The notes under the pieces: generated by a model
Database searches by the model: none
Told to the model about the DNA's origin: nothing
The model's input: the letters and a program-made list of their open reading frames with translations, nothing else
Position numbers and translations under genes: made by a program
Shown: in pieces, positions 1-64,000 of the stretch
How positions within the stretch are numbered: the stretch's first letter is position 1
How the letters are laid out: each line of letters opens with the position of its first letter
NCBI RefSeq assembly: GCF_014705715.1
Contig: NZ_JACXLC010000001.1
Span: 1,284,457 to 1,348,456 of the forward strand
Direction: 5' to 3'
Length of the DNA stretch: 64,000 nucleotides
DNA from: Erythrobacter rubeus
GTDB lineage: Bacteria; Pseudomonadota; Alphaproteobacteria; Sphingomonadales; Sphingomonadaceae

Positions 1-184
1 CGATGTGGTGTTTGGCGTGGGCTGGTTCATCGTTGCATGATAGCATGGTCCAGAGCTCCAGCGCGAATAGGCTCTGCTTTTGGAGCGCTGCCAACGCACG
101 TCGTGAGCCTAGATAAGTCATGCACCATAACTGCGAAAGAAAACCATCATAGGCCTGATCGTCTTCATCTGTTATGACACGCGC

Positions 185-526
185 ATGAGAGGGACAGAAG
201 GACTTCCGGCGAAGAGTCATTTCGATGAGCTGATGGAGCACACCACGTCGCTTCAGCAGCGCGCTTCCATAGCTCTTGACCATGGCGATTATTATCTTGC
301 TACGATGCTGATCGAAGATGCCGAGCTATTGGCTGACGATATAACCCAGCTTGTCGACGACGTTGAGCATCATCAAATGCGGGAGATGCTCCGAGTGATG
401 GGTAATCGGGAAGCCGAAATCCACGCCCGGCATATCAAACCACGATGCAATGCCAAGACGATCAAGCGGATGGGTATCGGGATTGGAGCCAGCCTGGCAC
501 TCGGCGGAGCTTTAATCGAAATCTAG
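185..526 (+). CDS. Small hypothetical protein with C-terminal membrane segment
   Basis: A 113-residue protein I do not recognise. Residues 10-85 are charged and probably helical, rich in Glu, Asp and His. Residues about 97-112 form one short hydrophobic, Gly/Ala-rich stretch running to the C-terminus, which would suit a tail anchor. There is no N-terminal signal peptide. It lies alone, 145 bp upstream of the AraC-type regulator on the same strand, in the low-GC island. No clear ribosome binding site precedes the ATG, so the start is uncertain. Confidence 0.5.
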
Positions 527-671
527 TGGCACATTGCATGCAGCCTTCGTAACTGCGGCTCCGTAACGCTCGGCCTGGCATGAATCCGAATGACCGCTCC
601 TGGCGATTGTCGACCGAAACCAGACAATCTCCTTCCGGCCCAAAACTTCAGCGAATGCTCAAGGATCGAGA

Positions 672-1421
672 ATGAGATGGAAAGGTCAGGCCGCTGGGCG
701 AGTCCGTTTCACGATACAGACAGCCCTCCAATCCGATGATATGCCTCTCTTCATGCGACACCAATATCTGGAGCGCGGCGCGCAACCAAGACATCGGCAT
801 GAGATCGGTTATGCAGCTTTCGTTTTGTCGGGAACATATGAGGAGATTGGTGATACCGGCCGCTGGCAAGCTCAAGAGGGTGACGTCGTGTACCACTCCG
901 CATTTGAAGCGCATCGCAATCTAATTTCGTCCGAATGCGCCATTATAAACATCGACATTCCGCAGTATCTCGCACTTCCGGCTGTTTTCAAGATCAACAG
1001 ACCCGACGAACTTTTGAAGGCGGCGGCCAGCGACGGCGAAGCGATTGCGCGCCATCTCATTCCTAGCGAGATCAATCAGCCACTTATCACAGACTGGCCG
1101 GATTTACTGGCCCATGACCTGCTCAATGCACCGGTCCATTTGGGGGGCTGGGCCGAGAAAGCCGGCCTAAGGCTCGAAACGGTAAGCCGCGGGTTTCGCA
1201 GGGTGTATGGTACGACACCAGCTCGTTATCGGCGCGAGGCGCAAACACGCTCTGCGTTGCGTATCATCTTGAACGGTCACGAGAGCCTGGCAGACATAGC
1301 CTATCTGACCGGCTTTTCGGATCAGGCTCATATGTCTCGCGCCGTTACCGCGCTTACCGGACGCACGCCGGGCAAATGGCGGAAAATCAAAACCGTTCAA
1401 GATCGTCTTTCTGCAGCATAG
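672..1421 (+). CDS. AraC-family transcriptional regulator
   Basis: A 249-residue protein with a cupin-like N-terminal sensor half (residues about 25-105, with an HRHE motif near residue 40) and a C-terminal AraC double helix-turn-helix (residues about 155-240). The second HTH region shows the family hallmark of Leu-Ala-Asp-Ile-Ala, then Gly-Phe-Ser-Asp-Gln, then Arg and Pro-Gly-Lys-Trp-Arg. The length suits a one-cupin AraC regulator. An AAGGA-like ribosome binding site lies just upstream of the ATG. The ligand is unknown. Its nearest downstream neighbour, 43 bp away on the same strand, is the HExxH protein, which is a possible target. Confidence 0.85.
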   Translation: MRWKGQAAGRVRFTIQTALQSDDMPLFMRHQYLERGAQPRHRHEIGYAAFVLSGTYEEIGDTGRWQAQEGDVVYHSAFEAHRNLISSECAIINIDIPQYLALPAVFKINRPDELLKAAASDGEAIARHLIPSEINQPLITDWPDLLAHDLLNAPVHLGGWAEKAGLRLETVSRGFRRVYGTTPARYRREAQTRSALRIILNGHESLADIAYLTGFSDQAHMSRAVTALTGRTPGKWRKIKTVQDRLSAA

Positions 1422-1464
1422 CTAGATCACCTCATCTCGGCAGATCAAAGGTGAGTGCTGTATC

Positions 1465-2529
1465 GTGATCTATTCGTTCGACTGGGCTGTGCCCGCAACA
1501 CTGCTGCTTGGTCTCCAAACAGCACCACATGACGAAACAAGTATGGAGGCAGAGCGCGCTTTGTCGAGCGCGCGAGGGGCCATCCTTCGCGCCGATGGCG
1601 GCGAGGCAATTCGAATTCTCTCCGGCCTAGAGCTAGAGGATCTATCCGCAGATGATCAGGCTTTCGCAACATGTGCGCTCGACAAACTCAAATCGCGCAA
1701 TCCATCGTCATTCCCACCTGAAGTAGCAAGTCCACTCGTTCGCTCACTTCTTGCCGACTATCGTGCATACTGGAAGAACAGCCTAAATCACGCGATGCCC
1801 ATAGATGACGCACAGGAGCGCCTGATTGAAAGTGTTTCTCGCACACTCAAGCAGACGCCTCCGGATGATATCGCAATGCTTGAAGAAGCTATCGCAGCGC
1901 ACTTGGCTGCCGAAGGGTTTCACTCTCTCCAAGGAAAAACGGGCAAGCTGCGTGAGCTGATGATTTGGCGCTCCCAAGCGGAACGGACCCACACCGTCGA
2001 ACTGCCAGAGGGGCAGGTCACAACGCGTGTAGTCTATCTCGATGACTTCGTCAGCGGTGGCTGGAGCAGCTACTTCACTTGCAATCGCACTGGCACCGGC
2101 GGCTGGGCGAAACCGGACGCTCTTTATGTTGTCGTACCTCGCTGGAAAAGCTTGGAAGACGAACGCTTCCAAGTCAGCTTTCTGGCGCATGAAAGCCAGC
2201 ATTTCCGCGACTATAGCACGTTTCCAGACTTGATGGGGTGGGAGCTTGAATACCGAGCCAAGCTCGTGGAACTCAGTACAGCGGACGAGAGCCGTGACCG
2301 TTTAATAAGGCGTTTCGAAGCCAACCAGAGCGACGACCCGTCCGATGCGCATAGTTTTGCCAATCGGCGGGTCATCGCCGCGATGAAGCGTGAGCTGAAA
2401 TTGGCTGCTAGTGCGAGCTTGGCCCAGGCGTCCGTGGAGGACGTGCAAATCGTAGCGAAAAGACTGCTGCTAGAAGACTCGATGGCGCGTCAGGAGGCAC
2501 TGCTTGCCGAACAGCCACCTGTTGAATGA
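1465..2529 (+). CDS. HExxH-containing putative zinc metallopeptidase
   Basis: A 354-residue protein with no family I can name. The GTG start gives a short hydrophobic N-terminus (residues about 8-18) that could be a weak signal peptide or anchor; an ATG 26 codons later would remove it. The clearest feature is His-Glu-Ser-Gln-His at residues 242-246, a canonical HExxH zinc site in a predicted helix. A WELEYR segment with Glu260 and Glu262 follows 14-16 residues later and could supply the third ligand, as in gluzincins. The first 200 residues are helical and rich in Ala, Leu and Glu. Function as a peptidase is inferred from the motif alone. It follows the AraC regulator closely. Confidence 0.6.
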   Translation: MIYSFDWAVPATLLLGLQTAPHDETSMEAERALSSARGAILRADGGEAIRILSGLELEDLSADDQAFATCALDKLKSRNPSSFPPEVASPLVRSLLADYRAYWKNSLNHAMPIDDAQERLIESVSRTLKQTPPDDIAMLEEAIAAHLAAEGFHSLQGKTGKLRELMIWRSQAERTHTVELPEGQVTTRVVYLDDFVSGGWSSYFTCNRTGTGGWAKPDALYVVVPRWKSLEDERFQVSFLAHESQHFRDYSTFPDLMGWELEYRAKLVELSTADESRDRLIRRFEANQSDDPSDAHSFANRRVIAAMKRELKLAASASLAQASVEDVQIVAKRLLLEDSMARQEALLAEQPPVE

Positions 2530-3088
2530 CTGCTTGCGCTCAGTGTCCCTGTTCAGCGTAAGTGAGTTACTGGTTCGCGTCCACACTTGGTCGAAGTCGT
2601 ATGTCCGCTTCTTTGATCGCAGCACCAAGCAGAAGATATTCCGGTTCCAGCCCGATCCCATCGCCCACCGGTGGTCGAGTTGGTGTGGGAAGCCGAAATG
2701 AGAACTTGTTTGCAGCAAGGATCTTTCTGCTCTTGACGCCTGGTTCCGGCTTTGGCCAATAGTTTGTAAATTGCAATGAGAGGCACTACATCAAATTGAT
2801 CGGGATCGACTTCCAATCCGATGCACCTCATCGACTTCGAGACAATTGGGCTCGCGCACCGCGAACGAAAGCCGGTAGAGAATCGCAGTCTATTAAATAA
2901 TCATTAGGCTAAACCGACTGGCGCCGGACCCGTATGAAATGTCGCCGGTGAGCACCCGTCCCGGCTCATGGCTTCGAGATGTCGCGCCATCTGGCGCCGC
3001 GCGCACAGCGCATTGTCAGATGTTTTGTCGCGAACACCAAGAACGATGTGGCGCTGTGCGCGCATTCATCTTTCGAAAGGAAACTGAC
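2530..3088. other. Intergenic stretch without a supportable gene
   Basis: Several short overlapping frames exist on both strands but none has convincing coding character or a recognisable domain. Two minus-strand frames (2567-2776 and 2553-2831) carry protein-like runs that could be joined by a frameshift, which may indicate a decayed gene, but I cannot assign it. The last 60 bases hold the leader and GAAAGGA ribosome binding site of the SET-domain gene. Confidence 0.4.
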
Positions 3089-3592
3089 ATGAACGCCATT
3101 ATCGAACATCGGGCGACACCCGGTCGTGGGGAGGGGATTTTTGCTCTTAAATCGTTCAGACGTGGCGACACCTTGTACGTAGGCGTTCTTGATCGCGGTT
3201 CGACAAAGAACCATTCTCATGCCTCACAGCTTGGCAAGAACACGTTCGGGTTCCACACGGGATTAGGCTCCAAGTTCAATCATTCCTGTGATCCGAACTG
3301 CGGCATTATCATCAACGACACAGGCGGACACGATATTGTTGCGATGCATGCCATCGCGATCGGCGACGAAGCAACGTATGATTACGCCATGCGAAATTAC
3401 AATATTGAGCATTTCCCGGTGGTATGTGAGTGCGGGAACAAAAATTGCCGCAAGGTGATCACAGGCTGGAAAGACCTGCCGCAGCAGCGGAAAGACGACT
3501 ACGCTGGGTTCATCGCACCGTATTTGATCGAGTTGGACCGCGAGGAGGCCTCTGCTACTCGCTCGGGGCCAATTTCGAATGCCTTGCAGTAG
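3089..3592 (+). CDS. SET-domain protein (putative lysine methyltransferase)
   Basis: A 167-residue compact SET protein. The core motifs are all present: a Gly-Arg-Gly-Glu-Gly-Ile-Phe start of the fold near residues 12-18, Asn-His-Ser-Cys-Asp-Pro-Asn at 64-70, the catalytic Tyr-Asp-Tyr at 97-99, and a post-SET zinc-type CECGNKNC at 113-120. SET enzymes transfer methyl groups from S-adenosylmethionine to protein lysines. The ATG at 3089 is preferred over upstream in-frame starts because a GAAAGGA ribosome binding site sits about 8 bases before it and the fold begins immediately after. The substrate is unknown. It is monocistronic within the island. Short bacterial SET proteins of this type are often horizontally spread. 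Confidence 0.85.
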   Translation: MNAIIEHRATPGRGEGIFALKSFRRGDTLYVGVLDRGSTKNHSHASQLGKNTFGFHTGLGSKFNHSCDPNCGIIINDTGGHDIVAMHAIAIGDEATYDYAMRNYNIEHFPVVCECGNKNCRKVITGWKDLPQQRKDDYAGFIAPYLIELDREEASATRSGPISNALQ

Positions 3593-3735
3593 AGTGTGAA
3601 ACAGCCGCTCACACGCGCTAGACGCAATCGCCTAAATCTCAAGCTCTATGATGTTTCCGAAAAATCAATTCGGTAGACCAACTAGGCCGTTGACGACCTC
3701 GAACGGGCAGCATGAGACGGCGCTTATCCCGTACG

Positions 3736-4146
3736 CTACGAAGTTGTCCCCCGCGCCTTATACGCGATCCGTTCGAAAACCGTGTGCAGCTCCCGAGGTT
3801 CAGCCTTTTCGACAGCGCCATCTTCGATTTCTGCTTCTGACCAGATCAGTGTGGGTAGCTCGTCATCAAGCATCTCCCACTCCGGGAAAATCCGCTCATT
3901 GATTGTCTCGGAGTGCACCATGCGGATGTTGCAATGGCGGTCATCTCGAAGAATTTGCGAGTATAGCGCATCTATTGCTCGCGCGGGCCCCTCGATCAAC
4001 TGGAGATAAACATCGCGGCGACAAATCAGCGCGCCGGTGATGTCGTTGCGCCGATTGTTATGCCGGGCTTGGACAAGAATGCCGGCAAGCATTGCGTGAT
4101 CAAACCCAAAGGGCTGCGAGTGGTAAATCAGCTGCTTCACCGGCAT
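3736..4146 (-). CDS. BLUF-domain blue-light photoreceptor
   Basis: A 136-residue stand-alone BLUF protein that should bind FAD and sense blue light. The flavin-binding residues are visible: Tyr8 in the first strand (QLIYHS), Asn31 ahead of Asp-Ile-Thr-Gly-Ala-Leu, and Gln49 in the YLQLIEGP segment, matching the Tyr/Asn/Gln trio of the family. About 40 residues after the core form a C-terminal cap. There is no fused output domain, so signalling would be through a partner protein. It is transcribed towards the SET gene and has no operon partner. Whether neighbouring island genes are light-regulated cannot be judged from sequence. Confidence 0.88.
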   Translation of the reverse strand: MPVKQLIYHSQPFGFDHAMLAGILVQARHNNRRNDITGALICRRDVYLQLIEGPARAIDALYSQILRDDRHCNIRMVHSETINERIFPEWEMLDDELPTLIWSEAEIEDGAVEKAEPRELHTVFERIAYKARGTTS

Positions 4147-4395
4147 AGTCTCCCTCAGGTATTGGCCAATAGCCTACGGCATTCGCTCCGCCGTTACTAG
4201 CCATGGTGATAAGGCGACAAATCTTCGGCCTGACTAAACCTCCGCACTCAGGGGCACCACTAGAACGTCGACTTTTGACATATTAGTCGCCAACAGCGGG
4301 CCGTCTTCTATCGGCCACCAAAGAGCAATTGCCAAGTATGCTTAGAATGTACGCCTTGGCCATCTTTCAATGACCAAGGCGTTAGGTGGTTTGAT

Positions 4396-4860
4396 TCAGG
4401 TAGGATCTGGCGCACCGTCACCATCGGTATCGTATGAATCGGGCTGGCCGTCGCCGTCGATATCCCAAGTGTCGGCTTGGCCATCGCCATTCGTGTCCCA
4501 GGCATCCATGGTACCATCGCCATTGCTGTCGATTGTAGGCGGATTGGAGGCCTCTGCTGCTGGACCGTTCTCGCCCGCATCAGGCTCGGCGTTTGGATCG
4601 TCGGGCTGTCCGTCACCGTCAGCGTCGACAGCATCGGGGGTGCCATCACCGTCGGTATCCCAGGTGTCGGCCTGACCATCTCCGCGCTGATCCCATGCAT
4701 CCATTACACCATCGCCGTCAGTATCGATCGTTGCTGGCGGTATTTCTCCGCTGGGCGGCGTTTCATTGTTTGGGGTGTAGTCTTGAGCTGCCAACGGCAT
4801 GGCTATCAGCAAGCCGCCGCTCACGCCGGTCGAAATCATCAATTTGATATTCATGTTCAA
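4396..4860 (-). CDS. Secreted DxDxDG calcium-binding-type repeat protein
   Basis: A 154-residue exported protein. Residues 1-25 are a signal peptide ending near Ala-Ala-Gln. The rest consists almost entirely of D-x-D/N-G-D-G loops of the EF-hand-like/thrombospondin type 3 kind, which bind calcium. The loops fall into two long copies (about residues 45-88 and 109-152), each with the order DGDG-MDAWD-GDGQADTWD-DGDG-PD, separated by an Ala/Pro/Glu spacer. The two copies are also similar in DNA, indicating a recent internal duplication. The protein is strongly acidic. It may coat the surface or sequester divalent cations; no enzymatic domain is visible. Confidence 0.72.
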   Translation of the reverse strand: MNMNIKLMISTGVSGGLLIAMPLAAQDYTPNNETPPSGEIPPATIDTDGDGVMDAWDQRGDGQADTWDTDGDGTPDAVDADGDGQPDDPNAEPDAGENGPAAEASNPPTIDSNGDGTMDAWDTNGDGQADTWDIDGDGQPDSYDTDGDGAPDPT

Positions 4861-4926
4861 AGTCCTTAGTTGCCACCCCTGCTGGCGTCATTCTTAGCGA
4901 TGCAGATGAACTGCGGTTAACTGGCT

Positions 4927-4948
4927 CGCTGAGACGTGGCGCTCAGCG
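4927..4948. repeat. Inverted repeat upstream of the DxDxDG gene
   Basis: CGCTGAG pairs perfectly with CTCAGCG across an 8-base loop, 67-88 bases before the start codon of the minus-strand DxDxDG gene. It could be a regulator site or a leader hairpin. No T-run follows on either strand, so it is not a good terminator. Confidence 0.35.
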
Positions 4949-5055
4949 GGTGGCTTACAATGCAGTGAGATAGGGCGAGACTGGCAGGCGGTGAGCAAGA
5001 TCGGATGGCAATCAAAAGGCGCGCCAATCTCGATTGTCCTGTTTGCTATTTGACC

Positions 5056-5361
5056 CTATTCAGGTGCCTCGCTCTCGATCTCGGCAGTCTCTTGAGCGCT
5101 GTCCTCGACCATTTCTTCTTCAGCAGCCTCGGGCGATATCTCGGACACTTCTGGTTCGGCTGTTGGCGGCTCTGTCTCTGAAGGCAAAGCTGGGTCTGCT
5201 GCGTTCGGATCGGGAATGTTCTCGACTTCAAACTGCTCTTCCACTACCGGCTCAGTGCTCTCAAACTCTCCGCCTGCGGGATCTTCAGGGGGCTGTTCGC
5301 AGGCAGACAGCGCAACCAAGCCTGGTGCAAGAGCGATGATTGGTAGGTGATGGCGTTTCAT
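5056..5361 (-). CDS. Small acidic lipoprotein
   Basis: A 101-residue predicted lipoprotein. Starting at the second Met (MKRHHLP), positive residues and a hydrophobic run lead to a lipobox Leu-Ser-Ala-Cys, so Cys would be lipidated and the protein anchored in a membrane. The mature part is almost wholly Glu, Pro, Ala and Ser, of low complexity, with no fold I recognise. The start at 5361 is chosen over 5373 because it gives a standard lipoprotein signal. It follows the DxDxDG gene on the same strand's upstream side; both are acidic envelope proteins and may act together, though a 195-base gap separates them. Confidence 0.65.
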   Translation of the reverse strand: MKRHHLPIIALAPGLVALSACEQPPEDPAGGEFESTEPVVEEQFEVENIPDPNAADPALPSETEPPTAEPEVSEISPEAAEEEMVEDSAQETAEIESEAPE

Positions 5362-5373
5362 TAGAGGCTCCAT

Positions 5374-5816
5374 TGTTGGGCCTCTAGGTAAGATGCATCG
5401 CGGTCGCAGAGTCGATAGCGCAAAATGGGCGTGGCCTTATTTTGGCCACGAACTGACGGGGACCGTGCCTAAGGCGAGTTGAATGTCAAATAGCCTCGGA
5501 CGCAGATGCTCTCAAACGTCTTGATCGAAGGCAGGATGGCTCCGTAGTCCGAAAGATGAAGGAAAGTGGCCCACCAATCAAAGTTCGGCATGCTCCAAAA
5601 GCCGAATGGCTGCTTTGCCCTATTCTAAGCCAGAAGCAGACAGTCGGCTTACGGCCCAAAAATTCGAGCCTTGTGAATTCGACTTAGTTCGGTTTGGAAA
5701 GCGGAACGGTGGCTTCTGTGACTCAGTGTTGTGATAGCAGACGTCATGTTCGTGCTGCCCCAATCGTGGCTATCGACCCGGTTGTGGACCTTTCTGGATA
5801 CGACTAGGTTGCTCAC
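5374..5816. other. Intergenic stretch with one hairpin
   Basis: No gene is supportable. A perfect 7-bp hairpin, CGTGGCC with GGCCACG around a 7-base A/T loop, lies at 5430-5450, about 70 bases upstream of the minus-strand lipoprotein gene. It may be a leader structure or a weak terminator. The rest has no clear promoter; the GFA gene starts at the right edge. Confidence 0.4.
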
Positions 5817-6257
5817 ATGCCGATGATGACTGGAGGATGCCAATGCGGACGTGTTCGATATCGGGCAGAGGTATCGCACATGGAAGCTTATCTTTGTCAT
5901 TGTCGGATGTGTCAGCGGGCCACCGGAGGCGTTTCTATTGCGTTTAAGAGCCTCAAAAAGTCGACAATAACTTGGGAGACGCAACCTGACTGGTATGTGT
6001 CATCTCCAATCGCAAAGCGGCCGTTCTGCTCAACTTGTGGGACGCCTTTAGGATTTGCCTACGACCGTTCCAACTACATGGACCTGACCGTTGGTTCTTT
6101 TGATGATCCTTCCGGCTTCTTCCCGACCGAAAACTTCGGAGTTGAGAGCAAACACCCAGCTTGGGAGGAGGCATCGCATCTGCCGAATTTACGAGCGGAC
6201 GAATATGAGCCGCTCATAAGGCGATGGAGTGAGACGACAAGCAAAGGACCGAGGTAG
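5817..6257 (+). CDS. GFA/CENP-V-family zinc protein
   Basis: A 146-residue member of the glutathione-dependent formaldehyde-activating (GFA) family. It carries the family's cysteine pattern: Gly-Gly-Cys-Gln-Cys-Gly at the N-terminus, Cys-His-Cys-x2-Cys near residue 27, and Phe-Cys-x2-Cys-Gly near residue 70, which together bind zinc. The original enzyme promotes addition of glutathione to formaldehyde, but most relatives are of unproven function. Length is normal. In-frame ATGs two and three codons in make the exact start uncertain. No partner gene is adjacent. Confidence 0.82.
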   Translation: MPMMTGGCQCGRVRYRAEVSHMEAYLCHCRMCQRATGGVSIAFKSLKKSTITWETQPDWYVSSPIAKRPFCSTCGTPLGFAYDRSNYMDLTVGSFDDPSGFFPTENFGVESKHPAWEEASHLPNLRADEYEPLIRRWSETTSKGPR

Positions 6258-6528
6258 ATCAAGTCGAGGATGCTGAAACCTCGTTTGGCAAGTAAGGCAG
6301 GCGCGCCACCCCGCTTCTAGTTTGCCCGCTGCCCCCAATCTCGTACGTACATACGCAGCTAAAACTATTTCCGGTTCTGGGAAGAGAATAATCGCTTCCA
6401 ACCATCTGACATTGGGGTCGAAAGCTGATTGACTGCTGTGGGGTGGGAAGCGGAATGTCGGGTTTGCGGTTAAGCCAACTGGTTAGATGCCCTAAACAAA
6501 ATCGCTTAGTTCTGTGCGGTGCTCTTCC

Positions 6529-7509
6529 CTAACCTTCGATCCAATCGAGCCAAGCACCATGTGGATCAGTCCATGCGACTGGCCTACCATCAAGAGATAG
6601 AAGGAAACCGTCCTTTGACTGCGCTGGTGCCTTAGCGGCGAGTTGGGGCAAAACCTTGGGGGACTCGTTTGAGATCCAATGGTCCGCTGTCGCCGTCACC
6701 AACCTTTCAAAGTCATCACGTTTTTTCTGCGTACCTAGATAGTTCAAAACCGCAGAGTGGAATACTACAGTAGTAAGACCTATAGGCACGTCGTTGAGAA
6801 GGGTCTCAAGGTCATCGGAAAGATTGCCTTGAACAACTCGTGGAAGTTGTTGCTGCGCAATGGCTGAGGACTTTCGCAAACGCGCTAGCCTCTCTTCCTG
6901 GCCGGGCCAAACCAATGTTTCGAGCCATGCCATTTCTTCAGCATTGCAAACGTCGAGTGGGTTCAGATCAAGTCCGGCACGCCAGACAATATTTGGCATC
7001 TTCTCTGGGATAGGCGTGTTAGCAGATGCAGCGCACTTAAAGAGTGGTGGCGCTTTTTGACCGTGCGGTAAGAGTTCGCCTTGTCCGTAGTCGTAGGCGT
7101 AAAAGTCCGGTAGGAGACACAGTCCTGCTGAAGCACCAACTTCAATCAACGCGAGAGGTTGGCGAAGGCGCGCCAAAACTGGGAGCAGAACAGCGCATCT
7201 TCCAGGTTCGTTCGTTTGGGTGGAACGCTCGCGCATCCTATCGGCAACTTTGGTTGGCTCAGCCAATAGTTGCGCGCGGAAAGTCGACCAATCGGCGGGA
7301 GTTCCAAAGAGCGAACGATAGCTCGCAAGGAATAGATTTGGTTGGCGTTTGGGTTGTGGAAGATCTGAAAGGAATTCAAGGATCTCACTGTCCAGGGCCA
7401 CCTGCGCTGTGATATCAGCCCACAATGACGAGTGGCCTTTGGCTTCGTGGACAGAAAACCACTCATACCATCGGGCGATTTCGCGCATTTGCTGATCATT
7501 CATTCTCAT
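6529..7509 (-). CDS. DUF2332-family protein
   Basis: A 326-residue protein resembling the DUF2332 family. A helical N-terminus is followed near residues 115-130 by the segment IEVGASAGLCL, which looks like a methyltransferase-type glycine-rich loop, and a Leu-Pro-Asp-Phe-Tyr-Ala-Tyr motif after it. The C-terminal half has a conserved-looking region with two Trp-Asp/Trp-Ile pairs. Members have no settled function; an S-adenosylmethionine-binding fold is possible but inferred. The start could be the second Met, two codons in. It is isolated within the island. Confidence 0.65.
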   Translation of the reverse strand: MRMNDQQMREIARWYEWFSVHEAKGHSSLWADITAQVALDSEILEFLSDLPQPKRQPNLFLASYRSLFGTPADWSTFRAQLLAEPTKVADRMRERSTQTNEPGRCAVLLPVLARLRQPLALIEVGASAGLCLLPDFYAYDYGQGELLPHGQKAPPLFKCAASANTPIPEKMPNIVWRAGLDLNPLDVCNAEEMAWLETLVWPGQEERLARLRKSSAIAQQQLPRVVQGNLSDDLETLLNDVPIGLTTVVFHSAVLNYLGTQKKRDDFERLVTATADHWISNESPKVLPQLAAKAPAQSKDGFLLSLDGRPVAWTDPHGAWLDWIEG

Positions 7510-8144
7510 CTGCTTTCGAATGACAGCTTCCGGGAGTTTTGCAATCGAGATGTGACGTCTGAGATGAGGTCGTTAGCCGACAGTCCGTTTTATCGATCTA
7601 GAAAAAGGATAGCGGACGACCTGCTCTATCCGCGCGCAGACTGTGCCTATAGTTCCAGCCCATTCGGGCGACGATCCGAAGCAATTGGAAGTTGAGCCGA
7701 AAGTTCGGGTGTACGCGCTCTTTCGCGCACATCTGGCGATATGCTCACAATGGTATGGCCTCGCTTAGCTAATCCACACGTATTCTAGCCCATCTTGTCA
7801 CTGGACACCCGCAAGGGTACCTCCCTTTGTGTGGATCGCTGCCGCGATCCTTGCGCGGGAACGCCAAGGGCTTCGCCCTCTCGTTCCCGAAACCGCAAAT
7901 AGACACCCCCGGGTGGCGGGCTGCCGCCCGCTGGCCCGCGCCAGGGCATCGATTTGCGGTTTTCCCTCCCCCTCCCATCCTCGCCGGAAGGCAGGCGGCA
8001 TGGCCAAGCCATGCACGCCAGCGGTTTATTCTCTTTAGCTCAGCCAGGTCGCATCGGTTCAGCGCTGGATCGCAGAATACCAAAGCCTGCGATTCAGTGA
8101 AGCGAAAGCTATGCGCGGACAATTGAATAGCGCGAAAGGTCGAC
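7510..8144. other. Non-coding region with GC-rich palindromic block
   Basis: No gene is supported. Within it, about 7790-8035 is abruptly GC-rich and densely palindromic, unlike the AT-richer flanks. Visible pairs: CGGGAACG with CGTTCCCG (about 7856-7889) enclosing a GGG-cttcg-CCC hairpin; AAACCGCAAAT (7890-7900) with ATTTGCGGTTT (7952-7962); and GCGGGC with GCCCGC between them. It lies just downstream of the integrase gene. It could be a recombination, transfer-origin or regulatory region of the element, or a structured RNA; no choice can be made from sequence alone. Confidence 0.45.
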
Positions 8145-9386
8145 TCAATTCCCTGAGCTTTTAGGTGCGCAAAGCTCAACGAGTTTCGCATCCCAGGCAT
8201 CGAGTGCTGTGCGCTTCTCGGCATCGTATTTGTAGCGGTTGTAGATGCCCGCGACCCCTGCCCTTGTGCCGCTGATATGATTGAGGACCGACTCGGTCAC
8301 TTCGACCGGGACCCCGAGCGATTGAAGGTTGGTCGCGCCGGTTCTCCGGAGATCGTGAAGTCGCCAGTTCGGAATTTCCACTGAGTTGGGATCGTCGCCC
8401 GCCTCGGCTTTTCTCTTCGCCATGTAGGCGAGCATGGTCTCGTTCAGTGCCACCCTGCCCTTGAAGAAGCCTGATACCGGCGTCGTGCCTGTCGTGGTAA
8501 AAACCAGCCCGCTGTCTCTTGGCCCGATGCGTTCGAGTTCGGCGACAGCGAGGTTAGATAGAGGGATTATGTGTTCTTCGTCATTCTTGGCCCGCGCTGC
8601 TGGTAGAGTCCAGTTGCGCGCGGCAAGGTCAACCTCGCACCAGTCCATCTCCGCCACTTCCCGTCGGCGTTGCATCGTCAAGATCAGCATGCGGACAAAG
8701 GGCCCCCACGGCCAACCTGTCTGCTCGCTTGCTTTCCACAATGCGACGAGCTCTTCATCGTTGAGGACACGTCGGCGCGCCGGAACGGCCTTTGGCGCTT
8801 TCATCCCGGCCAGAGGCGAAACCTCGATATCCTGTCGATCGGTTGCCCAGTTAAACAGTTTGCGCAGGACAGAATGAATTTCCTTTCGCCGAGCGGGGCG
8901 GTCGGAATAATCATCCATGACTTTGACGATGTCGGCTCGCGTAAGCTCATGCATGGGCCTGGTCCCCCAACGGGGAATGACAACATTCCTTAAAGTGCAG
9001 TCTGCTGCCTTCCACGTGCCTCGCCAGTTCTGTTTAAGATAGAGGTCGGTGAACTTCTCGCAATACGCGCGAACGTTGAGGGTCTCCCTCTTACGCTTCT
9101 CCTCGCGCCGGGCTTCGACGGGATCGATTCCCTGATAGACCTGAATCAGAAGCCGCTCAGCTTCTTTTCTCGCCATTACGGGTGTCCAAGGACTCCCGAC
9201 TGGACCAATGGTCTTGCGCCGTGCGGGACCTCCGTTAACTCGATATTGGAAAACGAACGATTGCGCGCCGGTCGGCGTGGTCCTCAAACCGAAGCCCTTG
9301 AGACGAGGATCCCACACGTAAATGTCGCGCTCTGGATCAGGCATGATGGAACGAACAGTGCGAATAGTTATCGACTGGTTTGGCAT
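8145..9386 (-). CDS. Tyrosine recombinase (P4-type island integrase)
   Basis: A 413-residue phage-type integrase. Residues 1-95 form the N-terminal arm-binding DUF4102-like domain, 105-185 the core-binding SAM-like domain, and 205-405 the catalytic domain. The catalytic set is complete: Arg240 in TMQRRREV, Lys267, His344-x2-Arg347 in HDLRRTG, His370 and Tyr382 in IYNRY. It should cut and rejoin DNA at the tRNA-derived site at 9545-9589, about 160 bp behind its start. The ATG at 9386 is preferred to one ten codons upstream because the conserved part begins there. No excisionase gene is visible nearby. An intact catalytic set suggests the enzyme is still functional. Confidence 0.92.
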
Positions 9387-9544
9387 GGTGAGACGCTCTT
9401 CCCACGTAATCGCCACGTAATCGGTTGTCGGAAAGTCGTGGCGTAGGTTAGACTAATCCACGGCGGAAAAACTCCAACCGTTTCAAGTCTTTGAGCGTAG
9501 TTTGGCGTAACATTTCTAAGAAACGAAAAGAGTACAAAACGCCG

Positions 9545-9589
9545 CTCTTAATCAGCGGGTCCTAGGTTCGAACCCTAGTGCGTCCACCA
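9545..9589 (+). repeat. tRNA-Lys(CUU) 3' fragment, island attachment site
   Basis: These 45 bases match a tRNA from the anticodon loop onward: loop CTCTTAA with anticodon CUU, the 3' anticodon strand, a variable loop, a perfect five-pair T arm around GTTCGAAC, the acceptor strand TGCGTCC and encoded ACCA. Bases before 9545 do not pair as a tRNA, so no D arm or 5' half exists and this is not a working tRNA. The orientation places the island to the left and original chromosome to the right, which agrees with the adjacent integrase. Confidence 0.85.
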
Positions 9590-10168
9590 TTTTCCTTCAT
9601 TTGTTTGTAACGGCTTTCATTCTGGGATGCAGTGCGTTTTCTGAGTCGGCACGTTGTATCTTGCCTCTGCTTTTGAAAGCCGAGGCTATAGGCAGAATAA
9701 CAATGCGGCGGCGCTTGCGGAGTCAAAGGCAAAGACGACCCAAAGCGCCATCAACCCATTGGAGGCAATCGCTGCGACCGCTGGAATGAAATCTGCTCCC
9801 GCTCGGCAGCCTGGAAAGATGAGTATGCGCGGGGTCCGACCCAATTCGTTGCGACTATTTTCTGGGACGGTCGCCCTTCACTCGCCTAATTAGGTGACCC
9901 CAGTTGATGGCGCATACAGCTGCAGATTGCTAGCACCCGGCTCGGGTCGTCCGCCTTTCACACTTCTGCAGGGGCCCACGGCTCGAACGTTTGTTCAATT
10001 CAATCGGCGCACCCAGTGGCGACGACACGACTTGGACGCGTATCGACGCGATCGCTCCGCGCGAGCGCGAAAATACGGGCTGTAGCGATGCCCAAACACA
10101 CGAATATTTCAGTCAGCGAGTAGCAAATTGCATGACCATGAATGCTGGGGCTAGCTCATCCACTCCGG
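9590..10168. other. Intergenic stretch, nothing assignable
   Basis: The chromosome resumes after the attachment site. Short frames exist on the plus strand (for example 9654-9893 and 9991-10266) but show low-complexity, shadow-like translations and no domain. I see no RNA gene, promoter or repeat I can support. Confidence 0.4.
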
Positions 10169-11181
10169 CTAGCAAGCTCGCTGATCCGCAGTCATCCCAT
10201 TGGCCGGACCGTCACGACCCGTCTGAATTACAGTGTTCTCTAGTACTCCAATTCCTGACACCCTAAGTGCCACCTCGTCTCCGTCTTCGAGAAACACCAT
10301 TCGCTCGAGACCACAGCCACCAGTCACTGTTCCGGAGCCGAGTACCTCTCCCGCGCGAATTGCCTCGCTGGCACTAACCCGCTCAATCATTGTCTCGAAG
10401 GAGTGGTGGATCATGCCCGAGTTGCCCGTTGAAACCACTTTCCCATTGATCGAGACTTGCATCTGGAGGTCGTAAAAATCGCCGATCTCGTCGAGCGTGA
10501 CGATACAGGGCCCCATTGCGTTCGCCCCGTCGAAGTCTTGCCCTTCGCTGGCCCCAGAAATCCCGGCAATTCGTCAAATTGTGCATCGCGTGCTGAAAAG
10601 TCGTTCCAGATTGTGAAGCCGAAAATGTGCGAGCGTGCTTCCGCGGCATCGATGTCCTTTCCGCCATTGCCAATGATGCAGGCAAGCTCGCATTCGTAAT
10701 CCATGATCGACGAATAGGCTGGCCATTCTATGGTGTCCCCCGGACCGGACACTGCGTGCCTGTTCGCCTTGTAATAAAGGGGTTGATCATACCAGGCTTG
10801 AGGAGGATCGCAGCGACCTTCGCGCTGGGCGATTTCAAGAGCTGCTTCGGGATCCTCGCCCGCACTCATGGCCTGCAGGCGCACGATGCCCTCCATTGAC
10901 TGCCTTACATGCCCTTCAAAGCACATGAAGTCGCGCATCTGGACAGGCACGGGAATGGGCGCGAGCAGACGGATGTCTGGCGAAAGATCGACCGTTCGCG
11001 CGCTTGCCCTTGCGATGATTGCGCGCCCTTCGGCCCAGCATTCCGCACCTGCTTCTATGAAAGCTTGCGTGCTTAAAAAGACGCTGTCTGAGCTTTCCTG
11101 ACTTGGGTCAAGAAGCCTGCCTTCGACCAGAAACCCCATGCGCGAATCTTCATTATTATTCTGAAATGTAACGACTTTCAT
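10169..11181 (-). pseudogene. Frameshifted fumarylacetoacetate hydrolase (FAH)-family gene
   Basis: Two overlapping minus-strand frames (11181-10411, then on to 10169) together encode one FAH-family hydrolase of about 336 residues. The first holds the metal site (Asp-Tyr-Glu-Cys-Glu and Trp-Asn-Asp-Phe-Ser-Ala-Arg-Asp). The second resumes with Met-Gly-Pro-Cys-Ile-Val and continues to the end of the fold. Adding one base near 10537, where GAAGTCTTGCC would become GAAGTCCTTGCC on the plus strand, restores Gly-Pro-Ala-Lys-Gly-Lys-Asp-Phe-Asp-Gly. So a single-base loss breaks the gene unless it is a sequencing error. It diverges from the catabolic operon and shares its control region, so it was probably part of the same pathway. 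The site is not a classical slippery sequence. Confidence 0.8.
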
Positions 11182-11232
11182 TGACTTATCTCATCTAGCT
11201 GTGCGCCTAAATCGTGTCCCGCATAGACCCTC

Positions 11233-11280
11233 TTGACAATTCGTCATGAGATATCTCTCATAAGCGTGAGAGGTATCTCA
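11233..11280 (+). promoter_or_regulatory. Promoter with long palindromic operator, probable TetR site
   Basis: A TTGACA -35-like box (11233-11238) is followed by a near-perfect inverted repeat: TGAGATATCTCTCA (11247-11260) and TGAGAGGTATCTCA (11267-11280), 14 bases per arm with one mismatch and a 6-base centre. It covers the place expected for the -10 box, so a bound repressor would block transcription of the operon starting at 11326. The TetR regulator encoded second in that operon is the obvious candidate. The divergent FAH gene may be controlled from the same site. Confidence 0.65.
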
Positions 11281-11325
11281 TGACAAGGCTGGATCTTACC
11301 GGCTTGCTTGGGGAGGGAGAGAGTG

Positions 11326-13977
11326 ATGACGAAATCGATCTGGCTATCGTCGATCGGGCTTGGGGCGTTCATGATGTCGAATGCCGCACTTGCTCAAACG
11401 CAAGAGAACAGCGCGGAGACGGATGCCGCAGACACCACCATCGTCGTCACCGGTACATCCATTCGAGACGATCGCTTCCAAGCCGTCACGCCGGTCGACG
11501 TCTTCACGGAAGAGCAGATCGAACAGGCTGGCTTCGCGACTGTGACCGATCTGGTCCGCGAGATTCCGTCGAATATCGGTTCCGAAGCGAACCGCTCTGC
11601 ATTCACCCAGAACAACACTCTTGGAACCGCGCAAGTCAATTTGCGCGGGCTGGGGCTTGGGGCGACGTTGGTGCTTCTCAACGGTCGGCGCAATGTCCTG
11701 TCGGCTACCTTTGCAAATGACGGAAGCCAGTTCGTCGATATCAACCAGCTGCCACTCGGCCTGATTCAACGGACCGAAGTCGTCAAAACCGGTGCATCGG
11801 CGATCTACGGGTCGGACGCTGTTGCCGGAGTCGTGAACTTCATCACTCATCGCAATTTCGAAGGGTTGGAAATCGACGCGCAGTTCCAGACAACGACCGA
11901 AGCAAGCCAGGAAGACATTGTCGTCAATCTCCTTGGCGGTTTTGGTGCAGGCGACACGCATTTCACCTTCGCCGCGACCTATTTCGACCGTTCGGACTTG
12001 CGCTTTACCGATCGCGATTTCACCGACCAAGGCACCGAAAACGAAATCGCCACGACCAAGCCGGGCGCCTTCCTGCTGCTCGCACCTCCGGGCAACCCCG
12101 CCTTTGCTGGCACGCCGGTGGGAGTGCCCTTCGCCGATCCGGGTTGCACGAGCGCAGGCGGAAACCCCGTGGCGACACCTGGCGGACAATTCTGTCAGGT
12201 TTCGGCGCGCGATCAATTTGCACTTGTCCCGAATGAAGAGCGGATTTCCGTCTACGGCGATATCCGGCACGAAAGCCCGAGCGGCTTCGAGGGCTTCGTC
12301 GAGTTACTCTATTCTGACAGCGAAGCGAGCGTTTCCGGCCGTCCTGCCGCGCTTCCTGGCGCGGGTGCATCGGGTGCGATCATCGTCTCGCCTGCCAATG
12401 CGTTCAACCCATTCGGCGCCCCTGCAGTCTTCATCGGTCGCCCGCTCGACCTGTCGGAGGCTACTGCTACCGACCGATCCGAAAGCGAGACATTCCGCGT
12501 TGCGGTGGGTGCGGGGTATGAATTCGACAGCAGGATCAGGATCGACGCATCCTATGTCCGGGCGGAGAACGATTTCGAGCTGGTCGCGAACGATCTGCTG
12601 GCCTCCGAATTCTTCATTCCCGGAACCAACACTGTCCGTAACGATTTCAACGTGTTCGCTACCGCGCTGACCAATCCAGCACAGGCAAACGATGCCGCTA
12701 TCATCGACGCGGTTACGACCGAAGTTCCGTTTTCATTCGAGAGCAGTGTCGATGTCGTCGAACTGTCCTCCACCGGAGTGCTCGCCGAACTGGGGTCGGA
12801 GCCGCTGGGATATGCGGTGGGTGTGCAGTATCGCCGGAACCAGGCGAGTTTCGACGTGCCCGACCTTATCGAAAGCCCCGGTCAGCTCGTTTTCCTTTTC
12901 CCGCAGGCCGATTTTGAAGGCGAGGCGATCGAGGCGACTGCGATCTATGGCGAGCTGGCGATCCCCATTGGCGAGCGCATCGATGTACAGGCGGCGCTGC
13001 GCTATGAAAGCTATTCGGACGGGATCGGAGATACGCTCGACCCGAAAGTCGCAGTAACGGCGGATGTGACCGACGATCTCGTCGCGCGTGCTTCGTACGG
13101 AACTTCCTTCCGCGCGCCGACGCCATTGCAGACTGGCGGCCAGACCAGCCAGGTCGGTCCGATTGTCAATCCGTGCACCGGGCAACGCCTAGCCACCTCG
13201 TTCCTGACACGCGGCAATGGCGACCTTGAGCCCGAAAGCGCTTCGACTTTCTCCGCCGGCTTGGCCTACCGCCAACCCCGCGGCTTTCGCGCCAGCGTCG
13301 ATTACTGGAATTACGACTACGAGGACGTGATTACGCGGCAATCTGTCGAGGCGGTCGCAGCAAACGCGCAGTGCGTTGAAGTCGCCCCAGGCGTTTTTGT
13401 GCCGGTAGCCGAGGGCATCACGCTCAATCCAGTGACCGGGCAGATCGCCGAAATCGCGGTGGATTTCGTAAACGCCGGCGGCATCGAGACCGATGGCCTC
13501 GACGTTGCTGTTGGCTACGATTTCGATCTCGGAGGCGCTGGAGGGCTTAGCGCAGATCTGGCCTTCACGTGGATTACCAGCTTCGATGTGTCGGAAACAC
13601 CGGGCGCCCCGCTCGTTGACCGGCTCGGCAGTCGCAATGTGACGAGTTTCACTCGCCCGACGCCCGAGCTTCGCGGCAATTTCCGCCTCTCTTGGGAGCT
13701 GGACGATCACCGGCTCACCGCCATCGTCCGCCACACCGATTCCTATCGAGATGATCTCAACGCCGACGCGCGGATCGACAGCCAGACCACGCTCGATCTG
13801 CAATACGCATTTAATCTCGGCTCGCTGTTCTCGCAGCGCGACACCGAATTGCGCATCGGCGCGATCAACGTGACCAACGAAGACCCACCTTTCGTCAATG
13901 ACCGCGGCGGCTATGATCCGCTTGTGGCCGACCCGCGCGGGAGGCTCGTCTACGTAGCCTTCTCGACGGGTTTCTGA
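11326..13977 (+). CDS. TonB-dependent outer-membrane receptor
   Basis: An 883-residue receptor: signal peptide (about residues 1-23, ending Ala-Leu-Ala-Gln), a TonB-box-like Thr-Ile-Val-Val-Thr-Gly, a plug domain (about 40-160, with RGLG and GSDAVAGVVN), then a beta-barrel ending in Gly-Phe. It resembles the large sphingomonad receptors of the iron-independent nutrient type. The ATG at 11326 has a strong GGAGGGAGAG ribosome binding site; an upstream in-frame start at 11308 lacks one. As the first gene of the catabolic operon it probably imports the substrate, perhaps an anionic sulfated aromatic, across the outer membrane. It lies two bases ahead of the TetR gene. Confidence 0.9.
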   Translation: MTKSIWLSSIGLGAFMMSNAALAQTQENSAETDAADTTIVVTGTSIRDDRFQAVTPVDVFTEEQIEQAGFATVTDLVREIPSNIGSEANRSAFTQNNTLGTAQVNLRGLGLGATLVLLNGRRNVLSATFANDGSQFVDINQLPLGLIQRTEVVKTGASAIYGSDAVAGVVNFITHRNFEGLEIDAQFQTTTEASQEDIVVNLLGGFGAGDTHFTFAATYFDRSDLRFTDRDFTDQGTENEIATTKPGAFLLLAPPGNPAFAGTPVGVPFADPGCTSAGGNPVATPGGQFCQVSARDQFALVPNEERISVYGDIRHESPSGFEGFVELLYSDSEASVSGRPAALPGAGASGAIIVSPANAFNPFGAPAVFIGRPLDLSEATATDRSESETFRVAVGAGYEFDSRIRIDASYVRAENDFELVANDLLASEFFIPGTNTVRNDFNVFATALTNPAQANDAAIIDAVTTEVPFSFESSVDVVELSSTGVLAELGSEPLGYAVGVQYRRNQASFDVPDLIESPGQLVFLFPQADFEGEAIEATAIYGELAIPIGERIDVQAALRYESYSDGIGDTLDPKVAVTADVTDDLVARASYGTSFRAPTPLQTGGQTSQVGPIVNPCTGQRLATSFLTRGNGDLEPESASTFSAGLAYRQPRGFRASVDYWNYDYEDVITRQSVEAVAANAQCVEVAPGVFVPVAEGITLNPVTGQIAEIAVDFVNAGGIETDGLDVAVGYDFDLGGAGGLSADLAFTWITSFDVSETPGAPLVDRLGSRNVTSFTRPTPELRGNFRLSWELDDHRLTAIVRHTDSYRDDLNADARIDSQTTLDLQYAFNLGSLFSQRDTELRIGAINVTNEDPPFVNDRGGYDPLVADPRGRLVYVAFSTGF

Positions 13978-13979
13978 CC

Positions 13980-14591
13980 ATGATACGCACTGCCGACCTT
14001 TCTGCGAACGAGTTTAAACGCAGCATCCGTGACGCGAGTCTTGAGTTGTTCGCCAAGGAGGGCGTGCAAGGAGTGTCTGTTGCGAAGATCTGCCGCCATG
14101 CGCAGGTCGCGAACGGAACCTTCTATAATTTTTACAAGAACAAGGGTGAACTGGTCGACGAGTTCCTGAAGGAGGCCTACTCCTCGCTTGCCGCAAAGCT
14201 ACGAGAGGCCAATACGCTCGAAGGATCGGCGGCCGAGCTCCATCGCAACGATGTTAAGACCATCGTGCGGTTCACGGCCGAAAACCGCGCGCTCATTTCC
14301 ATTGCCATTAATGACGAAGGCGCTCGCAAGCTGGCCGATCGCGACCTCCACGAACTTTTTGTCGAACAGCGGGCCGATGCCTTTCGCGAAGGCATGGCAG
14401 TTGGCTTCTACAGGCCGGGGATCAATCCCGAATTCCTTGCGCGGTGCGAGATCGGCTTGATGTCCGAGATGCTCAATCATTGGGTAGAAAGCGACCTCGC
14501 CATGCCGGAGGAAGAGCTGGTCGACGCACTCGTCGCCGTGCGTCTGCGACTGACCAACGGGCTTACGGAGCCGGAGCGACCCGATGGTTAG
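13980..14591 (+). CDS. TetR/AcrR-family regulator
   Basis: A 203-residue TetR protein. The N-terminal HTH (residues about 12-58) has the family pattern Ala-Lys-Glu-Gly-Val-x-Gly-Val-Ser-Val-x2-Ile, then Asn-Gly-Thr-Phe-Tyr-Asn-Phe-Tyr-x-Asn-Lys. The remaining helices form the ligand and dimer domain. It starts two bases after the receptor stop and overlaps the first sulfatase by eight bases, so it is translated within the operon. The most likely target is the palindrome at 11247-11280, giving autorepression relieved by a pathway substrate or intermediate. The ligand is unknown. Confidence 0.9.
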   Translation: MIRTADLSANEFKRSIRDASLELFAKEGVQGVSVAKICRHAQVANGTFYNFYKNKGELVDEFLKEAYSSLAAKLREANTLEGSAAELHRNDVKTIVRFTAENRALISIAINDEGARKLADRDLHELFVEQRADAFREGMAVGFYRPGINPEFLARCEIGLMSEMLNHWVESDLAMPEEELVDALVAVRLRLTNGLTEPERPDG

Positions 14592-16302
14592 CCGCAGGAC
14601 TGTTCTCGCAGGCCTCGGCGCCGCAGGTGTTGCCGGCGCGGGCTACGTGGCCGTCGACCGGATGCGCGTCGCACCCGAGCGGCAACGCATGACGCTCGCC
14701 ACGACAGGCCGTCAGCCCAACATCATCCTCGTAACCTCCGATCAGGAACGCAGCTGGGATCAGATGCCGCCCGGCTTTATCGAAACGCACTGCCCAGCCC
14801 GCGCGAGGCTGGCGGCGCGGTCGATGAACTTCACCCGTGCGCAGTCACCCAGCCAGCTGTGCTCAACCGCGCGCGGTACGATCTATACAGGCCGCCACCC
14901 GCAGAATTCGTCGGTCTGGGAGAACGTGCCCATACCTTATGCGACCGATATGAAGGAGGCGATCCCGACGATGGGGACGCTGTTCCAGGACGCGGGCTAC
15001 CAGACGGCCTATTGTGGCAAATGGCACCTCAGCCGCCTCGGCCAGCGCGGCGAACCTTATGCGCCGGAACGCGTCGCGGAAATCGTCTCGCAGGCAGGGT
15101 TCGACATCGCGCTGACCGAGAAGGAAGTCGACGGTCCTTTTGCGGGCTACCGCTACGACAGCAAGACGGTCGAGCAGGCGCTGGCTCAGGCCGCACGGCG
15201 CGGTGAGGATGGCAAGCCGCTCTTCATGGCGGTCAACCTCGTGAACCCGCACGACATCATGTATTATTCGTCTGGCGATGCGATGACCGCTTCGCGCAAG
15301 GTCGATTTGCAACCTATCATGCGGCCGCCGCGCGATCCGCTCTACGATGAGGATCTGGGCTACGACGTAATCGGGCCTTGGGGCCCAGCAACGCGCGCCG
15401 GGAAGCCGCCCGCCGTCGCCGAATATGTCCGCGCCTACGAGACGATCTTCGGCGAGATGGCCTATGACGACGAACGCGTCGCGCGTGACTTCCAGAACTA
15501 TTACTGGAACGCGATCCGCGACTGCGATCGCAGCCTCGCCCTGCTGATCGACGGGCTCGAAGACATGGGCGCGCTCGATGACACGATCGTCGTTTTCACT
15601 TCCGACCATGGCGAATTCTTGGGTGCGCACGGTCTTCGCGGAAAAGGCGTCACGGCCTATCGCGAGGCAAGCGCGATACCGCTTATGGTTTCGGCGCCAG
15701 ATGGTCCACGCGGTGAAACGAGCGATGCGCTTGTCAGCCTCGTCGATCTCGTTCCCACTCTCCTCGGCCTTGCCGGTATCGATACGGGGCCGGTGATCAC
15801 CGAAGCGCAGCTTGCGGGCCAAGATCTCTCAAAGGTCGCGATGGGCGAAGCGGGCCCCGGTCCGCGGGATGAGGACGGTGTGCTGCTCCACTGGACCAGC
15901 CTTGCGTTCATCGATCACAAGGCGGCCAATGCCTTTGGCGATGTCGCGAGCCGCACCGGGCTGGGTCAGGCCTACGCCTATTGGCAGATGCAACGCAACG
16001 AGATGGCGGATGCGGCGGACAAGCGTGGACAGATGCGCGGCGTGTTCGACGGGCGCTACAAGTTCGCGCGCTATTTTGCGCCGAACCAGCACCACCGGCC
16101 CGATGACGCGGCAACGCTTACAGCGATGAACGACCTCGAACTGTACGATGTCGAAGCGGACCCGAGCGAGATCGTGAACCTCGCCGCCGACCCTGCTTCG
16201 GCCCCGCTCGTTGCGAACATGAACCAGAAACTCAACCGCCTGATCGATCGCGAAATCGGCGTCGATGACGGCTCCTTCCTTCCCGGTTTTGCGAGGGCAT
16301 GA
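14584..16302 (+). CDS. Tat-exported sulfatase (type I, Cys)
   Basis: A 572-residue sulfatase of the alkaline phosphatase superfamily that should hydrolyse a sulfate ester. Ser-Arg-Arg-Thr-Val-Leu at the N-terminus followed by a Gly/Ala-rich stretch is a twin-arginine signal, so it is probably exported folded to the periplasm. The active-site motif reads Cys93-Ser-Thr-Ala-Arg97, followed by Gly and Tyr-Thr-Gly-Arg. This departs from the usual Cys-x-Pro/Ala-x-Arg by having Thr at the third position. Asn-Ile-Ile-Leu-Val-Thr-Ser-Asp near residue 46 and Thr-Ser-Asp-His-Gly near residue 339 are the metal-binding parts. Cys needs conversion to formylglycine before export; no maturase gene is in the window. 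It overlaps both neighbours. Confidence 0.88.
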   Translation: MVSRRTVLAGLGAAGVAGAGYVAVDRMRVAPERQRMTLATTGRQPNIILVTSDQERSWDQMPPGFIETHCPARARLAARSMNFTRAQSPSQLCSTARGTIYTGRHPQNSSVWENVPIPYATDMKEAIPTMGTLFQDAGYQTAYCGKWHLSRLGQRGEPYAPERVAEIVSQAGFDIALTEKEVDGPFAGYRYDSKTVEQALAQAARRGEDGKPLFMAVNLVNPHDIMYYSSGDAMTASRKVDLQPIMRPPRDPLYDEDLGYDVIGPWGPATRAGKPPAVAEYVRAYETIFGEMAYDDERVARDFQNYYWNAIRDCDRSLALLIDGLEDMGALDDTIVVFTSDHGEFLGAHGLRGKGVTAYREASAIPLMVSAPDGPRGETSDALVSLVDLVPTLLGLAGIDTGPVITEAQLAGQDLSKVAMGEAGPGPRDEDGVLLHWTSLAFIDHKAANAFGDVASRTGLGQAYAYWQMQRNEMADAADKRGQMRGVFDGRYKFARYFAPNQHHRPDDAATLTAMNDLELYDVEADPSEIVNLAADPASAPLVANMNQKLNRLIDREIGVDDGSFLPGFARA

Positions 16303-17243
16303 CTATGGCAAGAGTGCTGCGCACCCCCGAGGATCGGTTCGAGGCTTTGCCCGATTATCCTTTTGCGCCGAACTACATCGATATCGACGATCCCGATCTG
16401 GGGCCCATTCGCCAGCATTATCTCGACGAGGGGCCGCAGGACGGGCCGCTCGTCCTCCTGATGCATGGCGAACCGAGCTGGTCCTACCTCTATCGCTCGA
16501 TGATACCGCCGCTGGTGGAGGCCGGTTTTCGCGTCATCGCTCCGGACCTCATCGGGTTCGGCAAGTCGGACAAACCTGCTCGCAAGTCGGACTATTCCTA
16601 TGCCCGCCATGTGGAGTGGATGCTGTCCTTCTTGGAGCAGCTGGACCTCGATAACATTACGCTCTTCTGCCAGGATTGGGGCGGACTGATCGGACTGCGC
16701 CTGGTGGCTGCCGAGCCGGATCGCTTCGCGCGGCTCGTCATCAGCAACACTGGTCTTCCCGAAGGCGCCCCGATGTCCAAGCAGTTCATGAGGTGGCGCA
16801 GGATGTCGCGGTATTCGCCGGTCTTCCCGATCGGCCGCATCCTCAACCGGGCCAGCACGCGCGAGCTCAGCGAAGGTGAAATGGCGGCCTACGATGCCCC
16901 CTTCCCCTCACGCAAATACAAGGCCGGCGCGCGCATTTTCCCGAGCCTGGTGCCAATTGCGCGCAACTATCCGGGCGCGAAGGACAACCGCGAGGCTTGG
17001 AAGATCCTGCGCACCTTCGACCGCCCTGTACTGACGCTGTTTGGTGACCAGGACCCGGTGACTGCGGGATGGGACGAGATCGTGCGCAACCGGATACCGG
17101 GTGCCAAGGGACAGGCGCATCGTACCATCGAGGGCGGGCACCACTTCATCCAGGAGGACGCCGGACCCGAGCTTGCCGAGGCGATCATCGGCTTTGCAAA
17201 GGGCTCCGAAACGCAAACGCAGGCACGAGAGGCTGCACAATGA
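16299..17243 (+). CDS. Haloalkane dehalogenase-like alpha/beta hydrolase
   Basis: A 314-residue alpha/beta hydrolase closely following the haloalkane dehalogenase pattern. It has the oxyanion-hole segment His-Gly-Glu-Pro-Ser-Trp61, nucleophile Asp126 with adjacent halide-binding Trp127 in CQDWGG, acid Asp250/Asp252 in FGDQDP, and catalytic His282 in HHFIQED. The Asp nucleophile followed by Trp separates dehalogenases from esterases (Ser) and supports carbon-halogen hydrolysis to alcohol plus halide. Trp166 in the cap could be the second halide ligand. No signal peptide, so cytosolic. It shares an ATGA overlap with the sulfatase and with the next gene. An epoxide hydrolase is the alternative, but that family usually has other cap residues. 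Confidence 0.85.
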   Translation: MTMARVLRTPEDRFEALPDYPFAPNYIDIDDPDLGPIRQHYLDEGPQDGPLVLLMHGEPSWSYLYRSMIPPLVEAGFRVIAPDLIGFGKSDKPARKSDYSYARHVEWMLSFLEQLDLDNITLFCQDWGGLIGLRLVAAEPDRFARLVISNTGLPEGAPMSKQFMRWRRMSRYSPVFPIGRILNRASTRELSEGEMAAYDAPFPSRKYKAGARIFPSLVPIARNYPGAKDNREAWKILRTFDRPVLTLFGDQDPVTAGWDEIVRNRIPGAKGQAHRTIEGGHHFIQEDAGPELAEAIIGFAKGSETQTQAREAAQ

Positions 17244-18184
17244 CGGCCCGATCGCATCCATCCATAGCCAAGGCGATCGACGTCGCCGATGTTCGTTTCG
17301 CGCTGCCGGATCTCGCCAAAGCGGAGGCATTCCTGATCGATTTCGGCTTTGCTGTCGAACGGAGCGATGACCGCCTGATCGCTCGGGGTGCCCATGGCAA
17401 CATCGCCTATCTTGCCGAAGCATCAGACGACGATGAAGCGCGATTTGCCGGCTTCTCGTTTGCCGCCACCTCAGCGAACGAAATCGAAGCGTTGGCGGAT
17501 GAGCTAGATGCCGAAACGCGTGAGAACGGCCAAGGATTGTCCGTCAGCTTGATCGATCCGGACGGGTTCAGCGTACGTGCACTCAACCCAGAGCACACAC
17601 CCGGGCCAAAGGCTCCGCCTGTGGGACGCAATGAAAGCGGTACGCGCACCCGCACCCGATCGCGCCTCGCTGTACCCAAGGGTCCTTCGCAGGTGCTGAG
17701 GCTCGGCCATGTCGTGCTTCAGGTGACAGATTTCGAGAGCAGCCTTGCCTGGTATCAGGACCGTTTCGGGCTCCTCATGTCCGACCGCGTGCTCGGCCCC
17801 GACGGCAAGACGACGGTTGGCGCTTTCCTGCGCTGCGACCGCGGCGAGGAAGTGACCGACCATCACAGCCTGTTCCTCATGCAAAGCCCGGGCGGCGTCG
17901 CGAAAATCGAGCACGCGGCATTCGAAGTGGCCGACTTCGACAGTTTGATGGCGGGCGCAGATCACCTCAAGGCGCAGGGCTATGAACAGGAATGGGGCAT
18001 CGGACGGCACCTGCTCGGCGCGCATATTTTCGATTACTGGCGCGACCCCTTCGGTTTCACACTTGAACACTGGACGGATGGCGACCTCATCGACTCCAGC
18101 GATCCGGAAGGCACGCATGACTTGATGGCCTTGCTCGGATCGCAATGGGGACCACCGCACGCAATGCTGGGAGGCGGAAAATGA
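17240..18184 (+). CDS. Two-domain VOC protein, putative extradiol dioxygenase
   Basis: A 314-residue protein with two vicinal-oxygen-chelate halves. The N-terminal half (about 13-118) lacks clear metal ligands. The C-terminal half (about 153-280) keeps all three: His157 in RLGHVVLQ, His225 in KIEHAAF and Glu276 in FTLEHW. This is the arrangement of extradiol ring-cleavage dioxygenases such as catechol 2,3-dioxygenases and chlorohydroquinone dioxygenases, which open dihydroxylated aromatic rings with O2 and Fe(II). A long Arg/Thr-rich linker (130-148) joins the halves. The start at 17240 is chosen because it overlaps the dehalogenase stop as ATGA; the frame is open 57 codons further upstream. 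Its FAH and GST neighbours fit a ring-cleavage pathway. Confidence 0.82.
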   Translation: MTARSHPSIAKAIDVADVRFALPDLAKAEAFLIDFGFAVERSDDRLIARGAHGNIAYLAEASDDDEARFAGFSFAATSANEIEALADELDAETRENGQGLSVSLIDPDGFSVRALNPEHTPGPKAPPVGRNESGTRTRTRSRLAVPKGPSQVLRLGHVVLQVTDFESSLAWYQDRFGLLMSDRVLGPDGKTTVGAFLRCDRGEEVTDHHSLFLMQSPGGVAKIEHAAFEVADFDSLMAGADHLKAQGYEQEWGIGRHLLGAHIFDYWRDPFGFTLEHWTDGDLIDSSDPEGTHDLMALLGSQWGPPHAMLGGGK

Positions 18185-19062
18185 AACTCGCAACGTTCCG
18201 ACACGGAGGAAAAGTCGGACTTGGCGTAGTAGAGAGCGGTGACGGCTCTCCAGCCATCCGCGACCTACGCGGCGCAGAAGACATTGCGGGCGACATGATC
18301 GCTTTGATGAACGGTGGCGAAAGCGCGCTAGACCAGCTGCGCACAGCAGCGGCAGATGCGCCGGCCATCGCGCTCGATGAAGTGGAACTGCTGGCCCCCG
18401 TCCTCAATCCGGGCAAGATCCTCGCCATCGGGCTGAATTACGCCGATCACATCAAAGAGTCTGGGATGGGCACACCCGAGCACCAGATCTGGTTCAACAA
18501 GCAGCGCACCTGCGTGAACGGTCCCTATGCCGACATCAACATGCCCGCGGTCTCGGACAAGCTCGATTTCGAAGCCGAGATGGTCACCGTGATCGGCAAG
18601 ACCTGCAAGCATGTGCCGCGCGAGCGCGCGCATGAGGTCGTGTTCGGCTTCACCTGCGGGAACGATGTTTCGGTCCGTGACTGGCAGCTGAGAACGCCCA
18701 CGATGACAATCGGTAAGAGCTTCGACACGCATGGTCCCACAGGGCCTTGGATCGTTACACCGGATGAATTGGAAGATTGCCACAATGTCGGCTTCATCTG
18801 CACCGTGAATGGCGAGGAAAAGCAGCGCTCGAACACGAAGCACCTTGTCTTCGACGTCTACGACCAGATCGTCGAACTGACCAAGGCCTTCACGCTGGAG
18901 CCCGGCGATCTGATCTTCACCGGGACATCGGGCGGTGTTGGCGTGGCAAAAAAGCCCCCGGAATTCCTGGAGGTCGGCGATGTCGTACGGATCGAGTTCG
19001 ACGGCATCGGCCATATCGAAAACCGGGTCGCCCGTGAAAATGCTGAGACGAGGATAGGCTGA
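18181..19062 (+). CDS. FAH-family hydrolase/isomerase
   Basis: A 293-residue fumarylacetoacetate hydrolase-family enzyme, probably cleaving or isomerising the acyl-pyruvate product of ring opening. The family motifs are visible: Lys-Ile-Leu-Ala-Ile-Gly-Leu-Asn-Tyr at the domain start (about residue 80), Asp-Phe-Glu-Ala-Glu supplying metal ligands (about 130), Gly-Asn-Asp-Val-Ser-Val-Arg-Asp (about 160), a Lys-Ser-Phe-Asp loop, and Gly-Asp-Leu-Ile-Phe-Thr-Gly-Thr near the end. Residues 1-70 form the small N-terminal domain. The ATG at 18181 overlaps the previous stop and begins the conserved part. Possible activities include fumarylpyruvate hydrolase; the exact substrate cannot be told. Confidence 0.87.
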   Translation: MKLATFRHGGKVGLGVVESGDGSPAIRDLRGAEDIAGDMIALMNGGESALDQLRTAAADAPAIALDEVELLAPVLNPGKILAIGLNYADHIKESGMGTPEHQIWFNKQRTCVNGPYADINMPAVSDKLDFEAEMVTVIGKTCKHVPRERAHEVVFGFTCGNDVSVRDWQLRTPTMTIGKSFDTHGPTGPWIVTPDELEDCHNVGFICTVNGEEKQRSNTKHLVFDVYDQIVELTKAFTLEPGDLIFTGTSGGVGVAKKPPEFLEVGDVVRIEFDGIGHIENRVARENAETRIG

Positions 19063-19880
19063 TGAGTGGCGATGCGGGCCTGACGCTGTATCACAACGAC
19101 CTCTCCACCTGTGCGCAGAAGGTCCGTATCGCCTTGGCCGAAAAGGCGCTCGATTGGGAGAGCGTCGAGCTGGACCTGAGAGCGGGGGAGCAGAAGACGC
19201 CGGAATTCCTGGCGCTCAATCCGGCTGGTGTCGTACCGGTTCTCGTACATGGTGAGACGACTGTCACCGAATCCACGATCATCCTCGAATATCTCGAAGA
19301 CGGCTTTCCCGGCAGGCCGCTCCGGCCCGAAAGCGCTGCGGCGCGTGCGTTAATGCGCGGATGGATGAAGCGGCTCGACGATCGTCTCCATGCGATGACC
19401 GGCGTGTTGTCCTTCGCGCTGGCGTTCCGGCACGAATACCTTGCTCTCCCGGACAAGGGCCAGAAGCTCATCGACGGCACGCCCGATCCGATGGCGCGTG
19501 CGGCGAAGATGGGCCTGATCCAGCAAGGCGCAGATTTTCCGGCAGTGGGTACGGCGCTTCAGGAATTCGATGCCGCACTCGGCGAGCTTGACGCGGTGCT
19601 GGCGGAATCGTCCAGAGGCTTTATCGCGGGCTCCTATTCGCTCGCCGAAGCTGCGTGGATTCCGTACGTCAACCGGCTTGAGCATCTGGGGCTTGGATGG
19701 CTTTGGGATGACAGGCAGCGCGTAGCCAAGTGGTGGGACGACGTGCGCGCGCGGGATAGCTATTCCGTCGCTATCGCCAATGTCGAAAAGCCCGACCGCG
19801 TGCGCCTGATGCACGAGAAGTCGGCGGAAGTGTCCGATCGTATGGCCAGCTGGCGCGAAGAGCTTGCGCAGGCCGGGTGA
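19062..19880 (+). CDS. Zeta-like glutathione S-transferase
   Basis: A 272-residue GST. The thioredoxin-like half (7-88) carries Ser15-Thr-Cys17-Ala-Gln-Lys-Val-Arg, a variant of the zeta-class Ser-Ser-Cys motif found in maleylacetoacetate/maleylpyruvate isomerases and also like the catalytic Ser-x-Cys of tetrachlorohydroquinone dehalogenases. NPAGVVPVLVH and Thr-Glu-Ser-Thr form the glutathione site. The C-terminal helical half (95-260) is longer than usual. Between the ring-cleaving enzyme and a sulfatase, a glutathione-dependent cis-trans isomerase or reductive dehalogenase is most plausible. The start overlaps the FAH stop (TGATG). Confidence 0.85.
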   Translation: MSGDAGLTLYHNDLSTCAQKVRIALAEKALDWESVELDLRAGEQKTPEFLALNPAGVVPVLVHGETTVTESTIILEYLEDGFPGRPLRPESAAARALMRGWMKRLDDRLHAMTGVLSFALAFRHEYLALPDKGQKLIDGTPDPMARAAKMGLIQQGADFPAVGTALQEFDAALGELDAVLAESSRGFIAGSYSLAEAAWIPYVNRLEHLGLGWLWDDRQRVAKWWDDVRARDSYSVAIANVEKPDRVRLMHEKSAEVSDRMASWREELAQAG

Positions 19881-21439
19881 GCGGCCGCCCGAACATTCTG
19901 CTGATCATGACCGACCAGCACCGCGCCGACCATACCGGTTTCGGAGGCAATCGCGTGGTGCAGACACCGCATCTCGACGGGCTGGCTGCGCGCGGGACGG
20001 TGTTCGACAAAGCGTATGTTGCCAATCCGATCTGCATGCCGAACAGGGCCTCGATCATGACCGGCCTGATGCCCTCGGCACACGGTTCGACGATGAACGG
20101 CATTTCGCTCGACTGGGGCGCGCGCACCTTTGCGCGCAGTGCACGGGAGGCAGGCTATCGAACCGCGCTCATCGGGAAATCCCACCTGCAGATCATGAAC
20201 GACGTGCCCGAGGCGACACGGCGGGTTCTGGGTGACGACCCCCTCGAAGATGGCATGGCGGCGAGCTGGCCGGAGGGCTGGGATGCGCTCGAAGACATGG
20301 ACGCATGGCGCGCGGGCGAGGTTGAGGTTCCATCCGATTTCTACGGCTTCGACCATGTCGGCCTGACCATATTCCATTCGGATTTGTGCTCGGGCCACTA
20401 TTACCGCTGGCTGCTAGATAAAGGGGTCGATCCAGAGACCTTGCAGGGGCCGAAGGTCGCGCGCGAAAGCGGGTTCGAAACGCAGCAGGTGTGGCACACT
20501 TCGACGCCCGAAGAGCTCTATCCTACCACCTATGTGGCCGAAGAAGCGTGCGCTTTTCTCGATACGCAGCGGGAGAGCGACGATCCGTTCCTCCTCAAGG
20601 TCAGCTTCCCCGATCCGCACCATCCCTTCACCCCGCCCGGCAAATATTGGGACATGTACTCGCCCGAGGACATCGAACTGCCGGCGACGTTTTTCGACGA
20701 CCACGCCAAGTCACCCAGCTTCATTCGCTTGTTAGCCAGCGAGCGCGGGGACGGCGCCCATCTCATGATGCCGTTCAGCCCCACCGAAGCGCAGTTCAAA
20801 CGCATGGCGGCCGCCGAATACGGCATGATCACCATGATCGACGATGCGGTGGGAATTATCCTCGGCAAGCTGGAGGAGATGGGGGTTGCGGACGATACGA
20901 TTGTCATCTTCACCTCCGACCACGGCGACATGTTCGGCGATCACGGCCTGATGTTGAAAGTGGGAATGCATTACGAAGGCTGTATCAGGGTGCCGCTGGT
21001 TGTGGCTGGCCCCGGCATCGCCGCCGGACGCACCGATGCGCTTGCCTCGTCGACCGATATTGCTGCCACGATCATGGCAATGACGGGGAATCGCCCGAGC
21101 TACAATATGACCGGCCGCGACCTTACGCCTATCCTCGCGGACCACGACGCTAGAGTCCGCGACAGCATCCTAATCGAGGAAGAGCATATCTTCCCCGATC
21201 CGACTATCGGCGCACCGATTAATTTGCGCTCGCTCGTGACCGGGAACGCACGTCTTACTGTGCGGTACGGCAATGCTGGTGACGGGGAACTCTACCAGAC
21301 CGATCAGGACCCCGACGAGTTGCACAACAGGTTCGGCGACAAAGATCATGCTGCGCTTCGCCAGGAGATGACCAACGCGCTCAATCAGGCGATGATCGAG
21401 GCTGCTCGAACCGTCCGCAAGCCGAAGGCGCAAGCATGA
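19877..21439 (+). CDS. Cytosolic sulfatase (type I, Cys)
   Basis: A 520-residue sulfatase with the standard active-site motif Cys53-Met-Pro-Asn-Arg57, where Cys is matured to formylglycine. The metal-binding Met-Thr-Asp-Gln-His-Arg near residue 11 and Thr-Ser-Asp-His-Gly-Asp-Met-Phe-Gly-Asp-His-Gly near residue 350 are intact. There is no signal peptide; the protein begins almost directly with the core strand, so it acts in the cytosol, unlike the Tat-exported sulfatase of the same operon. The GTG start overlaps the GST stop as GTGA. It could remove a second sulfate after import or act on choline-sulfate-like or aryl sulfates. Confidence 0.9.
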   Translation: MSGRPNILLIMTDQHRADHTGFGGNRVVQTPHLDGLAARGTVFDKAYVANPICMPNRASIMTGLMPSAHGSTMNGISLDWGARTFARSAREAGYRTALIGKSHLQIMNDVPEATRRVLGDDPLEDGMAASWPEGWDALEDMDAWRAGEVEVPSDFYGFDHVGLTIFHSDLCSGHYYRWLLDKGVDPETLQGPKVARESGFETQQVWHTSTPEELYPTTYVAEEACAFLDTQRESDDPFLLKVSFPDPHHPFTPPGKYWDMYSPEDIELPATFFDDHAKSPSFIRLLASERGDGAHLMMPFSPTEAQFKRMAAAEYGMITMIDDAVGIILGKLEEMGVADDTIVIFTSDHGDMFGDHGLMLKVGMHYEGCIRVPLVVAGPGIAAGRTDALASSTDIAATIMAMTGNRPSYNMTGRDLTPILADHDARVRDSILIEEEHIFPDPTIGAPINLRSLVTGNARLTVRYGNAGDGELYQTDQDPDELHNRFGDKDHAALRQEMTNALNQAMIEAARTVRKPKAQA

Positions 21440-22797
21440 GCGATCAGGCGACAAAGCTGCCCGCGAAATACAAGCTCAGCTATGGCGTGAGCGAATTCGG
21501 CAAGGCGCTCTTCATTCACGGCCCGAACTTGGTCTGGCTTTTCTTCCTGACCGAGGTGCTGGACATTCCTCCTGCGACGGCAGGACTGGTCATCCTCGCA
21601 CCGATGATCTGGGACGCCGTGACCGATCCACTGGTCGGATACTGGATGGACCGCACGCGATTGCCGTGGGGGAAATACGTCCCCTACATCTTCTTCGCGG
21701 CCCCGATTGCCTCGCTCGCCTTTGTGTTCTTCTTCACCGATTTCGGGCTTCAGGGGCCGGCAGCGGCATGGAGCGCGTTGTTGGTCGCGATCTTCTTCAG
21801 GACCGCGCTGACCGTAGTCGACGTGCCGCATAACGGCCTGATGGCGCGGGTCACATCATCGTCTTCGGAAAGGTCGGCTATTGCCGGGGCGAAGATGTTC
21901 TTCAACGCCTTCGCAATGGTCGCCATCGCAATCGCGGTTCGACCCATTCTTTCAGGCGATGGGAGCAATTACGACCGGTTCACGCTCTATGCTGGCATAG
22001 GCGCGGTCATCGCCGTCTTGGCGTTATGGCAGTGCGCCTGGTTCTTCCGGCGCCTCGATACCGTCGAGACCGGTCGGGGCGAGGCACAACTCACGCCGAT
22101 GGAGGCGTGGTCGAACCTCAGCACCAATCACTATCTCTGGATATTGCTGGCCGTCGGGATCGTCGCGGTCATGTTGCTGCCGAGCTTTGCGAAAACGGTC
22201 CTATATTTCGCGAAGTACAATTTGGGCGATGAAGCTTTCGGCGGTATTGCGCTCTTGACGTTCACCCTGGCGACGGCGCTTTCCATTCCGCTGTGGGGTC
22301 TCACGGGGCGAAAGGTGGACAAGGCGCGTTTGCTTCAGCTTGCACATGCCACGATCCTGACGGGATTGGTCTTGTTCTATCTCTACGACGGTACCGCGAG
22401 GCCTGTGCTGCTCGGCCTCATGGCGATCATCGGTATCGGCGCAGGCGGCGCCAACGTATTGACCCTGGCGCTCGTGCCCGACGTCGTAGAATACGGACAA
22501 TGGAAGACCGGCAAGCGGGTGGAGGCCGGAGTGTTTGGATGCTTCACCTTTTCCGCAAAAGCGGGGAACGGGCTCGGTGCAGGGCTACTGGGCCTTTTGC
22601 TTGGCGCAGTCGGTTTTGTCGCCAACACCGATCAGTCGCCGGAGACTCTGACCGGCATCAAGACCATCATGACGCTACTGCCCGCTGCGGGCTCGGCGAT
22701 CGTTATCATGCTGCTGGCGCGCTTCGACCTCGGTCACGAGGCTCATGCCCGGCTGGTTTCGGAAATCGGACAGGCAGAGCCGGCGGGAGCGCGCTGA
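21436..22797 (+). CDS. GPH-family MFS transporter
   Basis: A 453-residue protein with about 12 hydrophobic segments, of the glycoside-pentoside-hexuronide:cation symporter type. The N-terminal Leu-Ser-Tyr-Gly-Val-Ser-Glu-Phe-Gly-Lys and the loop Asp-Pro-Leu-Val-Gly-Tyr-Trp-Met-Asp-Arg-Thr near residue 68 are family signatures. It should import an organic solute with a cation across the inner membrane. Family substrates are usually sugars, but relatives in catabolic operons of other compounds exist. Its place after two sulfatases suggests uptake of the partly desulfated substrate. It overlaps the sulfatase stop as ATGA and ends three bases before the last GST. Confidence 0.88.
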   Translation: MSDQATKLPAKYKLSYGVSEFGKALFIHGPNLVWLFFLTEVLDIPPATAGLVILAPMIWDAVTDPLVGYWMDRTRLPWGKYVPYIFFAAPIASLAFVFFFTDFGLQGPAAAWSALLVAIFFRTALTVVDVPHNGLMARVTSSSSERSAIAGAKMFFNAFAMVAIAIAVRPILSGDGSNYDRFTLYAGIGAVIAVLALWQCAWFFRRLDTVETGRGEAQLTPMEAWSNLSTNHYLWILLAVGIVAVMLLPSFAKTVLYFAKYNLGDEAFGGIALLTFTLATALSIPLWGLTGRKVDKARLLQLAHATILTGLVLFYLYDGTARPVLLGLMAIIGIGAGGANVLTLALVPDVVEYGQWKTGKRVEAGVFGCFTFSAKAGNGLGAGLLGLLLGAVGFVANTDQSPETLTGIKTIMTLLPAAGSAIVIMLLARFDLGHEAHARLVSEIGQAEPAGAR

Positions 22798-22800
22798 CCG

Positions 22801-23559
22801 ATGGGTGTGCATCAGACCAACAGCACGCTCGCGAAATCGCTTGTCGGTGTTCACTTGTTTCATTTCTTCATGTCGAACTGCTCTCAGCGGGTCCGCTTCG
22901 CTCTCGAGGAGAAGGGCATCGAGTGGACCTCGCACCATTTGAACCTGCCCGCGCGCGAGCACATGACCGCCGAATATCGCGAGCTGAACCCGAACGGCGT
23001 TGTCCCGACCCTCGTGCACGACGGCACGGTCATTATCGAATCCAACGACATCATTGCCTATATCGATGGAGCTTTCGAAGGCCCGCACCTCAGCGCACAA
23101 TCCGATAGGACGGCGGTGCAGCTGGAAGAGCTTCTCATGCTTTCGGACGAAGCGCAGCCCGCGATCAAGGTGCTCAGTCACGAGTTGCTGTTCAAGCCAG
23201 TTCGCAAGGTCACAGCCGATGATGTGGCGGCCATGGGGTCAGAGGGAGCGCGCCCCGAGCTCGTCGCATTCATGCGGGACTTCAGCGAGGATGGGGCGGC
23301 CTGGCAGGAGCGTGTGGCGATCGCGCAGCAAAACATGCGGGGCATGCTCGCCCGGCTCGACGCCTGCCTCGGCGATGCGGGATCATGGCTGCTGGGCGAG
23401 CAATTCGGACTCGCGGACATCAGCTGGAGCGTCAACGCGCTGCGGCTCATGCAAGCGCGCTTCGACACAAGCGATTGGCGCGCGTTCGAGGAGTGGCGCG
23501 ATCGCGTCGTCGCGCGCCCGGCTTTCGTCAGCGCGGTGACGCAATACGCACCGGGCTGA
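22801..23559 (+). CDS. Second glutathione S-transferase of the catabolic operon
   Basis: A 252-residue GST with a 17-residue N-terminal extension. The active-site segment is Ser25-Asn-Cys27-Ser-Gln-Arg-Val-Arg, again a zeta-type Ser-x-Cys. LNPNGVVPTLVH and Ile-Glu-Ser-Asn complete the glutathione site; the C-terminal helical domain runs to the end and contains ADISW. It is only distantly similar to the GST at 19062, so the pair did not arise by recent duplication and probably performs two reactions, such as isomerisation and thiolytic dehalogenation. It is the last gene of the operon; no clear terminator follows. Confidence 0.85.
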   Translation: MGVHQTNSTLAKSLVGVHLFHFFMSNCSQRVRFALEEKGIEWTSHHLNLPAREHMTAEYRELNPNGVVPTLVHDGTVIIESNDIIAYIDGAFEGPHLSAQSDRTAVQLEELLMLSDEAQPAIKVLSHELLFKPVRKVTADDVAAMGSEGARPELVAFMRDFSEDGAAWQERVAIAQQNMRGMLARLDACLGDAGSWLLGEQFGLADISWSVNALRLMQARFDTSDWRAFEEWRDRVVARPAFVSAVTQYAPG

Positions 23560-23651
23560 AGAGCGCACCACTTCCAAGCCCATCGAAAAACACGTCCTCA
23601 GAATGGCCCAAATGTTAACGTGAAACCGGGGCCGGAGTAACCTTTCAATAA

Positions 23652-23671
23652 CCCGCCTTCGCTAAGGCGGG
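23652..23671 (+). promoter_or_regulatory. Hairpin covering the ribosome entry site of the first DUF11 gene
   Basis: CCCGCCTT (23652-23659) pairs perfectly with AAGGCGGG (23664-23671) around the loop CGCT, three bases before the ATG at 23675. The only Shine-Dalgarno-like sequence, AAGGCGG, is inside the 3' arm. A folded leader would therefore hide the ribosome site, suggesting translational control of the operon. There is no T-run, and a start codon follows at once, so it is not an ordinary terminator. Confidence 0.55.
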
Positions 23672-23674
23672 GCC

Positions 23675-24658
23675 ATGAAATACGCACAATCCCTTATCCA
23701 GCTTGGCGCTACCGCATTAACTGTATCTGTTGCCGGTGTCTCGTCGGCAGCACTTGCTGAGGGCGTGGATGCGGGCTCGCTGATCGAGAATACCGCTACG
23801 GCAACCTACGATGGCGGTGCCGGTTCGGTCACGGTTGATTCCAACACCGTCACAGTTCGGGTTGATGAGCTTCTGGACGTAACCACGACGTCGCTCGACG
23901 CCGGGCCGATCAGCGCAGCACCGGGTGAGGTCGTGTTGACCTTCGAGGTCACAAACACCGGAAATGGACCGGAAGCGTTCGAATTGACCGCAAATCCCAC
24001 CGTTCCCGGAAACGAATTTGAGACGGTGATTGAAAGCATCGCAGTCGATACCAACGAAAACGGCGTTTATGACGAAGGTGTCGATGAGATCCTTACCGGA
24101 CCAGAGACAACCTCTTCGCTCGCGGCTGACGACGCCATCACGGTCTTCGTCATCGCCACTGTGCCATCCGGTGTTGCCGACGGTGACCAGAGCCAAGTGC
24201 AGCTGACTGCCGCGGCTCAAACCGGAACCGGCACGCCTGGCACCGTTTTTGCCGGTGCAGGTGTTGGTGGTGCAGACGCAGTGGTCGGCACGACCGCTGC
24301 GACCGCAAGCGCCACCGGATCGCTCGCGGTCGGTATCACCACGGTCGATCTCACTAAGTCCGCAACTATTGCCGATCCCTTTGGTGGCGACAGCGCCGTT
24401 CCCGGTGCAGTGGTCACCTTCACGATCGTCGCCGAAGTTGCCGGAAGCGGCTCTGTGGACGACCTCGTCGTCGCCGACGCCATCCCAACCGACACAACAT
24501 ACGTTGCCGGAACGCTCGCGCTCGGCGGCGCGTCGCTGACCGATGCCGCGGGTGACGACGCAGGTCAGGCGTCCAACGCATCCGGCATCAGCGTCGATCT
24601 CGGCACTGTTTCGGGCGGGACATCGCAAACAATCACTTTTGACGTAACGATAAACTAA
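23675..24658 (+). CDS. Exported DUF11-type repeat protein, operon gene 1
   Basis: A 327-residue secreted protein: signal peptide 1-29 (Ala-Leu-Ala-Glu), then beta-rich, acidic, nearly Lys/Arg-free sequence. After the signal comes a short motif, Leu-Ile-Glu-Asn-Thr-Ala-x-Ala-Thr-Tyr-x-Gly-Gly, shared with genes 3 and 4 of this operon. Two Ig-like beta-sandwich units follow, the second (about 225-327) being a DUF11 domain with a VPGAVVTFTI strand. A short Asp-x-Asn-Glu-Asn-Gly loop near residue 127 may bind calcium. It ends in Val-Thr-Ile-Asn, as does the protein of gene 3. Probably a cell-surface structural subunit; no enzyme domain. Confidence 0.72.
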   Translation: MKYAQSLIQLGATALTVSVAGVSSAALAEGVDAGSLIENTATATYDGGAGSVTVDSNTVTVRVDELLDVTTTSLDAGPISAAPGEVVLTFEVTNTGNGPEAFELTANPTVPGNEFETVIESIAVDTNENGVYDEGVDEILTGPETTSSLAADDAITVFVIATVPSGVADGDQSQVQLTAAAQTGTGTPGTVFAGAGVGGADAVVGTTAATASATGSLAVGITTVDLTKSATIADPFGGDSAVPGAVVTFTIVAEVAGSGSVDDLVVADAIPTDTTYVAGTLALGGASLTDAAGDDAGQASNASGISVDLGTVSGGTSQTITFDVTIN

Positions 24659-24678
24659 AACAAACCGGGGGTAAAACC

Positions 24679-25185
24679 ATGAATACATTCGCAAAATTTG
24701 CCGCAGCATTATGTGCAACATCGCTTTTCGCAGCGCCTGCCTTCGCTCAGGACGCGGGGCCAGGCGAAACATTGGGGGCGACGACCCCGGTCGAATTGTC
24801 GGGCGATGTGCTTCTGGCAAAAACCGTTTCCGACGCCTCTGGCGTTGAGCGCATCGAACTTGTCGAGCCCGACCTTATCGTGCCAGGCGACCGTCTGGTC
24901 TTCGGTACGATGTACAAGAACAGCAGCGCCGAAGCCGTCACCAACTTCACGGTCACGAACCCGCTGCCCGAGGCCGTCCGTCTTGCACCCGATGCCGATG
25001 CCGAACTGGTCGTGTCGGTCGATGGGGCAAAAACATGGGGCATTTTGGCCAACCTCACCATCGTTTCCGCAAACGGTGCTGAACGATCGGCGATTCATGC
25101 CGATGTGACGCATGTTCGCTGGACGCTTGACGCTATCGCGCCCGGCGAAAGCGGCCGTCTCGAATATCAAGCCATCATTCGCTGA
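24679..25185 (+). CDS. Small exported DUF11-like protein, operon gene 2
   Basis: A 168-residue secreted protein with signal peptide 1-24 (Ala-Phe-Ala-Gln) and one DUF11-like beta-sandwich (about 50-168): Leu-Leu-Ala-Lys-Thr-Val, then PGDRLVFGTMY, NFTVTNPLPEAV and a final Gly-Arg-Leu-Glu-Tyr-Gln. It lacks the N-terminal motif of genes 1, 3 and 4. It follows gene 1 by 20 bases and has a GGGGG-containing ribosome binding site. Its single domain and short length suit a minor subunit, adaptor or periplasmic chaperone for the larger partners; this is inference. Confidence 0.68.
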   Translation: MNTFAKFAAALCATSLFAAPAFAQDAGPGETLGATTPVELSGDVLLAKTVSDASGVERIELVEPDLIVPGDRLVFGTMYKNSSAEAVTNFTVTNPLPEAVRLAPDADAELVVSVDGAKTWGILANLTIVSANGAERSAIHADVTHVRWTLDAIAPGESGRLEYQAIIR

Positions 25186-25253
25186 CTAGCGGAAGGTAAC
25201 CGCCAAGTCCTGCGGGCGGTCTTTCGACGCGGGGCACACGCAAGGAAAATGAA

Positions 25254-26387
25254 ATGAAAACCACCACCCAGTTGCTGGGTGCGGTGAGCTCGATTGCGCT
25301 CATCGCGATGACCAGCACACCAGCGATGGCCCAGGGGACCACCGCTGGTGATACGATCACCAACAACGTTTCGGTCAGCTATCAGGTTGGCGGAGTCGAT
25401 CAGGTCGAAGTCACTGCAAGCGACACGTTTACCGTTGACCGCCGGATCAACGTCAACGTCCAGTTCACTGGCGCATCGCCGACCTCGGTTTCTCCGGGTC
25501 AGGAAAATGCGGTACTCGCCTTTGATGTGACTAACCTGTCGAATGCAGTCGTCGATCTCGACCTTTCGACAGCTCTTTCAGGCGGAAACGCTGCAAACAT
25601 CGACAATTTCGAGATTTATCTCGATAGCGATGGCGACGGCGCGCTTGATGCCAGTGAGCTTTCCGCAGGACCGATCACCTATCTTGATGAGGTTGCGTCG
25701 GATGATGGCACCGGAACCCAGACGATCGCGGTTCTGGTCGTTGCCGATATCAATCTAGACGCGGTCAACGCCGATACTTTCGACGTTGTTTTGACGGCAG
25801 ATGCTCATGAAGGCGGCGATGCTGGCAACCTTGGTGCAGAGATTACCGCCACTGCTGGCGCTAACACCAATGGCGTCGACACGGTTCTGTTCGATGGCGC
25901 AGGTGATACCGACGCCGCAAATGCCGGCGATTTCTCCGATACCGGTGATTTCATCGTCGCAGGCGCGAATGTCTCTGTGGTCAAATCGAGCCGTATCGTC
26001 AGTGACCCAGTCAATGGCACGACCAATCCCAAGGCAATTCCGGGCGCGGTTATCGAATATTGTATCGCAGTTTCGAATGCGACCGGCGCTGCAACAGCGA
26101 CAAGCGTTGTCGTAAGCGATGATCTTCCTGCGGATGTGACATTCGCAGAAGATGATTTCGGTATCTTCGTAAATGCCAGCGCCTCGATCGCGGATCAGGG
26201 CACTGCGACGACCAGCGATGACGTAGCGACTTGCTCGGGCGGGACTGACGGCGAAGCCGCGACCCCGCAGACGGGCACGTTCACCGAAGATGGCGGCACG
26301 GGCGGTCTCGACCTGATCACGGGCGAGCTGAACGACATCCCTGCCGCTACGACCCTCGGGGTCTATTTCCGGGTGACGATCAACTAA
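25254..26387 (+). CDS. Exported DUF11-type repeat protein, operon gene 3
   Basis: A 377-residue secreted protein: signal peptide 1-25 (Ala-Met-Ala-Gln), then the shared motif Thr-Ile-Thr-Asn-Asn-Val-x-Val-Ser-Tyr-x2-Gly-Gly, two Ig-like units, and a C-terminal DUF11 domain. The DUF11 unit opens with Ser-Asp-Pro-Val-Asn-Gly-Thr-Thr-Asn-Pro-Lys-Ala-Ile-Pro-Gly-Ala, which recurs exactly in gene 5. An Asp-Ser-Asp-Gly-Asp-Gly loop near residue 123 resembles a calcium site. The end is Val-Thr-Ile-Asn as in gene 1. It looks like a paralogue of gene 1 with a longer second half. An AAGGAAAATGAA ribosome site precedes the ATG. Confidence 0.72.
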   Translation: MKTTTQLLGAVSSIALIAMTSTPAMAQGTTAGDTITNNVSVSYQVGGVDQVEVTASDTFTVDRRINVNVQFTGASPTSVSPGQENAVLAFDVTNLSNAVVDLDLSTALSGGNAANIDNFEIYLDSDGDGALDASELSAGPITYLDEVASDDGTGTQTIAVLVVADINLDAVNADTFDVVLTADAHEGGDAGNLGAEITATAGANTNGVDTVLFDGAGDTDAANAGDFSDTGDFIVAGANVSVVKSSRIVSDPVNGTTNPKAIPGAVIEYCIAVSNATGAATATSVVVSDDLPADVTFAEDDFGIFVNASASIADQGTATTSDDVATCSGGTDGEAATPQTGTFTEDGGTGGLDLITGELNDIPAATTLGVYFRVTIN

Positions 26388-26405
26388 GATCGTCCAGGGA
26401 AAATC

Positions 26406-29400
26406 TTGCGTGTAAACTCCCTGCCGAAACGGATGGCAGCAGCACTACTTGCAGTGCTGCTGCCATTTGTCGTGTCTGCAGGGGCCGTGTCTGCGCAAGA
26501 GGTAACCCATACCATCACCAATACCGCCGACGCGAGTTGGCAGTTCGGTGGTCTGGAAGAAAGCACTTCGTCAAACACGGTTTCGATCGACGTCACCTTC
26601 CCACCACCAGAGATCTTCGCTTATCGTCCCAATCCCGGGGGAGCAGTGAATTTCGATTTCCGCGCGCCGATTTGCACTTCGGCCTCAGGAGGCACGCAAA
26701 GTGTGGTCATCGATGGGCCGGACAGCGCGTCTTCGGAGCCAACCCAGATCGTCGCATTGGCGGATGAAACCAACACGATCAATGCCGGCCAAACGCTGAT
26801 TTTCGAAATCATCGCACTTGCCGCAAACACTGATCCAGAAACTGTCGACACGCTCGACGTTGTCATAACAACATCCGGTGGCGATCGCGAAACCCTGACC
26901 ATTTACGAAACAGGACCGGATACCGGCCTTTTCGATGGGCAGATCAACACTATTCGCACGTTGCCAAATTCTGTCGAGGGCGACTGCCAGCTCAGCGTGG
27001 TGAACGGAAGCGCGATCGAGATCGAAGCATTTCCGCCGGACGGTGAAAGCGTAATCGTCAGCACTTCCGTCGACGTTCTGGCAGATCCGTTTGGGGTTGT
27101 GTTCGACAGTGAAACCGCGGAACCGATCGATGGCGCGCGTGTCACTCTGATCGACGCAGATACCGGACTGCCTGCGGTCGTGTTTGCAGAGGATGGCGTT
27201 ACGCCTTGGCCGTCGACAGTGATCTCGGGTCAACCCATCACCGATGGCGCTGGCAACATCTTTCCGATGAAGCCTGGCGAATTCTGGTTTCCTCTGACTG
27301 CGCTCGGCAATTATCGCCTGCTGATAGAGCCGCCCGAGCCCTATACCGCTCCTTCTGTCGTTTCGTCCGAAAACCTCGCCCGCCTTTCGCACCCGGATGG
27401 CCGGGCCTTCGTCATTTCGAGAGGGTCATATGGTGAGGTGTTCTCGCTCGACAGTGCAGCCCCCGTGCAGGTTGATATCCCGCTCGATCGGCCTAGTCTG
27501 GCAATCGAGCTGACCAAGGCGGCATCGCGCCAGCGCGTCTTACCGGGCGATGTCGTGTTCTACTCGGTGACCGCGCGCAACAGTGACCCGACCCGGATCA
27601 AGCGCGACGTGGTCCTCACCGATATCCCTTCCAGTGCGCTGCGTTTTCGCCCCGATACGGTCCGCATCGACGGCCTTGAAGCGCCAGAAGCCATAACCTT
27701 TGCTCCCGATGGGAGCTCGTTGACGGTATCGCTCGGCGACATCGCTGGCGGTGCATCGAAGCGCGTTACTTACGCGACCACGGTACGACCCGATGCCGCA
27801 CCAGGACGCGCAATCAATGATGCGGAGGCGACAGATTCGCTGGGCCGCACGATTCAGGCAAGCGCGGCAATCGATATCGACCGCGAGACGATTGCGGACC
27901 GGCTTACGATCATCGGCCGTATCACGGAAGGCCGCTGCTCGCGTCTGGACACCCTCGACAATCCGCGCCGCGGAATTCCGGGCGTTCGGGTTGTCCTGGA
28001 AGATGGCAGCTTTGCAATTACCGATGCGGACGGCCGCTATCACTTCGAAGGCGTCGTTCCGGGCACACATGTCGTGCAGGTTTCTAAAATGACCTTGCCC
28101 GAAGGCTCCCAACTGGTCGATTGTCATCGCTCAACCCGCAATGCGGGTAGCGCGAGTTCGCGTTTCGTCATCGGCCAGGGCGGTAGCCTGCTTGTCGCCG
28201 ATTTTCACGCGATCGTCCCTGAGGGCGGTCTCGAAACAGCTGCACAATACGCTGAAACGCGTCCCGAGGCGGTTGGAGCGCGGGCGGTCAATGCTATCGC
28301 GCTCGGCGAAGCTCTCGGGGGAGATGCCGAAGCGCTGATTGAAGCTGGCGTACCCGAAACAACTGCAAAAGCCGCGACCGCGCCCGCGGCAGTGCGCGAG
28401 AATGCTCCGAACACCAACTGGATTGCGCTCGGCGACGGAGAAGACGGCTTCCTTACGCCAGCAATCGATGCGAACCCCCGCGCGCCGGCGATCCGCGTGG
28501 CGATCCGGCATCGTCGAGGTCAGACGATCACGCTCAAGGTCGACGGGGAAACCGTTAATCCGCTCGCATTCGACGGTACCCTCACGCCCGAAGCCGGAAA
28601 ATTTGCCGTCAGCGAATGGCGCGGCGTTCCGCTCGACGGCGAGAAGACCACCCTCACCGCCGAAGTGATCAATTCCTTCGGAGAAGTATCGCAAACGTTC
28701 ACTCGCGATGTCTTCTTCACCACCACGCCGACCAAGGTTGAGCTTGTTCCGGAGCTTTCCAACCTTATCGCCGATGGCCGCACTCGGCCCGTAATCGCCA
28801 TTCGCGTGCTTGACCGAAACGATCGCCCGCTGCGCGAGGGCGTCTCGGGGAACTTCGATCTCAACGCGCCATACGAAAGCGCCGAGCAGCTCGACCGCCA
28901 GCAGCTCAATCAGCTGACCGGTCTGGAGCCAAGTTCCGCGCGCTGGGTGGTTAGGGGTACGGAAGGTGTTGCGCTGATCGAACTGGCACCGACAATGGTC
29001 AGCGGCTCGCTGCGGCTGAATTTTGCGTTCGATGATGGCGAAGTTTCGCGCGAGCAGGAGATCGAAGCCTGGATCGAGCCCGGTGAAGTCGAATGGACGA
29101 TTGTGGGCCTGGTCGAAGGAACCGTCGGTGCTCGCTCCGTTGCAGACAACATGGAGCGTTCGAGCCGCTTCGCCAGCGATCTGGGCGACGACGCGCGCGT
29201 GGCGCTGTATGCAAAAGGCAGGGTGCTGGGGAAATATCTCCTGACGCTCGCCTATGACAGCGCGAAACAGCGCGAGGATCAGCGGGTTCTGGGGGCTCTC
29301 GATCCGCAAGCTTATTACACGGTGTTCGGCGATGGCTCCGCGCGCCGCTTCGATGCCGCGAGCCGCGAGAACCTTTACGTGCGGATCGAGACATCGACAT

Positions 29401-31622
29401 TTTACGCATTGTACGGTGACTTCGCGACGGAGTTTAACCAGACACGGCTCGGACGATACAATCGCACCGCAACCGGCGTGAAAGGCGAAGCGCGGATCGG
29501 ACAATTCAAAGCGCAGGGGTTTGCAGCCGAGATCGCCAGTCGTTTTCAGCGCGAAGAGATTCAGGGACAGGGTATCTCCGGTCCATACGAGCTGGACAGC
29601 CGGCGCATTCTGCCAAACAGCGAACGCGTGACCATCGAGGTGCGCGACCGCTTCCGTTCGGAAATTATCGTTTCAAGTCAGACGCTTGAACGCTTCATTG
29701 ACTACAATCTCGACCTTCTTTCAGGCACGATCACGTTCAACGAACCCATCCTCAGCCGTGATGTTGATTTGAACCCGCAATTCATTGTAATCGATTACGA
29801 AATCGATGGATTGGGTGCGTCGGAATTGAACGCGGGGGCCCGGGTCGACTGGACAAGCGATAACGGCGCGCTTCGCATCGGCGCGACTGCGATCAGCGAT
29901 GAGGAAGAGAGTGACCGAACCAATATCGGCACCGTAGATGTGCTGGCCAAACTGGGCGACTCGACCGAGCTTCGCGCGGAAATCGCAGCCAGCCGGAGCG
30001 AAGGTGAAACCGCGACCGGCTGGATGGTGGAAGCACAGCATCAGACAGGCTCGCTCGATATCCTCGCCTACGCAAGTCAGCTCGATGCCGATTACGGTGT
30101 GGGCCAGCAAAATGGCGTAGAATTGGGACGCCGCAAGGTTGGCGTTGATGGACGCGTGCTCATCACTGACGAGTTGAGCGTCGTCAGCAGCATCTGGCAG
30201 GACGATAGCCTGACGGACACCTCCAGGCGCCGTGCTGCGCAGACAAAGGTAAATCTGAGCCGCCAGCGGACAGACCTGCATATCGGCATCACACATTTCG
30301 ACGACCGGCTTGCAGATGGTTCGACCAACACGTCGACCGTGCTCGACGGCGGAGCCCTGCACCGGCTTATCGATAGCAAGCTTGAGCTCAGCGTCTCCAG
30401 CTCCATTGCGCTGGATGATGCAGAGAGCGTGGACCTGCCGTCGAGGCATCGCTTTGGCGCTCGTTATGCGATCACCGACGATATTCGCCTAGTCGGCACT
30501 TACGAATTTGCAGATGGCGAGGATATCGAAGCCCGCCAGCTGCGTGGTGGCGTCGAAGTCGCCCCGTGGCAGGGTGGACGCATCATCACCACTCTGGGGC
30601 AGGAGACGATCGATGAATTCGGTGATCGCTCCTTTGCCACCTTCGGCCTGTCACAGACCCTGCAAGTGACGAAGTCGCTCACTCTCGATGCGACCATTGA
30701 CGGCAACCGCACCATTGGCGGCGCGCCGGATGTCGCGGATGTCGTGAACACGGGCCAGCCAGTCGCGACAGGCGGACAGCTTACCGGAAATAATCTGTTC
30801 GAAGACTTCACGGCACTCACCCTTGGCGCAGGGTGGCGCAGGGATCGCTGGAGCATTACTGGCCGCGGTGAATATCGCGATGGCGAGGAAGCCGACCGCG
30901 CAGGCGTCACCTTTGGCGCGATCCGTCAGCTGGGTGAAGGCAGCATCGTCGGATCCGGCGCAACGTGGACCCGCGCAGAAAATGAAGATGGCCCGACAAC
31001 AGAGATTTTCGACGCAAGCATCGCGTTAGCCCACCGCCCCGATGCTTCGGAAATCGCCATGTTGGGCAAACTCGAATATCGCAGCGACCGGGTAACGGGC
31101 GCTGTCGCAGGTCAAGCCGGCGCAGCCGGACGGACCGCACTGATCGTTGACGGCGATGCAACGTCACGCCGCCTGGTGGCGAGCTGGTCGACCAACTGGT
31201 CTCCGCGTGGCAACGATATCAACGAACTTGGCATCGAGCACGAAACCCGCCGCGACGAGTATACGCTTTTCATTGGCGGTCGGTACAATTTCGACCAGTT
31301 CGAAGGCATTGAGTTCTCTGGAACCACCCTGCTTGTCGGAGCCGACGCACGGATCGGGATTACCGACCAATTCGAAATCGGCGCCGGCGGCACTGTGCGG
31401 AGCAATCTTGACGACGACGTGACGAGTTTCTCCTACGGCCCGCGCGTTGGATTCGTCCCTGCGGATGGCGTGCTTTTGACTCTGGGGTACAACGTAGACG
31501 GCTTCCGCGACGGCGATTTTGCGGCCGCACGCAACACTGAACAAGGCGTTTTTGCAGCGATCCGCCTGAAGTTTGACGCGGACACATTTGGCTTCCTCGG
31601 GCTCAATGGAGAACGCCGATGA
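26406..31622 (+). CDS. Giant DUF11/Ig-like outer-membrane protein with C-terminal barrel, operon gene 4
   Basis: A 1738-residue protein starting at TTG (alternative ATG at 26433). Signal peptide 1-31; then the shared Thr-Ile-Thr-Asn-Thr-Ala-x-Ala-Ser-Trp-x2-Gly-Gly motif; a beta-rich region to about 350; a DUF11 domain (about 358-490) with VLPGDVVFYSV; a carboxypeptidase-regulatory/SdrD B-like domain (about 495-600) with TDADGRYHFEGVVPG; an invasin-type Ig-like domain (about 780-900); and from about 910 a long stretch of alternating polar/aromatic strands typical of an outer-membrane barrel. The last strand GVFAAIRLKF resembles a Bam beta-signal, followed by a 16-residue tail. It probably sits in the outer membrane and displays or assembles the smaller DUF11 proteins. 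Confidence 0.75.
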   Translation: MRVNSLPKRMAAALLAVLLPFVVSAGAVSAQEVTHTITNTADASWQFGGLEESTSSNTVSIDVTFPPPEIFAYRPNPGGAVNFDFRAPICTSASGGTQSVVIDGPDSASSEPTQIVALADETNTINAGQTLIFEIIALAANTDPETVDTLDVVITTSGGDRETLTIYETGPDTGLFDGQINTIRTLPNSVEGDCQLSVVNGSAIEIEAFPPDGESVIVSTSVDVLADPFGVVFDSETAEPIDGARVTLIDADTGLPAVVFAEDGVTPWPSTVISGQPITDGAGNIFPMKPGEFWFPLTALGNYRLLIEPPEPYTAPSVVSSENLARLSHPDGRAFVISRGSYGEVFSLDSAAPVQVDIPLDRPSLAIELTKAASRQRVLPGDVVFYSVTARNSDPTRIKRDVVLTDIPSSALRFRPDTVRIDGLEAPEAITFAPDGSSLTVSLGDIAGGASKRVTYATTVRPDAAPGRAINDAEATDSLGRTIQASAAIDIDRETIADRLTIIGRITEGRCSRLDTLDNPRRGIPGVRVVLEDGSFAITDADGRYHFEGVVPGTHVVQVSKMTLPEGSQLVDCHRSTRNAGSASSRFVIGQGGSLLVADFHAIVPEGGLETAAQYAETRPEAVGARAVNAIALGEALGGDAEALIEAGVPETTAKAATAPAAVRENAPNTNWIALGDGEDGFLTPAIDANPRAPAIRVAIRHRRGQTITLKVDGETVNPLAFDGTLTPEAGKFAVSEWRGVPLDGEKTTLTAEVINSFGEVSQTFTRDVFFTTTPTKVELVPELSNLIADGRTRPVIAIRVLDRNDRPLREGVSGNFDLNAPYESAEQLDRQQLNQLTGLEPSSARWVVRGTEGVALIELAPTMVSGSLRLNFAFDDGEVSREQEIEAWIEPGEVEWTIVGLVEGTVGARSVADNMERSSRFASDLGDDARVALYAKGRVLGKYLLTLAYDSAKQREDQRVLGALDPQAYYTVFGDGSARRFDAASRENLYVRIETSTFYALYGDFATEFNQTRLGRYNRTATGVKGEARIGQFKAQGFAAEIASRFQREEIQGQGISGPYELDSRRILPNSERVTIEVRDRFRSEIIVSSQTLERFIDYNLDLLSGTITFNEPILSRDVDLNPQFIVIDYEIDGLGASELNAGARVDWTSDNGALRIGATAISDEEESDRTNIGTVDVLAKLGDSTELRAEIAASRSEGETATGWMVEAQHQTGSLDILAYASQLDADYGVGQQNGVELGRRKVGVDGRVLITDELSVVSSIWQDDSLTDTSRRRAAQTKVNLSRQRTDLHIGITHFDDRLADGSTNTSTVLDGGALHRLIDSKLELSVSSSIALDDAESVDLPSRHRFGARYAITDDIRLVGTYEFADGEDIEARQLRGGVEVAPWQGGRIITTLGQETIDEFGDRSFATFGLSQTLQVTKSLTLDATIDGNRTIGGAPDVADVVNTGQPVATGGQLTGNNLFEDFTALTLGAGWRRDRWSITGRGEYRDGEEADRAGVTFGAIRQLGEGSIVGSGATWTRAENEDGPTTEIFDASIALAHRPDASEIAMLGKLEYRSDRVTGAVAGQAGAAGRTALIVDGDATSRRLVASWSTNWSPRGNDINELGIEHETRRDEYTLFIGGRYNFDQFEGIEFSGTTLLVGADARIGITDQFEIGAGGTVRSNLDDDVTSFSYGPRVGFVPADGVLLTLGYNVDGFRDGDFAAARNTEQGVFAAIRLKFDADTFGFLGLNGERR

Positions 31623-33862
31623 GCCCCTCGACATCCTACGAAGTAAACGCCCTGTTTACCATGCTGCGGTACGCGGGCTTTATGCTTCGTCACGCGCATC
31701 GCTGCCTTCATAGTCTTGCAGTTATCCTGCTCGTTCTGGTTGCCTCGCTGCTTGCGGCTGCCAATGAGGCGCGGGCGCAAGATGCAGAGATCGATTGGGC
31801 GGATGCTGGTGTAAGCAGTCTGACCCCCTTCCCCAGCGGGACGACCGTTGCCGGCTCGGACGGCACAACCGCCACAGTGACCTGGTCCGTCGAAACCGAG
31901 GGATCCGGAAGCTTCGATCCTGCTTTCGGAGGCGATTTCGTAAGCTATTTCAGCGGCACCGTCGGGGGCAACCCTTCCCCGCTTGTCACAAGCTTCGACA
32001 ATTCGAGCTTCGATCCGCGGGATAAGATCACAATCACCATCACCCTTGATCGAGCGGTTCGGAATCTCCGCTTTACTGTAAGCGATATCGATTCAGGCCC
32101 TTGGCGAGATGCTATCGAGGTCTTCCACTCACCAAACTTGTCTGGCGCATTCTCCAACGCGGCCTCGACCAACTCATTCTGGACAGCCAACACCACTGTC
32201 AGCCGCACAAATGACGCGACCGTCAATGGGTGGACCGGGATAGGTGCCTCAGCCACGGCTGCCAGCGATGGCAATCTTGCGTTTGACTTTGGTTCGACGG
32301 AGGTTCGCCAGATAAGGATCGTCTATTTCAGTTATACCGGGACGGGAGATCCGATCGCACAATTCGCAACAGTCTCAGATCTCGTATTCGGTGAGAATTC
32401 CGCAGACCTGTCGCTGGCAAAGCAGCTGATAGGTAGTGCACCGACCAATGGAGGAGCAGCCACCTGGCGCCTGACGGTTTCAAACGCAAGCACGTCCGGC
32501 ACGACAGCAAACGGCATTCTGGTGCGCGATGCCTTTCCACCCGAATTCTCCTTCACCAACGCGAGCGGTGATGGGACCTTCAATTCGGGCACGGGGGAAT
32601 GGAGCGTCGGAGCGCTTGCTCCCGGGACCAGTGCATCGATCGATTTGACCGGACGAGTGGTGGCTCCGGCTGGCACGACCATTACCAACACGGCTGAAAT
32701 TGTTGCCAGCAGCGTTGATGACCCGGACTCAACGGTAAACAATGCGATCACCAGCGAGGACGATTACGCATCGTCCAGCTTTACGGTGGCCACAAACTCC
32801 GCAGGCGTTCCGCCGGAGCTTTTTTGCCCCAACGGAACATCGTTTTTCCGTTGGGGATCGATCTCCTGGCCGCGTGGTAGTACCAGCAACAGTTACACTC
32901 TGGGCACTCTTGGGACGATTGGCTTTTCGATCACGAACGAGGGAGCTTGGGTTCCCGTGACGCGTTATGGCGGCGCAGTTCCCGGTACCTCGGCGACCAT
33001 GACGGGCGGTTTCAGTGACGGCGGAAGTTCGCTCATCTACCACGTCAATCGCGATAATCGGGTTCAGCAAAGCGTCACCACCATTACGCTTCCGCAATTG
33101 ATAACGGGCGCTCAATTTCAAGTCTTCGATGTCGACTCCTCATCCGGGTTTGAGGACCGAGTGACCGTTTACGGCCAGAGAAGCGGCGTTCGGGTCGATG
33201 CACTGCTTACCGGGAGCGCGTCCAATACCGTGAGCGGTGATACCGCACTTGGGAATGGGGGATCATCCGACACGCAGGGGCTCGGCAATGTCACGGTCAC
33301 TTTCTCCGATCCTGTAGATACCATCATCATCGAATATGGGAACGGACCGGGCGCACCTGCCAATCCAACCAACCAAGGCATAGGATTGCACGATCTTGCA
33401 TTCTGCACGCCGTCCCTCCCCTCCCTTTCGGTCACCAAGATCAGTTCGATCATCTCGGATCCTGTCAACGGTACTACCAATCCCAAAGCAATCCCCGGCG
33501 CGATCGTCGAATATCTCATCAGCGTGCAGAACAGCGGCGATGGGAGCAGCGACGCGGACAGCGTGTTTGTGACCGACGTACCGTCCGGTGACACCACCCT
33601 ATGCCTACTTCCGAGCGCCGGCGGACCTGTGAGGTTCTCGGATGGGTCGGGAAGCTCCGGCCTCACATACAATTTCCAGACCCTGAGTTCGGCCGCTGAC
33701 GATTTGGAATTCTCAAACGATAGCGGCAGCACATGGACCTACACGCCGGTTGCCGATGGCGACGGCTGCGACCAAGCCATAACGGCGTTCCGGGTCAATC
33801 CGAAAGGCACCTTCCTTCCGGCAGGCGCTTTCGAACTACGCGCTCGTTTCCGCGTAGAATGA
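31619..33862 (+). CDS. Exported DUF11-type surface protein, operon gene 5
   Basis: A 747-residue secreted protein. The N-terminus has about 24 polar residues before a long hydrophobic stretch (about 33-51) ending Ala-Arg-Ala-Gln; the real start may be Met15 or Met22, giving a normal signal peptide. It contains a beta-sandwich (55-255), a DUF11 domain (about 262-375), a second sandwich (about 395-600), and a DUF11 domain (about 605-745) that opens with the same Ser-Asp-Pro-Val-Asn-Gly-Thr-Thr-Asn-Pro-Lys-Ala-Ile-Pro-Gly-Ala segment as gene 3. ATGA overlap with gene 4 makes coupled translation likely. It has no barrel or sorting signal that I recognise; probably a surface partner of gene 4. Confidence 0.7.
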   Translation: MSPSTSYEVNALFTMLRYAGFMLRHAHRCLHSLAVILLVLVASLLAAANEARAQDAEIDWADAGVSSLTPFPSGTTVAGSDGTTATVTWSVETEGSGSFDPAFGGDFVSYFSGTVGGNPSPLVTSFDNSSFDPRDKITITITLDRAVRNLRFTVSDIDSGPWRDAIEVFHSPNLSGAFSNAASTNSFWTANTTVSRTNDATVNGWTGIGASATAASDGNLAFDFGSTEVRQIRIVYFSYTGTGDPIAQFATVSDLVFGENSADLSLAKQLIGSAPTNGGAATWRLTVSNASTSGTTANGILVRDAFPPEFSFTNASGDGTFNSGTGEWSVGALAPGTSASIDLTGRVVAPAGTTITNTAEIVASSVDDPDSTVNNAITSEDDYASSSFTVATNSAGVPPELFCPNGTSFFRWGSISWPRGSTSNSYTLGTLGTIGFSITNEGAWVPVTRYGGAVPGTSATMTGGFSDGGSSLIYHVNRDNRVQQSVTTITLPQLITGAQFQVFDVDSSSGFEDRVTVYGQRSGVRVDALLTGSASNTVSGDTALGNGGSSDTQGLGNVTVTFSDPVDTIIIEYGNGPGAPANPTNQGIGLHDLAFCTPSLPSLSVTKISSIISDPVNGTTNPKAIPGAIVEYLISVQNSGDGSSDADSVFVTDVPSGDTTLCLLPSAGGPVRFSDGSGSSGLTYNFQTLSSAADDLEFSNDSGSTWTYTPVADGDGCDQAITAFRVNPKGTFLPAGAFELRARFRVE

Positions 33863-33982
33863 GATATCGATGCCAGTGCATATTTCGGGAGCCCATCAGG
33901 CCGGACACGTGAAAGCTGCACTCAATCCACTCGCTATCCTAGGGGCGAGCCAACGACACAAAATCAGATCGCGCTTTCCTTA

Positions 33983-35020
33983 CTAGCTTGGCGTAGCCAC
34001 CCGCGCGCCGCAGGACTGCCGGATGATCAGTTCTGTCTTCAATATTTCCGGCTCTTGCGCTTCGCCGCCGAGGATTCCGATAAGCTTCTCTACCATGACC
34101 TTGCCGCCGTGCCGGATCCGCTGGTGAACGGTTGTGATCGGCGGGCTTACATGCGCGCTTGAGGGGATGTCGTCGAATCCCACAACGGAGACGTCGTCGG
34201 GGACGGCTATTCCCGCTTGGCGCAGGTTCGCAATTGCGGCCATGGCGATCATGTCGCTGCAGGCGAAGATGCCGTCATAGCGCGGGAAAAGCTCGACAAA
34301 GGGCTTGGTTACTTCGCGCGCTTTCTCGATATCGAACGGGGTGTGGATCACCAGGTCTTCGTCAAGCGGAATGTCGTATGAAGCGAGCACCTGTTTATAG
34401 CCTTCGAAACGCTGCCGCATCTCCGGCAAGTCCGTGTCCCCAAGAAACGCGATCCTCTTACGTCCAAGCTTGAGCATGTGCTCGGTTGCGAGGCGCCCTC
34501 CACCGACATTGTCACTTCCGATGACGCAGTAGTCATCGTCCGCAGAAACCGCGCCCCACGCGACGACCGAGGCATGCCGCCGTGCGAAGTCGCGAATAGC
34601 CGAGCGGTGCCGCCCCTGCCCTACGAAGATCACCCCATCTGCACGCGCACCGAGAAATGCGCAGCCGGGTCGCTCTTCGTCCCATGGAGGCGAGCGAGAC
34701 ATCAGCACGTCATAACCGTGCTTGCCCAGTTCGTCGGTCAGCACCGCGAGCATGTCGACGAAGAAAGGGTCGGACACCTGCTGCAGCGTTCCACGTTCGA
34801 TCGGAAAGATCACTTCGATCGTGCGGGTCTGCCTTAGCGCGAGATTGCGTGCCTGCTCGTTGATGGCGAAATCGGCGTTGCGCGCGATTTCCAGAATTCG
34901 GTCGCGCGTTTTCTCGGCCACCAGCGTGCTGCCGGATAAGGCCCGCGAGACGGTCGACTCCGAGACATTCGCCATGCGGGCGATGTCGCCCATCGTCACT
35001 TCTGAAGAGCGGCGCGCCAT
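33983..35020 (-). CDS. LacI/GalR-family repressor of the alpha-glucoside locus
   Basis: A 345-residue LacI protein. The N-terminal HTH (10-55) shows Thr-Met-Gly-Asp-Ile-Ala-x2-Ala-Asn-Val-Ser-Glu-Ser-Thr-Val-Ser-Arg-Ala-Leu and hinge helix; residues 65-340 form the periplasmic-binding-like sugar domain with Asp-Gly-Ile-Phe-Ala-Cys-Ser-Asp and VGFDDIP. It is the third gene of an operon with a symporter and an alpha-glucosidase (10-base gap). The TGCAAGCG-type palindromes at 38309 and 38453 are typical LacI-family operators and its likely targets. The inducer is probably an alpha-glucoside or glucose derivative. Confidence 0.9.
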   Translation of the reverse strand: MARRSSEVTMGDIARMANVSESTVSRALSGSTLVAEKTRDRILEIARNADFAINEQARNLALRQTRTIEVIFPIERGTLQQVSDPFFVDMLAVLTDELGKHGYDVLMSRSPPWDEERPGCAFLGARADGVIFVGQGRHRSAIRDFARRHASVVAWGAVSADDDYCVIGSDNVGGGRLATEHMLKLGRKRIAFLGDTDLPEMRQRFEGYKQVLASYDIPLDEDLVIHTPFDIEKAREVTKPFVELFPRYDGIFACSDMIAMAAIANLRQAGIAVPDDVSVVGFDDIPSSAHVSPPITTVHQRIRHGGKVMVEKLIGILGGEAQEPEILKTELIIRQSCGARVATPS

Positions 35021-35030
35021 GATCGCCTCT

Positions 35031-36656
35031 TTACCTTGCCCCCTGTCGCCGACCTATAAACACGCCGTTGGGGGCCAATACCAGCCTTCCGCCAGCGATA
35101 TCCGAGGACAGGCTCGCGGTTTCAACAGGTTTGGACTCTTCGAGGTCGGTCAGATCAAGCGTGGCGGTATCGGTCTCCGATAGATTGAAGGCACACACGA
35201 TACGCTCGTCGCCAAGTCGGCGTTCAAACACGATCGCGTCAGGATTCTGTACCTGCACTGGAACATGATCGCCGCGTATCAGAACCTGCGAAGCGCAACG
35301 ATAAGCAATCAATGAACGCGCATATTCAAGCACCGATTGTGCATCGCCGTCTTGACGATCTGCCGCGAGCGTACGGTGGCGTGGATCAACCGGGAGCCAG
35401 GGCTGTTCCTGCGAGAACCCGAGGAAAGCGCCTTCACTCGACCATGGCATGGGTGTGCGGCAGCCATCGCGACCGAGATTGTCGGGCCAGAACCGGATCG
35501 CTTCGGGATCGCGCAGTTGCTCAAACGGAACGTCGCCCTGCGGCAGGCCGAGTTCTTCGCCCTGATAAAGGAAAATCGTTCCCCGCATGCTGAGCAACAG
35601 CGCGAGCAGCATTTTTGCGCGCTCGGGGGTCTCCGTGCCATCCGACCAGCGGGAAAGCACCCGGCGCACATCGTGATTGGACAGCGACCATGATGGCCAG
35701 GCATCCTTGTCGTTCCAGACCTCGAGCGCCGCCTCGACAAAGCCGGGGGCCGGTTTGCGGCTCTCAAGGAAATGAAAATTGTAGGCGGTGTGCAGGCGGG
35801 AATTGCCCTGCGTGTATTCCAGGCTGCGTTCAAGGTTGGAGCCGCTCGCGATTTCAGCGACGCTCATCCGGTCAGGATATTCGTCAATGACACTGCGGAG
35901 GCGCTCGAGAAAGGCGAGGTTTTCGGGCCGTGAGCGGTTGAAGCGATGGTGCTGGAATTCATACGGGCGCCTGCCATCAGCGATACCGCTCGCGGGGTTG
36001 TCGCGTAGTTCGAGGTCGTGGAAATAATTGTTAGCCACATCGAGCCGGAGCCCATCGACGCCGCGATCCAGCCAGAAACGGGTGATGTCCAATATGGCAT
36101 CCTGCACTGCGGGCTGATGAAAGTTGAGATCGGGCTGTTCGCGCAGGAAATTGTGCAGATAATATTGCCGCCGAGACGTGTCCCATGACCAAGCCGACCC
36201 GCCGAACATTGAAAGCCAGTTGTTGGGCGGCGTCCCATCCTCCTTGGCGTCGGCCCAGACGTACCAGTCCGCCTTGTCGTTCGTCGCAGAAGTGCGGCTT
36301 TCACGGAACCATTCGTGGCGATCCGATGTGTGCGAATAAACTTGGTCGACGATCACCTTTAGACCGAGCTTATGTGCACGAGCAATGAAGCTATCGAAAT
36401 CGGCAAGCGTGCCGAAGATCGGATCGACATCGCGATAGTCTGCGACGTCGTATCCAAAATCAGCCATCGGTGAGGTGAAGAACGGCGAGAGCCAAATGCC
36501 ATCAACGCCGAGATCGGCCACGTAGCCGAGCCGATCGATGATGCCAGCAAGATCGCCGACGCCATCACCATTGCTGTCGGCAAAGCTGCGCGGATAGATC
36601 TGGTAAATAACCGCGCCCTTCCACCATTCGGCGCTGCTGTTGCTTGCGGAGCTCAT
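35031..36656 (-). CDS. GH13 alpha-glucosidase
   Basis: A 541-residue GH13 enzyme that should release glucose from alpha-glucosides or maltooligosaccharides. Conserved regions are complete: DGIWLSPFF and DYRDVDP (50-80), VIVDQVYSHTSD (101-112), the nucleophile Asp206 in DGLRLDVAN, acid/base Glu268 in SVAEIA, and transition-state Asp329 in SLSNHD. There is no signal peptide, so it acts in the cytosol on imported sugar. The start at 36656 overlaps the symporter stop as ATGA; a longer upstream frame is a shadow. The sequence after Asp-Val-Asp-Pro-Ile-Phe-Gly-Thr places it with oligosaccharide alpha-glucosidases rather than alpha-amylases. Confidence 0.93.
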   Translation of the reverse strand: MSSASNSSAEWWKGAVIYQIYPRSFADSNGDGVGDLAGIIDRLGYVADLGVDGIWLSPFFTSPMADFGYDVADYRDVDPIFGTLADFDSFIARAHKLGLKVIVDQVYSHTSDRHEWFRESRTSATNDKADWYVWADAKEDGTPPNNWLSMFGGSAWSWDTSRRQYYLHNFLREQPDLNFHQPAVQDAILDITRFWLDRGVDGLRLDVANNYFHDLELRDNPASGIADGRRPYEFQHHRFNRSRPENLAFLERLRSVIDEYPDRMSVAEIASGSNLERSLEYTQGNSRLHTAYNFHFLESRKPAPGFVEAALEVWNDKDAWPSWSLSNHDVRRVLSRWSDGTETPERAKMLLALLLSMRGTIFLYQGEELGLPQGDVPFEQLRDPEAIRFWPDNLGRDGCRTPMPWSSEGAFLGFSQEQPWLPVDPRHRTLAADRQDGDAQSVLEYARSLIAYRCASQVLIRGDHVPVQVQNPDAIVFERRLGDERIVCAFNLSETDTATLDLTDLEESKPVETASLSSDIAGGRLVLAPNGVFIGRRQGAR

Positions 36657-38236
36657 CGGAAGATCACCACTATGATCGCTGTCACCGCGAGCAGTGCAAT
36701 CGCTTGATAACGATAATTCTGCCAAGCGGGCTTGCCCGCCAGATCCGCACTCTCGGCAGCAAACAAGGAGCGCGACCAGACGAACTCCTCGATCTTGGCC
36801 GCGTCTGGCGCGGGAGCGCTGAGGCTACCCAGAACAAGAGCGAGCGCGCTCGCGAGAAATAGGAGCGGTGCCATGTAAAGGAAATGCAGGCTGAACAGGC
36901 CGAACACCTCGATTGCGAGGAAGCCTGCAAGACCCAGAGCGAGACCTGTCACAAAGCAGGCAAAGCCGCCCGCAGAGTTCGCCCGGCGCCAGAACAAGCC
37001 CACCACGAACAGAGCGACGACTGGCGGTACCGCATAGGAGAACATGGCCTGGATATAGGCGAAGATCGAACGGAAGTTGGAAATAACCGGCGCCCATACG
37101 ATCGCAAAAATCAGGAAGCACACCATCACAACGCGTCCGACATACATCAGCTGACGGCTGTCGAGATCGGGCTTTGCACGACGCACAAAATCCATCGTCA
37201 CCAGCGTCGACGCCGAATTCAGCGCGGAATCGATTTGCGACATGATCGCTGCAAGAAAGCCTGCCAGCGTCAACCCGAGCAATCCGGCGGGGAGCAGATC
37301 GAACATCATCGTCGGATAGACGAGGTTCGCGTTGTCAAGCTCGGGATAAAGCAGGATCGCCATGCTGCCGGGCAGCACCATGATGAAGAGCGGCGGCAGC
37401 TTCAGCACGCCAGCGAATAATGCGCCCCAACGCCCATGATCCACGGTCTTTGCCGCGAGGGCGCGCTGCACAATCGCCTGATTGGTCGCCCAATAGTAAA
37501 AGCCAAGGATCGGCACGCCGGTAATCAGACCGAGCCAGGGAACGCCCGCATCGCCCAATGGCCTGACTAGGCTTAGCTTTTCCGGCGCGATCTGATCGAA
37601 CAAGGCGTTCCATCCGCCGATCTTCTCAAGCGCGATCCAGGTGATGACCGACGAACCGATCAGCAGCAGAATGGCTTGGATTGCATCTGTGTACATGACC
37701 GCCGAAAGCCCGCCGGTGACCGTGTAAAAACCGGCGATGAGCGCCAACACCGTCATAATCTGCCATAACGGAACATCGGGCAGGACCAGCTGGATTACGA
37801 TCGCTCCTGCAAAGAGTGAGCCCGCAGTCTCGACGACGACGCTAAGGAACAGTGTCAGGATCGAGAAATAGGTTCGGACCCTGCCGTCATATCGACCGGC
37901 AAGAAATTCCGGCATGGTGAACACCTGCCTGCGGATAATGATCGGCAGGAAGAAGACCGCGAAGATCACGAGGATGACCGCAGCCATCCACTCGTAATTG
38001 TAGACAGAAATCCCTGTCGCGTAGGCATCTCCGGACAGGCCGACTAGGGTCGTACTGGAAATGTTGGATGCAAACAGGGATAGTCCGATGAAGGGCCAGA
38101 TCATGTTGCGCCCGGCGAGGAAGTAATCCTCTGCCCCCTTGCTTCGCCGAGCAAGTACGAGCCCCAGTACGATCATGCCTACAAAATAGGCGAGCACGAT
38201 ACCTATATCGAACGTCGATATCTGCGGTGTCGGCAT
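36653..38236 (-). CDS. Sodium/solute symporter (SSS family, sugar type)
   Basis: A 527-residue membrane protein with about 13-14 hydrophobic segments. N-terminal Gly-Ala-Glu-Asp-Tyr-Phe-Leu-Ala-Gly-Arg followed by FASNISSTTLVGLSGDAY is the SGLT-type sodium-symporter signature, and GGLSAVMYTDAIQ near residue 175 is a second. It probably carries glucose or an oligosaccharide with sodium across the inner membrane. It is first in the operon with the GH13 enzyme and LacI repressor and divergent from a TonB receptor, so the four genes cover outer-membrane entry, inner-membrane uptake, hydrolysis and control. Confidence 0.9.
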   Translation of the reverse strand: MPTPQISTFDIGIVLAYFVGMIVLGLVLARRSKGAEDYFLAGRNMIWPFIGLSLFASNISSTTLVGLSGDAYATGISVYNYEWMAAVILVIFAVFFLPIIIRRQVFTMPEFLAGRYDGRVRTYFSILTLFLSVVVETAGSLFAGAIVIQLVLPDVPLWQIMTVLALIAGFYTVTGGLSAVMYTDAIQAILLLIGSSVITWIALEKIGGWNALFDQIAPEKLSLVRPLGDAGVPWLGLITGVPILGFYYWATNQAIVQRALAAKTVDHGRWGALFAGVLKLPPLFIMVLPGSMAILLYPELDNANLVYPTMMFDLLPAGLLGLTLAGFLAAIMSQIDSALNSASTLVTMDFVRRAKPDLDSRQLMYVGRVVMVCFLIFAIVWAPVISNFRSIFAYIQAMFSYAVPPVVALFVVGLFWRRANSAGGFACFVTGLALGLAGFLAIEVFGLFSLHFLYMAPLLFLASALALVLGSLSAPAPDAAKIEEFVWSRSLFAAESADLAGKPAWQNYRYQAIALLAVTAIIVVIFR

Positions 38237-38308
38237 GTCCCTCCCAACCCTTTCAACGGGCGATTATCGACAGAGCGGTTCGCAACATCGATGAATCCCT
38301 CAAACTTT

Positions 38309-38322
38309 TGCAAGCGTTAGCA
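38309..38322. promoter_or_regulatory. LacI-type operator, symporter side
   Basis: TGCAAGCGTTAGCA differs at two positions from the perfect palindrome at 38453. It lies about 75 bases upstream of the symporter start on the divergent side and is a likely binding site of the LacI protein at 33983. Confidence 0.6.
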
Positions 38323-38452
38323 GGCAAACGAACTTCCGCAAAGCCCGATTGAAAAATATACATAACAATCTGTTTTTGATGTCTTTTATATCATTTCTGT
38401 GAGAGTCTCCGAAACTGAAACTGCTCGGATCATGTGAAAATTGCCGTCATTT

Positions 38453-38466
38453 TGCAAGCGCTTGCA
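38453..38466. promoter_or_regulatory. LacI-type operator, TonB-receptor side
   Basis: TGCAAGCGCTTGCA is a perfect 14-base palindrome with the central CG typical of LacI/GalR-family operators. It lies 77 bases before the receptor start codon. With the copy at 38309 it would let one repressor control both divergent units, perhaps with DNA looping over 144 bases. Confidence 0.72.
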
Positions 38467-38542
38467 TTCACCCCTCGCCTTACTTATCACCTAAGAGTCG
38501 AAGCTCGAATCAATACGGGCGGAACAAATGGGAGCAGGTCTA

Positions 38543-41134
38543 ATGAAGCGCAATTCAATCAAGTTTTCCCTCATGGCCGGGGCCAGTCTGCTGGCAGCGC
38601 CCGGCCTGGCGCAAGAGGCCGATGTCAGCAGCGCTGAAGCACAAGCAACGGCGGAAGGCGAACCGACCAATTCGCTGAACGAGATCATCGTCACCGGCCG
38701 CGTCGGGAACACCGCGCAAACCCAGTTCGAAGCCACGGTTTCGGTTTCGACTTTCGATGCATCCGATATTGCCGAAGTTGCGCCCTTGACCGTAGCCGAC
38801 CTGTTCGCGCAGGTGCCCGGCGTCTGGGCCGAGTCTTCCGGCGGTCAGGCAGCAGCCAACGTCTTCATTCGCGGTATCCCCGCCCCCGGCCAGTTCCTGT
38901 TCTCCAAGATCCAGGTCGATGGGCTTCCGGTTTTCGAAGAGCACGGGATCGGCTTCCTCACTCCGGACGGCCTGTATCGCAACGACCTGACTACCGAACG
39001 TCTCGAAGCCGTGCGTGGCGGTTCGTCTTCTGTATTCGCCTCCAACGCCCCCGGCGGGATTTTCAACTACATCACGAAACGCGGAACCGACACGCCGGAA
39101 GGCGGCGTCAAGTTCGAGTGGGGCGATTTCGGGCATTACCGGGTCGATGCCAATTACGCCGGTCCGCTCGGTGAGGACACGACCTTCTCCATCGGCGGCT
39201 TCTACCGGGTTGCGGACGGCGTTCGTGACCCCGGTTTCAGAGGCGATGAAGGCGGCCAGATCCGCGCCAACCTCACGCAGCAATTCGACCGCGGCGAACT
39301 GACGGTTTCGGCCAGCCACATCGACGATAGCAACCTCTTCCTCCTGGCCATCCCGCTCGACCTCGATGAAGATGGCGATCTCACCGATCTGACCGGCATC
39401 GATGCCAATTTCGGCACGCTGGTGAGCGACGATATCCGCGACACCACCCTACTCTTCCCGACCGGGCCGCAGGAATTCGACCTTTCGGACGGCATCAACA
39501 ATGTCGCGACCACGATCGGCCTTGAATTCGAGTACGATCTGGGAGGCGGCTTCACCGTCACCAACCGTAGCCGCTATGTCGACGGCGAAACCCAGTTCAA
39601 TTCGGCGATCGCTTTCGGTGCCGAGGATGCGAACACCTTCCTCGCCGGCCAGCTGGGCGCAGCGCAGGCGGCTTTTGGTGCGGATGTCGCCGCGGTTACG
39701 GCGTCCTTCCTCGACGGCACGCCCTTCGGCCTTCCCGATGCGAATGGCGTAGGCGGCAACAATGGAAACGGTCTTATCGGAACGAGCGGGTTCTTCCCGG
39801 TCAATTCCGATTACGACAATTTTATCAATGATTTGCAGCTGTCCAACTCATTCGATACGGGCATCGGCATTCACAATATCACGGCAGGTTTCTACTCGAG
39901 CTTTTACAGCATCGAGCAGTTCCAGACCTTTGCCGGCTATGTGCATGAGATCGCCAATTCGCCCCGCCAGATCGAGCTGACCGCGGTCGATGCAGACGGC
40001 AATGCCGTGGGCACCCTTTCGCAAAACGGTTTCACGAATTTCTCCACCGGGTTCTTCCAGAACTATTCCGGCGATGGCGAGGTATTCGCGTGGTACCTTT
40101 CCGACGAGTGGGAGGTGAACGATGATCTCCGCATCGACGGCGGGATCCGCTACGAAACGCAAACGCTCGAAGGTGCGGTCGAGATACCCGGCACCTTCGA
40201 CCTGAGCGCGCAGAACACGCTGCTGCCGACCGGATCCCTTCCCACTACCGCAGACGATGCGGTCGTCGGCGGCACCGGCCAGTTCGAGTCCTTCAGGGAA
40301 ACCTACGATGAGTTCGCATGGACCATCGCAGGCAATTATGTCTGGACCGACTACCTCTCGACCTTCGCCCGCGTCAGCGATGGCTTCCGGACGCCAACGC
40401 TGGACGATCTGGCCTCTGCAGGCGCCGACAACACCGGCAATGTTCTCGTTGGCTCCGTCTTCCAGGTCGAAGGCGGCTTCAAGGTCAACCTGCCGCGGTT
40501 CCAGGCGTTCATCACTGGCTTCTACAGCGAAGTGGATGACCAGCCCTTCACCGAGCCGGTAAACGATATGAACGGCGATGTGATCGATGCCACAATCATC
40601 CAGTCGAGCGAGACGATCGGGATCGAAATCGAAACCGAAATCGGTCCATTCTACGGCTTCTCGATCAACGCGAAAGGCACCTTCCAGGACCCCGAGTTCG
40701 CTGGTCTTACGGTGTCGGGCGGCGGCCTGACCGTGGATGACTCCGCAATTACGGGAAATCGCATTCCGCGTATCCCATCGCGGATCATCTCGGTTCGTCC
40801 GCGCTTCGAATTTGCCGGCGACGACATCGGTCTGGGAGGGTCGGATGGCTCGATCTTCCTGAGCATCTACAATGTCGGAGATCGTTTCTCGGATATCGGC
40901 AACACGATCCTTCTGCCCGGTTACACCACTTTGGGCGCAGGTGCGCGGCTAGGTTTCGTGAGCGGATTTGAACTCTCGGTCGTCGCCGACAACCTCACCA
41001 ATACGATCGGCCTCACAGAGGGTAATCCTCGCACCGACCTCTTCGCGCCGATCGGCGGGGACGTCACAACTGCCACTTTCGGACGCCCGATTGTGGGTCG
41101 CAACTTCCGCGTCTCGGTCGGATATAGCTTCTGA
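38543..41134 (+). CDS. TonB-dependent receptor of the alpha-glucoside locus
   Basis: An 863-residue outer-membrane receptor with signal peptide 1-23 (Gly-Leu-Ala-Gln), a TonB-box-like Glu-Ile-Ile-Val-Thr-Gly at about residue 48, a plug (about 60-190) with Arg-Gly-Ile-Pro and NAPGGIFNYITKRG, and a barrel ending in Ser-Val-Gly-Tyr-Ser-Phe, a good Bam signal. The start at 38543 has a GGAGCAGGT ribosome site; the frame opens five codons earlier. Shared LacI-type operators tie it to the divergent symporter/glucosidase/repressor operon, so it probably imports maltooligosaccharides or similar alpha-glucosides. Confidence 0.92.
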   Translation: MKRNSIKFSLMAGASLLAAPGLAQEADVSSAEAQATAEGEPTNSLNEIIVTGRVGNTAQTQFEATVSVSTFDASDIAEVAPLTVADLFAQVPGVWAESSGGQAAANVFIRGIPAPGQFLFSKIQVDGLPVFEEHGIGFLTPDGLYRNDLTTERLEAVRGGSSSVFASNAPGGIFNYITKRGTDTPEGGVKFEWGDFGHYRVDANYAGPLGEDTTFSIGGFYRVADGVRDPGFRGDEGGQIRANLTQQFDRGELTVSASHIDDSNLFLLAIPLDLDEDGDLTDLTGIDANFGTLVSDDIRDTTLLFPTGPQEFDLSDGINNVATTIGLEFEYDLGGGFTVTNRSRYVDGETQFNSAIAFGAEDANTFLAGQLGAAQAAFGADVAAVTASFLDGTPFGLPDANGVGGNNGNGLIGTSGFFPVNSDYDNFINDLQLSNSFDTGIGIHNITAGFYSSFYSIEQFQTFAGYVHEIANSPRQIELTAVDADGNAVGTLSQNGFTNFSTGFFQNYSGDGEVFAWYLSDEWEVNDDLRIDGGIRYETQTLEGAVEIPGTFDLSAQNTLLPTGSLPTTADDAVVGGTGQFESFRETYDEFAWTIAGNYVWTDYLSTFARVSDGFRTPTLDDLASAGADNTGNVLVGSVFQVEGGFKVNLPRFQAFITGFYSEVDDQPFTEPVNDMNGDVIDATIIQSSETIGIEIETEIGPFYGFSINAKGTFQDPEFAGLTVSGGGLTVDDSAITGNRIPRIPSRIISVRPRFEFAGDDIGLGGSDGSIFLSIYNVGDRFSDIGNTILLPGYTTLGAGARLGFVSGFELSVVADNLTNTIGLTEGNPRTDLFAPIGGDVTTATFGRPIVGRNFRVSVGYSF

Positions 41135-41161
41135 CCTCATCTCTCCTGCGGAAGGGATCGG

Positions 41162-41197
41162 CCCGGCTGCTCGGTTGAGCAGCCGGGTCATTCTTTT
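41162..41197 (+). terminator. Rho-independent terminator after the TonB receptor
   Basis: CCCGGCTGCTC (41162-41172) pairs over all 11 bases with GAGCAGCCGGG (41177-41187), loop GGTT, followed by TCATTCTTTT. It lies 28 bases after the receptor stop codon. It is the clearest intrinsic terminator in the window and also separates the receptor from the convergent operon at 41261. Confidence 0.85.
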
Positions 41198-41260
41198 GAG
41201 GCGGGTAGCGGTCGAACGAGTGTCGGCGACCTCCGCCCTCCCCGCTCGGTTTCCGATTTG

Positions 41261-42295
41261 TTATTCGGCCAATGTCGGATGACGATAGGCTTCAGGATAG
41301 CTCATGGGTCGCATCGGTCCGGCTGGGATCGTCCGGTTCCACGTCCGCCCGAAATAACCTTGACGGCAATGGATAAGCGAGCCGCTTTCAGCGACGCCGG
41401 GCAGAGCATAAACACGGCACAGCCAGCGCCAGAGGTGCGGGTAATCGAGCACTCGCGCTCCGTTGAGCTTCATGCGGACATAATAGACCGGATCGTGGCG
41501 GAACAGGGTCGGAAACAGGCGCAAATCGGCTTCGGTGAAGCGATCGCCAGTCAGAAAGGGACGGTCGTCGGATGCGAGCCTTGTTTCCAGCTCGCCGAGC
41601 GCTGCAAAATACTTCTCAAAGGCGCTGTCGTAGACGCTCTGGTCGCTTGAAAAGCCGGCTTTGTAGGACCCATTATTGATGTGGACGTAGACGTAGTCGT
41701 TGAGCTCGTCGATTTCGCTGCGCAGAGCGGCATTTTCATCACCCTGCGGATAAAGGTCGGGTACGTCGCCTTCAGCGCCCAACGCATCGGCTTGAAGGCC
41801 AAACATCCTGACGATTTCAGAGCTTTCGTTCGAGACGATGCGCTTGGTTTTCTTGTCGTAGAGGATCGGGACCGATCGCTCCTCCGACCCTTCGAGCGCG
41901 TAGATTTCCGGCACCAGTCGCAGGTTTTGTTCGGTCGCGGTTTCTTCGGTGCATTCGGGCAAAGGCTCGCCGGTCAGCGGAGAGGCCTTGTCGGGCGCGA
42001 AATGCCAGAAATTGGAGCCCGCCGGATCGTCTTCGTCGGTGCGATTGGGGTAGGCGATGTCGAGTGACACGCTGTGGGTAAGACCCAGAACTTCGCGCGC
42101 CAAAGTGACGCGGTGGCACCACGGGCAATTGAGCGCGACGAAGAGGTGATAGCGCCCCGGTTCGGCGGGGAAGTCCTCGCTTTCGCCGATCACATCACGA
42201 AATTTGCTCACCCCGCGCACGAACTCGCCCGAGGCGCGGCGCTTGGCGACGTCTTGCTGGCTCTCTTCCTTTGAGGTGTCGATCGCGTTGGTCAT
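41261..42295 (-). CDS. Glutathionyl-hydroquinone reductase
   Basis: A 344-residue GST of the Xi/YqjG-PcpF type. It has the active-site Cys57-Pro-Trp-Cys60-His-Arg after the family's long N-terminal region, and the C-terminal helical domain with NNGSYKAGF and the FPTLFRHDPVYYVRMKLN segment that marks this class. These enzymes reduce glutathionyl-hydroquinones back to hydroquinone, cleaning up quinone-glutathione adducts. It is the last gene of a minus-strand operon with a hemerythrin-like protein, MBL hydrolase, a second such reductase and azoreductase. Full length, and the catalytic Cys is present, so it is probably active. Confidence 0.92.
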   Translation of the reverse strand: MTNAIDTSKEESQQDVAKRRASGEFVRGVSKFRDVIGESEDFPAEPGRYHLFVALNCPWCHRVTLAREVLGLTHSVSLDIAYPNRTDEDDPAGSNFWHFAPDKASPLTGEPLPECTEETATEQNLRLVPEIYALEGSEERSVPILYDKKTKRIVSNESSEIVRMFGLQADALGAEGDVPDLYPQGDENAALRSEIDELNDYVYVHINNGSYKAGFSSDQSVYDSAFEKYFAALGELETRLASDDRPFLTGDRFTEADLRLFPTLFRHDPVYYVRMKLNGARVLDYPHLWRWLCRVYALPGVAESGSLIHCRQGYFGRTWNRTIPAGPMRPMSYPEAYRHPTLAE

Positions 42296-42319
42296 GGCAA
42301 TTGCCTTTCGTGTTTGCGT

Positions 42320-42916
42320 TCAGCCGCGCAGGCGATGGTGCAGGATAATCGGAACGGCCAGTTCCTCCTCATCGGCAAGGTGCCGTTGCAGCAACCGCTC
42401 GATCGCGAGCGAAGTCTGATGAATATCCGCAATGGGACGCTCGCCGGGCAGGACATTGTTCTGGAACTGCGTAATCAGCCCGTTCGCCTGCTGCGTGAAA
42501 TCGTGCAGCACCCGATCGAGTATCTCGTGATCGCGCTCGAGTATTTCGAGCCCGCCGGCAAAACGCGGATCGGCCTTGCGCAGTTCGGGAAAATAGCTCG
42601 TATCTTCAAAATTGTGATGGCCGTGCAGATTGCGCACCAGCGCATCGCCGTAATAGCTCAAATGGGTCACGGTCGTGCGAAACGATGCACGGTTTTCGAG
42701 ATGAGTTTCAAGCGTGGTTCGGATCGTTTCCGCAAGCCTGCGAAACATCCGATGCGCGCCCAGCCAGTTGCGGGTTGGCGTCTTGAAGCTCGGATGCGTT
42801 TCCCAGCTGTCGCGCGGAGTTTCGTTCAACAATATGCGAAACGCCTCTGGCATTCTTTCTTCACGAATAGCGTAAGCCGGGCGCGTCGTGCCGGTGATGG
42901 TGCTTTGCTCATTCAT
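42320..42916 (-). CDS. Hemerythrin-like HHE-domain protein
   Basis: A 198-residue helical protein with His residues placed as in HHE cation-binding domains: His99-Gly-His-His followed by Glu, His129 in ERDHEIL, and a final RHLADEEELAVPIILHH segment with the second His/Glu ligand set. Such proteins bind a di-iron centre and act in oxygen, nitric-oxide or redox sensing or in iron storage. It is flanked by the glutathione-dependent reductase and the MBL hydrolase, 24 and 12 bases away, which suggests a redox-stress role. The exact activity cannot be set from sequence. Confidence 0.85.
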   Translation of the reverse strand: MNEQSTITGTTRPAYAIREERMPEAFRILLNETPRDSWETHPSFKTPTRNWLGAHRMFRRLAETIRTTLETHLENRASFRTTVTHLSYYGDALVRNLHGHHNFEDTSYFPELRKADPRFAGGLEILERDHEILDRVLHDFTQQANGLITQFQNNVLPGERPIADIHQTSLAIERLLQRHLADEEELAVPIILHHRLRG

Positions 42917-42928
42917 TTGGTTGCTGCT

Positions 42929-43975
42929 CTAATCGATGCGGAGGCTGAACTGCATGCGTTTGCAGTGTTCACGCGCGTAGGTTTCAACGCCTCCCAAGCG
43001 ACCCTGCCAGTCATTTGAGACCGCTTGCGCGCATTGATCGACCACGGCGATCGTATGCTGATCGGTCAACCACCAACGGTTGGCCCCGCCATGCTCCTTG
43101 GCCAAGGGCGGGATGACTTTGCTGCGCGGGTTATCGCGCAAAGCAGCTATTGCGGCTGCTCTTACGGCTTGGACATAGTCGCGTCCCGTTTCGATATCGG
43201 CGCGCGTTCCAGTGCGCGCAATATGCCCGCCGACGAAGGTGTCGAAATCATATTCCAGAATGCGGTCATAAGCTGTGATCCAGCCGGGAATGTCGGTGGA
43301 TACCGAAAGCAGATCGAACGGCACCCAGCCTGGATAGGCCACATCCACGAGCATGAGCGTGCGATGCCGGGGCGCATGAATGAAGATATTCCCGTCGGCG
43401 TGGTTCGGCCCACGATAGCGCAGTTCGAGAACCTGACCCGCGCCGAGATTGAGCGTATAGGTATCATCGAAAGTGATTGTCGGGGCAGGACGCGGGTTGG
43501 AGCCGGGAACGCAATCCGTGCACTCAAGGCCGCGCGCGAGCAGCTCGGCTGTGCGTTCATGCGCGATGATCGTCAGCCCCTCATTGCGCTCGGCGATATA
43601 GCCCGCCCCTCCGATGTGATCGCCATGGAGGTGCGAGTAGACCAAATGGGTCAGCGGCTGATCGGTGATCTCCGCCAGTGCCGGCATGATCTGGCGGTGC
43701 AGCGAAGGAGGCGCGTCGATGAGGGCAACGCCGTTTGGTCCCACCATCGCCATCACCATGTAGGCACCGTTGCCAATCCAGTAGAGGCCGCCGCGAGTTT
43801 CTTCGACGACATAACCCTTGGCCGGATCGGGGTTGCTGCCCTCCGCCGTTGCAGGGATCGGCGCAGGGCCAGCATGGTCATGACCGGACGCCGAAGCCAC
43901 GATCGGCGAGGCGAATGTGCAGGCGAGCACGCCCACAAAGGTCAGAACTCTCGAAAGAACGCTCATGCCCTGCAC
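42929..43975 (-). CDS. Exported metallo-beta-lactamase-fold hydrolase
   Basis: A 348-residue MBL-fold protein with N-terminal signal peptide (about 1-29). The zinc motif His-Leu-His-Gly-Asp-His is at about residues 114-119, with later His residues in PNHADGN and GGHIART completing the site. The family includes lactamases, glyoxalase II, quinone-related hydrolases and lactonases; the long C-terminal extension (about 270-348) is not diagnostic. With a signal peptide it should work in the periplasm, unlike its cytosolic operon partners. Substrate unknown. Confidence 0.85.
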   Translation of the reverse strand: MQGMSVLSRVLTFVGVLACTFASPIVASASGHDHAGPAPIPATAEGSNPDPAKGYVVEETRGGLYWIGNGAYMVMAMVGPNGVALIDAPPSLHRQIMPALAEITDQPLTHLVYSHLHGDHIGGAGYIAERNEGLTIIAHERTAELLARGLECTDCVPGSNPRPAPTITFDDTYTLNLGAGQVLELRYRGPNHADGNIFIHAPRHRTLMLVDVAYPGWVPFDLLSVSTDIPGWITAYDRILEYDFDTFVGGHIARTGTRADIETGRDYVQAVRAAAIAALRDNPRSKVIPPLAKEHGGANRWWLTDQHTIAVVDQCAQAVSNDWQGRLGGVETYAREHCKRMQFSLRID

Positions 43976-44010
43976 CTCACCGATCGCGGAACTTTTTGAC
44001 AGTCAGCTGG

Positions 44011-45017
44011 TCACTCTGCCGCTTCAAGAGCAGGTTCTGAGAACCGGTCCCGGTCGTGCGGTGCGCTCAGGTCCTGATCCGGCCCGATCGAGACGATGCG
44101 GTGCGGATTGATCGATTCATGGCTCGCATAATAATGCTTGCGCGAATGCTCCATGTTGATCGTCCCGGCGATGCCCGGCTGCTGATAAAGATCGCGCAGA
44201 TAGTTCGACAGGTTCGGATAGTCCGCAATCCGGCGCTTGTCGCATTTGAAATGCCCGACATAGACAGGGTCGAAACGCACCAGAGTTGGGAACAGGCGCC
44301 AGTCGGCTTCGGTGATTGTGTCGCCGGTGAGATAGCGCTGCGTGGAAAGTCGCTCTTCGAGCCAGTCGAGCGTGTCGAATAGTGGGTTCACCGCCTCTTC
44401 GTAAGCTTCCTGCGTGGTCGCAAAGCCCGACTTGTAAACGCCGTTATTGAGCGTGTGATAGATCCGCTCGTTAACTTCGTCGATCTCCTCGCGCAGTGCC
44501 TCGGGATAGTAGTCACCCGGCTTCGCGCCGATGTCGTCAAAGGCAGAGTTGAACATCCTGATAATCTCCGAAGACTCGTTCGAGACGATGGTTTGCGTCT
44601 TCGTGTCCCACAGCACCGGGACAGTCACACGGCCCGTATGCTCGGGATTGGCGCGCAGATAAATCTCATACATGCGTGTCGCATCGCCCAGACGATCGCC
44701 GACAATGCCATCTTCGTCTTCTTCGAAGGTCCAACCTTCCTCGCCCATGAACCAATGCACGATGGAAACGGAAATCATGTCTTCAAGGCCCTTCAAGCCC
44801 GGAAGATCAGAGCGCGGTGCGCCCAGGGGCAGGCATAGGCGACATAGAGGTGATAGCGACCCGGTTCCGCCTTAAACCCGGCTTCGCCCGAAGGGCCAGC
44901 GGAGCCATCAGCCGTGACCCATGAACGAAACGCTGCGTCTTTGCGCACGAAGCGCCCGCCTGATGATTTAGTGTCGTACCATTGGTCGACCCATTTGCCG
45001 TCTACCAAAAGTCCCAT
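44011..45017 (-). pseudogene. Frameshifted second glutathionyl-hydroquinone reductase
   Basis: Two minus-strand frames, 45017-44793 and 44796-44011, encode consecutive parts of one YqjG-type reductase. The first ends Ala-Cys63-Pro-Trp-Ala-His-Arg-Ala-Leu-Ile-Phe-Arg-Ala and then stops; the second continues Leu-Lys-Gly-Leu-Glu-Asp-Met-Ile-Ser-Val as in the intact family, including NNGVYKSGF. One base is missing within GGGCTTGAAGG on the minus strand near 44795; restoring it would rejoin the frames. The catalytic Cys is present, with CPWA rather than CPWC. It is either a decaying duplicate of the gene at 41261, which it resembles throughout, or a sequencing error. Confidence 0.8.
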
Positions 45018-45088
45018 GAAAGCTCTCCAAAATTACGGGGAATTGACTTCGCAATCGATTGTCGGATTGCGGGTTGTTTGCCTTACTG

Positions 45089-45700
45089 TCAGACAGGTTC
45101 TTCGGTGCGCGCATCAAGCTTGAGCGCTTCGATCTGCGCTTTGGCCTTTGCGATCCCAGCTGACTCATCACCCATCAGACCATCGGCAGCGACCGTTTGC
45201 ACGTCGGTGATGCCGAGGAATCCGAGCACGTGGCGCGTGTAGTCGCTGGCATAGTCTATATCGGAGCCAACAGGTGTTCCGCCTGACGTGTGAACGACAA
45301 TGGCCCGCTTGTCCTGGAGCAGACCTTGGGGTCCGGTCTCAGTGTACTGAAAGGTCACGCCAGCACGCGCCACGAGGTCTATCCAAGCCTTGAATGCGGC
45401 TGGTACCGAGAAGTTGTAGATAGGTACGCCGAGCACAATAATGTCGGCTTTTTGAAGCTCAGCGACAAGCTCGTCCGATGCAGCCAGATGCGCTTTCTGC
45501 CCGTCCGTGCGGTCCGCTTCAGGTGTAAAGTTGGAAAAGATCCAGGCTTCGTCAACGAGTTCAGGCTTGGGTTCAGCCAGGTCCCTGCGGATGATCTCTA
45601 CGTTCGGAGAGTCCAGGTGATCGATCACCATTTGAGTAAGAGCGCGTGAATGAGAACCGGTGTGTCGGCCTGACGCATCGAGATGAAGAATAGTGGTCAT
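45089..45700 (-). CDS. azoR: FMN-dependent NADH:quinone reductase/azoreductase
   Basis: A 203-residue flavodoxin-fold enzyme of the AzoR family. LHLDASGR at the N-terminus binds the FMN phosphate, VPIYNFSVPAAFKAWIDLVARAGVTF near residue 95 is the family's flavin loop, and Ser-Gly-Gly-Thr-Pro-Val-Gly near 142 is the next. These enzymes reduce quinones and azo compounds with NADH in two-electron steps. It is first in the detoxification operon and diverges from a LysR regulator, a common pairing. Start is the ATG with AGGATG context at 45700. Confidence 0.92.
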   Translation of the reverse strand: MTTILHLDASGRHTGSHSRALTQMVIDHLDSPNVEIIRRDLAEPKPELVDEAWIFSNFTPEADRTDGQKAHLAASDELVAELQKADIIVLGVPIYNFSVPAAFKAWIDLVARAGVTFQYTETGPQGLLQDKRAIVVHTSGGTPVGSDIDYASDYTRHVLGFLGITDVQTVAADGLMGDESAGIAKAKAQIEALKLDARTEEPV

Positions 45701-45856
45701 GAGAGCATCCTCGTTGAGCGCGAGTGAGTGCCGCGTATTGCTCGGACGATCGGCGGAAAAGGCGAGAGAAAAAGTTCACGAAAAGGATATGGCATTCGAA
45801 TATCACGTTCGATATGAGCAAAAGATCAACCTATCATTCTCCTAAAGAGAACGACT
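45701..45856. promoter_or_regulatory. Divergent azoR/LysR control region
   Basis: The 156-base region between the two divergent genes must hold both promoters. Near 45790-45815 two direct copies of a TTCGAATAT/TTCGATAT-like sequence occur in phase on one helix face, a plausible LysR contact. The match is short and could be chance. Confidence 0.4.
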
Positions 45857-46753
45857 GTGAACAAGTTCGAAGAAATGCGGACCTTTTCGGCGGTGGCGGA
45901 TCACGGAGTGAATGGCGCATCCCGCGCACTTCATATCGCGCCGTCCGCAGTAAGTCGGCGCGTCAAGGACTTGGAGTCCCGCTTGGGAACACAGCTTTTC
46001 TCACGGACTGGCCGCTCCATGACACTGACAGACGATGGAGAGCGGTTTCTCGCCACTGCCCGCGAAATAATGGAGCAGCTCGAAGAGGCGGAGGTTCGCA
46101 TGCGCGATGCGCAGGGTACCCTGGTCGGAAGATTGCGGGTAGCTGCACCGCTTTCTTTCGGGATGCGGTACGTCGTCCCCGCATTAAATCAATTTTTGAG
46201 CAAACACCCCAATTTGGATCTCGATCTTAACCTCGACGATCGGCGCGTCGACATTGTGCGCGAGGGGTTCGACGTCGCGATTAGAGTAGGCGACCTTCCC
46301 AGCTCTTCTTTGCGAGCCAAGCGTCTCGGCACATGGCCGTTTGTGGTCGCAGCCAGCCCTGAGTTCGTCTCCCGCCACCCGCCCATAAGGGCTCCTGAAG
46401 ATCTCAATGGCGCCCCAGGCTTGCTCTACGCACCCAAAGCCCGGCCGGATGTGTGGATCGGTAGGACGGATAGCGGGCAAATGGAGCAAGCGACACTGGT
46501 GCCAAAGCTCGTTTCGAACAACGGCGATGCATTACGGGCGGCTTCAGTCGATAGTTTGGGCGTCCTTTGCGAGCCCCACTTCATAATTGCAGATGAGCTC
46601 GCGAACGGACAACTCGTACAGCTGCTTTCCCAGTTTGACTTCGGTGAGGTCGAAGCTCACGCTCTATGGCCTGCGCAGGATTACATGCCAGCCCGACTGC
46701 GGGCACTGATTGATCACATGTCCGCCTCGTTTGCAGATACCGACACGCGATAA
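45857..46753 (+). CDS. LysR-family transcriptional regulator
   Basis: A 298-residue LysR regulator starting at GTG, with AAAGAGA upstream. Residues 1-60 are the winged HTH: FEEMRTFSAVADHGV, then Ala-Ser-Arg-Ala-Leu and Pro-Ser-Ala-Val-Ser-Arg-Arg-Val-Lys-Asp-Leu-Glu, with RLGTQLFSRTGRS as the wing. Residues 90-295 are the substrate-binding domain. It diverges from azoR and probably activates or represses the quinone-detoxification operon in response to quinones or electrophiles. Confidence 0.92.
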   Translation: MNKFEEMRTFSAVADHGVNGASRALHIAPSAVSRRVKDLESRLGTQLFSRTGRSMTLTDDGERFLATAREIMEQLEEAEVRMRDAQGTLVGRLRVAAPLSFGMRYVVPALNQFLSKHPNLDLDLNLDDRRVDIVREGFDVAIRVGDLPSSSLRAKRLGTWPFVVAASPEFVSRHPPIRAPEDLNGAPGLLYAPKARPDVWIGRTDSGQMEQATLVPKLVSNNGDALRAASVDSLGVLCEPHFIIADELANGQLVQLLSQFDFGEVEAHALWPAQDYMPARLRALIDHMSASFADTDTR

Positions 46754-46798
46754 GTCCATTTCGAATGGACTGACAAGTGCACGGGGAAACACATTGCA

Positions 46799-46816
46799 AT
46801 CACATGCTGATGTGAT
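46799..46816 (+). promoter_or_regulatory. Palindrome and -10-like box directly before the HTH-ribBA start
   Basis: ATCACAT (46799-46805) pairs perfectly with ATGTGAT (46810-46816) around GCTG. Its right arm runs into GATAAT (46814-46819), a good -10 box only eight bases before the ATG at 46828. Transcription from it would begin almost at the start codon, giving a leaderless message; no Shine-Dalgarno sequence is present. A protein bound to the palindrome would cover the promoter. The ribBA product has its own DNA-binding-type N-terminus and is a candidate. Confidence 0.55.
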
Positions 46817-46827
46817 AATGCGATCGC

Positions 46828-48075
46828 ATGAGCACATCGATTATCACACGCGTTCGCGACCTCGTCTCCTCAGGTGAATTCACCAAGGCGGGTCTTGCCC
46901 GCGCGGCGGGGCTTCACGCAAACACCTTGCGGGATGCCGCGGAGGACGATTGGAATCCGACGGCTGAAACGCTCGCTAAGCTTCAGGCATTTCTCGACGC
47001 CAATGACGAACGACCGGTGCTGGTCGGGATCGAGGAGATCATCGACGAGGCGCGCAACGGGCGGATGTACATTCTCGTTGATGATGAGGACCGCGAGAAC
47101 GAAGGCGATCTCATCATACCGGGGCAGATGGCGACCCCGGCGGCGATCAACTTCATGGCGACCCATGGGCGCGGCCTGATCTGTCTCGCGCTCGACAAAG
47201 AACGCGTGGATCAGCTCGGCCTTGAGCCTATGAGCCGTAACAACAAGGAAAGCATGCAGACGGCCTTCACGACCTCGATCGAGGCGAAGGAAGGCGTGAC
47301 CACCGGTATCTCCGCTGCAGACCGCGCCCGGACCGTATCGGTTGCCATCGACGCGACAAAAGGCGCAGACGATATCGTAACGCCCGGCCATGTCTTTCCC
47401 TTGATGGCCCGCAATGGCGGTACGCTTGTGCGAGCCGGCCATACCGAGGCCGCGGTCGACATCTCACGCCTTGCCGGGCTCAACCCAAGCGGTGTCATCT
47501 GCGAGATCATGAACGATGATGGCACCATGGCCCGCCTCGACGATCTGGTCACGTTTGCTCGCAAGCATGACCTCAAGATAGGGACAATCCGGGACCTCAT
47601 CGCCTACCGTATGCGCAACGATCATCTTGTCGAGCGCATCGATGAGAGCAGTTTCGAAAGCGATTACGGCGGTCAGTGGCGATTGATCACTTATAACAAC
47701 CGGGTCGAGAACACCCAGGCCTATGTTCTTCAGAAAGGGCACGTATCACCCGGCGAACCCACCCTCGCCCGCGTCCATCCTATTTCGGTGTTCGACGATA
47801 TCCTCGGCCAACCGGGTCCGCGCAAGCGCACCTTACAGCGCGCCATGAGCGCTATCGGCGATCATGGATCCGGGGTGATCGTAATCCTCACCAGCCGCAT
47901 CGGCGCCGGGGAATGGAGCCAGGACGAAGAAATCCGCAATATCGGGATTGGCTCGCAAATCCTCGCCGATCTGGGCGTGCACGACATGATCCTGCTTTCC
48001 AATTCACGCCCCGACCTCGTGGCGATCGAAGGCTACGGCCTCACCATTTCCGATTTCAAATCCATCCCGGAGTAA
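46828..48075 (+). CDS. ribBA: HTH-fused RibB with degenerate cyclohydrolase II domain
   Basis: A 415-residue riboflavin-pathway protein. Residues 1-57 look like an Xre-type helix-turn-helix: [14 protein letters not shown], then Thr-Ala-Glu-Thr-Leu-Ala-Lys-Leu. Residues about 63-265 are a complete 3,4-dihydroxy-2-butanone 4-phosphate synthase with [28 protein letters not shown] and [10 protein letters not shown], turning ribulose 5-phosphate into the riboflavin precursor and formate. Residues about 275-415 have the GTP cyclohydrolase II fold, but the zinc cysteines are missing: RVHSECLTGD is replaced by [10 protein letters not shown] and no C-x-C follows. So only the synthase is expected to work, and another GTP cyclohydrolase II should exist elsewhere. 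ribH follows seven bases later. Confidence 0.92.
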
Positions 48076-48082
48076 GAAGAGT

Positions 48083-48505
48083 ATGGCCAGGTTCCTGATT
48101 GTCGAGGCGCGTTTCTACGAGAACTTCAACGATATGCTGATTGCTGGCGCGAAAGCCGCGCTTCAAGCAGCGGGGCACGAAGTCGAGGTTCTGACCGTAC
48201 CAGGAGCGCTGGAGATTCCGGGCGCGATCGCTCTGGCCGCTGAAAGCGGTGAGTTCGATGGCTTCGTCGCGATCGGCGTGGTGATCCGCGGTGAAACCTA
48301 CCATTTCGAGATCGTTGCCGGCGAGAGCGCGAGAGCCATCATGGCGCTGACAATGGACGGTATCCCAATCGGCAATGGCATCCTGACAGTCGAAAACGAG
48401 GACCAGGCGAATTTGCGCGCCGATCCTTCGCAAAAGGACAAGGGCGGCGAGGCAGCCAAGGCCGCGCTGTCATTGCTTTCGCTCGCGGAGCGATTTGCCA
48501 GTTAG
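48083..48505 (+). CDS. ribH: 6,7-dimethyl-8-ribityllumazine synthase
   Basis: A 140-residue lumazine synthase, of the family's usual length. It joins the butanone phosphate from RibB with the pyrimidine intermediate to make the direct precursor of riboflavin. Motifs are [12 protein letters not shown] near the N-terminus, the phosphate/substrate region [29 protein letters not shown] with the catalytic His, and [13 protein letters not shown]. It forms an operon with ribBA; an AGAAGAG site lies in the short gap. Confidence 0.95.
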
Positions 48506-48603
48506 CCACAATTTCTGGCTGCAGGGGTGCCGACAGCTCGCCAACATAAGTAGTATCCCGGATATAGAAATTCATAAGTCGCGCTTACGACTCGTTTTGG
48601 AGG

Positions 48604-48623
48604 CCTCGCATACTCATGCGAGG
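48604..48623 (+). repeat. Perfect hairpin between ribH and a small gene
   Basis: CCTCGCAT pairs with ATGCGAGG around ACTC, 98 bases after ribH and 42 bases before the 73-residue ORF. There is no T-run, only ATATTTG, so it would be a weak terminator at best. It may instead end the rib message or shape the leader of the small gene. Confidence 0.45.
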
Positions 48624-48664
48624 ATATTTGAGGGCGTAAACGACGTTTCTAATGGGATTTTGCC

Positions 48665-48886
48665 ATGGCCAATAAGCCGCTACCGGAGGCTCACCAGCTT
48701 CAAGCCGTCATCGACTCTCTCGATGATCAATTGGTCATATTGGACGATTTTGGCGCAGGTATTGCCGCAATTCATGTGAACGCAGCAATCGAGCAATTAC
48801 ACAGCAACTTGTCCGCGATTACCAATTGCGACCTCACTTCGTATGATCCTGCGATACTGTGTCTGCTGCCCGGTTCAGCCGGTTAG
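48665..48886 (+). CDS. Small hypothetical protein
   Basis: A 73-residue protein I cannot place. Residues 5-45 look helical, with LQAVIDSLDDQLVILDDF followed by an alanine-rich helix and EQLHSNL. There is no signal or membrane segment. The amphipathic helix and length suit a small regulator or dimerising protein, but nothing confirms expression. It lies between the rib operon and a MarR-like gene on the same strand. Confidence 0.4.
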   Translation: MANKPLPEAHQLQAVIDSLDDQLVILDDFGAGIAAIHVNAAIEQLHSNLSAITNCDLTSYDPAILCLLPGSAG

Positions 48887-48930
48887 CACCGGCTGTCTTA
48901 GCAGGTCTAAGGGTCAGCCCTTAATTTCCT

Positions 48931-49680
48931 TTGGAAGCCAATGAGATAGTGTCTGGCTCCGGCGTTTACCGCTCATGCGAGCGTGTGATGACAGCAGCGC
49001 CGCCTCGGAGGGAAACCAGTGGTAGGTCGTCGTACCGGAGAGAAAATTTGGCAGGGAACCTGGGGAGGCAAAGACCTCTCCGACTTGGCGCGGCAGGTGG
49101 GCTGTTGACGGAGCGCGCAGAAAACTGGGGCCTCACTGATATCGCGCGAGATGCTCGCTCAGACGCTCAGAGGCATGGAATAGCGTTGAGAGACCTTGCG
49201 GAACAGCTCAGCAGCATCGCTCAAAAACTCGTTTCGATTGAGGGTCGGTCGGCACCGCTTCAGGGTCCTCACCGTTCGGGTGAACCAACCCACAAGTCGC
49301 AAGAGACCTCTGAAGTCATTCACGGCGCGGCATACAATCTCGCTGGACGCGGCAAAATGGCGCGCTCAATCTACAGTATCCGGCGCAGACGCGAATTCAT
49401 TTTTGGCGACGCCGATCTTTTCGGCGAGCCCGCTTGGGATATCCTGCTCGATCTGTATGCTGCTTACGCAAGCGGAAAGACTGTCTCGGTTTCGAGCGCC
49501 TGCATCGGTTCTGCTGCGCCGCCGACGACCGGCCTGCGTTGGCTTGGTATCCTGGCAGACCAGGACCTCGTCGTCCGCGAACACGATCCGAACGACCAGC
49601 GCCGCGTTAACGTGAGGCTTTCAGATGCAGCCATCGCGAAAATGGATGCCTATTTCGCGGAGGTTTCTGCGGCCGTTTAA
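48931..49680 (+). CDS. MarR-like winged-helix protein with long N-terminus
   Basis: Up to 249 residues. The C-terminal part from about residue 142 (MARSIYSIRRRREF) is a winged-helix domain: DLFGEPAWDILLDLY, then the recognition-helix region PTTGLRWLGIL, then the wing with Asp-Pro-Asn-Asp-Gln-Arg-Arg-Val-Asn-Val-Arg-Leu, as in MarR regulators. Residues 85-110 may form a coiled coil. The N-terminal 60 residues look poorly conserved, and an in-frame ATG at 48988 is an alternative start. It ends 12 bases from the convergent enolase gene. Target unknown. Confidence 0.68.
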   Translation: MEANEIVSGSGVYRSCERVMTAAPPRRETSGRSSYRRENLAGNLGRQRPLRLGAAGGLLTERAENWGLTDIARDARSDAQRHGIALRDLAEQLSSIAQKLVSIEGRSAPLQGPHRSGEPTHKSQETSEVIHGAAYNLAGRGKMARSIYSIRRRREFIFGDADLFGEPAWDILLDLYAAYASGKTVSVSSACIGSAAPPTTGLRWLGILADQDLVVREHDPNDQRRVNVRLSDAAIAKMDAYFAEVSAAV

Positions 49681-49692
49681 AGCCTGTTGAGA

Positions 49693-51063
<1,371 letters not shown>

Positions 51064-51166
51064 CTATTCGTCGGAACATCGGGGCGCAAGGCGCGTTGAA
51101 ATCAAAACTGTAACCCCGCGCATTCCGACTGGAAAAGCAACAACATGGAGGGCTAATAGAAAGACC

Positions 51167-51757
51167 ATGGCTGAGACGAAGATTACCAAAACCCCGGCGA
51201 AGACATCGACCAAGGGCGCGACGACCAAGTCGACCCGCCCAAAGAAAGCTGCGCCGAAGAAGACCGCTGCAACCGCGCGGCCTGCTGACGAAGCGAAGAC
51301 GCGTTTCAATGCAGCGTTGGAGGAAGCCAAGGCAGGCGCCGCCGCGTTGCGCGCGGAAGCAGGCGACCGTGCTGGTGAGTATCGCAACCAGGCACGCAGC
51401 AAGGGCGATGAATTCCTCGACGAAGCGCGCGCCTATGGCGAAAAGGCCAAACACCGTGCAGGCGATCTTGCAGTAGATGCGAAGTCCGCAACGAGCGATG
51501 GCATTGCGTCGATTGGCAAGGTTATCGCTGACACCGCGCCGCAGATCGACGAACGCCTCGGCGAACAATATGGCGATTATGCTCGTAAAGCGTCGCGCAG
51601 CCTTGCCGAAACCTCCGCCAAGCTGGACGCCAAGAGCGTCGAGGAACTCGGCGAAGATGCCCGCGAATTCGTACGCAAGAGCCCAGGCACTGCGATCGGT
51701 ATCGCGGCAGTTGCAGGCTACCTGCTTGCACGCCTATTCCGCGGATCGAGCAAGTAA
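51167..51757 (+). CDS. YqjD/ElaB-type membrane-anchored protein with histone-like tail
   Basis: A 196-residue protein. Residues 1-40 are rich in Lys, Ala, Thr and Pro with Pro-Lys-Lys-Ala-Ala-Pro-Lys-Lys runs like histone H1 tails. Residues 40-165 are charged, helical and coiled-coil-like. The C-terminus, Ser-Pro-Gly-Thr-Ala-Ile-Gly-Ile-Ala-Ala-Val-Ala-Gly-Tyr-Leu-Leu-Ala, is the short membrane anchor of the DUF883 (ElaB/YqjD) family. In E. coli, YqjD ties ribosomes to the membrane in stationary phase; a similar role is inference. A membrane phasin-like role is an alternative. It heads a four-gene set with a YqjE-like protein next. The start at 51167 avoids an implausible 48-residue extension. 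Confidence 0.75.
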   Translation: MAETKITKTPAKTSTKGATTKSTRPKKAAPKKTAATARPADEAKTRFNAALEEAKAGAAALRAEAGDRAGEYRNQARSKGDEFLDEARAYGEKAKHRAGDLAVDAKSATSDGIASIGKVIADTAPQIDERLGEQYGDYARKASRSLAETSAKLDAKSVEELGEDAREFVRKSPGTAIGIAAVAGYLLARLFRGSSK

Positions 51758-51780
51758 TTCGATACTTGGGGGGACAGTGA

Positions 51781-52230
51781 ATGCGTGATGACGAACGTCC
51801 GTCGGATGAGGAGCATGGCGCTCTCGATCCGGTGGATTCAGAAACCGCGGAAGCTGATCCCTCCAGCGATGAGGATGCCGAATACGAGGAATCGCTGACC
51901 GATGAGTTGTCCGCGCTCATTGATGACGGGCGGACTTACGCCGAAGCCGAGATAGGCTTTCAGAAAACGCGCGCAAAATTGGCGGGCGCGAGCGTGGGCA
52001 AGGCTGTTGCCTTACTGGTCGTAGCCGCAATTACGCTTCACATCGCTGTCCTCGCCCTCGCAGTCGGTTTGGTGATCGCGCTCGAGCCGTTGGTTACCAT
52101 CTGGGGTGCGATCGCCATTGTCGTTGGCGTTTTGCTACTCGTCACCGGCTGGCTCGCGCTGAAGGCCAAGCGGAACGCCGACAGGCTTGGTCTGATGTTC
52201 GGGTCGTCTCAGAAAGGGGACGGAGAATGA
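51781..52230 (+). CDS. YqjE-like (phage-holin superfamily) membrane protein
   Basis: A 149-residue protein. The first 45 residues are acidic and probably disordered; residues about 60-140 contain a helix and two hydrophobic segments (about 75-100 and 105-125) separated by a short loop, in the pattern of the putative holin-superfamily III/YqjE proteins. It is 23 bases after the YqjD-like gene and overlaps the next ORF as ATGA. In enterobacteria yqjD and yqjE are adjacent, which supports the assignment. Exact function is unknown. Confidence 0.72.
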   Translation: MRDDERPSDEEHGALDPVDSETAEADPSSDEDAEYEESLTDELSALIDDGRTYAEAEIGFQKTRAKLAGASVGKAVALLVVAAITLHIAVLALAVGLVIALEPLVTIWGAIAIVVGVLLLVTGWLALKAKRNADRLGLMFGSSQKGDGE

Positions 52231-52628
52231 AGGATCTCGATCAGAACTTCTACGAAGATCGCGCCCTTCGCGATGCGGCCCGAGAAGTGTTTCTCGCAGA
52301 CCTTGCGCACGTCCGTGCCTCCCTTTCGGGAACGGGCATCGCCGGCCGGATGGTCGACCGCGTAGGCGAAGGCGCGAAGGATGTGTTTCAAACGGCCAAG
52401 GAAAACGCCGACGACAATCCCGGTATCATCGCCGCGCTGATCGGCGCGATCCTGCTATGGATTTCGCGAGGGACCATTTTCGAAATGCTTGGTCTCACGA
52501 ATTCAGATGACCACGAAGTCGATGAGATAGCTTCCAGCGATGGGACAACGCCTTCCACCGAACACACGGATGCATCGACCGACGAACACGATACGCAAAT
52601 TGAAATGCCCGGAGAACCCGATGACTGA
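52227..52628 (+). CDS. Small membrane protein of the YqjDE-like operon
   Basis: A 133-residue protein. Residues 1-62 are helical and charged; residues about 65-85 form one membrane segment (Pro-Gly-Ile-Ile-Ala-Ala-Leu-Ile-Gly-Ala-Ile-Leu-Leu-Trp-Ile); residues 95-133 are an acidic, Thr/Ser/His-rich tail. It has a DUF3618-like layout but the match is loose. Overlaps both neighbours, so it is translated with them. Confidence 0.62.
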   Translation: MKDLDQNFYEDRALRDAAREVFLADLAHVRASLSGTGIAGRMVDRVGEGAKDVFQTAKENADDNPGIIAALIGAILLWISRGTIFEMLGLTNSDDHEVDEIASSDGTTPSTEHTDASTDEHDTQIEMPGEPDD

Positions 52629-53208
52629 CACTGCCGAAACCAACACCCCCGCAGTCGCAGACAAGCGCGACGAACTCCGCGCAAAAATCGAAGCCAGTGA
52701 GCGCCGCATCGAGCAAAGGACGCTTGCTGATCAGGCAAAGGAAGCGGCTGGCGCTGCGACGAATTACGCGCGAGAGCATCCGCTGACTGTCCTCGGCGGA
52801 GCGATCGCGGTTGGTCTTGTCGTGGGCGCGATGACGTCACGTGGACGCCGCGCCGCCCGGGGCGCGGCCGTCGGCACCGTAAACGCCGTGAACAGCGCCG
52901 CCCGCAGCACCAAGGATGCCGTGGGCAATGCTTCGACAAAGCAGGTTTCGAGATTCGGCACACTGCTCGCCGATGCGATCACCGCGTATGGCATCAAGCT
53001 GATCGATGACGCGCTCGATACGGCGCAAGCCGGCCAGGACAAGCTCGAAGACCTTGGGGATAGCGCTAGCTCAAAAGCGCGCCAGCTGCGCAGGGACGCG
53101 GAGTATTATGCTGGGACGGCGGCAGACAAAGGCAAGCAAGTCACGCGCCGGACGCGTCGCCGCGCTGGACGCGCCGTTCGCGACCTGAAGGACAAGGTCA
53201 CCAGCTGA
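52621..53208 (+). CDS. Second YqjD/DUF883-like membrane protein
   Basis: A 195-residue protein. After an acidic N-terminal helix, residues about 50-70 hold the segment REHPLTVLGGAIAVGLVVGA followed by Arg, very similar in pattern to the YqjD C-terminal anchor. The rest (75-195) is a positively charged, Ala-rich helical region ending in a basic Arg/Lys tail. So its anchor is internal, unlike the first YqjD-like protein, and its long basic arm would face the cytoplasm, where it could touch DNA or ribosomes (inference). Start at 52621 overlaps the previous stop. Confidence 0.68.
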   Translation: MTDTAETNTPAVADKRDELRAKIEASERRIEQRTLADQAKEAAGAATNYAREHPLTVLGGAIAVGLVVGAMTSRGRRAARGAAVGTVNAVNSAARSTKDAVGNASTKQVSRFGTLLADAITAYGIKLIDDALDTAQAGQDKLEDLGDSASSKARQLRRDAEYYAGTAADKGKQVTRRTRRRAGRAVRDLKDKVTS

Positions 53209-53307
53209 ACGCATTGAGTGGACGGTAAAGAGAGCGCTCTTGCCCACGGGCTCCGATGCGCTAAATGGCGCGTCAACTTAAACGCTCTCCTCCCCAAGGA
53301 TATTCTC

Positions 53308-53538
53308 ATGGAAGAAACCACCACAGCGCAGCGACTTCATCTCGTGATGGGCGGACGCGTTACCGACCCACGCGGCATCGAGTTTCAGGACCCGGAAAGC
53401 TTGCACGTGGTCGGCGTCTACAGCTCCTATGACGCCGCGGTTGATGCCTGGCGCGCTCAGGCACAACGGACAGTCGACGACGCCGAGATGAAATATGTCG
53501 TCGTCCACATTCACAAGCTCCTGACGCCAGACGCGTAA
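53308..53538 (+). CDS. DUF4170-family small protein
   Basis: A 76-residue protein matching the DUF4170 pattern: His-Leu-Val-Met-Gly-Gly-Arg-Val at the start, PRGIEFQDPESLHVVGVYSS, Ala-Trp-Arg-Ala-Gln-Ala-Gln-Arg-Thr-Val-Asp-Asp-Ala and a final Val-Val-His-Ile-His-Lys-Leu-Leu. The family is found in alphaproteobacteria and lacks a settled function. The ATG at 53308 is chosen because it follows an AAGGATATT leader and starts the conserved part. A 10-base AGAGCGCTCT palindrome lies about 70 bases upstream. Confidence 0.85.
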   Translation: MEETTTAQRLHLVMGGRVTDPRGIEFQDPESLHVVGVYSSYDAAVDAWRAQAQRTVDDAEMKYVVVHIHKLLTPDA

Positions 53539-53559
53539 GGGCGCGCCAGAACGTCTCCG

Positions 53560-54048
53560 ATGGCTTACATTATACGTCCGTTCACCGTGGATGACGCTCC
53601 AGCTCTCGCTAGCCTGACTTTGGCTGCGATACGCCATGTCGGCGCGCGTCAGTATGGGCCGGCACAGATTGCGGCGTGGGCCTCTCGCCATCCGGGCGCA
53701 GAACGTTTCATTGCGCGTGCCGAAGGCGGATCTGAAATCAGCGTCGCAGCAGATGCCGATGACGCGCCGGTCGCCTACGCCTTGGTGGAGCCGGACGGCC
53801 ATTTCGACATGCTCTATTGCCATCCCGACCACACCCGAAAGGGGCTGGCGGAACAGCTACTCGCCGATTGCGAAACGAAAGCCCGCGTCATGGGCGCGCC
53901 CCGTCTTTATACTGAGGCGAGCGAATTGGCCCGCCCCGCATTCGAGCGTGCAGGATATGCAGTGCTTCACCGCCGCGACTTCGAAATCGAACACGGTGAA
54001 GAAACCGTCCCGATCCACAATTACGCGATGGAAAAGCTTCTCGATTGA
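53560..54048 (+). CDS. GNAT-family N-acetyltransferase
   Basis: A 162-residue acetyltransferase of the GNAT fold. Ile-Arg-Pro-Phe-x-Val-Asp-Asp-Ala at the start, HFDMLYCHPDHTRKGLAEQLL around residues 82-105 forming the acetyl-CoA pyrophosphate loop (His-Thr-Arg-Lys-Gly-Leu), and LYTEASELARPAFERAGY after it are typical. The substrate is unknown. It follows DUF4170 by 21 bases and converges with greA. Confidence 0.88.
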   Translation: MAYIIRPFTVDDAPALASLTLAAIRHVGARQYGPAQIAAWASRHPGAERFIARAEGGSEISVAADADDAPVAYALVEPDGHFDMLYCHPDHTRKGLAEQLLADCETKARVMGAPRLYTEASELARPAFERAGYAVLHRRDFEIEHGEETVPIHNYAMEKLLD

Positions 54049-54067
54049 GGAGCTCAACGCTCGATAA

Positions 54068-54544
54068 TCAGATGAATTCGATCTTCTCGACGAGATAGAA
54101 CTTGTCGCCCGAAGGTACAGTCACTTCGATTTCGTCGTCGATCTGCTTGCCAATCATCGCCCGGGCCAGAGGCGAGCTGAACGAAATCCGTCCGGACGAT
54201 GCATCGGCTTCGGTTTCGCCAACGATCTGATACTTCACCGGCTTATCGTCTTCATCGAGCAGAGTGACGGTGGACCCGAAAACGATCTTGTCGCCCGAAA
54301 GTGTCGAAGGATCAATGATCTGCGCGCGGCTGATCTTGCTCTCGATATCGCCAATCATGGCTTCGACCTGACCCTGACGTTCCTTTGCCGCATGATACTC
54401 GGCATTTTCCGACAGATCGCCGTGTGCGCGAGCTTCCTCGATCGCATCGACGATCTTGGGGCGCTCGTCACGCAGAGTCTTCAATTCCGTGGTCAGGCGC
54501 TCGTACCCCTCGGCGAGCATCGGGACCTTTTCCATCGTAGCCAT
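54068..54544 (-). CDS. greA: Transcription elongation factor GreA
   Basis: A 158-residue GreA that rescues stalled RNA polymerase by stimulating transcript cleavage. The N-terminal coiled coil carries the acidic tip in [20 protein letters not shown]; the C-terminal FKBP-like half has [15 protein letters not shown]. The start at 54544 gives the usual Met-Ala-Thr-Met-Glu-Lys-Val-Pro-Met opening; 13 upstream codons are not conserved-looking. It is the last gene of the carA-carB cluster, 109 bases after carB. Confidence 0.95.
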
Positions 54545-54653
54545 TCCAATTCTTTCTCTCGAGTCCCAACCAATCCGCATCATTTCGACTGCGACCGTCT
54601 CTTTATTGAGGCGGCCTCAATGAGGCTGAATGTCGGGAGGGAAACTTTATTGC

Positions 54654-57600
54654 TCAACTATAATAGTCTTGCAAACTGCGGACTTCAAGCTGATCCGGTT
54701 CTATGGCTGCAATTGCCTGCGCAGCTGCCACGGAAGCGGCGGCTGTCGTATAGTACGGCACCTTCTTCTCGAGTGCCGTCGCCCGGATCGATTTCGAATC
54801 GAGCAGCGACTGCCAGCCTTCGGTGGTATTGAAGATCAGGGCGATTTCACCATCGATGATCTTATCCACGATATGCGGCTGCCCCTCGGCGACCTTGTTG
54901 ATGTGAGCGACATCGAGACCCTGCTCACATAGATACGTCCGTGTGCCGCCGGTTGCGACGATCTCGAAACCCATCTCGATCAAGGTTTTGACCGCCGGTA
55001 CGATGACAGGTTTGTCGCTGTTCTTCACCGACACGAATACGGTTCCGCCCCGCGGCAACACCATACCTGCGCCCATTTGCGATTTCAGGAACGCCGCCGG
55101 GAATGTCTCATCGATCCCCATGACTTCACCGGTCGATTTCATTTCCGGAGTGAGCACGGGGTCCGCACCCGGGAAGCGGCTGAACGGGAAGACCGCTTCC
55201 TTTACAGCCATGTAAGGGAGATCGCGTTTGAATGGTTCGAAATCGGCGAGCTTTTCGCCTGCCATGATGCGGCTGGCGATCTTGGCGACAGGTTGCCCAA
55301 TCGCTTTGGCAACGAAGGGCACCGTACGGCTCGCCCTCGGATTCACTTCGATGAGATAGACTTCGCCATCCTTCACCGCGAACTGGATATTCATCAGCCC
55401 CCGGACTTTCAGCGCAGTCGCAAGCGCCACCGCCTGCCGTTCCATTTCGACGATGATCTCTTCCGGAAGCGAATAAGGCGGCAGGGTACACGCGCTGTCG
55501 CCCGAATGGACGCCCGCCTCCTCGATATGCTGCATGACCCCGGCGATCCGAACCTCTTGCCCGTCGCACAGCGCATCGACGTCGCATTCTATCGCATCGC
55601 GCAGGTACTGATCGACCAGCACGGGGCTGTCGCCAGACACATTCACCGCCGTCTTGATGTAATCATCGAGCTGGGCTTCGGAATCGACGATTTCCATCGC
55701 CCGCCCGCCAAGCACGTAGGAGGGGCGCAGCAGCACCGGATAGCCGATGCGCGCAGCGACAGCCGCAGCCTCATCGCGGCTGTAGGCGATGCCGTTTTCC
55801 GGCTGTTTCAGCTTCAGCTGGTTGACGAGTTTGGCAAAGCGTTCGCGGTCTTCGGCAAGGTCGATCGCATCGGGCGAAGTGCCGAGAATGGGGATGCCTT
55901 CGTCCTCCAGCGCCTGCGCAAGCTTCAGCGGTGTTTGCCCTCCGAATTGCACGATCACTCCCGCGAGCTGACCGGCCTGCTGCTCCACGCGAAGGATTTC
56001 CAGCACGTCCTCAGCCGTAAGCGGCTCGAAATAAAGCCGGTCCGAGGTGTCGTAATCAGTCGAAACAGTTTCCGGATTGCAATTGACCATGATCGTTTCG
56101 AAGCCTTGCTCGGCGAGCGCGAAACAGGCGTGGACGCAGCAATAATCGAATTCGATCCCCTGCCCGATCCGATTCGGTCCGCCGCCGAGGATGACGACCT
56201 TTTTCCGGTCCGATGGCATCGCCTCGTCCTCGGGCTCTCCGAAACTAGGCGCTTCGTAGGTCGAATACATGTAAGGCGTGATCGCCTCGAATTCGGCGGC
56301 GCAGCTGTCGATCCGCTTGAACACCGGGTAGACGCCAAGCTTGTGCCGCAAACGTCTGACTTCGGCCTCGCTGGTTGCTCCTGCCATCGCCTGAAGGGCA
56401 TCGTGAAGCAGGCCCGAACGTTTCGCCTGGGTTTCCGCCAGTCCGCCGGCAACGCCGACCGACCTTACCGCGAGAGTTGCGAGACGGCGGTCAGAAAAGC
56501 CCATGGATTTAAGCCGCCGAAGTTCATCGGCCGTGCGCGGCAGTCCATTGTGCGCCAGCATCCGCTCTTCATAAATAATCGCTTCGATCTGGCGCAGGAA
56601 CCAGCGATCGTATCCTGTGACTGCGTGGATTTCATCGACGGTCAGTTCCTCACGAAAGGCCTGAGCCACCTTGAGAAGCCGGTCCGGGGTTCGCCGCGAA
56701 ATCGCAGCGGTGATGACATCCTTATGCACCCCTTCCAGCTCAGGGAAGCGATTGAAGCCGTCGAGCCCGGTTTCGAGTCCCCGGAGCGCTTTCTGCATGC
56801 TCTCGGAGAAATTACGCCCGATCGCCATGACCTCGCCGACCGATTTCATTGCTGTCGAGAGCAAGGGTTCGGTGCCCTTGAACTTTTCGAAGGCGAAACG
56901 CGGTATTTTCGTGACGACGTAATCGATGGTCGGCTCGAAGCTTGCAGGGGTCGCGCCGGTAATTTCGTTCGTGATCTCGTCGAGAGTGTATCCGACTGCC
57001 AGTTTTGCCGCGACGCGCGCAATCGGGAAACCAGTCGCCTTGGAAGCGAGCGCCGATGATCGCGAGACGCGCGGGTTCATTTCGATGACGATCAGGCGGC
57101 CATCCTTGGGATTGACCGCGAATTGCACGTTCGACCCGCCGGTCTCCACGCCGATCTCGCGCAGCACGTTGATGCTGGCGGTGCGCATGATCTGGTATTC
57201 CTTGTCGGTCAGCGTCAGCGCCGGGGCGACCGTGATTGAATCGCCCGTGTGTACGCCCATCGGATCGACGTTTTCGATCGAGCAGATGATGATGCAATTG
57301 TCCGCGCGGTCGCGGACCACCTCCATCTCGTATTCCTTCCAGCCGAGCAGCGACTCTTCGATAAGGACTTCAGTGGTCGGCGAGGCATCGAGTCCTTCGG
57401 AAACGATCTTGTCGAACTCGGCCTTGTTGTAGGCGATCCCGCCGCCTGTCCCGCCCAAGGTAAAGCTGGGCCGGATGATCGCAGGCAGACCGGTATGGTC
57501 GATCAGGGCGCGGGCTTCTTCGAGAGTGTTCGCGACACCGCTGCGCGCGCTCTCAAGCCCGATCTTGTCCATCGCGTCGCGGAAGCGCTGGCGGTTTTCG

Positions 57601-57977
57601 GCCTTGTCGATCGCATCGGCCTTTGCGCCGATCATCTCGACGCCGTGCTCCGCCAGCACGCCCATTTCATCGAGCTTAAGTGCACAGTTGAGCGCAGTCT
57701 GACCGCCCATTGTCGGTAGTAGGGCGTCCGGTTTTTCCTTGGCGATGATCTTGGCGACGATCTCAGGCGTGATCGGCTCGATATAGGTCGCATCGGCGAA
57801 CTCCGGATCCGTCATGATCGTCGCCGGGTTCGAATTGACGAGGATGACTCGGTACCCCTCCTCCTTCAGCGCCTTGATCGCCTGCGTGCCGGAATAATCG
57901 AATTCGCACGCCTGCCCGATAATGATCGGGCCAGCACCAATGACGAGTATGGAAGAGATGTCGGTGCGTTTGGGCAT
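54654..57977 (-). CDS. carB: Carbamoyl-phosphate synthase large chain
   Basis: An 1107-residue CarB with two ATP-grasp halves. The N-terminal half opens [20 protein letters not shown] and has [11 protein letters not shown]; the second half repeats it with [19 protein letters not shown] and [11 protein letters not shown]. The MGS-like allosteric domain is at the end (after about 960, with Gly-Gly-Thr-Arg-Thr-Tyr-Leu). It makes carbamoyl phosphate for arginine and pyrimidines with CarA. The start at 57977 overlaps the lipoprotein stop (TGATG). Confidence 0.97.
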
Positions 57978-58507
57978 CAGATGTCGTTCTCGTTTTCTGT
58001 GGCCGCATCGGCCTCTTCGATTGTCGGGGCCGCTGGTTCGAGCGCGATGTCGATGAGCTGCTTTCCGGGCTGCTGGCGCTCGCATCCCGCGGTAAGGATC
58101 TGGTCGAACGCCAGCGTCTCGCCGCGCACACGGAAAAGCGCGGGGTCTCTACCTAGGAAAAATGCGCCCTTTTCATCGACAGGTTGCTGCATGAACTGAT
58201 CGACGGCCGTGGAGGTTTCGTTGGTCGAAGCCATAGTGCGCGACCCGGCCGTTTCATCGCCGCCATCGACTGTTAGCGCCTGCATCTCTTCTAGGCCCAG
58301 CTTGGTGATGTCGAACGTGTAGGTCGGCGTGAAATAGCCCGTCTTGTCGACGCGCCCTATCTCCGCAATCGCATCCCAGCCCGCCATTCTCTTGGCACAT
58401 GCTTCGACGCTCTCATCGCGCTCACGCGGGTCGCTGCTGTCAAACAGGGAGCAGCCGGAAAGCATGGCCAGGCCGATGATCACGGCAATCGGTTTTGCAT
58501 GTATCAT
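57977..58507 (-). CDS. Lipoprotein encoded between carA and carB
   Basis: A 176-residue protein with signal and lipobox Leu-Ser-Gly-Cys near residue 19, so a predicted lipoprotein. The mature part has no domain I recognise; it includes Cys-Ala-Lys-Arg, a Tyr-Phe-Thr-Pro-Thr-Tyr-Thr-Phe segment and an acidic tail. It overlaps carB by a TGATG and the upstream exported gene by ATGA, so translation is coupled to pyrimidine-pathway genes although its role is envelope-related. Confidence 0.75.
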
Positions 58508-59097
58508 GCATTATTCCCCGTGTTGGGCTCGAAAGCGTATGTGAGCTTTGTGTAGCGATGGACGTAAGGCAGCGCGTCGATGCGCCTGATCCCCTTGCCA
58601 TGGATGAAAGTGCAATTGCGGCGGATATCGATGAGCCGATCCCCATCGCGCACCAGGATGTAGCTGAGGACATAGTGCTCACGCGGGTCCTTGCGCCGAC
58701 CGACCACGTCGATCTTGCGGACAGTCTCGGACAGATCGCGAAGAATATCGCGATCTTTATAGCCCTGTGCCTCGCGGAGCGGCTCGTTTACCTCATGCAA
58801 GGCCTCGGGGTCGAATACCTCTTCGGAATAGAGCCCTTCGCTGGCGACGACCCGGCAATCCATCCGGCCGGCAATAGGTTTGTCGCTGTCTTCCCTAAAG
58901 AGAATGGGCCGCCAAAAGGTGAGCACCGGCAAGCCCCCCGGCCCCTCCGCGAGCGTCACCGACCCGTCGCCCTGAAACGCCACACCGGGCGCTATTTCCG
59001 CACCGGGCCACTCGGCAACGGGCGGCGGCGTCATCGCCGGGTTTTGGGCAGCTAGTGGGGTGGCGATGAACGAAGTGAGGAGCGCAGCCTGTCTCAT
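58504..59097 (-). CDS. Exported protein encoded between carA and carB
   Basis: A 197-residue protein with signal peptide at the chosen start (MRQAALL, cleaved near Leu-Ala-Ala-Gln), so probably periplasmic. It contains VLTFWRPILFRE and ends Tyr-Thr-Lys-Leu-Thr-Tyr-Ala-Phe-Glu-Pro. A GTG at 59172, overlapping the carA stop, would give a 25-residue longer protein without a clean signal, so I prefer 59097. Function unknown. Confidence 0.72.
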   Translation of the reverse strand: MRQAALLTSFIATPLAAQNPAMTPPPVAEWPGAEIAPGVAFQGDGSVTLAEGPGGLPVLTFWRPILFREDSDKPIAGRMDCRVVASEGLYSEEVFDPEALHEVNEPLREAQGYKDRDILRDLSETVRKIDVVGRRKDPREHYVLSYILVRDGDRLIDIRRNCTFIHGKGIRRIDALPYVHRYTKLTYAFEPNTGNNA

Positions 59098-59168
59098 CCT
59101 CGAAAGAAGACTTTTGTGCGGGCCGCGAATGGCTTGATATTTGCTGCGGAGGAGGATTGGCCAGCCTG

Positions 59169-60347
59169 TCACCCCAGCCCTCCGACAAACTTTTCGAACA
59201 GGTAAAAGCTATCTTGCGGCCCCGGTGACGCCTCGGGGTGATACTGCACGCCGAACGCTCGTTTCCCCTTCACCGCGATCCCGCAGTTCGATCCGTCGAA
59301 CAAGCTCACATGTGTCTGCTCTAGACTGTCGGGCAAAGTCTCCGCATCGATCGCGAAACCGTGGTTCATGCTGGTGATCTCGACGAGGCCCTGGCTCTCG
59401 CCCCACCCCTCGCCCACGCGCTGGACCGGGTGATTTGCGCCGCGGTGGCCCTGGTGCATCTTGGCGGTCTTCGCGCCTGCCGCCAGGCCAAGCATCTGGT
59501 GCCCGAGGCAGATGCCGAACAGCGGCACGTCGCGCTCGAGCAATTCCTGGATGACCGGCACGGCATACTCGCCGGTCGCCGCCGGATCGCCCGGTCCATT
59601 GGAAAGAAACACGCCGTCGGGCTGCAGCGCCATGATTTCATCCACCGTGCTGCGCGCCGGGACAACCGTGACCTTCGCGCCAGCCTTCACGAGGTTGCGG
59701 AAGATATTATCCTTGGCGCCGTAATCGATCGCCACGACATGCGGGCGTTCCCGGTTCCCCTCGGTGTAACCGAAGCCAAGCTGCCAATGCCCGCCGCGCC
59801 AGTCCTCGTTTTCCTCGCGCGAAACCCGCGGCACGAGATCGAGCCCTTCGAGCCCGCTCCAATCACGCGCCTGCGCCGCCAGTGCATCGAGATCGAATTT
59901 GCCGCTCGGCTCATAAGCGATGACCGCGTTGGGAGCACCGTTCAGGCGGACACGCCGCGTAAGGGCTCGGGTATCGACACCGGACAGGCCGATCTTCCCG
60001 TGCGCTTTCATCCACTCCACGAATTCATCGCGTGCGCGGAAGTTGGAATGCGGTGTCACTTCCTCGCGCACGATGCAGCCGACTGCTCCCAGTCCCCGGC
60101 TTTCCACATCTTCCTCATTCGCGCCGACATTGCCGATATGCGGGAAGGTAAATGTGACGATCTGGCTGTCATAGGAGGGATCGGTCATCACCTCCTGATA
60201 CCCGGTCATCGCGGTGTTGAAGCAGACCTCCCCCACTGCCGCTCCAACCGCGCCGAAACCCTTTCCCCAGATCGCCGTGCCATCAGCCAGAACGAGGACT
60301 CCCGTCGCACCATCGGGTTGCGCAGGACGTTGGGCAGCAGAAGCCAT
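59169..60347 (-). CDS. carA: Carbamoyl-phosphate synthase small chain
   Basis: A 392-residue glutamine amidotransferase subunit that feeds ammonia to CarB. The N-terminal domain has VCFNTAMTGYQEVMTDPSY; the class I amidotransferase domain has SNGPGDP, the nucleophile Cys in FGICLGHQ, and His and Glu in QYHPEASPGP. It is the first gene of the five-gene unit ending in greA and diverges from the yqeY-dnaG-rpoD side. Confidence 0.97.
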   Translation of the reverse strand: MASAAQRPAQPDGATGVLVLADGTAIWGKGFGAVGAAVGEVCFNTAMTGYQEVMTDPSYDSQIVTFTFPHIGNVGANEEDVESRGLGAVGCIVREEVTPHSNFRARDEFVEWMKAHGKIGLSGVDTRALTRRVRLNGAPNAVIAYEPSGKFDLDALAAQARDWSGLEGLDLVPRVSREENEDWRGGHWQLGFGYTEGNRERPHVVAIDYGAKDNIFRNLVKAGAKVTVVPARSTVDEIMALQPDGVFLSNGPGDPAATGEYAVPVIQELLERDVPLFGICLGHQMLGLAAGAKTAKMHQGHRGANHPVQRVGEGWGESQGLVEITSMNHGFAIDAETLPDSLEQTHVSLFDGSNCGIAVKGKRAFGVQYHPEASPGPQDSFYLFEKFVGGLG

Positions 60348-60505
60348 TCGGGGCTCTCCGAGTCAGGTGTTTCCAGCAATGTCGCTAAGTCCCATCGGCT
60401 AGGCGCACGATAGCCTTGCGTCAACCTAGGCGCGGGACTCGCATTGCGGTAGATCATGGCCTTATAGCGATCCATCCACAACTAAGACGAAAAGACAGAG
60501 ACTCC

Positions 60506-60955
60506 ATGATCCGCGACGACATCAAAGCCGCCACCATCACCGCCATGAAAGCCGGCGAGAAAGACCGTACAGCAACGCTCCGTCAGATATCTGCCAAGAT
60601 CAAGGATCGCGATATCGAGCAGCGCACCAGCGGCAAGGACATCCCCGATGACGAGCTTGTCACTGCCGTCATGCAAAAAATGGCGAAACAGCGGCGCGAA
60701 TCGATAACCATGTATGTTGACGGTGATCGTGAAGAACTCGCCGAAAACGAACGCGCGGAACTCGCGATTATCGAGGAATTCCTGCCGCAGATGATGAGCG
60801 AAGAGGAAACCATCGCGGCAATCGCAGCGGCGAAAGAAACCACCGGCGCCACTTCCATTAAGGATATGGGCAAGGTGATGGCGGAACTGAAGGGGAAGTA
60901 TGGCGCTGTTATGGATATGGGCACAGCCAGTGCTATTCTGAAAAAGAGTTTCTGA
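60506..60955 (+). CDS. YqeY/GatB-like domain protein
   Basis: A 149-residue YqeY protein. It begins Met-Ile-Arg-Asp-Asp-Ile-Lys-Ala-Ala and carries the helical YqeY/GatB tail-like fold with Lys-Ala-Gly-Glu-Lys-Asp-Arg-Thr-Ala-Thr-Leu-Arg, IEEFLPQMMSEEE and TSIKDMGKVMAELK. The family resembles the tRNA-binding part of GatB and may bind tRNA. yqeY often lies near dnaG and rpoD, as here. Start at 60506 has AAGACGAAAAGACAGAG before it. Confidence 0.9.
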   Translation: MIRDDIKAATITAMKAGEKDRTATLRQISAKIKDRDIEQRTSGKDIPDDELVTAVMQKMAKQRRESITMYVDGDREELAENERAELAIIEEFLPQMMSEEETIAAIAAAKETTGATSIKDMGKVMAELKGKYGAVMDMGTASAILKKSF

Positions 60956-60965
60956 GGGGACTATT

Positions 60966-61742
60966 ATGAAACGCCGCCCGCTTATCTTCACGCCATTGCT
61001 TGGATCGGTATTTGCGCTTGCCGCGTGCGGCGACCCTGCCGAAGATACGCCGGTGCTGGATATGCCGGACGGCACAGCGGAGCTTCAAACACCGACCACC
61101 GATGGCGAGGTTGCAGCCCTGGCAGCCTCGATCGATGCCGGCGATTTCGCCGATCTAGAGCTCGGCGCCAAAATCGTAGGGCCGCGGGGACCGGAGGTTC
61201 AGACCAGCCTTTCCAATGCTGGCGGAATTTTTGCGGACATAACATCCTATGTCGCCTGCCCAGATGGAATGGAGGTATGTGATCCCGCGAACGCGCCGGA
61301 AGGCACGATCTACACCTATGTCCACATCGTCTATCCGGGCGAGGACATGGACCCGACCACCGGCGCAGGTGCCGGTACCGATGACGTCGATGTCGAAACG
61401 GCAAGCGCATTCATGATGACGCGGCCATCATTCGGTTTCACCGGCAGAGCAGGCTTTTCGAAAGCCGAAGCCGAAGTTGCCATTGGTGAGAATAACAATC
61501 TCGTCATCACGTGCGGAGAAGATGGCAACCTTACGTGGACGATTAATGCAGGCGATGGCGGTGACGAGTGGGAGGATGCAGAACCGCTCACATTCTATTG
61601 GCAATCCGTCCTTCCCCCTGCCGGACCTGCCGAATCTTACGCGATCAAGGCGAATGATGTGACCGCGACCGGAGAAGGTCCGTATCCGGCTGTCGATGAC
61701 ACCGCGACCAATGCTTGCACAGCTATACCCACAGGCAGCTGA
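60966..61742 (+). CDS. Lipoprotein between yqeY and dnaG
   Basis: A 258-residue predicted lipoprotein with lipobox Ala-Leu-Ala-Ala-Cys near residue 21. The rest is acidic and beta-rich with no family I know; two Cys pairs (in VACPDGMEVCDP and an ITCGED segment) may form disulfides. Two regions are Gly/Asp-rich (GAGAGTDDVD). It follows yqeY by ten bases and sits before dnaG, so it may be transcribed with both. Confidence 0.7.
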   Translation: MKRRPLIFTPLLGSVFALAACGDPAEDTPVLDMPDGTAELQTPTTDGEVAALAASIDAGDFADLELGAKIVGPRGPEVQTSLSNAGGIFADITSYVACPDGMEVCDPANAPEGTIYTYVHIVYPGEDMDPTTGAGAGTDDVDVETASAFMMTRPSFGFTGRAGFSKAEAEVAIGENNNLVITCGEDGNLTWTINAGDGGDEWEDAEPLTFYWQSVLPPAGPAESYAIKANDVTATGEGPYPAVDDTATNACTAIPTGS

Positions 61743-61786
61743 TCCAGACGCTTGAATGATTGGCGTGCGGGGCGCATTTTCCCCGC

Positions 61787-63628
61787 ATGGCCATCACCCC
61801 GCAATGGAAGGACGAGCTGCGCGCCCGTATCACGCTGTCGACCGTGATCATGCGCACCACCAAGCTCGTCAAAAAGGGGCGCGAATGGGCGGCGTGTTGC
61901 CCGTTCCACGACGAGAAAACGCCAAGCTTCTACGTCAACGATCAGAAGCAGTTCTATCACTGCTTTGGCTGCGGCGCGCACGGCGATGTCATCAGCTGGA
62001 TGACCGAACAACGCGGGCTGTCCTTTATCGACGCGATCAAGGAACTTGCCGCCGAGGCCGGGATGGAGGTCCCTGCCCCCGATCCCGTAGCGGCGAAAAA
62101 GGCCGAAAAGCGCGCAAGCCTGATCAACGTCACCACCGACGCGCAGGAATGGTTCGTCGATAATCTGCGCAGCGCCGATGGCCGTGAAGCGCTTGAGTAC
62201 TTGCAGCGCCGCGGATTGCAGCCCGATACGCTGCGCGAATTCGGCTTCGGCTATGCGCCGGAAAGCAAGCAGGCGCTCAACCGCGCCCTCGCTCGCTATG
62301 ACGAGGAAATGCTGGTCGATACCGGCATGCGGATCAGAACCGACGACGGCACGACCTATGATCGGTTCAGAGGCCGCGTCATGCTGCCGATCCACGATGC
62401 GCGTGGCCAGGTGATCGCGTTTGGCGGGCGCATCCTGCAAGACCGCGAAGGGCTCGCCAAGTACCTCAACTCACCCGACACCCCGCTATTCGACAAGGGC
62501 CGAACGCTTTACAATCTGCACCGCGCCGCGCCCGCCTCGCGCCAGACAGGTCGGATCGTCGTGGTCGAAGGGTATATGGACGTGGTCGCGCTGGCGCAGG
62601 CCGGTTTTACCGATGCCGTGGCGCCGCTCGGCACGGCGCTTACCGAAATGCAGCTCGAAATGCTCTGGCGCATGGTCGAGGTACCCGTGCTGTGTTTCGA
62701 CGGAGACACTGCCGGCCAGCGCGCCGCCATGCGCGCGATAAGCCGCGCTCTGCCTATGCTCGCCCCGATGCGGTCGCTTTCAATCGTCCGCCTTCCCAGC
62801 GGAATGGATCCCGACGACCTGATCAACAAACAGAGCAAGGGCGCGATGGAAAAGCTGCTCGCGGAGCCGAAGAGCCTGCTCGATACGCTATGGGACTTTG
62901 AACGCGACGCGCAACCTCTCGAGAGCCCGGAGGCGAAGGCGGGCCTCAAAGCGCGCCTCATGGAGCACGTCGACACCATCCAGGACCGCGACATCCAGTC
63001 GATCTATCGGCGCGAGCTGCTCGACCGCTTCTCCGCTTTCGCCTACCCTCCCCGTCAGCCGCGCGATCAGGCAAAGCGTGGACCCTGGCGGGGTCCAGCA
63101 CCTGCTCCCAAAACGCTTTCGGTCGGCGCCCGCGCCGCGCTTCAAAAGGCTATGGCAGGCGGACAGAGATCCGATCTGCTCGGCGCCGTCATTGCCGGGC
63201 TGGTCCGCCATCCGGAAGAGATTTCGGTGCATTCCGAAGCGCTCATCCGGCTCGCCCGGCATGACCAAAACGCCGCACCCGCAATCGAATCGCTGATAGA
63301 GCTATCGGAAACGCTTGATTCGGGCGGTCAAAGCGCCATATCAGCGGAGCAAGGCTATCCTGCCCCACCGGTAGACAATCGTTACACCTTCCTCAGAGAA
63401 GGCACGCCCCCCGGTGAAGCGCGCGAGGAACTGGCCGAAGCTGTGTCGTTGCTGGCTCACAAACCAGCGCTCGAAGCTGCTATGGCAGCAACGATTGCGA
63501 GGTTTGATGATGATCCGGAAGGATCTTTTGCGGAACAGGCTCGCTTACGGCAGCAGCTCACTACAGTTGACGAGCGTCTGAAGGCATTTGGACGCAAACG
63601 GGCCGCTTCTTCGGCGGACAGGGATTGA
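61787..63628 (+). CDS. dnaG: DNA primase
   Basis: A 613-residue primase that makes RNA primers for replication. Residues 1-100 hold the CHC2 zinc finger with Cys38-x2-His41 and Cys59-x2-Cys62; the catalytic core (about 120-370) has EGYMDVVALAQAGF, the TOPRIM start with its Glu, and DGDTAGQRAA with the Asp-x-Asp; residues after about 430 form the helicase-binding end. The ATG at 61787 is preferred over a TTG nine codons upstream, which lacks conserved residues. rpoD follows. Confidence 0.95.
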   Translation: MAITPQWKDELRARITLSTVIMRTTKLVKKGREWAACCPFHDEKTPSFYVNDQKQFYHCFGCGAHGDVISWMTEQRGLSFIDAIKELAAEAGMEVPAPDPVAAKKAEKRASLINVTTDAQEWFVDNLRSADGREALEYLQRRGLQPDTLREFGFGYAPESKQALNRALARYDEEMLVDTGMRIRTDDGTTYDRFRGRVMLPIHDARGQVIAFGGRILQDREGLAKYLNSPDTPLFDKGRTLYNLHRAAPASRQTGRIVVVEGYMDVVALAQAGFTDAVAPLGTALTEMQLEMLWRMVEVPVLCFDGDTAGQRAAMRAISRALPMLAPMRSLSIVRLPSGMDPDDLINKQSKGAMEKLLAEPKSLLDTLWDFERDAQPLESPEAKAGLKARLMEHVDTIQDRDIQSIYRRELLDRFSAFAYPPRQPRDQAKRGPWRGPAPAPKTLSVGARAALQKAMAGGQRSDLLGAVIAGLVRHPEEISVHSEALIRLARHDQNAAPAIESLIELSETLDSGGQSAISAEQGYPAPPVDNRYTFLREGTPPGEAREELAEAVSLLAHKPALEAAMAATIARFDDDPEGSFAEQARLRQQLTTVDERLKAFGRKRAASSADRD

Positions 63629-63697
63629 AAATTCGGTTGTGCCGATAGCCAGACTGGCGAAATGGCAGGCGACCTTGAGATGGATTGAACGCGATAC

Positions 63698-64000
63698 ATG
63701 GCTTCGACCGCGAAAAGCAAAAAGCAAGAGAACGACGACGCTCCGCTGATCGACCTCAACGAGGCATCAGTGAAGAAGCTGATGACCAAGGCGAAGAAGA
63801 AGGGCTACATCACCTATGATGAGCTCAACGAAGCTTTGCCCTCGGGTGAGATGAGCCCGGATCAGATCGAGGACATCCAGACCGCGCTTTCCGAAATGGG
63901 CGTTCAGATCGTCGAAAACGACGAGGAAGCCGAGGCCGAAGCCGAGCAGGAATCCGAAGTCGAAGAAATCGCGGTCGGCTCCGACGCCAAGAAAGACGCC
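63698..64000 (+). CDS. rpoD: RNA polymerase sigma-70 factor, 5' part
   Basis: The first 101 codons of RpoD, cut by the window edge. Residues about 15-60 match sigma region 1.1: VKKLMTKAKKKGYITYDELNEALPSGEMSPDQIEDI, followed by the acidic Glu-rich stretch that normally links to region 1.2. The frame is open to the last base. dnaG lies 69 bases upstream, the usual primase-sigma pairing. Confidence 0.93.
   Translation, partial: MASTAKSKKQENDDAPLIDLNEASVKKLMTKAKKKGYITYDELNEALPSGEMSPDQIEDIQTALSEMGVQIVENDEEAEAEAEQESEVEEIAVGSDAKKDA

Follow-up and report, generated by a model that had tools for sequence, protein, structure and literature searches.

The lin pathway brings together a haloalkane dehalogenase (HLD), a GST and a VOC dioxygenase in the trio LinB, LinD and LinE, of which LinB is a subfamily II HLD. 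A second kind of system, the MhpA/Fde/Ifc-type clusters, is organized around a VOC-FAH pair that often has a TetR gene as its neighbour; the fde cluster presumably contains an FAH gene. Excerpts of PMC11069340 describe an FAD monooxygenase and a glyoxalase-type dioxygenase as common to the Variovorax isoflavone and Herbaspirillum naringenin clusters, and the likeness to Fde drawn here rests on this partial source together with the shared gene make-up.

The operon described here lies within a 64-kb stretch of DNA (the window). It resembles the lin pathway in having an HLD, a GST and a VOC dioxygenase together, but differs from it in that its HLD is of subfamily I, its VOC protein is nearest to BphC/HpaD types, and its sulfatases, receptor and operon structure set it apart. 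With the MhpA/Fde/Ifc-type clusters it shares the VOC-FAH pair and the TetR gene, whereas the hydroxylase is absent and two sulfatases, an HLD, two GSTs, a TonB receptor and a GPH symporter are extra. Among open-licence papers we found no description of these enzymes arranged together, in agreement with the original prediction of an apparently undescribed arrangement, and none of a gene set for sulfate-capped halogenated phenols. Judged by its gene content, it appears to be a variant extradiol aromatic-catabolism operon, whose substrate we infer to be a sulfated, probably halogenated catechol.

Operon layout and its counterpart in Parvularcula maris

Ten plus-strand genes spanning 11326-23559 are all open and tightly packed, and Pfam and NCBIfam models agree with the family of each. 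Their nine junctions measure, in gene order, +2, -8, -4, -4, -4, -1, -4, -4 and +3 bases. The single co-directional catabolic operon that had been predicted is supported. The features are as follows.

10169-11181, minus strand: divergent FAH-family gene, frameshifted here (PF01557; intact P. maris orthologue)
11243-11284, no strand: inverted repeat, predicted as a probable TetR operator (18-nt arms; two 16-mers, 11246-11261 and 11266-11281)
11326-13977, plus strand: TonB-dependent outer-membrane receptor (PF00593, PF07715; 70% identity to P. maris)
13980-14591, plus strand: TetR-family regulator (PF00440; 58% identity to P. maris)
14584-16302, plus strand: sulfatase 1, S1 fold, with a twin-Arg-like leader and the motif C-S-T-A-R (PF00884; 67% to P. 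maris)
16299-17243, plus strand: HLD, subfamily I (NF002043, 462 bits; 71% to P. maris)
17240-18184, plus strand: two-domain VOC extradiol-type dioxygenase (PF00903; full set of metal and acid/base residues)
18181-19062, plus strand: FAH-family hydrolase (PF01557; 66% to P. maris)
19062-19880, plus strand: GST a, Ser-x-Cys (GST_N domains; 56% to P. maris)
19877-21439, plus strand: sulfatase 2, S1 fold, without leader, with the motif C-M-P-N-R (PF00884; 66% to P. maris)
21436-22797, plus strand: GPH-family symporter (PF13347; TIGR00792 above cut-off; 55% to P. maris)
22801-23559, plus strand: GST b, Ser-x-Cys (GST_N, GST_C; no match in the P. maris locus)

The nine genes from the receptor to the GPH transporter have identically ordered counterparts, 54-71% identical in sequence, in Parvularcula maris (order Parvularculales; locus L053). 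Since they are repeated in this way in the genome of another family, the arrangement exceeds what chance would produce. The two operons also share the divergent FAH gene and the candidate operator; they differ in that P. maris lacks GST b and has the divergent FAH intact. The expectation that the gene order would be conserved elsewhere holds for P. maris, but its predicted spread over Sphingomonadales was not found: no other VOC protein above 51% identity was detected in the genomes searched, 298 from the window's family and 114 from its genus.

Upstream of the receptor, the divergent FAH-family gene is split into two overlapping open reading frames in different frames; the intact P. maris orthologue, an FAA_hydrolase protein of 324 aa, can be aligned with it at 53% in frame -1 and at 61% in frame -3. 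The adjacent inverted repeat has arms that are 94% complementary around a 6-nt spacer. Each divergent promoter, in the window and in P. maris, holds two copies of a 16-bp palindrome, and the 16-mers are similar. A joint statistic of palindromy and sharing reached 4, a value equalled in none of 2000 dinucleotide shuffles, the statistic having been picked after the motif was known; a plain comparison of the best 16-mers of both promoters was not significant (13 of 100 shuffles were as good). The palindrome is probably the TetR operator. Neither the frameshifted gene nor the inverted repeat had figured in the original prediction, nor had the off-consensus motif of sulfatase 1 discussed below.

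Ring-cleavage enzymes, the absent hydroxylase and the dehalogenase

The VOC protein carries the intact His/His/Glu metal site that had been predicted (H157, H225, E276), along with H209, H257 and Y266, and all six are identical in 8 of 8 aligned rows. We take the roles of residues in the VOC protein, the sulfatases and the HLD to be those of BphC, S1 sulfatases and DhlA. None of the named equivalogs tested (HpaD, BphC, catechol 2,3-dioxygenase, HsaC) was passed, the best score being 62.9 bits against 321.4 for HpaD. Its closest relatives are BphC/HpaD-type enzymes, and the six with solved structures include no PcpA or LinE by name. The window and P. maris copies are sisters in the VOC tree (100/100) on a long stem. 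Both Ser-x-Cys GSTs were likewise confirmed (S15-x-C17 and S25-x-C27), and for GST b the motif is the same in all 8 rows aligned.

In the operon the VOC gene lies directly beside the FAH gene, and elsewhere such loci usually include an FAD hydroxylase. Outside the window 56 VOC loci were counted, and 44 of them have one within 9 kb (38 at 200 bits or more); locus L048, among the 57 analysed, yielded no VOC row, probably because a large open reading frame took a better label, and was left out of the count. Three hydroxylase queries gave no match in the 64 kb of the window, and P. maris is one of the 12 VOC loci without an FAD hydroxylase within 9 kb. Because 44 of the 56 other loci have one, the missing gene is meaningful, and it supports the prediction that the substrate would arrive already dihydroxylated and, as we read it, sulfate-capped. 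Outside the window and P. maris pair, the absence alone is weak, since hydroxylase-free loci are scattered across the tree (8 changes) and two of the 12 (L115 and L151) have one flank that extends no further than about 2 kb.

The usual company of the VOC-FAH pair suits a different substrate. The operon could be a sulfate-using offshoot of an MhpA/Fde-type hydroxylase-VOC-FAH pathway, acting on a sulfated, non-halogenated polyphenol of flavonoid- or phenylpropanoid-like kind; the HLD would then serve elsewhere, for example by acting now and then on a halogenated analogue or by carrying out a different hydrolysis. The two hydroxylases tested are of MhpA type, and the isoflavone and naringenin clusters in the excerpts of PMC11069340 combine an FAD monooxygenase with a glyoxalase-type dioxygenase. 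A search with sulfatase 1, ignoring VOC, in 385 genomes of the class speaks for the link of this sulfatase to ring cleavage: the top two non-self matches (in G417, and one of those in G520) adjoin VOC-FAH pairs. That these loci have a hydroxylase and a GST and lack an HLD speaks for the polyphenol reading. In 13 further matches, VOC was found in none of the 11 regions examined. We regard the non-halogenated reading as less likely than not; against it stands an HLD that retains all checked subfamily I residues, is 71% identical to that of P. maris and recurs at an FAH-VOC locus in a third lineage.

By its sequence the HLD is a subfamily I enzyme with all checked catalytic residues intact. It scores 462 bits against the subfamily I model NF002043 (cut-off 265) and falls below the cut-offs of both other HLD models (142 bits against 241 for NF002938), so the HLD part of the predicted analogy to the lindane trio does not hold. 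Relatives with solved structures are 4mj3, 5esr and 6f9o. E58, D126, W127, W166, D252 and H282 are present; D126 is presumably the nucleophile, H282 the histidine, D252 the acid, and W127 and W166 the halide-binding tryptophans. In a tree of 17 rows, the window, P. maris and G433 enzymes form one group, in which support is modest (80/93; 80% of 200 bootstrap trees) and the branch of G433 is long; the host's second HLD falls outside it. Both partners come from VOC-FAH-sulfatase clusters. An alpha/beta hydrolase of G774 (L126), considered as a further HLD, was under every HLD cut-off.

The G433 cluster (L119/L232) comprises an HLD-like gene, two sulfatase-like genes, PhyH, a TonB receptor, HLD, FAH, VOC and ADH. 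Its HLD (55%), FAH (60%) and VOC (42%) resemble those of the window and its receptor does so weakly, but the gene order differs, PhyH and ADH are partners, the sulfatases are 28-32% identical to sulfatase 2, and no GST is recognisable; a 277-aa protein tested as a GST did not have that identity supported.

Sulfatases and their maturation

Both sulfatases match PF00884 and contain the D-Q...D-H metal set, the Cys, the Arg and the Lys/His. The signature given in excerpts of PMC6189696 is (C/S)-X-(P/A)-X-R; sulfatase 2 fits it with C-M-P-N-R, and sulfatase 1 departs from it at position 3 with C-S-T-A-R (CSMAR in P. maris). A twin-Arg leader pattern matches sulfatase 1 and sulfatase 2 has no leader, for which reason the predicted order of desulfation, outside and then inside, fits. 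The pattern gave no match on the P. maris sulfatase 1 reading frame, whose start is unsure. The best two relatives of sulfatase 2 (41% and 38%) and the best plasmid relative of the receptor (32%, Sphingobium TomTYG65) sit in unlike neighbourhoods, and nothing was inferred from them about the substrate.

That two sulfatases are at work, as predicted, is unproven, because neither FGE nor anSME was found in the window genome: its sole PF03781 match is EgtB-like, and TIGR03942 had no match. The sole PF03781 match in the P. maris genome is also an EgtB-like protein. Together with the frameshifted divergent FAH, this could be indicative of an operon that is partly dead in its host, with unmatured sulfatases and one broken FAH. 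Such decay appears improbable, as all ten operon genes are open, the five enzymes checked have intact residues, and P. maris, also without an FGE found, keeps its divergent FAH intact. In addition, according to the excerpts of PMC6189696, choline sulfatase without the modification retains turnover, and Cys sulfatases are modified in E. coli by a route yet unidentified. A genome that carries S1 sulfatases without a recognisable FGE or anSME bears on a further maturation route or on sulfatases that work unmodified.

Proposed pathway, substrate and genomic setting

Taken together, the gene families suggest an inducible operon for the catabolism of a small aromatic with a masked, sulfate-capped catechol, probably halogenated, a reading that we hold to be about evenly poised. 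The TonB receptor would bring the sulfate ester into the periplasm, where the exported sulfatase 1 would strip one sulfate; the GPH symporter would import the product, and the cytoplasmic sulfatase 2 would set free the second hydroxyl. Extradiol opening of the catechol by the VOC enzyme, isomerisation or reductive dehalogenation with glutathione by a Ser-x-Cys GST, and hydrolysis of the ring-opened product by FAH may follow. TetR would repress the operon through the palindrome, and binding of a pathway compound would lift the repression. The original prediction placed ring dehalogenation before cleavage, which the chemistry argues against: the HLD mechanism is SN2 (PMC10503415), so the halide would leave an sp3 carbon, in the side chain or the ring-opened product. 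The operon holds no recognisable gene for steps beyond the FAH reaction.

Two sulfatases with a receptor and a symporter would also suit sulfur scavenging from sulfate esters, the ring enzymes merely detoxifying the phenols released. This we consider highly improbable: genes for ring opening and hydrolysis under a regulator of their own exceed the needs of detoxification, and the seawater from which P. maris came is rich in sulfate.

A halogenated substrate of algal origin, as originally suggested, is a guess. A compound of this kind exists in lanosol-4,7-disulfate (excerpts of PMC9322897), and such red-algal bromophenol sulfates agree with the double sulfate as well as with the catechol but do not fit a simple HLD step, because their bromines are on the ring. 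At its most specific, and with only a small chance of being right, the proposal would be a cross-order regulon with the operator ATGAGAGGTNNCTCAT, mineralising halogenated, doubly sulfate-capped marine-algal catechols through S1 sulfatases without a known formylglycine-making enzyme. To our knowledge, the natural substrates of many HLDs are unknown; together with its candidate operator, the conserved operon offers a concrete handle on them and on a gene set for sulfate-capped halogenated phenols.

GC content is 0.60-0.63 at about 12-24 kb, 0.53-0.57 leftward and 0.56-0.62 rightward, which is not decisive. At 9558-9589, beyond an integrase (8145-9416), the 3' end of a Lys-tRNA (CTT) is repeated, which marks the right end of a probable island of 26 kb with the intact tRNA to its left. 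A placement of the operon within a genomic island was considered and rejected, there being no sign of an island that holds it; because the tRNA copy marks the island's right end, the operon lies just outside it.

Operon structure and its recurrence in Parvularcula maris

The ten-gene operon of the original prediction is borne out by open genes, family matches and end-to-end junctions, which measure, in order, +2, -8, -4, -4, -4, -1, -4, -4 and +3 bases. The features concerned are the following:

10169-11181, - strand (divergent): second FAH-family gene, frameshifted, upstream of the operon
11243-11284: inverted repeat between the divergent FAH gene and the receptor gene; its two 18-nt arms are 94% complementary
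11326-23559, + strand: ten-gene operon, all reading frames open, good family matches, genes abutting; TonB receptor, TetR regulator, sulfatase 1, haloalkane dehalogenase (HLD), extradiol-type dioxygenase (VOC), FAH, Ser-x-Cys glutathione transferase-family protein (GST) a, sulfatase 2, GPH symporter, GST b

The HLD, the VOC, the FAH and both sulfatases have the residues that their catalysis requires. An intact orthologue of the divergent FAH matches the window in two frames, through residues 1-226 and 206-319. Seven plasmid records gave weak matches to 24 kb of the window (three Sphingomonas, one Qipengyuania, one Sphingobium and two others), in line with an origin in Sphingomonadales, the order to which Qipengyuania belongs.

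The gene order recurs outside this genome. A scan of the VOC protein against the genomes of 84,980 species, which detects close relatives only, returned three loci, including one in Parvularcula maris (order Parvularculales) with the same order from the divergent FAH to the GPH symporter.

Identity of P. maris proteins to those of the window
Divergent FAH 53%; TonB receptor 70%; TetR 58%; sulfatase 1 67%; HLD 71%
VOC 54%; FAH 66%; GST a 56%; sulfatase 2 66%; GPH 55%

GST b has no match at the P. maris locus, and the divergent FAH is intact there (324 aa). Further VOC searches covered 298 family, 114 genus and 376 class genomes of the window and 299 genomes of the P. maris order, in overlapping samples that each count the carrier genome; the best other VOC identities were 51%, 47%, 50% and 50%, respectively. 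The full gene set was absent from all VOC neighbourhoods fetched in these samples, which represent part of the matches, and operons lacking a VOC would be missed by this approach. Nothing relevant on these enzymes together was found in the open-licence literature, and the arrangement is apparently undescribed so far.

The inverted repeat holds two 16-mers, ATGAGATATCTCTCAT and GTGAGAGGTATCTCAT, and the divergent region of P. maris carries ATGAGAGGTCTGTCAT and ATGAGAGGTCGCTCAT, which rank first and second among the 16-nt palindromes there. Four palindromic 16-mer pairs are common to both regions, and at least four occurred in 0 of 2000 dinucleotide shuffles (largest value 1), by a statistic picked after the motif had been seen. 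A simpler best-16-mer test of both promoters was not significant, with 13 of 100 shuffles equally good. The palindrome is probably a TetR operator.

A run of probably secreted proteins lies directly 3' of the operon (23675-31622), its largest member (1738 aa) having weak DUF11-like matches. On the other side, a tyrosine integrase (8145-9416) and a copy of the Lys-tRNA(CTT) 3' end (9558-9589) delimit a probable 26-kb island on its right, the intact Lys-tRNA(CTT) ending at position 1267923 of contig C1 of the window genome.

Neighbourhoods of the shared enzymes

We examined 57 loci outside the window (L033-L054, L087-L088, L111-L127 and L142-L157), all but L048 with a VOC row. In 44 of the 56, an FAD hydroxylase match scoring 60 bits or more is no further than 9 kb from the VOC; with a threshold of 200 bits the number is 38. 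All four such hydroxylases scanned with Pfam (L035, L039, L043, L087) contain FAD_binding_3, and both tested with NCBIfam pass NF004829, a model of the 3-(3-hydroxyphenyl)propionate hydroxylase subfamily. Among five plasmid relatives with annotation, three carry the hydroxylase, VOC and FAH trio, the other two having other oxygenase-type genes. Since most VOC loci include a hydroxylase, the norm of this family is to hydroxylate, cleave and hydrolyse. P. maris is among the 12 rows without one, two of which are close to a contig end, and three hydroxylase queries found no match anywhere in the 64-kb window. In the window and P. maris operons the first enzyme of the norm is missing and sulfatases are present instead. 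Their VOCs are sisters, supported at 100/100, and share a long stem of 1.43 changes per column, a pattern suggestive of specialisation for a particular substrate.

When sulfatase 1 was searched in 385 class genomes irrespective of the VOC, matches were found in 12, the window genome counted. The two best others, in genomes G417 (45%) and G520 (43%, one of its matches), have a VOC, FAH, hydroxylase and Ser-x-Cys GST within about 4 kb; the remaining 11 of the 13 regions fetched, from 15 other matches in all, showed no VOC match. In G478 a VOC lies about 20 kb from the sulfatase 1 match. Close relatives in further VOC loci, from G774 of the same genus (53%) and from G163 (50%, 7.7 kb away), were fetched through the VOC and are thus not independent of it. 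At the G774 locus (L126, 9314-14238) a VOC, FAH, alpha/beta hydrolase and sulfatase 1 cluster lies close to a TonB receptor gene; this cousin of the window operon has no subfamily I HLD. DUF1800 genes lie near this cluster (3605-5164) and that of P. maris (L053, 1-2816), accompanied by DUF1501 in the latter.

Relatives of the HLD were detected in 45 of the 376 class genomes searched, that of the window included. Neither the VOC nor the FAH had a match in any of the 14 other HLD regions fetched (L218-L231), which include the second HLDs of the window genome and of G433; sulfatase 2 had a weak match in one. In a phylogeny of 17 HLDs, the window, P. maris and G433-cluster copies group together (80/93; 80% of 200 bootstrap trees), and the window genome's second HLD falls outside, paired with that of a genus mate. 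The G433 cluster (L119/L232) comprises, in this order, an HLD-like gene, two sulfatase-like genes, PhyH, a TonB receptor, an unknown 277-aa protein, HLD, FAH, VOC and ADH; HLD, FAH and VOC therefore recur together in a third lineage, although in an arrangement different from that of the window.

Proposed pathway and substrate

Judged by its gene content, the operon would encode a sensible chain. Uptake would be followed by outer desulfation, import and inner desulfation, then by extradiol cleavage of the ring. Next, the product would be isomerised or dehalogenated with glutathione, hydrolysed by the FAH and dehalogenated hydrolytically. The most likely substrate is a sulfate-masked catechol. 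The original prediction stands in part, as to a real, conserved and apparently undescribed operon, but not in placing the HLD ahead of ring opening: one study gives HLDs an SN2 mechanism (PMC10503415), which makes a ring halogen an unlikely target. Lanosol-4,7-disulfate, which is among the major metabolites extracted from the red alga Vertebrata lanosa (PMC9322897), illustrates that the wanted type of compound exists in nature; because the ring carries its bromines, it would depend on the GST or on later steps.

Sulfatase maturation

The sulfatase model PF00884 has four matches in the window genome, which is 100% complete. Its sole PF03781 (FGE-type) match, a protein with an HEQQH motif adjoining a gene that we take from its motifs to be EgtD-like, is presumably EgtB-like, and TIGR03942, the anSME model, has no match in this genome. 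The draft genome of P. maris likewise has one PF03781 protein only, EgtB-like. Both genomes have S1 sulfatases, and in each the search for PF03781 turned up just the EgtB-like protein. Of the 12 further genomes that hold relatives of sulfatase 1, 11 have a PF03781 match scoring 179 bits or more, that of G433 having an internal stop, and 7 of the 12 show a CxxxxCxRYR-type signature, a mark of FGE, in the fetched loci. The operon sulfatases may be active without a recognised maturase, since one report describes an unmodified choline sulfatase as slow yet multiple-turnover, and E. coli as maturing sulfatases by an unidentified maturase (PMC6189696). Sulfatase 1 carries the motif C-S-T-A-R. Among its five closest relatives, four have CSMAR and one CATAR; in 11 more distant ones the third motif position is Pro in four, Ala in two and Ser in five.
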